Shown: positions 1 to 41,814 of the stretch, piece by piece
How positions within the stretch are numbered: position 1 is the stretch's first letter
How the letters are laid out: each line of letters starts with the position of its first letter
Source: a virus
Reading direction: 5' to 3' (one strand)
IMG/VR virus record: IMGVR_UViG_3300020455_000029
Span: 1-41,814 of that record
DNA length: 41,814 nt
Made by a program: the position numbers and the translations under genes
The notes under the pieces: generated by a model
Seen by the model: the letters and a program-made list of their open reading frames with translations, nothing else
What the model was told of the DNA's origin: nothing
Databases searched by the model: none

Positions 1-1
1 T

Positions 2-55
2 TTGGAGACCTCTTGTACTGCTGATGTCTTAGGACATCTGAAAAGACAGTTTTGA
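2..55 (+). CDS. possible C-terminal end of an upstream gene (partial)
   Basis: Frame 2 is open from the window edge and reads LETSCTADVLGHLKRQF followed by TGA. The stretch has sensible amino-acid composition and a basic amphipathic end, while the other two forward frames reach stops within the first 40 bases. It is probably the 3' end of a gene lying left of the window. The reading is too short to assign a family. Bases 23-38 inside it form a perfect 6-bp hairpin (GATGTC-TTAG-GACATC), which could simply be coding sequence. Confidence 0.4.
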   Translation: METSCTADVLGHLKRQF

Positions 56-98
56 AGTTGTAAGTCCCACACCCTTTGTAAACGACACTATTATTATC

Positions 99-212
99 AT
101 GTCACCTAATTTCGCAGAATTCCTTTTGGACACTACCAACAATGGTAATGAGATACTATCAGTCCTTGAGGACATTGTAGAGGTAGTAGAGACAGGAGGA
201 ACCGATCTGTAA
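99..212 (+). CDS. small acidic hypothetical protein, 37 aa
   Basis: ATG at 99 to TAA at 210-212, encoding an acidic peptide that begins MSPNFAEFLLDTTNNG and ends VETGGTDL. The sequence looks like one or two short helices (LLDTTNNGNEILSVLEDIVEVVE). No known domain is visible. It sits directly before an intergenic inverted repeat and a terminator, so it closes a transcription unit. Short proteins of this kind are common in T4-like cyanophages, but function cannot be inferred. Confidence 0.6.
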   Translation: MSPNFAEFLLDTTNNGNEILSVLEDIVEVVETGGTDL

Positions 213-233
213 GACAGTTATTAAAGTGGTACA

Positions 234-257
234 AGACCTCTTCACAGGGGTCTTTTT
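234..257 (+). terminator. intrinsic terminator
   Basis: AGACCTC (234-240) pairs with GGGGTCT (247-253) through one T-G wobble around a TTCACA loop, and is followed by a T-run. It separates the 37-aa gene from the next unit and matches the style of the terminator at 10749-10771. Confidence 0.8.
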
Positions 258-268
258 ATTGCTATAAT
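241..268 (+). promoter_or_regulatory. sigma-70-type extended -10 promoter
   Basis: TATAAT at 263-268 is preceded by TG at 260-261, giving an extended -10 (TGcTATAAT). A near-consensus -35, TTCACA, lies at 241-246 with 16-bp spacing inside the terminator loop. It should drive the gene at 299, which has a GGAG ribosome-binding site at 287-290. Confidence 0.65.
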
Positions 269-298
269 ATAAGAGTAAACAAAACAGGAGCATTTCTT

Positions 299-736
299 AT
301 GACTGCAACACCAGTTCAAACAACACTGGAAGAGAGAGTTCTTGGATGGACAGAAGGACTATGTAATTCTTTGACTGAGAATTACAAGCAACATTCAATA
401 AGAATGTATCAAACAGGTGAATCTGAGTATTCTAGAAAGCAGTTGGAAAGTGTAGAGAATGGCACATGGAAAGGCATGAAATTTGTTATAAAGAATGGTA
501 GAAAGTATTATAAAATTATGCAACACGACTTCGATACATTTCAAGATAGAAATGAATATAGAGAAGGAGGTGTTCATGCCTTTGTTGATAAGAAAACAGG
601 TGAAGTTTACAAACCTGCATCATATAATTCACCAGCAAAGTATGTAAGATTTGATTTAAGAATCATTAGAGATCGTGCATTATTACATGATTCACAATTC
701 ACAGGATGGGCAGGTGGTTATCTTTATATTAGATAA
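299..736 (+). CDS. conserved phage hypothetical protein, 145 aa
   Basis: The ATG at 299 lies 8 nt after a GGAG Shine-Dalgarno and downstream of an extended -10 promoter, so the start is well supported. The protein has a charged N-terminal half (residues 1-55) and a central segment with the motif VIKNGRKYYKIM near residues 63-74. The C-terminal third, with the motif YVRFDLRIIRDRALLH, resembles small proteins found widely in marine T4-like phages. There is no signal peptide or membrane segment. It is the first gene of a run of tightly packed small genes. I recognise the type as phage-conserved but not its function. Confidence 0.8.
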   Translation: MTATPVQTTLEERVLGWTEGLCNSLTENYKQHSIRMYQTGESEYSRKQLESVENGTWKGMKFVIKNGRKYYKIMQHDFDTFQDRNEYREGGVHAFVDKKTGEVYKPASYNSPAKYVRFDLRIIRDRALLHDSQFTGWAGGYLYIR

Positions 737-774
737 TCATCCCCACAAATTGTAAACCTTCGATACCATTTATT

Positions 775-966
775 ATGCAAATTACTACCAACAAACTTGA
801 CTTTCTATCTAATGTATTAGAGGATTTCTGTGATTTACACAAAATCAAATTGATGTCAGCAGATGATATTTTATATGGAAGTTACAGAGACAAATTAACA
901 TCATATCAAATATCATGGTTGGAACAATATATCAATGTATGGGACATTATTCAGGAGGTAGATTAA
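775..966 (+). CDS. hypothetical protein, 63 aa
   Basis: ATG at 775; the stop TAA (964-966) overlaps the next start by one base, which implies translational coupling. The protein is helical and acidic (LSNVLEDFCDLHKIKLMSADD), with a conserved-looking YQISWLEQYINVWD near the C-terminus. No domain recognised. It probably belongs to the early small-gene operon beginning at 299. Confidence 0.7.
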   Translation: MQITTNKLDFLSNVLEDFCDLHKIKLMSADDILYGSYRDKLTSYQISWLEQYINVWDIIQEVD

Positions 967-1178
967 TGAGTGAAGACTTAAATCGTATGCACTCAGTAAC
1001 ATTAACTGAGGGACAAATCTCTACAATTCTTTATGTTTTGGAAGGATACATTCAAGGATCTGATGAATATCATTTCAATGATGATTTCACTAGGGATGTT
1101 GATAAGATTTTTGAGGAATTGGAGGGTGTTACCGACCAAACTTTCTTAGATGTAAACAACACTGGAGGTAAGTATTAA
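966..1178 (+). CDS. hypothetical protein, 70 aa
   Basis: The start at 966 is chosen over an upstream in-frame GTG because AGGAGGT at 953-959 is an almost perfect ribosome-binding site 6 nt before it, and because TAATG overlaps the preceding stop. The protein begins MSEDLNRMHSVTLTEGQ and contains a helix (STILYVLEGYIQGSDEY) and an acidic region (DVDKIFEELEG). No domain is recognised. It overlaps the next gene by one base. Confidence 0.75.
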   Translation: MSEDLNRMHSVTLTEGQISTILYVLEGYIQGSDEYHFNDDFTRDVDKIFEELEGVTDQTFLDVNNTGGKY

Positions 1179-1357
1179 TGGCATATCATCACGAATGGTC
1201 ACAATCTTACATGAAAGATTATCAATTAACATTTGAAGAACACCACATGAATAATGAGTGGTTCAATAATATGCTCTCTATGTTAAAACCAGAGGGTGAA
1301 CTTTATGTCCCATTGTTAAACAAATCATTCAACAAATTAGGAGAAGAAGTATGTTAG
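1178..1357 (+). CDS. conserved cyanophage-type small protein, 59 aa
   Basis: ATG at 1178 (TAATG overlap with the previous stop) to TAG at 1355-1357. The peptide is His/Trp/Met-rich and ends with ELYVPLLNKSFNKLGEEVC. A C-terminal pattern of the type VPxLxKxFNKxGEE is, to my recollection, shared by small proteins of many marine T4-like phages. No enzyme motif is seen. It overlaps the next membrane peptide by 7 bases. Confidence 0.7.
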   Translation: MAYHHEWSQSYMKDYQLTFEEHHMNNEWFNNMLSMLKPEGELYVPLLNKSFNKLGEEVC

Positions 1358-1434
1358 TCTATGTAATTGGATTACTAATGGTAATCACAATCTGTTTATT
1401 CGTTTACTATCTTTCACTTTACAACCCAAATTAA
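1351..1434 (+). CDS. single-pass membrane micro-protein, 27 aa
   Basis: ATG at 1351 lies after a GGAGAAG ribosome-binding site within the end of the previous gene; the stop is at 1432-1434. It encodes MLVYVIGLLMVITICLFVYY plus LSLYNPN, essentially one transmembrane helix with a short polar tail. It is packed between two genes with only a 2-nt gap to the next ATG, which argues that it is translated. Phages use such peptides for membrane or lysis-timing roles, but nothing here shows a specific job. Confidence 0.6.
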   Translation: MLVYVIGLLMVITICLFVYYLSLYNPN

Positions 1435-1436
1435 TT

Positions 1437-1697
1437 ATGAAAAACTACACAGTTACCATTGATGTACTAGATGCAGTTTATGATTTTTATCCAGGATTAT
1501 CAACAGAAGATGCTACGAGAATTGCTGACTTGATTGTTGACAAGTGGGATTATACTGGTGAATATAATAAAGTTGGGGATGATATTACATGGTACGCGGA
1601 TGCACTAGATATAGATTTGGAAGGTAAAGATGGGGTCGAGATACCACCCGATAACATTTATGTACTAGATTCACCTAAGTCTTCTTTATTTCCATGA
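1437..1697 (+). CDS. hypothetical protein, 86 aa
   Basis: ATG at 1437, 2 nt after the preceding stop. The protein is acidic with a helical segment (LSTEDATRIADLIVDKWDY) reminiscent of small cyanophage proteins, and a Pro/Asp-rich tail. Its stop overlaps the next start as ATGA at 1694-1697, indicating coupled translation. No functional domain recognised. Confidence 0.75.
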   Translation: MKNYTVTIDVLDAVYDFYPGLSTEDATRIADLIVDKWDYTGEYNKVGDDITWYADALDIDLEGKDGVEIPPDNIYVLDSPKSSLFP

Positions 1698-1885
1698 TTA
1701 ACACTACTATATCTTTTAAACCGACTACGAGATTTACACGTGCAGGTAAATATGGTAAACATATTATGTGTCCTAGTTGTAAATCAATCTCTAAAGTTTA
1801 TCACTTTAGTTGGTCGGGATTACAATGTCAACATTGTAAAGAATGTATAGATAAATCGTTGTGGAGTGTTGAACAATGCAAATGA
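1694..1885 (+). CDS. zinc-ribbon small protein, 63 aa
   Basis: ATG at 1694 overlaps the previous stop (ATGA). Two CxxC knuckles are visible: CPSC at residues 26-29 and CQHC at 45-48, the latter followed by CIDKSLW. This is the arrangement of a small zinc ribbon, a fold often used for nucleic-acid or protein contacts. The N-terminus is basic (KPTTRFTRAGKYGKH). It overlaps the following gene by 10 bases. The function beyond zinc binding is inferred and unproven. Confidence 0.75.
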   Translation: MINTTISFKPTTRFTRAGKYGKHIMCPSCKSISKVYHFSWSGLQCQHCKECIDKSLWSVEQCK

Positions 1886-2181
1886 ATAATCAAACTAAAT
1901 TAACATTTGCATTGGAACATATTGCACATCTTGAAGATTACATTGAAAAGAAATCTTCGTTGTTTGATTCACTATCAACGATCAAGATTGAATTAGAAAA
2001 ACAACTCAAACTAGAACAAAATAGGAAAACTAAAATGTCACAAACTCCAGAAGATTTAATCGTTAAATTAACAGAAATTGCCGACAAATTAGGTGGCAAT
2101 TTGAGTAAACTTACGACTTACAATAGTGCTGGTCGAACATCAAATAAGATTGTAATCGAATATAACATAAAAGAGAAATAA
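1876..2181 (+). CDS. coiled-coil hypothetical protein, 101 aa
   Basis: ATG at 1876 inside the end of the zinc-ribbon gene. Residues 1-50 form a likely coiled coil (ALEHIAHLEDYIEKKSSLF, then LSTIKIELEKQLKLEQ). A basic linker and a second helix (PEDLIVKLTEIADKLGG) follow. Downstream lies an intergenic palindrome and a change of transcription unit. No family recognised. Confidence 0.7.
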   Translation: MQMNNQTKLTFALEHIAHLEDYIEKKSSLFDSLSTIKIELEKQLKLEQNRKTKMSQTPEDLIVKLTEIADKLGGNLSKLTTYNSAGRTSNKIVIEYNIKEK

Positions 2182-2183
2182 GA

Positions 2184-2212
2184 TGTGACACTTTATAAAG
2201 TGAACACTAAAT
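2184..2212 (+). repeat. gene-end inverted-repeat element, copy A
   Basis: TGTGACACTTTATAAAGTG followed by AACACTAAA, just after the stop of the 101-aa gene. Bases 2189-2202 are a perfect 14-bp palindrome (CACTTTATAAAGTG). It is one of at least six related elements lying at or just after stop codons (see also 210, 2821, 3297, 4752 and 5499). Confidence 0.6.
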
Positions 2213-2264
2213 CGTTAAATGTTAATGTTTTGGTGTAATATGTAAACAATGTATAACAAATCCC

Positions 2265-2819
2265 ATGAACGATTTTATTAATCATTTGGAAAATAATGTA
2301 AATTGGGATAAAGTTTTCGGTGTCGTTAATTCTTTATACTCAGATAAAGGATTTACATCAAATGCTGATAACTTTGCAAGGGCAACTATGGTAGAGAAAG
2401 CATTAGATAAGTTCTCTAATTTGGAAAGAGTTGATAAGAATGGATATGATTTCTTATTTAATGATAAGAAAGTAGAGTTAAAAATGGGTAAAAACTTATT
2501 CTATAAGAGGAAAGATCCCAATGCAACTAAGAAGTTTAAGGTTAAATCTTTCCTAAGTGAGACTAAAACAGTGGAGGATTTTAAACAAATTAGTACATAC
2601 GATTATCTCCTTGTTATAGATTTAACGGCAAAAAGAGTGGTGGTAGTTAATGATGAACATGCCCGAAGTTTATATACTGAAGGTGCTGATGGTGCTATGA
2701 TTAGACTATCTAAAGGTGATTATTATGAGTGCAATTTACCTGGAATAAATGTTATCAAACCACCTGTAAATCTTTCAGTATTGTATAATAAAGCAGATGA
2801 ACAGTTCTTATCATTTTAG
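2265..2819 (+). CDS. putative PD-(D/E)XK-type nuclease, 184 aa
   Basis: ATG at 2265. A motif typical of the restriction-endonuclease-like fold is visible: D62 in GYDFLF, then E71-L-K73 in KKVELKMG, giving D-x8-E-x-K, with an upstream helix carrying E44 (MVEKALDKF). Two further strands (TYDYLLVIDL, KRVVVVND) follow, consistent with the core sheet. A basic patch (FYKRKDPNATKKFKVK) could contact nucleic acid. The gene stands alone between two gene-end inverted repeats, so it may be its own transcription unit. A nuclease acting on host or phage DNA or RNA is inferred from motif geometry only. Confidence 0.55.
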   Translation: MNDFINHLENNVNWDKVFGVVNSLYSDKGFTSNADNFARATMVEKALDKFSNLERVDKNGYDFLFNDKKVELKMGKNLFYKRKDPNATKKFKVKSFLSETKTVEDFKQISTYDYLLVIDLTAKRVVVVNDEHARSLYTEGADGAMIRLSKGDYYECNLPGINVIKPPVNLSVLYNKADEQFLSF

Positions 2820-2820
2820 G

Positions 2821-2849
2821 TATGACACTTTGTAAACTGGTACGTTTTT
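2821..2849 (+). repeat. gene-end inverted-repeat element, copy B
   Basis: TATGACACTTTGTAAACTGG then TACGTTTTT, immediately after the stop of the putative nuclease gene. It aligns without gaps to the other copies (GACAct...AAAcTGG.AC). The following T-run is short and no strong hairpin is formed. Confidence 0.5.
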
Positions 2850-2892
2850 ACAACAGAATGTAACAAAATGCTCCATAACGTCATTTTGATCT

Positions 2893-2900
2893 GTTATAAT
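2893..2900 (+). promoter_or_regulatory. extended -10 promoter
   Basis: TG at 2892-2893, one base, then TATAAT at 2895-2900. No good -35 is seen at the expected position. The predicted start site near 2907 lies just before the short reading frame at 2913 and the gene at 2930. Confidence 0.55.
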
Positions 2901-2929
2901 ATGGGAGTTAACATGAATTTTTCTAATTT

Positions 2930-3301
2930 ATGCCTGTAAAGTCAACCTCTGCATCTGCTGTAAAATCAACATCTACACGCAAAAGACGCACTCGTAAGAC
3001 TTCACAAACTGCCGCAAAATCAGTGGCAAAAGTAACACCAACTCTAAAAACAGTTAGTGTTAAGAATGTAGGTCAATCTCCTGCCAAAAAAGTATCAACA
3101 AAGAAATTAAAAAGACCTGCTAAAACTGTTTTAACTCTTAATCATTATAAGAGAGATTTTCAATCAAGGGTTAAAATTCACAATTATGAGTTTAACTTAT
3201 TCCTTGAAGATTGCAAAAAAGGTTTACAATTAGCAGACAAATCTCTTCGTAATTTCTATGATTATGCTTTACAATCTTACAAATTACACTTTAATGTGTG
3301 A
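2930..3301 (+). CDS. histone-H1-like basic protein, 123 aa
   Basis: ATG at 2930. Residues 1-68 are low-complexity and rich in Lys, Arg, Ser, Thr and Ala (RKRRTRKTSQ, SPAKKVSTKK), like the tail of histone H1 or bacterial HU/KAHP-type nucleoid proteins. Residues 69-123 look like a small folded domain (HYKRDFQSRVKIHNYEFNLF). Binding to DNA or RNA is inferred from composition. No clear Shine-Dalgarno precedes 2930; instead an 8-codon frame (2913-2939) overlaps the start. The stop lies within a gene-end inverted repeat and a strong terminator follows. Confidence 0.7.
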   Translation: MPVKSTSASAVKSTSTRKRRTRKTSQTAAKSVAKVTPTLKTVSVKNVGQSPAKKVSTKKLKRPAKTVLTLNHYKRDFQSRVKIHNYEFNLFLEDCKKGLQLADKSLRNFYDYALQSYKLHFNV

Positions 3302-3325
3302 CAGTAAGATTGGTGGCACACTAAA
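3297..3325 (+). repeat. gene-end inverted-repeat element, copy E
   Basis: TGTGACAGTAAGATTGGTGG followed by CACACTAAA. It contains the stop codon of the basic-protein gene and runs directly into a terminator. The segment GTGGCACACTAAAC is shared exactly with the copy at 5499-5527. Confidence 0.65.
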
Positions 3326-3345
3326 CCCCCACTAGGGGGTTTTTT
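3324..3345 (+). terminator. intrinsic terminator
   Basis: AACCCCC (3324-3330), loop ACTA, GGGGGTT (3335-3341), then TTTTT. It ends the basic-protein transcript immediately before the next promoter. Confidence 0.9.
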
Positions 3346-3352
3346 CATGTAT

Positions 3353-3358
3353 TATAAT
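3353..3358 (+). promoter_or_regulatory. promoter -10 box
   Basis: TATAAT at 3353-3358 follows the terminator; no clear -35 is present. Because it overlaps the first in-frame ATG (3347), that ATG lies upstream of the transcript and cannot be the start. The ATG at 3383 is the start of the next gene. Confidence 0.55.
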
Positions 3359-3382
3359 AGAGTAGTCAATCAAAGGTATTTC

Positions 3383-3622
3383 ATGGAAATCACTTCAAGA
3401 GATGGAAATATGGTTGTTGACTTCTATCCTGTAAAGAATTGGGATGGTAAATTGATTAACAATCGTATGCTCAAAGTATTATCATTTCGTGGTGATACTC
3501 AAAAGAAAATGATAATAACTCGTGATGAGTTTTATTATCAAGTAAGAGAGTATATTAAGGATTGTAAGTATTCAGTAACTTCTGAATATATGCCAGCACA
3601 ATTTGTTACTTTGGAGGGTTAA
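3383..3622 (+). CDS. hypothetical protein, 79 aa
   Basis: The start is placed at ATG 3383, with an AAAGG ribosome-binding site at 3373-3377. The upstream ATG at 3347 coincides with the -10 hexamer. The protein begins MEITSRDGNMVVDFYPVKN and looks beta-rich, with a basic helix (QVREYIKDCKYS) toward the end. No known domain. It is 2 nt from the next gene, so the two are co-transcribed. Confidence 0.7.
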   Translation: MEITSRDGNMVVDFYPVKNWDGKLINNRMLKVLSFRGDTQKKMIITRDEFYYQVREYIKDCKYSVTSEYMPAQFVTLEG

Positions 3623-3624
3623 TC

Positions 3625-3852
3625 ATGTTTAAAAGTGAAACATTTGGAAGAATTTTCTGGGTTGATGATAACAATGATTTCAAATCATGCCCACTAAATG
3701 TAGATGGAACGGGTGATTTTACCTGTGAAGATTATGTTTCAGAGTGGACAGATTGGGAGGGAGTTAATTATGAAACTCTCTTTAATATTCATCAATCATG
3801 TGTACTTAACAAGAATAATTACGCAGGTTCACTAACAATCAATGGAGTGTAA
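3625..3852 (+). CDS. conserved cyanophage-type acidic protein, 75 aa
   Basis: ATG at 3625. The protein carries FWVDDNNDFKSCPLNVDG at residues 11-28 and a Trp/Asp-rich centre (YVSEWTDWEGVNYETLF). Patterns of the type FWVDxNxDFxxxPxNxDG with a following EWxDW are familiar to me from many marine T4-like phages, without known function. It lies in an operon with the 79-aa gene upstream and the ligase-like gene downstream. Confidence 0.75.
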   Translation: MFKSETFGRIFWVDDNNDFKSCPLNVDGTGDFTCEDYVSEWTDWEGVNYETLFNIHQSCVLNKNNYAGSLTINGV

Positions 3853-3857
3853 TTAAT

Positions 3858-4763
3858 ATGACTAATTTACATATAGAACACCCTGAAGATACTATTTTAA
3901 CTGGTGATCTTTCAGTGCTTGATGCACTATTAGTGCCATCACATTTGTCTGTTAAAATAGATGGGGCACCTGCAATCGTATGGGGGAAACATCCACAAAC
4001 TAACAGGTTTTTTGTGGGTACAAAATCAGTTTTTAATAAGAAATTAGTCAAGGTAAATTATAACCATGATGAAATAGAAACTAATCATGGAACTGGAGAT
4101 GTTGCCACTATTTTACACAAATGCCTTTGTTATTTGCCCTTTACTGATAACATTTATCAAGGTGATTTTATCGGGTTTGGTGGTGAATCAGAGTACACAC
4201 CTAACACAATAACTTATACATTTGATGATGTAATTGAAGAGCAAATTGTATTAGCACCTCACACAAGATATGTGCTTGATGGTGAATATAATGGTGATGA
4301 AAATGTACTGCGTGAGTGTGTATCAATACCATTATTACATGAACTAATTGATAGTGAAGAGTGTAAGTTTGTTCAACCAAATGCAAACTATGACCTGGAA
4401 GATTCACTTGTTAATAGAATCAAATTTGCCAAAAGTATGGCACAGTTAGTAACATTTGAGGATGATAAAGAGGCATTAAGATTAAAGAAAGTCTTCAATA
4501 GTTTAATTAAACAACAAATAGAAATAGATCCTGAAGATTTTGAAAATCCAAGATTGATAAGTTTATGGTTACTTATCAAAGAGATTAAGGATGAATTGTT
4601 ATCATTTTGTTTTGATGATTGTGAGATGATGGGTTACATTGAAGAAGAGGAATGTGATGGGGAAGGTTATGTTTTAACCAATCCAATTGGCACCTATAAA
4701 ATAATAGATAGAGAGTATTTTAGTCACAAAAACTTTACTTTAGTAAAGAGATGGGACAGTTGA
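3858..4763 (+). CDS. DUF6267-like putative covalent nucleotidyltransferase (RNA-ligase superfamily), 301 aa
   Basis: ATG at 3858. Several motifs of covalent nucleotidyltransferases (DNA/RNA ligases, capping enzymes) can be read in order: K33-I-D-G36 in SVKIDGAPAIVWG (motif I, with Lys33 as the would-be adenylated residue), FFVGTK at 51-56, YQGDFIGFG at 100-108 (motif III-like), D268-x-E-G-Y-V272 (motif IV) and YKIID at 280-284 (motif V-like). The N-terminus HIEHPEDTIL and the KxDGAPA core resemble the phage DUF6267 family as I remember it. There is no obvious C-terminal OB domain. A strand-joining or NMP-transfer role is inferred from the motifs; the substrate is unknown. Its stop lies inside a gene-end inverted repeat. 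Confidence 0.6.
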   Translation: MTNLHIEHPEDTILTGDLSVLDALLVPSHLSVKIDGAPAIVWGKHPQTNRFFVGTKSVFNKKLVKVNYNHDEIETNHGTGDVATILHKCLCYLPFTDNIYQGDFIGFGGESEYTPNTITYTFDDVIEEQIVLAPHTRYVLDGEYNGDENVLRECVSIPLLHELIDSEECKFVQPNANYDLEDSLVNRIKFAKSMAQLVTFEDDKEALRLKKVFNSLIKQQIEIDPEDFENPRLISLWLLIKEIKDELLSFCFDDCEMMGYIEEEECDGEGYVLTNPIGTYKIIDREYFSHKNFTLVKRWDS

Positions 4764-4780
4764 CAAACTGGTATAAAATC
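4752..4780 (+). repeat. gene-end inverted-repeat element, copy C
   Basis: TGGGACAGTTGACAAACTGG followed by TATAAAATC, overlapping the stop of the ligase-like gene. It is followed at once by the -35 of the next promoter, giving the layout stop codon, element, promoter. Confidence 0.55.
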
Positions 4781-4781
4781 A

Positions 4782-4811
4782 TTGACTTTTGACCCCTTTT
4801 GTGTGTATAAT
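4782..4811 (+). promoter_or_regulatory. sigma-70 promoter giving a probably leaderless mRNA
   Basis: TTGACT (4782-4787), 18-bp spacer, TATAAT (4806-4811). The ATG at 4818 is 6 nt after the -10, so transcription should begin at or next to the start codon. Confidence 0.75.
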
Positions 4812-4817
4812 AAGGAT

Positions 4818-5126
4818 ATGAATAAATCAAAATCCCTCTTCTCTCAGTCCATCGATTTGACTGATGACTATCTATCATTTGAATACGTTAAAGGTGTAAC
4901 TACATCTGTATTTGATACCTATCGTAGACAAAATGAACTTGGAATTAACATTGCTATCTATCATTATGGTAACGATGTTTTCAAAGTAAATGTTATGGAT
5001 TATGATAATTCAACGGGTTGTAATGTAGGAACTCAAACCCAATTAGGTGAGTTCGATAACATTTATGATGCCGAAGATTGTGTGGAAACTTATCTTAAAG
5101 ATGTCCTACTTGACTTAGGAGTTTAA
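4818..5126 (+). CDS. hypothetical protein, 102 aa
   Basis: The start is set at ATG 4818. An in-frame TTG at 4782 is actually the promoter -35 box and would lie outside the transcript. The protein begins MNKSKSLFSQSIDLTDDYLS and contains FEYVKGVTTSVFDTY and a beta-rich half (NIAIYHYGNDVFKVNVMDYD), ending with an acidic helix. No family recognised. It heads an operon with the next two genes. Confidence 0.7.
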   Translation: MNKSKSLFSQSIDLTDDYLSFEYVKGVTTSVFDTYRRQNELGINIAIYHYGNDVFKVNVMDYDNSTGCNVGTQTQLGEFDNIYDAEDCVETYLKDVLLDLGV

Positions 5127-5128
5127 CA

Positions 5129-5287
5129 ATGAGTTGCTCACAAAATCAAATGATTCTTGAAGATTTATTTGAAGAAATCCTATCCGAACTATACATTACT
5201 CACAAAGATGATGTCATTAGTAGAAAAGAATTGGAAGAGATTGCTACCACTATTACTCAACAAAGATTTGAGGATATGTGTCAATGA
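5129..5287 (+). CDS. hypothetical helical protein, 52 aa
   Basis: ATG at 5129, 2 nt after the previous stop, to TGA at 5285-5287. The sequence is strongly helical and acidic (MILEDLFEEILSELYI, then SRKELEEIATTITQQRFED). Its stop overlaps the next start as ATGA. No domain recognised. Confidence 0.65.
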   Translation: MSCSQNQMILEDLFEEILSELYITHKDDVISRKELEEIATTITQQRFEDMCQ

Positions 5288-5496
5288 AACTATTAACAAC
5301 AGGCAGAATTATCGGGTCATTCTTGATAGTTACTGCCTATTTTATTGTTTTACATGTATCGGCAACATTAGGTGCTTTTATGCACTTAATTGCTAACGTA
5401 ATTAGCATACCATTCTTTATAAGAACTAAGGCACATGATGTGGTTATAATGTTAACATTCCTTATGATAATATCACTCAGCAAAATTATTACATAG
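5284..5496 (+). CDS. small multi-pass membrane protein, 70 aa
   Basis: ATG at 5284 overlaps the previous stop (ATGA), which is preferred over a GTG two codons upstream. Three hydrophobic segments are visible: residues 9-25 (IIGSFLIVTAYFIVLHV), 29-46 and 53-69 (VVIMLTFLMIISLSKII), so it is an inner-membrane protein. Similar proteins with IPFFIxTKAxDVVIML occur, as far as I recall, across marine T4-like phages. The role is unknown; a holin is possible on topology alone but unsupported. Confidence 0.75.
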   Translation: MKLLTTGRIIGSFLIVTAYFIVLHVSATLGAFMHLIANVISIPFFIRTKAHDVVIMLTFLMIISLSKIIT

Positions 5497-5498
5497 TC

Positions 5499-5527
5499 TG
5501 TGCCACCTCACAAAGTGGCACACTAAA
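5499..5527 (+). repeat. gene-end inverted-repeat element, copy D (perfect arms)
   Basis: TGTGCCAC (5499-5506), CTCACAAA, GTGGCACA (5515-5522): perfect 8-bp arms, then CTAAA. It starts 2 nt after the membrane-protein stop. No T-run follows, so it is not a canonical terminator. Confidence 0.7.
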
Positions 5528-5623
5528 CTCCCATTAGACCCTAAAATCGAGTATATTATAGAAGTGGGGGAGAGATAAACCTCTTTTCACACTAACCAAA
5601 TTCCCTTTAATTCTTTTCACTAC

Positions 5624-5971
5624 ATGAGAAAAATCGAAAGACAAATGAACTTCGCAATCTCAAATAAGGGTAACTGGTCAGGTTCTAACACCACAGTTCT
5701 TTATAATGAGTCAACAAATTGCAGTCAAGTTTTATTACATGGTCATCAAATTGCAACCTTTTGCCATGAAACTAAAGCAGTTAAATTGTCCTCTTGTGGG
5801 TGGCAAACTAACACTACAAAGAGCAGACTAAATGCTATTTTACAAGAGGTAAAATGGGGTGCTAGTGTATTCCAAAGAAACTTTGATTGGTTCGTTAATT
5901 ATAGCAATGAAACCAAAGATTTCTTTGATGGAATGATACTTATTGATGCTAATCATCTGGAGGTTGCGTAA
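5624..5971 (+). CDS. conserved cyanophage hypothetical protein, 115 aa
   Basis: ATG at 5624. The N-terminus MRKIERQMNFAISNKGNWS, the segment LHGHQIATF (residues 38-46) and WQTNTTKSRLNAILQEV (60-76) form a pattern I associate with a small protein family widespread in marine T4-like phages. No catalytic motif is evident. The gene is monocistronic: a 127-bp upstream region with a possible TATATT/TATTAT at 5552-5559 precedes it, and its own 3' end forms the terminator stem. Confidence 0.75.
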   Translation: MRKIERQMNFAISNKGNWSGSNTTVLYNESTNCSQVLLHGHQIATFCHETKAVKLSSCGWQTNTTKSRLNAILQEVKWGASVFQRNFDWFVNYSNETKDFFDGMILIDANHLEVA

Positions 5972-5991
5972 CATTTACGCACCTCTTTTTT
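5960..5991 (+). terminator. intrinsic terminator overlapping the gene end
   Basis: GAGGTTGCGTAA (5960-5971), loop CAT, TTACGCACCTC (5975-5985), then six T. The stem has one bulged base and begins inside the last codons of the 115-aa gene. Confidence 0.85.
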
Positions 5992-6022
5992 CTGTCCTTT
6001 ATTATTACTTTCTTTCTTTATT

Positions 6023-6175
6023 ATGGAACCACTAACTATCAACATTTACCAGGAAGTTTGCAAGAGTTATGCACAATTTGGTAGCAAATCTTTTGATGAT
6101 ATGTTTATAGGATTTGATGACGATTCTGTCTCATATCTTTATAACGAAGATTATTACAATGTAGAGGTGAAATAA
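6023..6175 (+). CDS. hypothetical acidic protein, 50 aa
   Basis: ATG at 6023 to TAA at 6173-6175, one base before the next ATG. It begins MEPLTINIYQEVCKSYAQFG and ends with an acidic aromatic tail (FDDDSVSYLYNEDYYN). No motif recognised. Its close packing with the next four genes suggests one operon (6023-7152). Confidence 0.6.
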   Translation: MEPLTINIYQEVCKSYAQFGSKSFDDMFIGFDDDSVSYLYNEDYYNVEVK

Positions 6176-6176
6176 T

Positions 6177-6419
6177 ATGAATAGTTTACAAGAATTCGTG
6201 GATTATGTGTGGAGTTTCTATAACCCACAATCCGAACTTTATCCGATTAAAGGTTTAACTAAGAAAGATATTTTAAGTGCATTTAATACTTATGTTGAGA
6301 GATTTGAGAAGAGAGATATAGAATATGTTCATTATTCGTGGGGTGGAGGTGATAGTTTAGATAGAGAAAGAGTAAGAGATATTATACTTGAGCAACCACA
6401 ATTCACCTTCGGAGGTTAA
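6177..6419 (+). CDS. hypothetical protein, 80 aa
   Basis: ATG at 6177, one base after the previous stop, with GAGGTGA upstream as the ribosome-binding site. The middle (GLTKKDILSAFNTYVERF) and end (DSLDRERVRDIILEQ) resemble a helical cyanophage protein with the pattern DSxDRExVRDI. No enzymatic residues stand out. Its GGAGG near the stop serves the next gene. Confidence 0.7.
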   Translation: MNSLQEFVDYVWSFYNPQSELYPIKGLTKKDILSAFNTYVERFEKRDIEYVHYSWGGGDSLDRERVRDIILEQPQFTFGG

Positions 6420-6423
6420 AACA

Positions 6424-6618
6424 ATGTCACTGCAATCTGAACTCGAATTTGAAAAGAATCATAGAAAGATTGACATCTATGATTATCTAACTGGAGATGA
6501 ATTAGATCAAGTTACTAACATTTTCCTTGAAGCATTAGCAAGGGAAGAGGGTATAACACCCGAAGTATTTGAGTTAGAAACTAATGTTTTAGTAGAGCAA
6601 ACTTACTTCAATTCTTAA
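6424..6618 (+). CDS. hypothetical protein, 64 aa
   Basis: The start is set at ATG 6424 because GGAGG at 6411-6415 is correctly spaced; an upstream in-frame start would overlap the preceding gene. It encodes a helical acidic protein (MSLQSELEFEKNHRKIDIY, then ELDQVTNIFLEALAREEG). One nucleotide separates it from the next start. No family recognised. Confidence 0.7.
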   Translation: MSLQSELEFEKNHRKIDIYDYLTGDELDQVTNIFLEALAREEGITPEVFELETNVLVEQTYFNS

Positions 6619-6619
6619 C

Positions 6620-6931
6620 ATGAACTATTCACAATCTGCAAATCCAAATGCAACTAATTCAGAGTTAGATGCAAAGGTAATTATAAAGAATTACCAACTA
6701 AATTCGTCTCAGAAAGATAAACTTATTGAGCAATTTGTTGAGTTACAAGTTGATAACATGGACACTCAAACTTTAGTTGAGTTTGTAACAGATATTCTGA
6801 TAGATGACTATTCTAAATTAACAGATAGTGAGGTAAAAGAAAGAGTTAATTTATTCCAAGATGATGAACAATTATATAATGAATTAGTTGAGAATGTATT
6901 AATTAGTGAACTATGTGAGGAGGTTAAGTAA
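6620..6931 (+). CDS. hypothetical acidic helical protein, 103 aa
   Basis: ATG at 6620. The protein is predominantly helical and acidic (KDKLIEQFVELQVDNMD, LVEFVTDILIDDYSKL, LYNELVENVLISELCEEV). There is no signal peptide or known motif. It sits in the 6023-7152 operon, with a GAGGAGG at its 3' end serving the next gene. Confidence 0.7.
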   Translation: MNYSQSANPNATNSELDAKVIIKNYQLNSSQKDKLIEQFVELQVDNMDTQTLVEFVTDILIDDYSKLTDSEVKERVNLFQDDEQLYNELVENVLISELCEEVK

Positions 6932-6933
6932 CA

Positions 6934-7152
6934 ATGAAAACATCACAAATTGAAAAGGACATTGCATTTTGTATTGATGAATTAGACCTATCTAATGAAC
7001 AAATAGGAGAGATATTACGTGCATGTGAGAAACTAGGTAACATTGCTGTTGAATACTTTTGCGAAGAATTTATCTTTGAAGAGTATAACGAAGATGCCCT
7101 AGATCGTTACCATGATGATAACTATCTCAAGATAAATTGGTCATTAGGTTGA
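6934..7152 (+). CDS. hypothetical protein, 72 aa
   Basis: ATG at 6934 after GGAGG. Helical and acidic: KDIAFCIDELDLSNEQIGEI, then NIAVEYFCEEFIFEEYNED. Last gene of the operon; its stop (7150-7152) lies within the TTGACA -35 of the next promoter. No function can be read. Confidence 0.7.
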   Translation: MKTSQIEKDIAFCIDELDLSNEQIGEILRACEKLGNIAVEYFCEEFIFEEYNEDALDRYHDDNYLKINWSLG

Positions 7153-7177
7153 CAATTAACACCAGTAATTGTATAAT
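7149..7177 (+). promoter_or_regulatory. perfect consensus sigma-70 promoter, probably leaderless mRNA
   Basis: TTGACA (7149-7154), exactly 17-bp spacer, TATAAT (7172-7177). The ATG at 7185 is 7 nt after the -10, so the transcript should start at the start codon. The -35 overlaps the stop codon of the previous gene. Confidence 0.85.
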
Positions 7178-7184
7178 ATAAAGT

Positions 7185-7415
7185 ATGAAATACATTTACA
7201 TTATTGACTATTGGATAACATTTCCCTCATCAGAATATGGGGGAATTGTTGTATGTATTGGTGAGACAGATTTAGAGGTATTCGAGTTACTTTTAAATGA
7301 GGATTCGTTCCCCGAAAGTAATAACACTGCTATGATGGAAAGTATTAAAAATGCGACCAAATTAGCATTAAAAGATGAATATCAATCTGGTATTATTAAT
7401 GCTTTTACTACATAA
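7185..7415 (+). CDS. conserved cyanophage hypothetical protein, 76 aa
   Basis: ATG at 7185 directly downstream of a consensus promoter and without a Shine-Dalgarno. The N-terminus MKYIYIIDYWITFPSSEYGG matches a pattern (IIDYWxxFPxSEYGG) that I recall from small proteins of many T4-like cyanophages. A helical C-terminal half follows. The role is unknown; strong promoter placement suggests early, high expression. Confidence 0.8.
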   Translation: MKYIYIIDYWITFPSSEYGGIVVCIGETDLEVFELLLNEDSFPESNNTAMMESIKNATKLALKDEYQSGIINAFTT

Positions 7416-7442
7416 ATTAAATTAGCAATTAACCCTACTATT

Positions 7443-7607
7443 ATGACAGTATTCTATACGATTGAAGAACAAAATACAACTGGATGGCACAAATTAACCC
7501 AAGAATATAGACATTTAACTAAGAAAGAATGTACGATTAAGTATAATGATTTACTTAAAGATGGTGTCAATCCAAATGACTTAAGAGTAGTAAGAGATGA
7601 CCTTTAA
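7443..7607 (+). CDS. hypothetical protein, 54 aa
   Basis: ATG at 7443 to TAA at 7605-7607. It begins MTVFYTIEEQNTTGWHKLTQ and continues LTKKECTIKYNDLLKDGVNPNDLRVVRDD. The arrangement of an LTKxxC helix followed by GxNPNDLRV resembles a small phage-conserved protein. Probably co-transcribed with the 76-aa gene 28 nt upstream. Confidence 0.7.
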   Translation: MTVFYTIEEQNTTGWHKLTQEYRHLTKKECTIKYNDLLKDGVNPNDLRVVRDDL

Positions 7608-7629
7608 TTAACATTATATTCGTACAATC

Positions 7630-8031
7630 ATGTCTACTAAGTATATCCCGGAAGTAAATGATTACGTGATTTGGAATAGACCTAATGGTGATATTGATGA
7701 GGGTTGGGTATATTTTATTGCAGATATTCCCGAAGTTAAAAAAGGTTTTCCTACACATTCTAGGTATCTAACTATAGAAATAGGGACTAAAGATAAGAAA
7801 GAATGTATATACACAAGTGGTAAACCAATGTTACATAAGAAGCATCATATTTGTTTATTATGTTATGAACAGTGCTGGAATCAGTTGCAATTTGTTAAAA
7901 GAAGGAAGAGTCAATTAGATGATACGATAATACTAACTGCCGAACAATTGTCTGTGGAAAACTATAAACAATTAGATGGTAATAGTGTTGATATGTATAA
8001 GTCTCAAGAGCACAGATACAGAGATATATGA
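7630..8031 (+). CDS. conserved cyanophage-type protein, 133 aa
   Basis: ATG at 7630. Residues 10-60 read as a beta-rich module (DYVIWNRPNGDIDEGWVYFI then YLTIEI), followed by HKKHHICLLCYEQCWNQLQF at 69-88 with clustered His and Cys, and KRRKSQ. This layout (EGWVYF...YLTIEI...LLCY..QWN.L.YV..RKS) is one I associate with marine T4-like phages; function unknown. The Cys/His cluster could bind a metal but is not a standard zinc finger. It is the last gene before the 488-bp non-coding region. Confidence 0.75.
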   Translation: MSTKYIPEVNDYVIWNRPNGDIDEGWVYFIADIPEVKKGFPTHSRYLTIEIGTKDKKECIYTSGKPMLHKKHHICLLCYEQCWNQLQFVKRRKSQLDDTIILTAEQLSVENYKQLDGNSVDMYKSQEHRYRDI

Positions 8032-8122
8032 TAACAATCGATTTGAAGATTTATTCGTTAAATATCATTGAAACGGTATAATCTGATACACAAAATGTTA
8101 AAAATAACGTTTTAAATACCTT

Positions 8123-8130
8123 TATAAATA
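8123..8130 (+). promoter_or_regulatory. T4-late-type promoter box
   Basis: TATAAATA, identical to the boxes upstream of gp25 and gp8. Here it reads into non-coding DNA, the nearest downstream ATG of a gene being 390 bp away. Confidence 0.4.
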
Positions 8131-8148
8131 TGTATCTGTTTATTATAG

Positions 8149-8228
8149 TTTTCCACATAGTTGTTGAAAAAGGGGGTGTAATCTGTGGAATAAGTGTTAA
8201 TAACTCCTGTGGAAATCGTTGTGGAAAA
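8149..8228. other. cluster of four DnaA-box-like sequences
   Basis: TTTTCCACA at 8149-8157 on the + strand, and TGTGGAATA (8184-8192), TGTGGAAAT (8208-8216) and TGTGGAAAA (8220-8228), which are the same motif on the - strand. TTTTCCACA fits the relaxed bacterial DnaA consensus TTWTNCACA and the form reported for cyanobacteria. Confidence 0.5.
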
Positions 8229-8467
8229 GTATTATATAGTGATGTAATATGATTTAATTAGTGATACAAAGGTGTTGTAATCTGTTGAGTAATGTTGTTA
8301 TAAAGGTCTTGTAATCTGCCTGGTTGATGCAACCTTTGCGAGCATAATATGGAGAAGGCAAGTTGTCAAGTATCAGGGTCGAATTTTCAGCAATTCTTAA
8401 CATTTAGTAACGCAAATACATATATACTATTATGAGTAAATAAGAACACTAAGTAACACTATATGTG

Positions 8468-8496
8468 TTGCAATATTCTGAGGTTTATGTTATAAT
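8468..8496 (+). promoter_or_regulatory. sigma-70 promoter with extended -10
   Basis: TTGCAA (8468-8473), 17-bp spacer, TGT then TATAAT (8491-8496). A second TATAAT is at 8502-8507. It drives the 47-aa gene, which has AGGAG at 8511-8515. Confidence 0.7.
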
Positions 8497-8519
8497 AACT
8501 CTATAATCACAGGAGAATT

Positions 8520-8663
8520 ATGAACGATTACGACGCAGAATTCGTATGGGATTATGATAACTCATGCCACGATTTTCTAGAAGAAGATTCACAGTATGAT
8601 GAAGATTACGCAAGGTTCGATGATAACAACTATCAAGAACTTGCCTACCGTCATTATGCGTGA
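8520..8663 (+). CDS. very acidic small protein, 47 aa
   Basis: ATG at 8520 with AGGAG 4 nt upstream and a good promoter, to TGA at 8661-8663. Asp, Glu and Tyr make up a large part of the peptide (MNDYDAEFVWDYDN, then FLEEDSQYDEDYARFDDN), giving a strong negative charge. Small highly acidic phage proteins often mimic DNA or bind host regulators; here that is only a possibility. The signals for expression are among the best in the window. Confidence 0.7.
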   Translation: MNDYDAEFVWDYDNSCHDFLEEDSQYDEDYARFDDNNYQELAYRHYA

Positions 8664-8905
8664 GGTCAGGTAAATTGGGTCTGATAGATTAACAACAATA
8701 GAAGCACGTATTAGGGCACGCTAAGTATAAACAATTGCCTGTTAGATTGTAGTGCGTAGAATTATAAGAACGTCGGGACGATTATATCACAAAGTAGAAA
8801 GAACTACAAGCGAATCTGTGTGGGTTTATAAACTGGCACAAGACGTATTGCAATGGGTTCGATATCATTGTATTATTAATATGTTGAGTCGTTAAATGAC
8901 AACCA

Positions 8906-9031
8906 ATGGAAGACAAATTGCTCGAAGATCTTATCAACGAACCAGGTGGAATCTTTGACATCCCAGAGTTACAAACTGACGACAAATTTGATGTCGAAAG
9001 TTATATCAATGGGGACACAGATTATGCGTGA
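8906..9031 (+). CDS. acidic small protein, 41 aa
   Basis: ATG at 8906 to TGA at 9029-9031. It begins MEDKLLEDLINEPGGIFDIP and ends with an acidic tail (DDKFDVESYINGDTDYA). The 242 bp before it (8664-8905) contain no credible reading frame or clear terminator. It overlaps the next gene by 8 bases. No family recognised. Confidence 0.55.
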   Translation: MEDKLLEDLINEPGGIFDIPELQTDDKFDVESYINGDTDYA

Positions 9032-9164
9032 TAAAATGATAAGATATCCAGACGGATTTTATGAGGAAATTGAGAAGTATGCCAGTGAATTAGAAGTCAC
9101 TTGTGATTACTATCTCTCCGAATTCTATCTCCAAACTAACAACAACTCTTCACCCACTAAATGA
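9024..9164 (+). CDS. hypothetical protein, 46 aa
   Basis: The start is set at ATG 9024, overlapping the previous stop, with GGGGA at 9011-9015 as a plausible ribosome-binding site. A further in-frame GTG at 8946 would overlap the preceding gene almost entirely. The peptide MRDKMIRYPDGFYEEIEKYA continues into an amphipathic helix and a Ser/Asn tail. The stop overlaps the next ATG (ATGA at 9161-9164). Confidence 0.6.
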   Translation: MRDKMIRYPDGFYEEIEKYASELEVTCDYYLSEFYLQTNNNSSPTK

Positions 9165-9292
9165 CAACAATTCGTTACTGCTTCCCTAACAATCAACGTT
9201 ACAAATTAATGTCCTTTAGTTCTTATGATAAGGCAGTAAAGTGCATTGAGTTATTAAAAACAATTGATTGCAAGGTTGAGTTACAACAATGA
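9161..9292 (+). CDS. hypothetical protein, 43 aa
   Basis: ATG at 9161 overlapping the previous stop, to TGA at 9290-9292. It encodes MTTIRYCFPNNQRYKLMSFS followed by SYDKAVKCIELLKTIDCKVEL, a beta-strand/helix arrangement with three cysteines. Last gene of the 8906-9292 operon, followed by a strong terminator. Confidence 0.6.
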   Translation: MTTIRYCFPNNQRYKLMSFSSYDKAVKCIELLKTIDCKVELQQ

Positions 9293-9322
9293 TCACCTAA
9301 TCCTTATTCGTTCGTTAACAAC

Positions 9323-9356
9323 AACAGTCCCCCGTATTTGTGGGGGGTTGTTTATA
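9323..9356 (+). terminator. intrinsic terminator
   Basis: AACAGTCCCCC (9323-9333) pairs with GGGGGGTTGTT (9342-9352) through two wobble pairs, loop GTATTTGT, followed by a T-rich tail. It closes the small-gene region. Confidence 0.85.
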
Positions 9357-9403
9357 TTTTCAATGGATCCCCTAAGCTATAAACGACCCAGATCGACCTT
9401 TCG

Positions 9404-9438
9404 ATATAAGGGAATTACAAAAATTTTTTTCCCTATAT
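9404..9438. promoter_or_regulatory. inverted repeat upstream of the AbrB-like gene
   Basis: ATATAAGGGAA (9404-9414) is mirrored by TTCCCTATAT (9429-9438) with a one-base difference. AAACGACC occurs on either side at 9381-9388 and 9441-9448, exactly 60 bp apart. TATAAAAA at 9436-9443 resembles the late box TATAAATA. This could be an operator or a promoter region. Confidence 0.4.
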
Positions 9439-9464
9439 AAAAACGACCACAAGGTTTTTCGGGT

Positions 9465-9638
9465 ATGAAAAAAAATTTCGATAATATTTTTAGCACCATA
9501 GAGATCGACCCAGTAACTGATAGATATCATATAACGATACCAGAGGAAATAGTTAATGAATTTGGATGGTATGAAGAACTTAGATTGAAATGGAATATTG
9601 ATAGTAAAGAAATCTTTCTTACAGAGGCAGATGATTAA
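9465..9638 (+). CDS. AbrB/MazE-like small DNA-binding protein, 57 aa
   Basis: ATG at 9465 to TAA at 9636-9638. After MKKNFDNIFS the sequence reads IEIDPVTDRYHITIPEEIVN, then EFGWYEELRLKWNIDSKEIFL. This follows the swapped-hairpin AbrB pattern: a strand, (Q/H)ITIP, a helix starting EEI, a short turn, then two strands ending in an I-x-L. The length fits a single AbrB domain. Such proteins are transition-state regulators or antitoxins; no toxin gene is adjacent. It precedes the glycosyltransferase and the late block, and an inverted repeat upstream could be its own operator. Assignment is by pattern only. Confidence 0.55.
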   Translation: MKKNFDNIFSTIEIDPVTDRYHITIPEEIVNEFGWYEELRLKWNIDSKEIFLTEADD

Positions 9639-9646
9639 ACAATATA

Positions 9647-9675
9647 TTGACATATGCTATATAAACTGATATAAT
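9647..9675 (+). promoter_or_regulatory. perfect consensus sigma-70 promoter
   Basis: TTGACA (9647-9652), 17-bp spacer, TATAAT (9670-9675), 22 bp before the glycosyltransferase ATG. A TATAAACT at 9660-9667 within the spacer is a weak late-box look-alike. Confidence 0.8.
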
Positions 9676-9697
9676 TGATATGTAATTACAACAGATT

Positions 9698-10453
9698 ATG
9701 GCAAAAGGATTTACAGTAAAGGCAAACGCACCTGTTGCACAAAAAGCCCCTGAATGGGATTATGATAAAGCAAAGGAAATGGTTAAGGGGAAGTCTATAG
9801 TATTCTGTCTACCTGGTAGAGGAGTATCATATGCATTCTTAAAGTCTTTCGTTCAGCTATGTTTTGATCTTGTGCAGAGTGGTGCAAGTATACAAATATC
9901 TCAAGATTATAGTTCTATGGTGAACTTTGCAAGATGTAAGTGTCTTGGTGCGAATGTTCTCAGAGGACCTAATCAGATTCCATGGGACGGAAAATTAAAG
10001 TATGATTGGCAATTATGGATCGACTCGGACATTGTTTTTAATTCTGAGAAGTTCTGGCAATTAGTTCTTATGGATAAGGATCTTGCAGCAGGTTGGTACT
10101 GTACCGAAGATGGTAAGACTACTTCTGTAGCACATTGGTTAGAAGAGGATGATTTTCGTAACAACGGTGGAGTGATGAATCACGAAACTATCGAAAGTAT
10201 ATCCAAGAGACGCAAACCATTTACAGTAGACTATACAGGTTTCGGATGGTTATTAATTAAGAATGGAGTATTCGAGCACGATGGAATGCCTTATCCATGG
10301 TTTGCACCTAAGATGCAGGTATTCGAAAGTGGAGAAGTACAGGACATGTGTGGAGAGGACGTTTCTTTCTGTCTCGATGCTAAGGAAGCAGGATTTGAAA
10401 TATGGTGCGATCCTCGTGTAAGAGTAGGGCATGAAAAGCAAAGAGTCATATAG
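9698..10453 (+). CDS. phage glycosyltransferase with DxD motif, 251 aa
   Basis: ATG at 9698. The fold appears GT-A-like: KSIVFCLPGRGVS near residues 32-44 for the first strand, the metal/sugar-nucleotide motif WIDSDIVF with D109-S-D111, and a C-terminal GEDVSFCLDAKEAGFEIWCD at 219-238 followed by VGHEK with H245, as in family-2-type enzymes. It would transfer a sugar from a nucleotide donor to phage DNA, a virion protein or a host surface glycan; the acceptor is unknown. Similar enzymes sit next to structural genes in marine T4-like phages. Transcribed from a consensus sigma-70 promoter, not an evident late one. Confidence 0.8.
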   Translation: MAKGFTVKANAPVAQKAPEWDYDKAKEMVKGKSIVFCLPGRGVSYAFLKSFVQLCFDLVQSGASIQISQDYSSMVNFARCKCLGANVLRGPNQIPWDGKLKYDWQLWIDSDIVFNSEKFWQLVLMDKDLAAGWYCTEDGKTTSVAHWLEEDDFRNNGGVMNHETIESISKRRKPFTVDYTGFGWLLIKNGVFEHDGMPYPWFAPKMQVFESGEVQDMCGEDVSFCLDAKEAGFEIWCDPRVRVGHEKQRVI

Positions 10454-10598
10454 TATATTTCGAGATGGTATAGAAGTATTCTCCAATCTTACTGAGGTAG
10501 AATACTTCGAACGTATGCAGGATTATGCAATTGAATTTTACCAGACTGGGCATCCCACCCAGGACGAATTGAAAACTATTATTAACACGGAGGATTAA
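10431..10598 (+). CDS. hypothetical protein, 55 aa
   Basis: ATG at 10431, overlapping the glycosyltransferase 3' end by 23 bases in another frame, to TAA at 10596-10598. It reads MKSKESYSIFRDGIEVFSNL then TEVEYFERMQDYAIEFYQTG. The second half resembles a small domain found in phage proteins (LTxxEYFxxMxDxAxxFYxxGxPxxxE). It is coupled to the next gene by TAATG after an ACGGAGG ribosome-binding site. Confidence 0.7.
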   Translation: MKSKESYSIFRDGIEVFSNLTEVEYFERMQDYAIEFYQTGHPTQDELKTIINTED

Positions 10599-10744
10599 TG
10601 GCAAAGGCAAAAACAGGACTATCAGGTGCTGATACTATAGAGGCAACACCGAAGAAGTCTCGACAAGGAAGGGGCAAACACTCGAAATACTCAGCAACGT
10701 CCCGTAACTCGGCTCGCAAAAGATACAGAGGACAAGGACACTAA
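10598..10744 (+). CDS. small basic protein, 48 aa
   Basis: ATG at 10598 with GGAGG upstream, to TAA at 10742-10744. Very basic, with TPKKSRQGRGKHSKYSATSR then NSARKRYRGQGH. The C-terminal pattern KxRQGxGKHxKxxATSRN...KxYRGQG is, to my recollection, conserved in many T4-like cyanophages next to structural genes. Nucleic-acid binding is likely from charge alone. A perfect terminator follows. Confidence 0.75.
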   Translation: MAKAKTGLSGADTIEATPKKSRQGRGKHSKYSATSRNSARKRYRGQGH

Positions 10745-10748
10745 TAAG

Positions 10749-10771
10749 AGACCCCAACAGGGGTCTTTTTT
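10749..10771 (+). terminator. intrinsic terminator
   Basis: AGACCCC (10749-10755), loop AACA, GGGGTCT (10760-10766), then a T-run. It separates the glycosyltransferase unit from the late baseplate block. Confidence 0.92.
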
Positions 10772-10789
10772 ATTTTGTCATGAATCTAG

Positions 10790-10797
10790 TATAAATA
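10790..10797 (+). promoter_or_regulatory. T4-type late promoter (gp25)
   Basis: TATAAATA, the exact T4 late -10 motif recognised by the gp55 sigma factor with gp33 and the gp45 clamp. It begins 24 bp before the gp25 ATG, directly after a terminator. Confidence 0.8.
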
Positions 10798-10813
10798 AAT
10801 AAAAACTTTGTAT

Positions 10814-11215
10814 ATGGCCATTACAAGGATATCAAGATCGTTTAAAGATATTAGTCTGTCTTTTAAACCACATCCAGTGACAAAAGATCTTCCTATATTA
10901 AAAAATGAGAGTGCGATTCGTAGATCGGTAAGGAATATTGTGGAAACAATTCCAACTGAGAAGTTTTTTGATTCTGATTTTGGGTCTGACGTATATAAAA
11001 GTTTATTTGACTTTGTTGATTTTGGTACTGCATCTATTATACAGGATCAAATTAAGACATCCATTAGTAATTTTGAACCCAGAGTGAATAATGTAGATGT
11101 GGGAGTAAATCCACAACCTGATGATAATTCATTCGAGTGTACAATTATATTTGATATCATTGGTCAAGAATTTCCTACACAGGAATATTCATTCATATTA
11201 GAAGCAACAAGATAA
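10814..11215 (+). CDS. 25: gp25 baseplate wedge subunit, 133 aa
   Basis: The start is set at ATG 10814 (MAITRISRSFKDI); a TTG two codons earlier would fall almost at the predicted transcript start. Length matches T4 gp25 (132 aa). It carries the gp25 pattern AIRRSVRNIVETIPTEKFFD and the NFEPRV core (EPR motif) shared with contractile-injection-system sheath-initiator proteins. gp25 joins the gp6-gp7-gp53 wedge and nucleates the sheath. First gene of the late block behind a TATAAATA promoter; 4 bp from gp6. Confidence 0.93.
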   Translation: MAITRISRSFKDISLSFKPHPVTKDLPILKNESAIRRSVRNIVETIPTEKFFDSDFGSDVYKSLFDFVDFGTASIIQDQIKTSISNFEPRVNNVDVGVNPQPDDNSFECTIIFDIIGQEFPTQEYSFILEATR

Positions 11216-11219
11216 TCAC

Positions 11220-13133
11220 ATGGCTCTTACCAAATTTTCAAACCTAGATTTCGATCAGATAAAAACATCCATTAAGGATTATCTTAGGTCAAACTCAAAC
11301 TTCACTGATTTTGATTTTGAAGGGTCTAATTTCTCTGTTTTAATTGATACACTTGCATATAATACCTATATCACTGCATTTAACTCTAATTTAATCGTTA
11401 ATGAGTCGTTTTTGGACTCTGCAACGGTTAGAGAGAACGTTGTGTCCCTTTCTAGCAACATTGGGTACACACCCCGTTCTAGGACTGCTGCGGTGGCACA
11501 GATAGATTTGGAGTTAACAATACCTGATACAGACGTTACGACAGTATCTGCACTCACTTTACAACCAGGATTAATTTGTACAGGAAATGTATCAGATTCA
11601 TCGTACCTATTTTCAATAGTAGACAAAATTACGACGAGAATATCTGGCAATGTTGCCAAATTTGAGGGAATAAATGTCTATCAAGGGACATTTTTGAAGA
11701 AAAAGTTTGAGTATGATGGATCATTAGATCAAAGATTCATCTTAAATAACCAAAATATCGATACATCGAAGATAAGAGTGTATATTAGTGATGATTCTGC
11801 GGAAATTGGTATTGAATATACGGCAGTAGACAACATTATTAACATTGATTCCAACTCAAGAATATTCTTTGTACGTGAAGTACAGGATGAAAGGTATGAA
11901 ATCAGGTTTGGTGATGGTATTTTTGGTAAAAAACTAGGAGATTATGCTGGATCTGATGGTAAATACATCACTATCCATTATATGACCACTGATGGAATGG
12001 AAGGTAATGGTGCACAAGCATTTACATACGCAGGAATAGTCAATAATCAGAATGATGTACCCCAAAATTTAACAAAAGTTAGTTTAACTAAGAAAATAAA
12101 CTCCCAAAATGGGTCAAATATTGAAAATATCGACTCAATTAGGTATTATTCACCATTAATATACTCTTCACAGAATCGTGCTGTAACTGCAAGGGATTAT
12201 GAGGCAATTATTAAGAAAATATACCCAAATACGGAGTCAGTTTCTGTAATTGGTGGTGAAGAATTGGATCCACCAGAGTTTGGAACAGTTAAAATAAGCA
12301 TTAAACCAACAAATGGTAGTTATGTATCTGATTTTTCTAAGTCAAATATACTATCAAAGTTAAAACAGTACTCTGTATCTGGAATTAATCAGTCTATTGT
12401 GGACTTAAAAATATTATATGTCGAAATTGATTCAAGTGTTTACTACAATGATGCTTTTATATCTGAACCAAATACATTAAAAACGAACATATTAAATACA
12501 TTAACTGAATATTCCGAGTCAATCAATTTAAATAAATTTGGTGGTAGATTTAAGTATAGTAAGGTTCTACAAACGATTGATGATACTGATCAAGCAATAA
12601 CATCAAACATCACTAAAGTAAGGATTAGAAGGGATTTAAAGGCATATATAAACGAATTTGCACAATATGAACTATGCTTTGGTAATCAATTCCATGTAGA
12701 TTCGGGAGGATTTAATATTAAATCCACTGGGTTTAAGATTCCAGGAGAAAAATCTACAGTATATTTGACAGATGTACCTAAAGAAGATCGTAAAACTGGA
12801 ACACTAGCAATTATAAAACCAATAAATGATACTGAATCAAGAGTTATTGTTGGTGATGCTGGTACAGTTGATTATATTAAAGGTGAAGTTATTCTAACTA
12901 CTGTCAAAATAGTCTCAACAACTAAACCTGATAGTATTATTGAAATACAAGCCTTTCCAGAATCTAATGATGTTGTAGGATTGAAGGATTTATACATCTC
13001 ATTTAGCATATCTGAAAGTACAATAAATATGGTAAGAGATGTTATTGCATCTGGAGACGAAATTTCTGGGGTTAAATTCACCAAAGATTTCTATACATCA
13101 AGTTATTCTAACGGGAAAATAACAAGAGAGTAG
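11220..13133 (+). CDS. 6: gp6 baseplate wedge subunit (baseplate J-like), 637 aa
   Basis: ATG at 11220. Length is close to T4 gp6 (660 aa). Diagnostic stretches are FSVLIDTLAYNTYITAFNSN near residue 47, the following GYTPRS segment, and AVTARDYEAIIKKIYPNTES near residue 321 followed by IGGEELDPPEFG, which is the baseplate J signature. gp6 forms the inner ring that links wedges around the hub. It lies between gp25 and gp7 as in T4, with only one base separating its stop from the gp7 start. Confidence 0.95.
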   Translation: MALTKFSNLDFDQIKTSIKDYLRSNSNFTDFDFEGSNFSVLIDTLAYNTYITAFNSNLIVNESFLDSATVRENVVSLSSNIGYTPRSRTAAVAQIDLELTIPDTDVTTVSALTLQPGLICTGNVSDSSYLFSIVDKITTRISGNVAKFEGINVYQGTFLKKKFEYDGSLDQRFILNNQNIDTSKIRVYISDDSAEIGIEYTAVDNIINIDSNSRIFFVREVQDERYEIRFGDGIFGKKLGDYAGSDGKYITIHYMTTDGMEGNGAQAFTYAGIVNNQNDVPQNLTKVSLTKKINSQNGSNIENIDSIRYYSPLIYSSQNRAVTARDYEAIIKKIYPNTESVSVIGGEELDPPEFGTVKISIKPTNGSYVSDFSKSNILSKLKQYSVSGINQSIVDLKILYVEIDSSVYYNDAFISEPNTLKTNILNTLTEYSESINLNKFGGRFKYSKVLQTIDDTDQAITSNITKVRIRRDLKAYINEFAQYELCFGNQFHVDSGGFNIKSTGFKIPGEKSTVYLTDVPKEDRKTGTLAIIKPINDTESRVIVGDAGTVDYIKGEVILTTVKIVSTTKPDSIIEIQAFPESNDVVGLKDLYISFSISESTINMVRDVIASGDEISGVKFTKDFYTSSYSNGKITRE

Positions 13134-13134
13134 T

Positions 13135-16100
13135 ATGATACAAACAGGATTTGAAAGTAGAGTAAAGATTCAAGATATTATATCGAATCAACTTCCAAAT
13201 TATATTTTGGATGAGAGTCCTCTTACGTCTGATTTTCTTAAACAATATTATATTTCACAAGAATATCAAAGTGGTGCTGTTGATCTTGCAGATAATTTAG
13301 ATCAATATTTAAGACTTGATAACTTGACTCCTGATGTTGTAGTAGATTCTACAACACTATCAGAAAAAATTAGTAGTACAGATACAACAATAACCGTATC
13401 CAATACAAAAGGATTCCCAAATACTTACGGTTTATTAAAAATTGATAATGAGATTATTACATATACAGATAAAACATCTACAACATTTACTGGATGTGAA
13501 CGTGGTTTTAGTGGTATTACTAGTTATCATCAAGATTTGAATGAAGAAGATCTTGTATTTTCTACTTCTAATGCTGCAGAACATGAGAAAGATGCAAATA
13601 TTCAGAATTTAAGTTCTTTATTTCTTAAAGAATTTTATAAGAAAACAAAGAAAACTTTTACTCCAGGATTAGAAAATATTAATTTTGATCCTGAAGTTGA
13701 TGCTGGTAATTTTATAAGAGAAGCAAGATCACTTTATCAAACTAAAGGAACAAATGAATCATTTAGAATATTATTTAATGTTCTTTATAATGAAACTCCC
13801 AATATTTTAAATTTAGAAGATAACTTAATTAAACCTTCTACTGCAAGATATGTTAAGAGAAGAATTGCGATAGGACAAATAATTAGTGGTAATCCTTTAA
13901 AATTAAAAGGACAATCTGTATTTAAAAGTAATTTAAACACTGATATTAATATTTCTGTATCGGAAGTTGAACCATTTACTAGGATTGGTATAGGAACTTA
14001 TTATAGCTTTGGGTTGTTCATTGATAATAGTGGATCTAATGAGATTTCAAATACATTTGATATTATCCCAAATACAAAGGTAATCGGAGATATACCTATC
14101 AATTCTTCTGTTATTACTGTAGATTCTACAGTTGGATTTAGTACTTCAGGAGTTTTGGTATCTGGTGATAATAAAATAAATTATACACATAAAACATTAA
14201 ATCAATTCTTGGGAGTAACTTCCGTTACTTCACCTATTGAAACAATGGATGATATTAGAAGTGATCAATATTATTATGGTTATGAGAATGGTGATATTAA
14301 CAAAGAAGTAAGGTTAAGATTTACTGGGGTATTATCTGAATTTACGCAAGATAATACATTATCAGTAAATGATGGTGATATTATAGGTGTAAAAAATATA
14401 GGAGATAAGGTTAAAAATAATAATAAAAATTATAAAGAAATATTCGCAAATTCTTGGATCTATAATACTAGTTCAACAACTAAACTTGAATATTTATCGA
14501 ATGGAGCAGCATCTGCCAATTTGATGAGTCCAGTGGACAGATCAAGTTTAAAATTTGGTGATAGAGTAGAATTTATTGATAGCACTAATAAAAAGGTAAT
14601 CTATCCTACTCCTGGCAAAGCATTTCCATATGTCAGTAAAAAATTACAGAATGGACAAAAAGGAATTGATTTAGATGAATTAGATGAATTTAAAATCACT
14701 GAAAATGATAATTTTTCTTTAAGGAGGAAATTAAAAACAGCAAATAGTTCTTCTACTCCTATAGAATTTGGTAATGATAAAATAACTTCTGATGTTCAGA
14801 ATGTTTATTTTGGGGATGATTATGCATATGTTGCAGCAAATTCTTTACCATCTTATAGTCCCGATGCAACATCTGATAATTCCTTTCCATATAATGAGCA
14901 AATAAATGTTAATATTAGATCATCAATATTAAATTTATCTGATGATCCTAATGGGTTAAATCCAGAGAGTCTTATTGATAATGATCCAATAAAAGCATTA
15001 TACACTACAATATCATTTACTGAACCTCATTTATTTGAAAATGGTGATAAAATTTATTATCAACCAACAAATGCTCCTTTAGTTGGTATAGAAACTGGAA
15101 TTTATTTTATCAAGAAAATTGATGATAAAGATATCCAATTATATGGATCTAGATCCAGTATCATAAGTAATCAATACATTCCTGTAGGAAAACCTGTATC
15201 TGATGATGGTACTCATAAATTTACATTATATTCACAAAGATCTGGAGAAATCTCTCCTCAAAAATTACTTAAAAAATTTCCATTAAGTTCCAACATTTAT
15301 AATGGTGAATCAACACCAACTACTACTGGTGGAACTGGTATGTTGATTAATGGTGTAGAAATTAATAATTATAAATCATCCCATAAAATGTATTATGGTC
15401 CATTAGATGATGTTTTAGTGGTGAATGGTGGTGATAATTTTGACGTAGTAAACCCTCCAAATATTACTGTACCAAATTTATCTGGTACAACAGCACTTGT
15501 ACAACCAGTTTTATCAGGTAAAATTGATAAAGTCTTTTTATCTAATCAAGATTATGATATTGAATCTGTAGTTTCTATTGGTATTAGTGGGGGTAATGGA
15601 ACTGGATATAATTTAGAACCAGTTCTTAAAGTTAGATCTAGAGAAGTTTCATTTAATGCAAGACCAACAACTTTTGGTGGTGGTATTAATACTACTCCAA
15701 ATACTAGCAATACTGGTAAAATAACTTTTTTAAGTAATCATAATTTTACTACAGGACAATCAGTAAAATATGAATGTTCAACTAGTTCTTTAGTTGGTGT
15801 TGGTGTTGGTGGTAATGAGACTCTTGCCAATTTTGGAAATTATTATGCAAGAGTAATGAATTCTACAACAATTAAACTTTATAATACGTTTGATGATTCT
15901 ATTTTTGGAAATACTGGAATTAATACAATTCAGTTTAATGGGGAGGGATCTGGAATTCAGAAATTTACAAGTGATCCAAAAATGACTGTTGATGATATTA
16001 GAGTCTTAGATGGTGGAAGAAATTATACAAATAGAAAATTATTAGTTAAACCAACTGGAATATCAACCTATACAGATACAATCATCTTTAAAGATCATGG

Positions 16101-19100
16101 ATTTAATAGTGGAGAATTAATATCATATTCTGCTGTAGATGGTAATTCTGCAAAAATAGAAGGATTGGATACAACTAATATTCAATATTATGTTCTTAAG
16201 ACAGATGATGATAATTTTAGGTTATGTAATGCTGGTGTTGGAGGAACAAATAGAACAAATTATGAAAATAAAAACATTGAATTTTTAGGAAGTACTGGAA
16301 CTGGTTATCAACAATTTTCTTACCCTGAGATAAAAGGATTTGTGAAAATAATTTCCACAACAGGTCAAGAAGCTGATATTCCAATAACCCCATCAGTTAA
16401 AGGATCTATAATTGATGTTTATGTATATGAAGGTGGAACAGGATATGGGTCAACAATTGCTAATAATGAAGTAAATCCACTTATTACAATAAAAACTGGT
16501 GTAAATGCGATATTAACTCCATATTTTAATAATGGACGATTATTTAGTGTTGATGTTGAGTATGGTGGTAAAGATTATTATTCAATACCAGATTTACAAG
16601 TTATTGATCCTACTGGAAAGGGTGTTGGTGCAGAATTAAAACCAATTATTGAAAATTTGAAAATAACAGGTGTTGAAATTTCTAATGCGGGGATTGGATA
16701 TTCATCATCTTCCACAATTTCAGTTAAGTCTGCAGGACAAAATGCAAAACTTATTCCTCAAGTAAGATCTCTTACAATTAACAATAAAGTTAAATTTGGT
16801 GGTGATAGTCCTTATTATCAATTGGTTGAGACTGATAATAAATTAAAATATGCTGCATATGCATACAATTCTACTTTATTTGACGATGATGGAAATAAAT
16901 CGTCAGGTATTATTGGATGGGCATATGATGGAAATCCAATATATGGTCCTTATGGTTTAGGAGATCCTAGTGAAAGTCCATCAGATACTAGTGGATTAGC
17001 AAGAAAACTTAAAAGTGGATATGTTTTGAATACTGATAATGTAATTGATAGACCATTAAAAAGTGATTTTGAGGAAGGATATTTTATTGAAGATTATAAA
17101 TTTGATAATAGTGGTGATTTGGATAAATTTAATGGTAGATTTGAAAAAAATAAGGAATTTCCTAATGGTGTTTATGCATACCATGCAACTATAAATGAGT
17201 TTCCATATTTTATAGGTAATGAATATAGGTCATTACCTATAACTGAAAATATTACTACTTTTGATCAATCTACGTTCGATTTTAATACTTCTGGTGTATT
17301 AAGAAATACTTTGCCATATAAAGTATCAGATAAGTTTGCTGATAATGATTTTATTATTGAAACAAATGAAATACAAGAACAAGAAATTGAAATTCAATCA
17401 GTTTCTAGTGGAAGTATAACTGGATATGATGTATTAAATGTTGGATCTGATTATATAACTAACGAAACATTAGAATTTGATGAATCTGGGACTAAAGGAG
17501 ACTCATTTTCTGCAAAAGTTGGATCTATAAAAGGTAAGGATATTAGTGTTATTGAAACTACTGTAGATACATATGATGATTCATTATTAATATGGGGTGA
17601 AGATACTCTAGAGTGTTTTATTGAACCAAATCATCCTTTAAAAGATGGTGATAGGGTAGTTATTTCAGGACTTTCAAGTGATTTGTCTAATATTAATGGA
17701 TCTTATAAGATTGGAATAACAACATTTTCGTCAACTGCAATATCAACAATATTTTCTTCACCAACTCCAGGATTTACTACTGAAATTTATGTTTCTGCGA
17801 TACCAGAATCAATTTCTATTGGAAGTAGTATATTGGTAGGTCCAGAAACTTTAAAAATTCTGAATATATTTGGTAATGATAATATTCTTAGAATTGAAAG
17901 AGATTCTACTAATAATGCATCAGAATATCCAGCCGGAATAGGTATAACTTATATTACTAATTCATTCAAAATTAATAAGGAAACTGATTATTTTAATTCT
18001 TCAAGAAAGAAAAGTATTTATTTTAATCCTACCAAATCCGTTGGTATTGGTACTACTCCAGGAACTAATTATGAGGTATCATTTGATTTTGCAGGAAATA
18101 GTGTTACTAGAAATATTCCAGTAAGGCAACTTTATATTGAAAATCATCCATTTAAGACTAATCAAAAAATTTCTTTAACAATACCTTCTGGAAATATTGC
18201 AATATCAACTAATAAAGTAGATCCTCCATTTAACATACCAACATCTCTATATGTTGTAAATAAAGGAATTAATACACTTGGAATAAAAACAGGAATTGGT
18301 ACTGCTAGTGATGGATATGAATATGAAGAAGTTTATTTCCGTAGTCTTACTAATGCTGATACTGATAAGTATTTGTTGCAATCAGATGATATTGTTCAAG
18401 TTACATCTAAAGTTCAGAGAATAAAATCAGTAGTTTCTGTATCAACTGTTGGAACATTTAATTCTGGATATCATGAATTATCAAATGGTGATGATATTAT
18501 ATTGAAAGTTGAACCAAATATTAATTCTGGAATAGGATCAGATACTAATATCGAAGTAAAACGTGATTTATCATCAGGAAAAATTTTAATTAATCCAATT
18601 ACCTTTAATGTTGGTGATGTTAATATCAATGATAATACTATTACATTGGGTTCTAAAGGATTTAATTTAAAAACTGGAGATAAAGTTTTATATTCTGGTA
18701 GTGCTGCAGGATTATCTACAGGAAATTACTATGTTTATAAAGTTGATGATAAGATAGTTAAATTATGTAAAACATATTCTGAAGCAACACAAGAAATACC
18801 AAATGTTATTGATATTACAAGTGTAGGTATTTCAGGTCAATCTATTAGTTTAATAAACCCTCCTATTAAATACACAAATAATACTAATTTAGTATTTGAT
18901 CATTCAGATTCTTCTATGAATGGTTATGATTTTAAAGTGTATTATGATCAAGAATTTAAAAATCCATTTGTTGGAACAGGAAATACTTCATCATTTAACG
19001 TTTCTACTACTTCAAATACTACAACTCTCACTTATAGTGATAATTTATCTAAAAAACTTTATTATAATATAGAAAAATCAGGATTTATTTCAACTTCTGA

Positions 19101-22100
19101 TACTGATGTTCTAAATTATTCTGAAATATTATCAATTAATAGTGTATATGATGGTGAGTATATTATTAGTGGTGTTGGGCAAACAAACTTTACTATATTT
19201 TTAAATGAAATTCCAGAAAGAACTACATATCAAGCAACTGAATGTGATGTAATAGAATATACAACCAAATCAAAGTCTGCTAAAGGTCCTATTAACAAAA
19301 TAAAAATCATTTCTGGAGGATCTGGATATAAAAATCTTCCTACTTTTGTTGGTGTTGGAACTACTTCAACAGGTAAAGATGCATCAATTATATTAAAATC
19401 AGATAGTATGGGTAATGTATCTAAAGTTAGATTTATTAATGCTGGATTTGAGTATTCATCTGATAAAACTTTAGAACCAATTGCTTATGTATCACCAATA
19501 ATAGAATTAAAAAATTCAAATAGTGTTGGTATTGTGACTGTAATTTCTGGTGGAGAAAATTATCTTAGTGCACCAAAAATTGTTATTATTGATTCTGATA
19601 CTAAAGAGGTAATTAATAGTGGATTATTAGAAGCAGAATTATTAGATACTTCTATTTTTGAAGTTAATGTTGCAGAAAAACCTTATGGATTGCCAGAACA
19701 AACAGTAACATTAAAAACATCTAATAATACTAATGGTATTACAATTTCACGAGTAGATTCACCAGGAACATCAAATGGACCATCAAATCCTAGTGAATTT
19801 CTTCTTACTCTTGTTACTCCAACAACTAATTTCGGAACAGCACCATTCAAGTTAAATGATGAGATTTTTGTTGAAGGTATTGAAAAATATGGTACTGATG
19901 GTACTGGTTGCAATTCAACAGATCTTGGATATGAATTTTTGAAAGTAACCGAAATTATTGGTAGTAGTGAAAACCCAAATCCATTTAAATTTAGAGTTAG
20001 TGCTGCTGGAATATCTACTGGAGTAGGTGTTGCAGTTACAATACCAACTCAATTTACCTCAGTAGTTAATAAATCTGATTATCCAACATTTAGTGTTGTA
20101 CAATCCAAAGAAGACTTTGATATTGGTGAAACTTTAATTGTAAATGATGTAATAACAAATATTAAAATAACTCAAAATAATCAAACTTCAGTTAAAGTTA
20201 GTGGACTTAATGTAGATGATTTAAGTGTTGATGATGTTATTGTTGGAAATACATCAGGAAATAAAGGAACAATAAAAAAAATTACTGAAAATAATGGTAA
20301 GTATGATGTCGGTTTTTCACATATAAAGGATATTGGTTGGTTTGATGAAATTGGAAAATTAAATGATGATACTCAAGTAACACCTAATAATGATTATTAT
20401 CAGAATTTATCTTATTCGGTACAAAGTTCTATTACCTGGGATAAATTACAAACTCAAGTAAATAATATTCTTCATACGAGTGGATTGAAAAATTTTGCAG
20501 ATACTGGAATTACTTCAACATCAAGTATTAGTATTGGGTCTACATCAGAAACAAGTATAATACGTGATTATATAAGTGAAAAGAGGGTTGATGAGATTAA
20601 AGGTCTTGATTTGGTTAGGGATATTGATATTACAGGTAATGTGGCAAGATTAATAGAATTTAAGAATCTAAGACTATCAGATTATATTAGTTGTTTAACT
20701 AATGACGTTTTTGTTATTGATAATATTAATAGTCAATTTTCAAATTTAGAAGATAGTGAAACTTATTATACAGATATAATGGAGATTCCAGCAGATGGAA
20801 GATATACTAATTTGTTGGTTAGAATTAGTGATAATAATCGTATTACAGGAATATCAACACAAATTCAATTATCAGAATTGGTTTTGATGAATTCTTATGC
20901 ATATTCTACAAACAATCAAAATACTTTGTTGGAAAAATATAGAGTATTTAATTCTGATGTTGATGGATATGTTTCTATTGAAGAAGATCAATTGGGAAGT
21001 TTTATAATTGAAAAAAATGATAATAATATAAATGTTCTCAGATTCTATCCAAAAGATAAATTTGATACTGATTATAATTTAAAAATTCTTACTGGTAGAT
21101 TTACTACAGTTAATTCTGGTGTTTCGACAATTAAAGTTGGTTCAATTGATAAAAGTGTATTTGTTCAAACAGTTCCTACTGGAAATACTGATTTGATAGT
21201 GGAAGTTGGTATTGATAGTATAAGTTCATTGTTTGCAAATAGTCAAATTATTGATGTTTCAACTGGAGAAATGAATTTTGTTGAATCTTATATAACACAA
21301 GATGGACAACATAGTTTTATATCAGAAGCATATAATGATACTAATCCAGTTGCAACTAGTGATAATAAAATTGGTATTCTAACTTCTACATTATCTGGGA
21401 ATGTTTTATCACTCAAATATGAAAATAACACATCATCCGATGTAATTATTAAGTCTAATGTTGTTGGTTTTGGATCAACTGGATTTATTACACCAGAAGG
21501 ACATACTGGTGTTGGAACATATAGATTCAAATCGATTGATGAACCAGATGGATATGAAAGATCTATAATTTATCAAGGAATATCAACTAGTGGTGTTGGA
21601 AAAACAACAATTGTTGATATAAGTTCTAATTTATTTGATTCTGCCAAATCTATAGTTGAAGTTAGTGTAGGATCTTCAAAAGCAGTTCATGAAGTATTAT
21701 CTGTTCATGACACAAATAATATTTTTGTACAACCAGCAAAATTCATTTCTGGAGTAGTTTCTCCAATTGGTAATACTGGACTAGGTACTTTTGGTGGTGA
21801 ATATGAAGGAGGTAATTTAGTTGTTAGTTTCTATCCAGATGATGAAGTTGGTATGACAACAGTATCGATATTTAATGAATGTTTATATACTGGGGTTGAT
21901 GCATTGAATATACCTCAAACTTTATTCTATGGAAATGTTTATAATGAAAAATTAGGATACAAATACTATAATGGTATTAGTGGTGATCGTATTAATAGAA
22001 GAGATTTCAAATTAAACACAAATTCTATTCCAATATATGCAAAATCATTTAATCCAAATTCATCCATTTTAGATGCTGATACAGGTACTTTTAATATTGA

Positions 22101-25100
22101 TAATCATTTCTTTAGAACTGGTGAAGAATTAGTTTATACTCCAAAATCAACAATAATTGGAATTGGTTCTACACCCGTGATGTATCGTGATATAAGTGCT
22201 GGTATTACATCAACTCTACCATCTACAGTATTTGGTATAAAGAAAACTGACAATTCATTCCAAATTGCAACTACAAGAGCAAATGCAAATGCTGGTACTG
22301 CAATAACATTTACTGGATTTGGTGAAGGAAATGCACATACTTTATCAATGAAAGATCCTAATGAAAGATCATTAATAACTATCGATGATATAGTTCAATA
22401 TCCAGTAACACCATCTCCAATATCACATACACTAAAATACAATCATAATGTTCATATTGGGTTGAATAATACTATATTCTCTTTAAGTGGTATTTCAACA
22501 ATACATGTTGAGGATGTATTAAAAATTGATAATGAATATATGAGAGTTATTGACGTTGGTACTGGATCAAGTTCAATTGGTCCAATTACACCAGGAATCG
22601 GAACTTACCCATTAGTTTCTGTTGAAAGAGGTTCTGTTGGTACTGCTAAATCTATTCATGAAAATGGGGATCAAGTTAATAAGTTTAAAGGTGGTTTTAA
22701 TATTGTAGATAGTACAATTTACTTTACCAATGCACCAAGAGGAAATCCTAATAGATCCTTAACTGATGGTGGATTAGACTTTCCAACTTCAGAATTTACT
22801 GGAAGAACATTCCTAAGAAATAATTATTCTACTAATGACATATATGATGATGTTTCTGATCAATTTAATGGAATAACAACACAATTTACATTAACTGTTG
22901 GTGGTGCAAATACTATTGGTATTGGAACTACAGGTGGAAATGGTATATTATTCATAAATGGTATATTCCAAACACCAACAACCGATAATAATCCAAGAAA
23001 TAACTTTAAGATTATAGAAACTGGTAGTGGAGCAACAGGTGTAACTAGTGTTATATTCTCAGGAATAACTTCAACTAATGGTGAATTAATTATTTCCGAT
23101 AGTGATGTTAATAGAAATGGAATACCTAGAGGTGGAATTCCTATATCATATGGTTCAACAACTGGATCTGGTTATGCACCTTTAGTTGGAGCATTGGTAA
23201 GACCTGTTTTAGATAATGATGGAACTATTACTGGTATAGTTGGTGTTCCAACTGCTGGAAGTCCATTGGCAGTGGATAACGCACAATATGACAATACATC
23301 GGGTATATTAACAGTTACTACTTTTGAAGAACATCAATTAGTTAATGGTGGAGTTAGTGTTGATGAAGTTAAATTGATGCGTCTTGAATTTTCATGTCCT
23401 GCTGGTCATGAAGGTATAACAACTACTTTCTTCCCAAGTGGTGTTTATGGAGATAGGTTCTCTGTTATTAGTGTTGGTGCAACAAATGAATTTACAGTAA
23501 ATGTTGGAACTAGTACAATTCCACATACCTATGTTGGTTCTGGAACTGCTTTCCCATATTATGGTGATTTAAAACTAGGATCTGGTTACAATAGCATTGT
23601 TTCTATTGGTGTTTCAGTTATAGATGATGGATATGATCATAGATTTGTAAGTGCTGAAAATAATTCAATTATTAAGACCACCTGGGATGGTACGACAATT
23701 ACTCCTACAAATGCAACATATCATCCTAGTTCTGGAATTGTTACCTTTACGGTAGCATCTCATGGATTAGCAACAGACGATTTGGTAGGTATCAAAACAG
23801 AGTCATTGACATTTAAGTGCTCTAAAGACAATTATGCATCAGATCATAAGTATCCCAGACCACCATTCCCTCATACTTTTGATAGTGCTGATGCTAATGC
23901 TGTTAATAACTCATTACAACCTACTGGTGCTGCTTACAACCCCCTAACAGGTGATATGGTATTGACATTTGCTTCTGCTCATGGAATAAGTAATGGAGCA
24001 ACTATAACAATTGCCAATAATTCTATTAACTTTAAGTGTTCTAGAGATGGTTTCACAACAATACATAGTTATCCAAGATCAGCAGATCCTGCATCTGGAT
24101 CTAGTTTAACGGTTTCTAATGCAACTGCTAATAGTGGAAAAGATCTTACAGTTAATGTTGGAGAATCAAAAACAGGAGATCATGTATCTGGTATTTTAAC
24201 AGCAGTTACTAAGGTAAATAATGACATCTTTAGTGTATTTGTTGGTTCATCTGTAGGAAAGGATGCAACTATTACAGCAACTCCAAAAACATATAATACT
24301 CATGTATTTGATTCTTCTAATAGTTCTTTAAATAATGCTCTTTTATTTGGTGATTGGACGGGTTCTACAGTAAGAACTCCAAATAATGCAACATATGCTC
24401 CAGATACTGGTGATTTGGTATTGTCAATTGGATCTCATACCTTTACAACTTCAAATACTGTTGGAATTAAGACTAGTTCTTTAGCATTCAGATGCAATCA
24501 AGATGATTACAATAGTATTCATAAGTATCCTAGAGAAACAGATCCAGTTAATGGTATACAAACTGCAATTACTGCTGTAGATCAATCTGGTGGAACAATT
24601 ACAGTTAACGTTGGAAAATCTAATGTTAATACTGGTGGTGCATTAGACTTTACTATAGTTGGTGGTGGTAAGAGTTATACTAATCCTGTAATATCTGTAT
24701 CACCACCATCATATAGTAATTTGGATGTAATAGGAGTTTCTAGATTGGGAGAAGGTCCAACTACAGATACTGGATCTGGTCTTCGTGTAACTCCTGTAGT
24801 TGGTGCTAGTCAGACATCTGGAATTGGATCTGGATTCTTTGAAGTTAGTGATTTTGAAATTACTAGAACTGGTTATGGATTTAAGAGTGGTGATGTTTTT
24901 GAACCAATTGGATTAGTTACTGATAGAAAATTATATGAACCACATGAGAAGGCAACAATGCAAATTCAAAATGTTTATTTTGATGATTTTACAATGTGGC
25001 AATTTGGAGAATTTGATTATATTGATTCAATTGAAAATTACCAGGATGGTCTAAGAACAAGATTCCCATTATATTATAATGGAAATAGAATTAGTGTTGA

Positions 25101-26535
25101 TGCTGATCCAGCATTTGATAGTGATTTGAATAATGTAATGCTTGTGGTTATAAATGGTGTTATTCAGCAACCAAAAGAAGCATATAATTTTATAGGTGGA
25201 GCAAGTATAAATTTTGTAAGACCTTTGGATAAAGAAGATAAGGTGGCAATATTCTTCTATAAAGGAACAGATCTTGAAGATGCTGTAGTTTCAACAGGAA
25301 TGACTGTGATTGTTGAAACGGGTGATAGAGTTCAAGTATCAGGTGTAGCAACTGGTTTTGATAATTCTGGTAATCTAGGTGTTTTACAACAAGATGAACG
25401 AATTGTTAAGTATTTGAATACTTCAACTAGTTTAGAAACAAATATCTATACTGGAGATGGTATAGATGAGGACTTATTCAGACCAATAAATCTTCTAAAA
25501 CAGAAAGAAGATCGGATAATTGATAGTACATTAGTAACAAAGAAGAGAGTTAGTTTAGAACCAATAATTCTTCCATCTGCAAAAATAATTGGTGATTTTA
25601 CTACTAGTGATAATAGTTTTTATGTTGATAGTGCTGATTTATTTGATTATGAGCAACCAGATCAACAATTTAGTGGAATAATTGTTTCGGGTAAAGAAAA
25701 TCCATCTATACCATCTGCAACTGCAACCATTAATAGTACAGAAACTACGGTAACATCAATTTCAGTTACTGGAGGTTCTGGATATACTTCAGTTCCATCT
25801 GTTTCTATTTCGGCACCACCAGAAATTGGTGTTGGTGTTGGAACCACTGCAACTGCAACTGCAACCATATCTAATGGTACTGTAGACACCATTACAGTAA
25901 CTGAAGGTGGACTTGGATATACAATCGCACCTAAAGTCTTAATTGAACCACCAAGTTCAATTGAAGAGCAATTGGCATCACCTGCAGGGGGTATTACGGT
26001 TCAAACATCTGCAGGAATACTTACTGGAATAGGGACAACTACTGTTGGTTCATCATTAGGAATCAGATTTGTTGGTATGTCAACAGCAGGAGCAGGAGTA
26101 GCTGCATTTGCCCCATTAAGTGTTGGGAATCCACTTTACATTTATGGAACTCAAGTTGGAACTGGAGTAACATCTATGAATGTTACGGGATCTGATACTG
26201 TTGGTATTGGAACTAGTTTTGCAGATAATGTATATACTGTTGCAGAATTTACTACATATGGATCTCAACCAAATGTAGTTGGTTTTATTACATGTGTTAT
26301 AAAATCAGATACTAATGTAGTTGGACTTGCATCAACTTCAACAACTTTAAGTCCTGTTGGATATTATTCTGTTGGTAAGTTGACTAATTTTACTAGAAGT
26401 TCTTCACCAATTTCTCTCAGTGTTACTGGATTAACAGTTGATGTAGGGTTAACAACATTCCCAACATTACAAAGAAGAGGTGGTCCAGGAGATGATACTT
26501 GGAAGCAAACTGGTGGATTAAAAACACCAGAATAA
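13135..26535 (+). CDS. 7: gp7 baseplate wedge protein, giant YHYH-containing form, 4466 aa
   Basis: ATG at 13135. The N-terminal part (to about residue 260) carries the gp7-type wedge sequence, e.g. FLKEFYKKTKKTFTPGLENI and the following segment with FIREARSLYQTKGT and KPSTARYVKRRI. T4 gp7 is 1032 aa, so this form is over four times longer. A YHYH-type domain lies at about 1235-1370 (GWAYDGNPIYGPYG, YAYHAT, EFPYFIG). Many GxGY...P beta repeats occur (about 820, 958, 1098, 1141-1212, 2059-2150, 3841, 4211-4276). Three related Cys/His units lie at about 3516-3815. No frameshift was seen. The extra mass is inferred to be surface or adhesive baseplate decoration. Confidence 0.85.
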   Translation: MIQTGFESRVKIQDIISNQLPNYILDESPLTSDFLKQYYISQEYQSGAVDLADNLDQYLRLDNLTPDVVVDSTTLSEKISSTDTTITVSNTKGFPNTYGLLKIDNEIITYTDKTSTTFTGCERGFSGITSYHQDLNEEDLVFSTSNAAEHEKDANIQNLSSLFLKEFYKKTKKTFTPGLENINFDPEVDAGNFIREARSLYQTKGTNESFRILFNVLYNETPNILNLEDNLIKPSTARYVKRRIAIGQIISGNPLKLKGQSVFKSNLNTDINISVSEVEPFTRIGIGTYYSFGLFIDNSGSNEISNTFDIIPNTKVIGDIPINSSVITVDSTVGFSTSGVLVSGDNKINYTHKTLNQFLGVTSVTSPIETMDDIRSDQYYYGYENGDINKEVRLRFTGVLSEFTQDNTLSVNDGDIIGVKNIGDKVKNNNKNYKEIFANSWIYNTSSTTKLEYLSNGAASANLMSPVDRSSLKFGDRVEFIDSTNKKVIYPTPGKAFPYVSKKLQNGQKGIDLDELDEFKITENDNFSLRRKLKTANSSSTPIEFGNDKITSDVQNVYFGDDYAYVAANSLPSYSPDATSDNSFPYNEQINVNIRSSILNLSDDPNGLNPESLIDNDPIKALYTTISFTEPHLFENGDKIYYQPTNAPLVGIETGIYFIKKIDDKDIQLYGSRSSIISNQYIPVGKPVSDDGTHKFTLYSQRSGEISPQKLLKKFPLSSNIYNGESTPTTTGGTGMLINGVEINNYKSSHKMYYGPLDDVLVVNGGDNFDVVNPPNITVPNLSGTTALVQPVLSGKIDKVFLSNQDYDIESVVSIGISGGNGTGYNLEPVLKVRSREVSFNARPTTFGGGINTTPNTSNTGKITFLSNHNFTTGQSVKYECSTSSLVGVGVGGNETLANFGNYYARVMNSTTIKLYNTFDDSIFGNTGINTIQFNGEGSGIQKFTSDPKMTVDDIRVLDGGRNYTNRKLLVKPTGISTYTDTIIFKDHGFNSGELISYSAVDGNSAKIEGLDTTNIQYYVLKTDDDNFRLCNAGVGGTNRTNYENKNIEFLGSTGTGYQQFSYPEIKGFVKIISTTGQEADIPITPSVKGSIIDVYVYEGGTGYGSTIANNEVNPLITIKTGVNAILTPYFNNGRLFSVDVEYGGKDYYSIPDLQVIDPTGKGVGAELKPIIENLKITGVEISNAGIGYSSSSTISVKSAGQNAKLIPQVRSLTINNKVKFGGDSPYYQLVETDNKLKYAAYAYNSTLFDDDGNKSSGIIGWAYDGNPIYGPYGLGDPSESPSDTSGLARKLKSGYVLNTDNVIDRPLKSDFEEGYFIEDYKFDNSGDLDKFNGRFEKNKEFPNGVYAYHATINEFPYFIGNEYRSLPITENITTFDQSTFDFNTSGVLRNTLPYKVSDKFADNDFIIETNEIQEQEIEIQSVSSGSITGYDVLNVGSDYITNETLEFDESGTKGDSFSAKVGSIKGKDISVIETTVDTYDDSLLIWGEDTLECFIEPNHPLKDGDRVVISGLSSDLSNINGSYKIGITTFSSTAISTIFSSPTPGFTTEIYVSAIPESISIGSSILVGPETLKILNIFGNDNILRIERDSTNNASEYPAGIGITYITNSFKINKETDYFNSSRKKSIYFNPTKSVGIGTTPGTNYEVSFDFAGNSVTRNIPVRQLYIENHPFKTNQKISLTIPSGNIAISTNKVDPPFNIPTSLYVVNKGINTLGIKTGIGTASDGYEYEEVYFRSLTNADTDKYLLQSDDIVQVTSKVQRIKSVVSVSTVGTFNSGYHELSNGDDIILKVEPNINSGIGSDTNIEVKRDLSSGKILINPITFNVGDVNINDNTITLGSKGFNLKTGDKVLYSGSAAGLSTGNYYVYKVDDKIVKLCKTYSEATQEIPNVIDITSVGISGQSISLINPPIKYTNNTNLVFDHSDSSMNGYDFKVYYDQEFKNPFVGTGNTSSFNVSTTSNTTTLTYSDNLSKKLYYNIEKSGFISTSDTDVLNYSEILSINSVYDGEYIISGVGQTNFTIFLNEIPERTTYQATECDVIEYTTKSKSAKGPINKIKIISGGSGYKNLPTFVGVGTTSTGKDASIILKSDSMGNVSKVRFINAGFEYSSDKTLEPIAYVSPIIELKNSNSVGIVTVISGGENYLSAPKIVIIDSDTKEVINSGLLEAELLDTSIFEVNVAEKPYGLPEQTVTLKTSNNTNGITISRVDSPGTSNGPSNPSEFLLTLVTPTTNFGTAPFKLNDEIFVEGIEKYGTDGTGCNSTDLGYEFLKVTEIIGSSENPNPFKFRVSAAGISTGVGVAVTIPTQFTSVVNKSDYPTFSVVQSKEDFDIGETLIVNDVITNIKITQNNQTSVKVSGLNVDDLSVDDVIVGNTSGNKGTIKKITENNGKYDVGFSHIKDIGWFDEIGKLNDDTQVTPNNDYYQNLSYSVQSSITWDKLQTQVNNILHTSGLKNFADTGITSTSSISIGSTSETSIIRDYISEKRVDEIKGLDLVRDIDITGNVARLIEFKNLRLSDYISCLTNDVFVIDNINSQFSNLEDSETYYTDIMEIPADGRYTNLLVRISDNNRITGISTQIQLSELVLMNSYAYSTNNQNTLLEKYRVFNSDVDGYVSIEEDQLGSFIIEKNDNNINVLRFYPKDKFDTDYNLKILTGRFTTVNSGVSTIKVGSIDKSVFVQTVPTGNTDLIVEVGIDSISSLFANSQIIDVSTGEMNFVESYITQDGQHSFISEAYNDTNPVATSDNKIGILTSTLSGNVLSLKYENNTSSDVIIKSNVVGFGSTGFITPEGHTGVGTYRFKSIDEPDGYERSIIYQGISTSGVGKTTIVDISSNLFDSAKSIVEVSVGSSKAVHEVLSVHDTNNIFVQPAKFISGVVSPIGNTGLGTFGGEYEGGNLVVSFYPDDEVGMTTVSIFNECLYTGVDALNIPQTLFYGNVYNEKLGYKYYNGISGDRINRRDFKLNTNSIPIYAKSFNPNSSILDADTGTFNIDNHFFRTGEELVYTPKSTIIGIGSTPVMYRDISAGITSTLPSTVFGIKKTDNSFQIATTRANANAGTAITFTGFGEGNAHTLSMKDPNERSLITIDDIVQYPVTPSPISHTLKYNHNVHIGLNNTIFSLSGISTIHVEDVLKIDNEYMRVIDVGTGSSSIGPITPGIGTYPLVSVERGSVGTAKSIHENGDQVNKFKGGFNIVDSTIYFTNAPRGNPNRSLTDGGLDFPTSEFTGRTFLRNNYSTNDIYDDVSDQFNGITTQFTLTVGGANTIGIGTTGGNGILFINGIFQTPTTDNNPRNNFKIIETGSGATGVTSVIFSGITSTNGELIISDSDVNRNGIPRGGIPISYGSTTGSGYAPLVGALVRPVLDNDGTITGIVGVPTAGSPLAVDNAQYDNTSGILTVTTFEEHQLVNGGVSVDEVKLMRLEFSCPAGHEGITTTFFPSGVYGDRFSVISVGATNEFTVNVGTSTIPHTYVGSGTAFPYYGDLKLGSGYNSIVSIGVSVIDDGYDHRFVSAENNSIIKTTWDGTTITPTNATYHPSSGIVTFTVASHGLATDDLVGIKTESLTFKCSKDNYASDHKYPRPPFPHTFDSADANAVNNSLQPTGAAYNPLTGDMVLTFASAHGISNGATITIANNSINFKCSRDGFTTIHSYPRSADPASGSSLTVSNATANSGKDLTVNVGESKTGDHVSGILTAVTKVNNDIFSVFVGSSVGKDATITATPKTYNTHVFDSSNSSLNNALLFGDWTGSTVRTPNNATYAPDTGDLVLSIGSHTFTTSNTVGIKTSSLAFRCNQDDYNSIHKYPRETDPVNGIQTAITAVDQSGGTITVNVGKSNVNTGGALDFTIVGGGKSYTNPVISVSPPSYSNLDVIGVSRLGEGPTTDTGSGLRVTPVVGASQTSGIGSGFFEVSDFEITRTGYGFKSGDVFEPIGLVTDRKLYEPHEKATMQIQNVYFDDFTMWQFGEFDYIDSIENYQDGLRTRFPLYYNGNRISVDADPAFDSDLNNVMLVVINGVIQQPKEAYNFIGGASINFVRPLDKEDKVAIFFYKGTDLEDAVVSTGMTVIVETGDRVQVSGVATGFDNSGNLGVLQQDERIVKYLNTSTSLETNIYTGDGIDEDLFRPINLLKQKEDRIIDSTLVTKKRVSLEPIILPSAKIIGDFTTSDNSFYVDSADLFDYEQPDQQFSGIIVSGKENPSIPSATATINSTETTVTSISVTGGSGYTSVPSVSISAPPEIGVGVGTTATATATISNGTVDTITVTEGGLGYTIAPKVLIEPPSSIEEQLASPAGGITVQTSAGILTGIGTTTVGSSLGIRFVGMSTAGAGVAAFAPLSVGNPLYIYGTQVGTGVTSMNVTGSDTVGIGTSFADNVYTVAEFTTYGSQPNVVGFITCVIKSDTNVVGLASTSTTLSPVGYYSVGKLTNFTRSSSPISLSVTGLTVDVGLTTFPTLQRRGGPGDDTWKQTGGLKTPE

Positions 26536-26554
26536 TGATTATTATAATATGTTG

Positions 26555-26562
26555 TATAAATA
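26555..26562 (+). promoter_or_regulatory. T4-type late promoter (gp8)
   Basis: TATAAATA 25 bp before the gp8 ATG, almost the same spacing as at gp25. It lies in the 44-bp gap after the giant gp7 gene and may restore expression downstream of a 15-kb stretch. Confidence 0.8.
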
Positions 26563-26579
26563 TCTAAAAAACTATTAAG

Positions 26580-28211
26580 ATGCCAGCGGTAGTAACAGAT
26601 CAATTTAGAATAGTAAATGCTAGTAATTTTATAGATTCTATATCAGATACTAGTAATTCTTACTATGTATTTTTAGGATTAGCAAATCCAACAACTGGAA
26701 ATCGGTTAGCAGATGGAACTGAGAGTGTAGGAATTGGAAGAAGTAGTACTTGGAATAATGGTACTGAATTAAGTGTTCCAACTCCAACAGATAATTTACA
26801 ATATCTATCTCTTTATAATGAGACTCAACTTTTTGGTAAAAAGATAACTACATCTAATGTTAAAAGGGTAATTACGAAATATCAGTGGAGAGCTAATACT
26901 AGATACGATATGTATCGTCATGATTATGATATTTCAAAAAATCCCTCACCAAACGGAAAAAGTGGGTTATATAATACAAATTATTATGTAATGAATTCTG
27001 ATTATAGGGTTTATATTTGTATTGATAATGGATCTAGTGGAAGTTTACCTCAAGGAAAAAGATCTTTAGATGAACCAACATTTACTGATTTAGAACCATC
27101 TGCAGCAGGAACAAGTGGAGATGGATATATTTGGAAATATCTTTATACAGTTAATCCTAGTGATATTATAAAATTTGATTCTACAAAATATATTGTTTTG
27201 CCAAATGATTGGTCAACATCAACTGATCCTCAAATAGAAACTGTTAGAGATGCTGGTAATTCTGATTTATATAAAAATCAAATTAAAAAAATTTATATTG
27301 AAAATGCTGGATCTGGATATAGTGATACAACACCAGATGGTGAGACTGTAAATATATTAGGTGATGGTGTAGGTGGTAAAGCAATAGTAAAAATTGATGA
27401 TAGTAGTATAAGTAGTGTTGAGGTTATTTCTGGAGGTTCTGGATATACCTATGGAATTGTTGATTTGAGTACTTTAAATAACGAGGGTGTAAACTCACCA
27501 AGTTTTAGTTATGCAAAATTAATACCGATTATTCCACCTTCTAAGGGACATGGATATGATCTTTATAAAGAATTGGGTGCAGATAAAGTTTTAGTCTATA
27601 ATAGATTTGATGATTCTACTAAGGATTTTCCTATAGACACCCATTTTGCACAAGTTGGTATTATAAAAAATCCCAATAAATATAACTCTACAGATATTTG
27701 CAAATTAGGTGAATATTCATCATTAAGTTCGATGGCTTTAACTTCAGCTGCAAATATTCCAGCAACTTCTGCTCTTATTGGTGCTCCAATAACACAAACA
27801 CAAGCTAATGGTGATGTTGCTAAAGGTTATGTTGCATCATATGATGCAGAAACAAAAGTTCTAAAATATTGGCAAGATAGATCTTTATATTTTCCAAACA
27901 ATAAAGACCAATTAGATGCACAAGATGTAGATACTATTGCAAAATATGTACCATTTGTATCTGACGGTACTAAAAATATTGTATGTACAAGAAATGATGC
28001 AAATTTTGATGTAGTTATTGATGTAACCATGAATGGTATAACAAAAGTAGTTGGTGATAAATTAGTAAATCTTGGGGTTGAATTTACAAATGGTCTTGCA
28101 AATCCTGAGATAAATAAAAAGACGGGTGATATAATTTATATCGACAACCGCAAAGAGGTTGAACGTGATCTAAGGCAAAAAGAAGACGTTAAAATTATTC
28201 TGGAATTCTAA
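26580..28211 (+). CDS. 8: gp8 baseplate wedge subunit, 543 aa
   Basis: ATG at 26580. The first 240 residues match the gp8 pattern (MPAVVTDQFRIVNASNFIDS, YYVFLGLANPT, then SGDGYIWKYLYTV). T4 gp8 is 334 aa. The extra length includes a GxGY repeat pair at about 240-292 (IENAGSGYSD and ISGGSGYTYG), then the C-terminal gp8 fold with GHGYDLYKELGADKVLVY. gp8 dimers brace the wedge between gp7 and the tail-pin proteins. Own late promoter; 6 bp before the next gene. Confidence 0.92.
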   Translation: MPAVVTDQFRIVNASNFIDSISDTSNSYYVFLGLANPTTGNRLADGTESVGIGRSSTWNNGTELSVPTPTDNLQYLSLYNETQLFGKKITTSNVKRVITKYQWRANTRYDMYRHDYDISKNPSPNGKSGLYNTNYYVMNSDYRVYICIDNGSSGSLPQGKRSLDEPTFTDLEPSAAGTSGDGYIWKYLYTVNPSDIIKFDSTKYIVLPNDWSTSTDPQIETVRDAGNSDLYKNQIKKIYIENAGSGYSDTTPDGETVNILGDGVGGKAIVKIDDSSISSVEVISGGSGYTYGIVDLSTLNNEGVNSPSFSYAKLIPIIPPSKGHGYDLYKELGADKVLVYNRFDDSTKDFPIDTHFAQVGIIKNPNKYNSTDICKLGEYSSLSSMALTSAANIPATSALIGAPITQTQANGDVAKGYVASYDAETKVLKYWQDRSLYFPNNKDQLDAQDVDTIAKYVPFVSDGTKNIVCTRNDANFDVVIDVTMNGITKVVGDKLVNLGVEFTNGLANPEINKKTGDIIYIDNRKEVERDLRQKEDVKIILEF

Positions 28212-28217
28212 AAAACA

Positions 28218-31200
28218 ATGGCTCAAAAAACTAATTTAAATATAAGTCCATACTATGATGATTTTGATTCTGAAAAGAATTTTTATAAGGTTCTTTATAA
28301 ACCAGGATTTCCAGTTCAAGCAAGAGAATTAACTGGTACACAATCTATTTTACAAAATCAAATACAATCATTTGGTGATCATATATTCAAAGAAGGATCT
28401 GTTGTTATTCCAGGTAATATTGCATATGATGGACAGTTTTCTGCTGTTAAATTAGATATAGAAAATTATGGTATAGATATATCTCTTTATATTAAAGATT
28501 TTATAGGTAAAAAAATTACAGGTAGATTATCTGGAATAGAGGCAACTCTTAAATATGTTGCTTTACCTGGTGTTGATGATGTTGATGATGTAACAGTTTA
28601 CGTTACATATACAAGTGCAGATAATAATAATGAGTTAAATTCGTTTACTGATGGTGAACAATTAGTTTGTTCTGATAGTATTACTTATGGAAATACTACA
28701 ATAAATGCTGGAACTCCATTTGCATCTTTAATTTCCTCTGGTGCAACTTCTATTGGATCAGCAGCATATATCCAAAAGGGTGTTTATTTTGTAAGAGGGT
28801 ATTTTGTAAATGTTACTGATCAAACTATTATTTTAGATTATTATTCTAATGCACCATCTTATAGGGTTGGGCTAAGAATTGATGAATTAATTGTTAGTGC
28901 AAAAGATGATAATTCATTATATGATAATGCAAAAGGTTTTAATAATTTTTCTGCTCCTGGTGCGGATAGATTTAAAATTAATTTAACTTTAAGTAAAAAA
29001 GCTTTAGATGATCAAGATGATACTGATTTTGTTGAGTTACTTAGAGTCAAAAAAGGAAAAATTAAGATATTAAATACAAAATCAAATTACAATATAGTTA
29101 GAGATTGGATAGCAGAAAGAACTCATGACGAATCTGGAGATTATACTGTAAATCCATTTAAAATATCAGTATTGGATTCATTAAATGATAATTTGGGTAA
29201 TGGTGGATTATTTTATAAGGATGAAAAAACAGATCAGTTAAATCTTCCATCTGAAGATATGATGTGTGTAAGAGTTTCTGATGGAAAGGCATATGTTCAA
29301 GGATATGATATTGAGAAAGTTGGAACTACTATAATTGATGTTGAAAAACCAAGAGATGTTGGAATTAACAGTACTGCAAGTGTTAATTTTAATATGGGTA
29401 GTGTTATTAGAATTAATAACGTATCTGGTCTACCAAAGCAAGGTGAATTAGTCCAATTTTATGATGGATTTGGACAAACTGGTAGTATTATAGGTAGTGC
29501 AAGGGCATATAATATTAATTTAAGAAATGAGGAATATTCTGATGCTTCGACTGTTTGGGATTTAAGCTTATTTGATGTACAAACAACAACTCAAATTACA
29601 TTAAATGATGTTGTTTCATCAACTGAATTGCCAAATAGTTCTTTTGTTAAAGGAAAAAGTAGTGGTGCCAGTGGTTATGCTGTGGGTGCTGGTAGTGGTT
29701 CATCGAGGATTGATTTGAATCAAACTACTGGAACTTTTGCTAAAGGTGAACAGATAGAGGTAAATGGTGTAGATTTTTCTAGAACTATTGGTATATCTAC
29801 TGCAAATACTACACAATCAATTAAATCTTTTAAACAAACAGGAATTACTGGTTTTCCACCTTTTACAGCAGATTCAAATTTAGATGTATTCCAACTTCCA
29901 AATGGAATAACTGATTGTGTAATTACTACAAGATCTGCTACTGATAATACTGGTATTTCTACCATAACTGCTGGTGCAAAGCAATTTAGTGGACTTAGAA
30001 TAGGATCTACAATAATATATCAAAAATACAGTAGCGCAGATCCCACTTATAATAAAGTTAAATCTATAGGTGCTGGTAATACAAGCATAGTAGTATCACC
30101 AATTGATCCATCAGTTCCTGGTGTTTTTGATGGTGAATTGCCATCCAATACAACAACAACACAATCTACGATTAGAATGTTTGTTGGTGCACCAATACTA
30201 AGAGGAAGTGGTATTTTACATGCACCATTAGGTAATAGAAATGTATCTACAGTTGATCTTTCAAATTCTAATTTGAGGGTTACTAAACAATTAACTGATA
30301 TGACTATTGGATCTCAAGTTGGTAATCAACTTCTTGTTAATATTGCTGATGTTACTGGGCAATATACAGAAATTACTTCAGATGCAACATTTGAACCTTT
30401 TGATGAGGAAAGATATTCTGTTCATTATAGTGGTGGTGGAATAGGTGCAATTACAGAGGATACATTTAAATATGAGTTGAGTGGTGGTAGAATTAGAATT
30501 GATGGTTTGAGTGATGGTAACAATAACGTTCTTACAGCATCTGTTAAGAAAAAGGGTATTAAAAGTAAGATAAAGAATTATAATAAGAGTAAGATGTTGG
30601 ATGTTGTATATTCAAAATATGCAAGATCTGGTAGCACTGCTATAGGTAATGGAGCAAAACAATTAGCAGATGGACTTACATATGATCAAAATCAAAGATA
30701 TGGTTTAAGAGTTCAAGATGAAAGGATATCATTAAACTATCCAGATGTAGCTAAATTTATAGCAGTCTATGAATCTATTGATAATGAAAAACCAACTTTA
30801 GATGAATTTAAATTTAGTAGTACTGCAAATGTTCAAATAAATGCTATTTTGGGTGAAAATATTGTTGGGTATAACTCTAAGGCAATTGCTAGAGTAGTAA
30901 ATAAATCATCTACAGATGTTAATACATTAGGAATTGTTTATTTGACAAATACTCGTTTTACAGAGGGAGAAACCGTCAATTTTGATGAGTCTAATATTGA
31001 TACTAATATTGAATCAATAACTAATGGTACATATAAAGATATTACAAATTCATTTAAATTAGATAAGGGTCAAAAAGATCAATATTATGATTATTCTTCC
31101 ATTGTTAGAACTAGAGGATCATCAGAACCTTCTGGTAGATTATTAGTTATTTTTGATTATTATTCTATTTCATCTGATGATGATGGTGATTTATTTACAG

Positions 31201-34200
31201 CATTGAGTTATGATTCTGACAGATTTCAATATGATATTCCTAATATTGGTCAATCTGGTATAAGAGCAACAGATACTATTGATCTTAGACCAAGAGTATC
31301 TGTATATGATAATAGTACCAATACATTATCACCTTTTGCTTTTGATAGTAGAAATTTTTCAATAAAACAATATTTAATATCAAATGAAAATGCAGATCTT
31401 GGATATGAATTTTATCTTCCAAGAATTGATAAGTTATATTTGAATAAATTTGGTGAATTTGTATATCAGAAAGGAACATCTGAGATGGATCCTAAACCTC
31501 CAGTAAGGACTGATGACTTAATGGAGTTGGCTACAGTAAATCTTCCTCCATATTTGTATAATACACAATCAGCAAGATTATCTTTAATTGATAATAGAAG
31601 ATTTACTATGAGAGATATTGGAAATATTGAAGATAGAGTTTCAAATTTAGAAGAAGTTACAACACTATCATTATTGGAAAATAATGTACAAACCCTTCAA
31701 ATTCAAGATTCTGAAGGTAGAAATAGATTTAAGACGGGATTTTTTGTTGATCCATTCAAAAATTATTCATCAATTAGTGCATTATCTAGAGTTCAAATCA
31801 ATCCATTATCACAAGAATTGATTCCAATACGTTCTAGAAATACTCTTGCATCCCAGGTAACACCAAAATTATCTACAACAGCAGAAACTCTTGATTTTAA
31901 TAGTGATTTTGATTTATTTGATGGAAATGTTCAAAAAACTGGTGATGTTGTAACTTTAAAATATGATGAAGAGGTATGGTTTGGACAATATTATGCAACA
32001 TTACTTAAAGATGGTTCACTTGGAGTTATAAATGTAAACCCATATGAACTTCCTGCAATACTAGGTAATGTTGACTTACAACCAGATTTAGATGTTTGGA
32101 CAAGAACAATTCAGTTAGATGATAATGTTATTAATCAAACTGGAACCAATAGTAGTGCAGAACTTAATCTATCTGGTAGTGGTAATATTGATTTAGGTAA
32201 CGCTACAACAGATACAGGTAGTAGTGAACATGTTAGAACTACTGATCGAAGTATTAAAGCAGGAGTGGAAAGTGAAAGTGATACTTCTACACTTCAAGGT
32301 AGTACCAATTTAACGGCATCTGATTCAATCACTATTAGTAATACTGATATATCAATTCAAAATAGATTGATTTCATCTGCATCTGAAGATCATATGAGAT
32401 CTAGAAATACTGAATTTAAATCGACTGGATTCCCTGCAAATGTAAAAACTTATCTATTCTTGGATGGGCAAAAAATAGAAGATATTACACCAAAATTATT
32501 GGCAATATGTTCTTCTGTTGGTGGTGAATATGGTGCAACTAAAGCATTTAAGATTGGTGAAACTGTAAGTGTAGAAGATCCAACAACTTCATTAGAAATT
32601 ATGAAATTTAGGGTTTGCACCCCAAATCACAAAGAAGGACCATATAACAATCCAACTGAAGCATATTCAAAGGATCCATATACTAATTCTCCAATTTCTA
32701 ATACTTCTTATACATTAACATCACCTATTTTAAATATTGATACTAGAGCATTAGCAGAAGAAGCTCAAGGAGAATATCATGGTTATCTAGTTGCAAATGC
32801 AAAATTAATTGGACAAGAAACTGGTGCTGTGGCATATGTGAAAGATTGGAATGATAATAAAATGATTACTGATGAATATGGTGATATAATAGGAACTTTC
32901 TATTTAAGAGATCCAAATTCTATTCCTCAACCATCCGTAAAAGTTACAACGGGAAGGAAAAATGTTAGAATAACAACCAGTTCTACAAATGTAAATATTG
33001 CACCAGGAACAAGAGCTGATATTGTTATAGCAGAAGGAATATATAGTGCACAAGGAACAGTTGAAGAATGGCAAAACGATAGAACTATTAGAGTAGATAC
33101 AACTACAGTTACAGCAAATGCTGATTTTTCTATAAGTGCACAAGGATCAGTAACATCTAGACATACTACAACTCGTACAGTTGAATATATTGATCCTATT
33201 GCACAAACATTTGTTGTTGGTGGTAATGTACAGGCACCTTCTGCTATAGGTGCAAATGAAGATTTAAATGGTTTATTCTTAACTGCAGTTGAGGTATTCT
33301 TTGCTTCTATAGACACTGAAGTAAATACACCTATAAGATGTGAAATAAGGTCTACAACGGGTGATGCACGTCCTTCTAGGACTCTTATGGGTAGAAGTAG
33401 AACATTGTACCCATTCACAACCGATTCTAATGGCAATCGTATCCAAAATATTCAAACCGATGATACCAATGCTAGTGTAGGAACTAAATTCACATTCCCA
33501 GAACCAATATTCCTACCACCCGGACAATCATATGCTTTTGTTCTGGTTGCAGAAAGAAGTGTTGCCTATACAGTTTGGTTGGGTGAACATGGACAGAAAG
33601 CAGTTAATTCAGCAACTATTCCTGGATCAACTGGTGAAAGTCCAACATATGCTAGACAATATGGTGCTGGAGCATTATTCAAATCTCAAAATGGTGCATT
33701 ATGGACAGAAGATCAAACCCAAGATTTGAAATTTGTTCTTTACAGAGCTAAATTCACTTCTTCTACAGGATCAGTATTCTTCAATAATCCCAATTTGAGT
33801 GAAAGTAATGGGTATATTCCACAATTAAGGAATAATCCAATAAGAACTTTACCAAAAACAGGAAGCATTACAATACCTCGTTATGCATACAATGCTTCAT
33901 TAGCTAATGATAATAGATTAGATCTTCACATTCAACCAGGTAGAAAACTTGTTGCTGGTCCTGAAAATAAGAGTACAGCAGTTGTTGATTCTGTTGGAGA
34001 TGAAGCTACTGCAGTTTCTGTTGCTTCTACAGGAACAAATTATAAACCAAGTCAAACTAATGTAGTTGTAGGTACATATACTATAACTGGAAGGGGAAGT
34101 GGTTTAAAACTATCAGTTAGTACAGATGTAGATGGTTATGTTCCTGTTGGTAATGTATCAATTGATGGTAGTAATGCAGGATCTGGATATAAACCTGGTG

Positions 34201-35867
34201 ATGTAGTTGGTATTGTAACTGCAGACATGGGTGGTAATAAAGGTAGAGGTGCTGAAATTACTGTTACTTCTGGTGCACCATTATCTATGGATACAATATA
34301 TTTGACAGACATTCAGGGGCAATCAAGTGCTAGTGGTAGTTGGAAACCAGGTGGTGCTTTCACACTAAAATATGTTAAAGATGATGGTACAGTTTATGCT
34401 CCTCAAGCAAGTTCTGCTGATATAGCAGTTGATGGATTCAGTGCTGATGGTGGAATAAATGATGGTAAGACTTTTAGAGTTAATCAATTTGATCATGGTA
34501 TGTATTCTTCTACCAATAAAGTAGAAATAAGTGATCTTCAAACAGATACGCCATCTACAGCATTAACAGCAGATTTATTGCAAAATGAAACAGGTACAAT
34601 CAGTGTTGCTTCTACTTTACCATTCCAATATTTTGAAGGAATTGAGGTTAATGGGAATACAGGGAACATAGGTTATATAAAAATTGGTAATGAAATTATT
34701 GGTTATCAGGATGCAAATAATACTGGAATAGTTATTGCTTCATCAACAAATGGTAGAGGAATAGATAATTCAATTGTTGTTCCTCATGAAATAGGTGATA
34801 AAGTTGAAAAATATGAATTAGGTGGAGTTTCTATGAGAAGAATATCAGTAAAGGGTGGACAAACTATTGCTAATGAAGATATTGGACTTGATCATTATCA
34901 TGTTAAAATTGATGCTTCTACTAATGGACAACCTGGTAAGGATAGAAGTGGGGATGAAGATTTTGATGGAGTTACATATCCAGAATTATCATTTAAGAAT
35001 GATTCGTTTGTTGGTGGTTCTAACGTTAAGGCATCTAAAAATATAGCATATTCTGCTATAGTTCCTAGATATGATACTATGACTCCAAGTGGAATTGATG
35101 GATCATCTACTAGTATAACTGCTAGTATAAGAAATGTTAGTGGATCTAGTGTAGATGGAACAGAAGCATCATTTAATGATCAAGGATATAGGGATGTTCA
35201 ATTGAATGCATATAACAATTTTGACAATGTTTCAATTGTTGCATCTAAAATTAATGAAAATGAATATTTAACAAATTTACCTAGAAATAAATCATTTACC
35301 ACAGTATTAAATTTCACATCAAATAATGAACACCTATCACCAATGGTTTATATTGGAGAATCTAGTACTGAATTTATAAGTCATCGTTTAAACAATCCAA
35401 TAGGATCTGATAATTATTCGACTGATAATAGAGTAAATACAACTATTGAAGATCCTCATAGTGCAGTTTATTATTCAAATGCAGTTAGGTTAAGTAAACC
35501 TGCCACATCATTGAAAATTTTACTATCTGCATTTAGACCAGAAAATTCTGATATTAGAGTTTTGTATAGGTTAGACAGATTGGATTCAAGTGAAGTTAGT
35601 TCAGAATTTGAATTATTCCCTGGATATAAAAATCTTATTGATAATGATGAGGATGGTTTTGGTGATATTGTAATTGATGCGGGTAAAAATGATGGTAGAT
35701 CGGATTCCTTTGTTGGTCTTAGTGTTAGTGATCAATTTAGAGAATATCAATATACTGCAGATAATCTAGATTTATTTAATGGATATACGATTAAAATTGT
35801 TATGTCTGGTACTAATCAAGCAAAACCACCAAGAATTAAAGAACTTAGGAGTATTGCTATAAGATGA
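28218..35867 (+). CDS. giant DUF4815 virion protein (gp10/tail-fibre-network position), 2549 aa
   Basis: ATG at 28218. The N-terminus ISPYYDDFDSEKNFYKVLYK plus PGFPVQARELTGTQSILQNQ and FGDHIFKEGSVVIPG is the DUF4815 signature of marine T4-like phages. Later landmarks are IDLRPRVSVYDN (about 1020), a coiled coil NIEDRVSNLEEVTTLSLLEN (about 1135), DPIAQTFVVGG (about 1658), a GY-repeat region (about 1934-2018) and a conserved end (FNGYTIKIVMSGTNQAKPPR) near 2530. It occupies the gp9-gp12 slot between gp8 and gp13, so it is inferred to be the outer baseplate or fibre-attachment protein. Its stop overlaps the next ATG (ATGA). Confidence 0.85.
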   Translation: MAQKTNLNISPYYDDFDSEKNFYKVLYKPGFPVQARELTGTQSILQNQIQSFGDHIFKEGSVVIPGNIAYDGQFSAVKLDIENYGIDISLYIKDFIGKKITGRLSGIEATLKYVALPGVDDVDDVTVYVTYTSADNNNELNSFTDGEQLVCSDSITYGNTTINAGTPFASLISSGATSIGSAAYIQKGVYFVRGYFVNVTDQTIILDYYSNAPSYRVGLRIDELIVSAKDDNSLYDNAKGFNNFSAPGADRFKINLTLSKKALDDQDDTDFVELLRVKKGKIKILNTKSNYNIVRDWIAERTHDESGDYTVNPFKISVLDSLNDNLGNGGLFYKDEKTDQLNLPSEDMMCVRVSDGKAYVQGYDIEKVGTTIIDVEKPRDVGINSTASVNFNMGSVIRINNVSGLPKQGELVQFYDGFGQTGSIIGSARAYNINLRNEEYSDASTVWDLSLFDVQTTTQITLNDVVSSTELPNSSFVKGKSSGASGYAVGAGSGSSRIDLNQTTGTFAKGEQIEVNGVDFSRTIGISTANTTQSIKSFKQTGITGFPPFTADSNLDVFQLPNGITDCVITTRSATDNTGISTITAGAKQFSGLRIGSTIIYQKYSSADPTYNKVKSIGAGNTSIVVSPIDPSVPGVFDGELPSNTTTTQSTIRMFVGAPILRGSGILHAPLGNRNVSTVDLSNSNLRVTKQLTDMTIGSQVGNQLLVNIADVTGQYTEITSDATFEPFDEERYSVHYSGGGIGAITEDTFKYELSGGRIRIDGLSDGNNNVLTASVKKKGIKSKIKNYNKSKMLDVVYSKYARSGSTAIGNGAKQLADGLTYDQNQRYGLRVQDERISLNYPDVAKFIAVYESIDNEKPTLDEFKFSSTANVQINAILGENIVGYNSKAIARVVNKSSTDVNTLGIVYLTNTRFTEGETVNFDESNIDTNIESITNGTYKDITNSFKLDKGQKDQYYDYSSIVRTRGSSEPSGRLLVIFDYYSISSDDDGDLFTALSYDSDRFQYDIPNIGQSGIRATDTIDLRPRVSVYDNSTNTLSPFAFDSRNFSIKQYLISNENADLGYEFYLPRIDKLYLNKFGEFVYQKGTSEMDPKPPVRTDDLMELATVNLPPYLYNTQSARLSLIDNRRFTMRDIGNIEDRVSNLEEVTTLSLLENNVQTLQIQDSEGRNRFKTGFFVDPFKNYSSISALSRVQINPLSQELIPIRSRNTLASQVTPKLSTTAETLDFNSDFDLFDGNVQKTGDVVTLKYDEEVWFGQYYATLLKDGSLGVINVNPYELPAILGNVDLQPDLDVWTRTIQLDDNVINQTGTNSSAELNLSGSGNIDLGNATTDTGSSEHVRTTDRSIKAGVESESDTSTLQGSTNLTASDSITISNTDISIQNRLISSASEDHMRSRNTEFKSTGFPANVKTYLFLDGQKIEDITPKLLAICSSVGGEYGATKAFKIGETVSVEDPTTSLEIMKFRVCTPNHKEGPYNNPTEAYSKDPYTNSPISNTSYTLTSPILNIDTRALAEEAQGEYHGYLVANAKLIGQETGAVAYVKDWNDNKMITDEYGDIIGTFYLRDPNSIPQPSVKVTTGRKNVRITTSSTNVNIAPGTRADIVIAEGIYSAQGTVEEWQNDRTIRVDTTTVTANADFSISAQGSVTSRHTTTRTVEYIDPIAQTFVVGGNVQAPSAIGANEDLNGLFLTAVEVFFASIDTEVNTPIRCEIRSTTGDARPSRTLMGRSRTLYPFTTDSNGNRIQNIQTDDTNASVGTKFTFPEPIFLPPGQSYAFVLVAERSVAYTVWLGEHGQKAVNSATIPGSTGESPTYARQYGAGALFKSQNGALWTEDQTQDLKFVLYRAKFTSSTGSVFFNNPNLSESNGYIPQLRNNPIRTLPKTGSITIPRYAYNASLANDNRLDLHIQPGRKLVAGPENKSTAVVDSVGDEATAVSVASTGTNYKPSQTNVVVGTYTITGRGSGLKLSVSTDVDGYVPVGNVSIDGSNAGSGYKPGDVVGIVTADMGGNKGRGAEITVTSGAPLSMDTIYLTDIQGQSSASGSWKPGGAFTLKYVKDDGTVYAPQASSADIAVDGFSADGGINDGKTFRVNQFDHGMYSSTNKVEISDLQTDTPSTALTADLLQNETGTISVASTLPFQYFEGIEVNGNTGNIGYIKIGNEIIGYQDANNTGIVIASSTNGRGIDNSIVVPHEIGDKVEKYELGGVSMRRISVKGGQTIANEDIGLDHYHVKIDASTNGQPGKDRSGDEDFDGVTYPELSFKNDSFVGGSNVKASKNIAYSAIVPRYDTMTPSGIDGSSTSITASIRNVSGSSVDGTEASFNDQGYRDVQLNAYNNFDNVSIVASKINENEYLTNLPRNKSFTTVLNFTSNNEHLSPMVYIGESSTEFISHRLNNPIGSDNYSTDNRVNTTIEDPHSAVYYSNAVRLSKPATSLKILLSAFRPENSDIRVLYRLDRLDSSEVSSEFELFPGYKNLIDNDEDGFGDIVIDAGKNDGRSDSFVGLSVSDQFREYQYTADNLDLFNGYTIKIVMSGTNQAKPPRIKELRSIAIR

Positions 35868-36070
35868 TTAGAGTTGAAGGACATCCACATCTCTATAGAG
35901 ATGAAAAAACTGGAGCAATTATTAATTGTGATGATAGTGGTTATGATCAATACGTTAAAACTCTACATTATAGAGAAAATAAGGATAGGGAACTTAGTGA
36001 TATGAGAAAAGATATTGATGAAATCAAGTCTTCTTTAGCAATTTTAATCAATGGCCTTAATAAGTCCTAA
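35864..36070 (+). CDS. small coiled-coil virion-region protein, 68 aa
   Basis: ATG at 35864 overlapping the DUF4815 stop (ATGA). It begins MIRVEGHPHLYRDEKTGAII and ends in a heptad-rich helix (LSDMRKDIDEIKSSLAILIN). Small proteins with this layout follow the DUF4815 gene in related phages as far as I recall. A trimeric coiled coil accessory to the baseplate or fibres is plausible; not proven. Confidence 0.75.
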   Translation: MIRVEGHPHLYRDEKTGAIINCDDSGYDQYVKTLHYRENKDRELSDMRKDIDEIKSSLAILINGLNKS

Positions 36071-36074
36071 ATAA
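36067..36074 (+). promoter_or_regulatory. possible late-promoter variant
   Basis: CTAAATAA overlapping the previous stop, 33 bp before the next ATG. It resembles TATAAATA imperfectly and is listed only as a candidate. Confidence 0.3.
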
Positions 36075-36099
36075 TAAGAGAAGTTATTATTAGAAATAG

Positions 36100-36441
36100 A
36101 TGGCAGCTGTATATGTTTCTAATCTTGTAATCAACGCAGGAGCCACATTTAGTCAACAGTTTGAATTGGCGCAGAGTGATGATTCTGCTCCATTAAATCT
36201 TACTGGGTATGCACTTGCAGGACAAATTAGAAAACATTCTGGAAGTTCTAACCCTACAGGATTTACTGTTACTGCAATGGATGTTACTGGTGGAGTGATA
36301 TTAATTTCATTAACTCCAGCACAAACCACTGCATTAAAATCTGGCAGGTATGTTTATGACATTGTTATAACTGATGCAGCCGGTGATAAAACACGGGTTG
36401 TTGAAGGATCTGTACTTGTTAGGGAAGGGGTTACCAGATAA
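36100..36441 (+). CDS. virion structural protein with BppU/Ig-like beta fold, 113 aa
   Basis: ATG at 36100. The sequence runs as beta strands: LVINAGATFSQQFELAQSDD, NLTGYALAGQIRKHS, GGVILISLTPAQTTALKSGR, YVYDIVITDAAGDKTRVVEG. This is the pattern of small phage baseplate-upper-protein (BppU) N-terminal-like domains found in cyanophage structural regions. Stop and next start overlap by one base. A linker or capping role between baseplate and fibre is inferred. Confidence 0.7.
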   Translation: MAAVYVSNLVINAGATFSQQFELAQSDDSAPLNLTGYALAGQIRKHSGSSNPTGFTVTAMDVTGGVILISLTPAQTTALKSGRYVYDIVITDAAGDKTRVVEGSVLVREGVTR

Positions 36442-37484
36442 TGGCAGCAATTAAAGTTAGAGTTGGGCAATCAGATGCGATAAAAGTAATCTCCAGTCAA
36501 GGTGGAGGTTCTATTTCGGCACAAAATTCTACTAATGTAATTGGTGGAATTGCTTCTGTTACACAATTACAGGTAACTGGTGTTTCAACCTTTCTTGATA
36601 ATGTTAGTATTGCAGGTGTAACAACACTTGCTGCTAATGGTGGTATAACAACCACTGGTGGAGATTTATATGTAGGTGGTGATTTATTTGTTGGTGATGA
36701 TATATTATTTGATGAAATAAATGGTAGAAATCTTAATATTAGTGGTATTTCTACATTAAATGTATTAGGTGTTTCTGGAATTGTTACAACCCAACATTTA
36801 GAAGTAACTGGTATTGCAACCATAGGTGGATCAACTATAAATGATGGAACATTTGAACAAATAAAAGTTGCTGGTGTATCTACATTTGTTGGACAAGCCA
36901 ATTTCCAATCAAATATAACACTCCAAGATAATGATAAGATCTTGTTAGGTAATGAATCTGATATAGAGATTTACCATAACAATTCTAATGCATACATTAC
37001 CAATGATACTGGTAATTTATATTTTATCAATAATGCAGATGATGACGATGGTGGAGATATTATTTTCCAGGCAAAGTCTGGTAAAAATTCTGCAATATTT
37101 AGAGATGATGAAGGTGTATCTCTTTATTATGATAATATAGAAAAATTAACCACTACAAGTAGTGGATTAGTTATATTTGGCAGTGTTACTGCAACTTCAT
37201 TTAAAGGTGAAACAGAGTCTGCTGCTTCATTCCCACTTGGATTAGTTGCAGCTGGTGCTACTTTCAGTGGAAATGTCAGTGTTGGTGGAACATTAACATA
37301 TGAAGATGTAACTAACATTGATTCAGTAGGTCTTATTACTGCTAGATCAGGAATAAGGATTAATACAGGTGGTTTAGTTGTAACTGCAGGTGTTTCTACT
37401 TTTGCTGGAATTGCAACATTCACTAATGATGTGTTTATGGATGGCACATTAACTGCAGGACTTATAGATGGAGGATCATTCTGA
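36441..37484 (+). CDS. tail-fibre-like protein with GVSTF repeats, 347 aa
   Basis: ATG at 36441 (TAATG overlap). The protein is built of recurrent short beta units of the form V-x-G-V/I-S/A-T-F/L (VTGVSTFLDN, ISGISTLNVL, VAGVSTFVGQ, TAGVSTFAGI) and a central segment NDKILLGNESDIEIYHNNSN at about 163-182. The late segment NIDSVGLITARSGI (about 293-306) is characteristic of cyanophage fibre-like proteins. A trimeric beta-helical fibre is inferred. No chaperone domain is seen at the C-terminus, which ends LIDGGSF. TGATG couples it to gp13. Confidence 0.8.
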   Translation: MAAIKVRVGQSDAIKVISSQGGGSISAQNSTNVIGGIASVTQLQVTGVSTFLDNVSIAGVTTLAANGGITTTGGDLYVGGDLFVGDDILFDEINGRNLNISGISTLNVLGVSGIVTTQHLEVTGIATIGGSTINDGTFEQIKVAGVSTFVGQANFQSNITLQDNDKILLGNESDIEIYHNNSNAYITNDTGNLYFINNADDDDGGDIIFQAKSGKNSAIFRDDEGVSLYYDNIEKLTTTSSGLVIFGSVTATSFKGETESAASFPLGLVAAGATFSGNVSVGGTLTYEDVTNIDSVGLITARSGIRINTGGLVVTAGVSTFAGIATFTNDVFMDGTLTAGLIDGGSF

Positions 37485-38329
37485 TGGCAAAACCAACCAC
37501 TAAACAAGAATTAATTGATTATGCTCTTAGAAAATTAGGAGCTCCTGTTTTAGAAATTAACGTAGATGATGATCAAATAGATGATGCTGTAGACGATACA
37601 ATACAATTATTCAATGAACGTCATTATGATGGTATTGAAAGAATGTATTTAAAATATGAGTTAACTCAGGATGATATTGATAGAGGAAAAGCATCTGGTA
37701 CAACTGGAGTTGGTATTGTAACTACTACTGCAGAGTCAACATCTGTTAGTGGTTTAGGGACTGTTACTTCTAATTGGTATGAGAATTCCAATTTCCTTCA
37801 GGTTCCAGATTCAGTAATTGGTGTAGAAAAAATATTTAAATTTGATAGTAGTACTATATCAGGTGGAATGTTTAGTCTGAAGTATCAATTATTTTTAAAT
37901 GACTTATATCGATTTAATTCGATTGATCTTCTTCAATATTCAATGACTAAAACATATCTTGAAGATATTGATTTCCTATTATCAACCGATAAACAGTTAA
38001 GATTTAATAAGAAACAAGATAGATTATATTTGGATATTGATTGGGCTGCTGAAGAAGCAGGTACATATCTTGTTCTTGATTGTTATAGAGCATTAGATCC
38101 TGAAGCATTTAAGCAAATTTATAATGATAGTTTTGTAAAACCATACGTAACTGCTTTAATTAAGAAGCAATGGGGTCAGAATTTAATTAAATTTAAAGGA
38201 ACTAAACTTCCTGGTGGAATTGAACTTAATGGTAGAGAATTATATGATGATGCAGTTAGTGAATTATCAGAGATTAAAGAAAGGATGACTTTAGAATATG
38301 AAGTTCCACCCCTTGATATGATAGGATAA
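37484..38329 (+). CDS. 13: gp13 neck protein, 281 aa
   Basis: ATG at 37484. The N-terminus QELIDYALRKLGAPVLEINV followed by DDDQIDDAVDDTIQLFNERH is diagnostic of T4 gp13 (309 aa). YLDIDWAAEEAG and QIYNDSFVKPYVTALIKKQW toward the C-terminus agree. gp13 and gp14 form the head-completion/neck ring where tails dock. It is 4 bp from gp14. Confidence 0.95.
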   Translation: MAKPTTKQELIDYALRKLGAPVLEINVDDDQIDDAVDDTIQLFNERHYDGIERMYLKYELTQDDIDRGKASGTTGVGIVTTTAESTSVSGLGTVTSNWYENSNFLQVPDSVIGVEKIFKFDSSTISGGMFSLKYQLFLNDLYRFNSIDLLQYSMTKTYLEDIDFLLSTDKQLRFNKKQDRLYLDIDWAAEEAGTYLVLDCYRALDPEAFKQIYNDSFVKPYVTALIKKQWGQNLIKFKGTKLPGGIELNGRELYDDAVSELSEIKERMTLEYEVPPLDMIG

Positions 38330-38333
38330 GATA

Positions 38334-39770
38334 ATGCCATTAAATCCCTTTTTTCTACAAGGTTCACAAAGTGAGCAACGACTTGTTCAAGATTTAATTA
38401 ATGAACAATTAGGAATATATGGTGTAGAGGTATTATATCTACCCAGAAGAATTGTTAAAAAGGATAGTATTTTCACTGAATTAGAATCTTCCAGATTTAG
38501 TGATAATTTTGCTATAGAAGCGTATGTAAACACTTATGAGGGATATGGTGGTGCAGGTGATATAATGACAAAATTTGGTATGAGTTTGAAGGATGAATTA
38601 ACGGTAACAATATCTAAAGAAAGATTTGAAGATTTTATATCACCATTTTTGGTACAGATGCCAGCAGATGAGATAGAACTTACATCTAGACCTAGTGAAG
38701 GAGATTTAATTTATTTTCCATTAGGTAAAAGAATTTTTGAAATTAAATTTGTAGAACATGAAAAACCTTTTTATCAGCTAGGTAAAAATTATGTTTATGA
38801 ACTACAATGTGAACTATTCGAACTTGAAGATGAAATGGGTGGATGGGATCAAGTTGATGCTAATAGTGAGGAAATTGATAATACATTAGTAGAATCTGGA
38901 TATATAACATCTTTAAAACTTATTTCTATTGGTTCAACAGCATCTTTGGGAGTAACAACTTCTACTGGATATGTAAGAAATATTATTCTCAATAATGATG
39001 GATATGATTATACAAAAGTTCCTAGTGTTGAAATTAGTAGTGCACCTTCGGGAGGAGTTGATGCAACTGCTGTAGCAATAACAACTTCTGTTAATGGTGT
39101 TTATTCTGTTAAAGAAATATTATTAACAAATACTGGTGCTGGATATACAGTCGCACCTACAGTTACTATAGTTAGTGCTGGTTCTACTATTTTAGGTATT
39201 GGTTCTACAACATATGGTGTAGGTGCTGCAGCAACTGCAACATTAGTAACTTCTGGTGCTGGTATCCAACAAGTTACAACAGGTATTGGTAATAGTGGTA
39301 CTGGATATCCTTCAGAACCAACAGTATACTTTGGAACACCAAGTTCTGGTATTGGAACGGCAGTTGGTAGATCAGAAATTAGTTCAGATAATATGATAAC
39401 TAGAATTCTTATTTCTGATGCTGGTATTGGATATGATAATACTACTGGAATTGTAACCGTTTCACCACCACCAGTTATTACAGGTATAGGTACATACAAG
39501 TTTAATGAGGTTGTAACTGGTTCTCTTTCTTCTGCTGAAGGTAGAGTTAAGACTTGGAATGTTATTAGTGGAGTTCTTAAGTTGGGTACAACTAATGGAA
39601 CATTTGTTCCTGGTGATATTGCAATTGGATCTACATCTGGAGCACAATATACCGTTGATTATATACAGGAAGCAGAATTTTCTGATAAATACGATAAAGG
39701 TGATGAAATTGAAACAGAAGCTGATTCTATTATAGATTTCTCAGAAACTAATCCATTCGGTCAAGTATAA
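38334..39770 (+). CDS. 14: gp14 neck protein with repeat insertion, 478 aa
   Basis: ATG at 38334. Residues 1-200 match T4 gp14 (256 aa): PFFLQGSQSEQRLVQDLINE, YLPRRIVKKDSIFTELESSR and the IEAYVNTYEGYGG segment. The gp14-type C-terminal end is KYDKGDEIETEADSIIDFSE plus NPFGQV. Between them (about 216-385) are several GxGY...P repeats (NNDGYDYTKVPSVEI, NTGAGYTVAPTVTI, NSGTGYPSEPTVYF, DAGIGYDNTTGIV), an insertion relative to T4. Overlaps gp15 by TAATG. Confidence 0.92.
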   Translation: MPLNPFFLQGSQSEQRLVQDLINEQLGIYGVEVLYLPRRIVKKDSIFTELESSRFSDNFAIEAYVNTYEGYGGAGDIMTKFGMSLKDELTVTISKERFEDFISPFLVQMPADEIELTSRPSEGDLIYFPLGKRIFEIKFVEHEKPFYQLGKNYVYELQCELFELEDEMGGWDQVDANSEEIDNTLVESGYITSLKLISIGSTASLGVTTSTGYVRNIILNNDGYDYTKVPSVEISSAPSGGVDATAVAITTSVNGVYSVKEILLTNTGAGYTVAPTVTIVSAGSTILGIGSTTYGVGAAATATLVTSGAGIQQVTTGIGNSGTGYPSEPTVYFGTPSSGIGTAVGRSEISSDNMITRILISDAGIGYDNTTGIVTVSPPPVITGIGTYKFNEVVTGSLSSAEGRVKTWNVISGVLKLGTTNGTFVPGDIAIGSTSGAQYTVDYIQEAEFSDKYDKGDEIETEADSIIDFSETNPFGQV

Positions 39771-40567
39771 TGTTAGGTACTTATTATTACCATGAAATAA
39801 TGCGAAAGACTATTGTGTCTTTTGGAACATTGTTTAATCAAATTTATATTCGTCATGACGACTCTACAGGAAACACATATAGTGAACTTAAAGTTCCATT
39901 AGCATATGGTCCTGCACAAAAATTTCTTGCTAGATTAGAACAACAGGCAGATTTAAATAAACCAGTTCAAACTACACTTCCTAGAATGTCATTTGAAATG
40001 ACTTCAGTGAATTATGATTCCACAAGAAAGGTTGGTGTAACTCAGACATTTAAGGCATCTGATGGAACCAATATGAAAAAGGTTTATATGCCAGTTCCTT
40101 ATAATGTTGGATTTGAATTAAATATCCTAACCAAGTTAAATGATGATGCATTACAGATTGTAGAGCAGATACTTCCATATTTCCAACCATCATTTAATTT
40201 AACTGTAGATTTAGTAAAATCTATAGGAGAAAAGAGAGATATACCAATTGTTTTGGATAGTATTAATTTCCAAGATGATTATGAAGGAGATTTTTCTACA
40301 AGAAGAGCACTTATATACACATTGAATTTTACAGCAAAAACATACTTATTTGGTCCTGTTGCAGAGTCTTCAGAGGGTCTTATTAAGAAAGTTCAGGTTG
40401 ATTATCATACTGATACTAACGTTAAGACATCAAAACGTGAAATGAGATATACTGTTACTCCTGCTCCAGCTGATGCTGGTCCAGATGATGATTTTGGATT
40501 TAGTGAAACATCAACTGTTTTCTCTGATGCTAAATCATATAGTCCAACACAAGGGAAGGATATTTAA
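39770..40567 (+). CDS. 15: gp15 tail sheath stabilizer/connector, 265 aa
   Basis: ATG at 39770 overlapping the gp14 stop. The sequence GTYYYHEIMRKTIVSFGTLF, then NQIYIRHDDSTGN and KVPLAYGPAQKFLARLEQQA, is the gp15 signature; length agrees with T4 gp15 (272 aa). It closes the sheath end of the tail and binds the neck. The C-terminal 25 residues are acidic and low-complexity. The next gene begins 5 bp downstream. Confidence 0.95.
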   Translation: MLGTYYYHEIMRKTIVSFGTLFNQIYIRHDDSTGNTYSELKVPLAYGPAQKFLARLEQQADLNKPVQTTLPRMSFEMTSVNYDSTRKVGVTQTFKASDGTNMKKVYMPVPYNVGFELNILTKLNDDALQIVEQILPYFQPSFNLTVDLVKSIGEKRDIPIVLDSINFQDDYEGDFSTRRALIYTLNFTAKTYLFGPVAESSEGLIKKVQVDYHTDTNVKTSKREMRYTVTPAPADAGPDDDFGFSETSTVFSDAKSYSPTQGKDI

Positions 40568-40572
40568 TTATT

Positions 40573-41031
40573 ATGTCTAGTTATGATTCTATTGATGAAG
40601 CTCTAAACACTACTAGTGAAATTGAGGTGAGTAATACCCCTGAAGGTGGTGGTATTAGGAGAAAGGATAAACTAAAAGATGTCACTAATGATGTAGAAAA
40701 GGATTACGATTATACCCGTGCCAATCTATATTCACTAATTGAAAAGGGACAAGAAACTCTTAATGGTATAATGGAACTTGCAGGTGAAAGTGCAAGTCCA
40801 AGAGCATATGAAGTTGCAGGACAGATTATTAAATCAGTTGCTGATACTACTGATAAGTTAATGGATTTACAAAAGAAGGTTAAGGAAGTTGATGAGGAGA
40901 AAGTAAAAGGTCCAAGTCAAGTTACAAACAATGCTTTATTTGTTGGATCAACATCAGACCTATCTAAGATGATTAAACAACAATTTCTAAATACTAATAA
41001 CACCAAAGATACTAAAAATGAAAAAGTGTAG
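40573..41031 (+). CDS. 16: gp16 small terminase subunit, 152 aa
   Basis: ATG at 40573. The central helices (DYTRANLYSLIEKGQETLNG, then IMELAGESASPRAYEVAGQI and DTTDKLMDLQKKVKEVDEEK) match T4 gp16 (164 aa), the DNA-recognition ring of the packaging motor. The tail includes NNALFVGSTSDLSKMIKQ, typical of cyanophage homologues. The 3' end overlaps the following gene by 14 bases. Confidence 0.93.
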   Translation: MSSYDSIDEALNTTSEIEVSNTPEGGGIRRKDKLKDVTNDVEKDYDYTRANLYSLIEKGQETLNGIMELAGESASPRAYEVAGQIIKSVADTTDKLMDLQKKVKEVDEEKVKGPSQVTNNALFVGSTSDLSKMIKQQFLNTNNTKDTKNEKV

Positions 41032-41814
41032 GATTGGTTATTATTATTGCAATACTGATAAGTGTTGTAAGATAATCCCTAGAGGATGGCATGTAGGTCG
41101 TGGTGGATATATAGAACCAGATGAAGATAGTAAGAATGGGAAAAATGGAAATGGAAATGGTAACGGTGGTTCTGGCAACGGCAATGGTGGTAATGGAAAT
41201 GGTGGAAATGGTAATGGTGGTGGAATGTCTGAAGGATCTTTACATAAATGGTTCAAAGGTTCTAAGTCTAAAGATGGTAAAGGTGGATGGGTTAATGTAA
41301 CTACAGGTGGAACTTGTGCGAGTGATGAACCTGGTGAAGGTACACCCAAGTGTGTATCATCTTCTAAAAGGGCAAGTATGACTAAGGCAGAAAGAGCATC
41401 TGCATCTAGAAGAAAAAAAGCAGCAGATCCTGGTCAACAATCCAAGTCTGGTGCAGCAAAACCAACTTACGTATCTACTGACAAAAAGAAAATGAAAGAA
41501 GAAATTCAAATCACTGAAGCAGACAAAAAAGGCAAAGGTAGTGGCAAGAAAGATGCTTGCTACAAGAAAGTAAAAGCAAGTGCAAGTGTTTGGCCTTCTG
41601 CATATGCATCTGGTAGATTAGTTCAGTGTCGTAAGAAGGGTGCTGCCAACTATGGTAATAGTAAAAAAGAATCATACTCTTGGAGAGATGATTTTGATTA
41701 TATTGAAGAAGGTGCTGCTTGGACTAAGAAGTCTGGTAAGAATAAAGAAGGTGGATTAAATGAGAAAGGTAGAAAATCTTACGAACGTGAGAATCCTGGT
41801 TCTGATTTAAAAGC
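41018..41814 (+). CDS. GN-rich, cysteine-bearing phage protein with DUF5872/DUF6321-like segments (partial, runs off the window)
   Basis: ATG at 41018 inside the gp16 3' end; open to the window edge (265 codons). The N-terminus MKKCRIGYYYCNTDKCCKII then PRGWHVGRGGY carries four Cys in the first 20 residues, as in small phage proteins of marine myoviruses. A Gly/Asn linker (about 41-70) is followed by a basic segment with CASDEPGEGTPKCVSS, then ACYKKVKASASVWPSAYASG and LVQCRKKGAANYG, and finally AAWTKKSGKNKEGGLNEKGR then KSYERENPGSDLK. These last parts resemble DUF5872- and DUF6321-type sequences by memory. The function is unknown; nucleic-acid or capsid-related binding is possible. Confidence 0.75.
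   Translation, partial: MKKCRIGYYYCNTDKCCKIIPRGWHVGRGGYIEPDEDSKNGKNGNGNGNGGSGNGNGGNGNGGNGNGGGMSEGSLHKWFKGSKSKDGKGGWVNVTTGGTCASDEPGEGTPKCVSSSKRASMTKAERASASRRKKAADPGQQSKSGAAKPTYVSTDKKKMKEEIQITEADKKGKGSGKKDACYKKVKASASVWPSAYASGRLVQCRKKGAANYGNSKKESYSWRDDFDYIEEGAAWTKKSGKNKEGGLNEKGRKSYERENPGSDLK

Follow-up and report, generated by a model that had tools for sequence, protein, structure and literature searches.

Background

Origins assisted by host DnaA are known from mobile elements such as pSC101 and P1 (oriR), in which host-type boxes lie beside AT-rich DNA; these origins additionally depend on a Rep protein encoded by the plasmid, together with the iterons of that protein. DnaA boxes are also clustered away from the chromosomal origin, in titration sites of the datA type. 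The phage locus described here bears a likeness to both arrangements. To our knowledge, phage T4 does not borrow the DnaA protein of its host, and a host-DnaA-dependent origin is not a known mode of replication for T4-like phages. On the start of replication in cyanomyoviruses, we know of nothing beyond the prediction of a single theta origin for phage Syn9.

The origins of T4 are of the R-loop type and were described without DnaA. In oriF and oriG a promoter is combined with an unwinding element and an R-loop is formed, and oriE contains 12-nt iterons, short repeats whose role is not known (PMC3016281). In cyanobacteria, the consensus of the DnaA box is TTTTCCACA, and two boxes are bound cooperatively by domain IV of DnaA (PMC4674748). 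The theta origin of Syn9 was predicted earlier (PMC2984593), and its existence, not its position, enters the comparison below. In the open-licence literature on cyanophage DnaA, boxes and origins, no earlier description of DnaA boxes in cyanophages was found.

A cluster of DnaA boxes in a cyanophage contig

The stretch of DNA analysed here, referred to as the window, is a 41.8-kb fragment of a member of the Kyanoviridae (T4-like cyanophages) from IMG/VR. It starts with small early-type ORFs, followed by gp25 (10814), gp6 (11220), and a large module of wedge and fibre genes. Directly after gp6, one ORF of 4466 aa spans positions 13135-26535; in Syn9 this place is that of the large fibre-like gene (60762-78992).

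The original prediction placed four DnaA-box-like 9-mers within 80 bp, one on the plus and three on the minus strand, in a 488-bp non-coding stretch with a very AT-rich left flank. All of this was confirmed: ORFs reaching 60 aa are absent between 8032 and 8519, and a 60-bp stretch of the flank has an AT content of 85%, corresponding to the 99.9th percentile. That the gap is also the largest gene-free region is doubtful, since positions 8664-9464 contain tiny ORFs only. Two of the four boxes are exact and two carry one mismatch (Table 1). Exact TTTTCCACA occurs three times in the record, and all three copies fall inside 276 bp. TTCCACA is the sole 7-mer of the window reaching four or more copies per 80 bp; 0.03 7-mers with four copies in 80 bp were expected and none of 100 simulations produced one. 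The loose pattern TTWTNCACA, proposed earlier for a density count, showed no excess across the window (9 found, 9.1 expected), in contrast to the stricter TTCCACA. The cluster is therefore genuine and not a product of chance. No tRNA or known RNA was found in the gap, Rfam giving no match.

The AT-rich block next to the boxes is kept in many cyanophages with and without boxes, as judged by blastn. The window, S-SM2, and S-BM3 clearly have AT-rich DNA around the site, and AT content near the boxes is unremarkable in Syn19, S-SM1, and P-SSM7. The motif TATAAATA is present on the plus strand of the window in exactly three copies (8123, 10790, and 26555), the latter two lying about 24 bp upstream of gp25 and of the ORF at 26580, both late structural genes.

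Table 1 Features of the box region in the window and related sites in other phages
Feature	Position	Strand	Remarks
133-aa ORF, phrog_522, left neighbour of the gap	7630..8031	+	relatives found
Fifth DnaA box, TTTTCCACA, exact, inside the upstream ORF	7953..7961	-	also in L084, L085, L110
AT-rich block, candidate unwinding element	8084..8147		blastn matches; 60-bp window with 85% AT from ~8092
TATAAATA, T4-type late-promoter motif	8123..8130	+	~26 bp before the first DnaA box
DnaA box TTTTCCACA, exact	8149..8157	+	motif search of the record
DnaA box TATTCCACA, 1 mismatch	8184..8192	-	motif search of the record
DnaA box ATTTCCACA, 1 mismatch	8208..8216	-	motif search of the record
DnaA box TTTTCCACA, exact	8220..8228	-	motif search of the record
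Divergent copy of the noncoding motif CTTAGCRNGC...TGTCAA	8334..8369	+	downstream of the box region
Sigma-70-type promoter-like site, TTGCAA-17-TATAAT	8468..8496	+	before a small ORF; consensus match only
47-aa acidic ORF ending ELAYRHYA	8520..8663	+	similar ORF in relatives
gp25, baseplate wedge gene	10814..11215	+	positional landmark, 2.7 kb from the boxes here
CTTAGC motif in isolates	Syn19 50719; S-PM2d 9779; P-SSM2 65923; P-HM1 34476
Arrays of 7-8 boxes in relatives	L565 12-229; L547 3941-4163; L594 1063-1241; L353 2165-2341; L589 7422-7584

Conservation of the site among cyanophages

Conservation in relatives had been named as a check of the prediction, and its outcome is favourable: across the phage family the boxes keep their position and their helical phasing. 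The cluster is retained in the near relatives L084, L085, and L110. For isolates, TTTTCCACA was counted in 18 records and its position relative to gp25 was determined in 15 complete genomes. Close pairs of TTTTCCACA are found in eight of these 15, Syn9, Syn19, S-PM2 (S-PM2d), S-SM1, S-SM2, S-ShM2, P-SSM7, and P-TIM68, and always precede gene 25 by 1.6-7.6 kb; in Syn9 they are located at 52.6 kb and in S-PM2d at 9.7 kb. In S-BM3, the same place has a less compact cluster of one exact and several near boxes. The remaining six, P-SSM2, P-SSM4, P-HM1, S-RSM4, Sf-CH5, and P-RSM4, are box-less, with the neighbourhood still present; in P-RSM4 just a degenerate TTTTCCGCA is left. Single boxes in P-RSM4 (55557, in apparent coding sequence) and P-HM1 were rejected as members of the site, as they are not syntenic. 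The syntenic site itself was located upstream of gp25 in all 15 complete isolates at distances of 1.6 to 9.4 kb. Among the matches listed, the boxes also lie upstream of gp25 in every metagenomic contig with both on the fetched piece (88 of 88).

Searches that did not presuppose the site gave the same picture. When all 9-mers of the isolates were scanned for inverted pairs 12-39 bp apart, TTTTCCACA ranked first with seven genomes versus four for the next best 9-mer. In IMG/VR, a search by pattern only listed 80 loci, at least 58 of which are T4-like cyanophage contigs, and with the pattern reversed as control the number was at least five of 80; related contigs in these counts are not independent.

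Some relatives harbor larger arrays, with five to eight exact boxes within ~70-310 bp, and in several of these the boxes flank a 47-bp AT-rich core on both sides. The five arrays in Table 1 have seven to eight exact TTTTCCACA boxes around this conserved core (aaatcttataaacccttacaaacac...ttataaacc).

In box-less relatives, other palindromes, AAGGATAGTATCCTT, TTGGATACTATCCAA, and CTATTGATTCTCAATAG, occupy the equivalent position (L086-L089, L091, L135, and L134, near 6000-6200; Sf-CH5, 36.6 kb; S-RSM4, 140.3 kb). It looks as if another factor had replaced DnaA in these phages. In P-SSM2-like and S-BM3-like phages, dense repeats of ATCTAGTCGAGAT and TCTCGACTAGAT were also noted (L134, ~6200-6700; L086; L087; L133, ~5230-5500), which cover promoter, noncoding, and small-ORF sequence 3' of the element.

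The motif CTTAGCRNGC...TGTCAA is present as a single copy 3' of the box region in nearly every isolate genome, box-bearing or box-less. By eye, a conserved RNA hairpin (GTGAT...ATCAC, CTTGTG...CATAAG) looked likely in this motif, but it was rejected: pair counts were near those of shuffled sequences, and RNAalifold predicted no structure.

Spacing of the boxes

Distances between neighbouring boxes are not distributed evenly. Spacers of convergent pairs cluster at 3-5, 12-16, 25-27, and 47-48 bp, those of direct pairs at 2-3 and 12-13 bp, and those of divergent pairs at 4 and 10 bp. The steps are thus about 10.5-11 bp, approximately one helical turn. In 24 clusters of related contigs, 41 of 48 cluster-spacer combinations fall into the three short convergent classes (p ~1e-10 against uniform spacing, for classes named after the data were seen). 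In the window, the pairs 8149/8184 (spacer 26) and 8208/8220 (direct spacer 3) belong to phased classes, and the pair 8184/8208 (direct spacer 15) is slightly off. Because the steps are near one helical turn, the position of a box on the face of the helix appears to matter, as for cooperating proteins. Such quantised spacing favours proteins that bind cooperatively and counts against a hairpin in RNA.

The candidate binding protein

Upstream of dnaN in Cyanobiaceae (Prochlorococcus-like and others), TTTTCCACA, TTTTCCACT, and related boxes are found, followed by CCTACTACTACTA; the 9-mer of the phages is thus identical to boxes of host origins. The earlier suggestion that the sites fit the cyanobacterial box form is strongly supported by the published consensus (PMC4674748), by these host oriC 9-mers, and by conserved position and phasing. 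Host DnaA retains the recognition motif GGKDHTTV. A phage-encoded DnaA C-terminal domain, which is the box-binding part, was detected in none of 18 phage records, and a DnaA of the phage's own was rejected as binder for this reason. With a host-type 9-mer and no phage DnaA, host DnaA is the likely binder, and judged from these sequences it very likely binds the phage boxes.

The convergent phased pair is essentially absent from host chromosomes (one of 201 genomes). The single case forms a long hairpin, and the host origin was rejected as source of the pair. In the chromosome of Synechococcus WH7803, two convergent copies of TTTTCCACA separated by 35 bp were noted at 1819368-1819420 (L505), possibly a site for host DnaA away from dnaN.

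Comparison with known origins

The phage site resembles the dnaN-linked oriC of cyanobacteria in several respects. Both are intergenic and contain the same 9-mer in several boxes of mixed orientation, which in the phages are locally clustered above chance. AT-rich DNA alongside, as in oriC, is clear in part of the phages. In contrast to oriC, the phage site has no dnaN or dnaA neighbour, no trio run, and no skew switch, and possesses convergent phased pairs. The DnaA-trio CTACTACTA beside a box was detected at two of 157 phage loci versus 24 of 30 host dnaN loci. A skew check, suggested along with the original prediction, was unfavourable, with no strand-skew inflection at the site in raw, detrended, or 4-fold-degenerate form; at 4-fold-degenerate positions neither GC nor TA skew switches at the boxes, and the detrended skew is confounded by the one-way gene order. 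Skew was consequently dropped as an argument for an origin. Lack of the trio and of a skew switch places the element outside the oriC class, and the six box-less isolates among 15 likewise count against an oriC of the bacterial style.

With T4 origins the site shares an AT-rich noncoding element with promoters near, in related phages, and the short repeats recall oriE. A T4-type R-loop origin has a middle-mode promoter followed by an AT-rich unwinding element; the promoter motifs seen in the window are of the sigma-70-like and late types. Of the gene context, only the neighbourhood of gene 25, which oriF adjoins, is common to oriF and the cyanophage site. However, oriF follows the 3' end of gene 25 and has uvsY as its other neighbour, whereas the cyanophage boxes are about 2-10 kb on the 5' side of gene 25 and uvsW and uvsY are far away. 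Equivalence with oriF was rejected, as the gene order differs and the helicase gene close to the boxes of Syn9 does not encode UvsW. Unlike datA, the array is virus-borne, conserved in position, and located beside AT-rich DNA.

Interpretation of the box cluster

The reading that we consider moderately probable is a cis element bound by host DnaA, most likely helping to start early phage replication. It is favoured because several phased boxes lie at one conserved place in early-gene surroundings, beside AT-rich DNA in the lineage of the window, and because a theta origin was predicted for Syn9. Host DnaA would bind the boxes in the infected cell; at least two boxes sharing one helix face would let it assemble cooperatively beside the AT-rich DNA, and this assembly may help to open the duplex and so start early replication. 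The T4-type replisome of the phage (gp59, gp41, gp61, and gp43) would then take over, and recombination-dependent replication would come after that. The origin role originally proposed thus stands in part: the reading as DnaA boxes is strongly supported, and an origin, which we infer without a DnaA-trio at the site, is the best of several readings.

DnaA is a bacterial transcription factor, and bound host DnaA might instead repress or activate a nearby promoter, tying phage gene expression to the state of the host. The target could be an early promoter ~170-300 bp downstream, most isolates having a sigma-70-like promoter and a small ORF 3' of the boxes, or, in the lineage of the window, the late promoter suggested by TATAAATA ~26 bp ahead of the first box. 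The downstream ORFs vary among phages, the -35 element is far from the boxes, and arrays of up to eight boxes around an AT-rich core resemble an origin, so that control of transcription is rather unlikely. Alternatively, with rising phage copy number the array could sequester the DnaA of the host and so halt replication of the host chromosome, in the manner of datA. Exact boxes of the high-affinity type are indeed locally denser than in host chromosomes, but a decoy needs no fixed place. The array, by contrast, occurs as a single copy and in synteny across the family, and one site would bind only a small number of molecules in early infection. Given this constant position, we regard such capture as unlikely.

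Another regulator of phage or host with a DnaA-box-like site might also be considered, as the palindromes AAGGATAGTATCCTT and CTATTGATTCTCAATAG of box-less lineages hint that more than one factor might be used at this place; since the phage 9-mer is identical to the DnaA box of the host and to the boxes of host oriC regions, this is very unlikely. Most pairs are convergent inverted repeats able to pair in RNA, which would suit a hairpin acting as terminator or processing site with the boxes as arms and not as protein sites. An RNA loop gives no reason for spacers in steps of ~10.5-11 bp, though, and direct and divergent pairs are phased too. Moreover, the arms keep one 9-mer, changes in a single arm (ATTTCCACA, TTATCCACA) are uncompensated, and Rfam gave no match. 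No covarying stem was found, the pair counts covering the downstream CTTAGC motif and the boxes being judged by their phased spacing. The hairpin is therefore highly improbable.

Conclusions

An exact candidate of 30-200 bp is now available in named laboratory phages, Syn9, Syn19, S-PM2, S-SM1, S-ShM2, P-SSM7, and P-TIM68. As a tentative generalisation, with chances that we place a little below even, the marine cyanomyoviruses, which form a major group of T4-like phages, would start replication from a single syntenic, host-DnaA-dependent origin on helically phased boxes. The sequences suggest that T4-like cyanophages borrow the replication starter DnaA of their host. If true, a lytic T4-like phage would be tied to the host initiator, and thereby possibly to the cell cycle and light cycle of the host, in viruses that are very abundant in the ocean.
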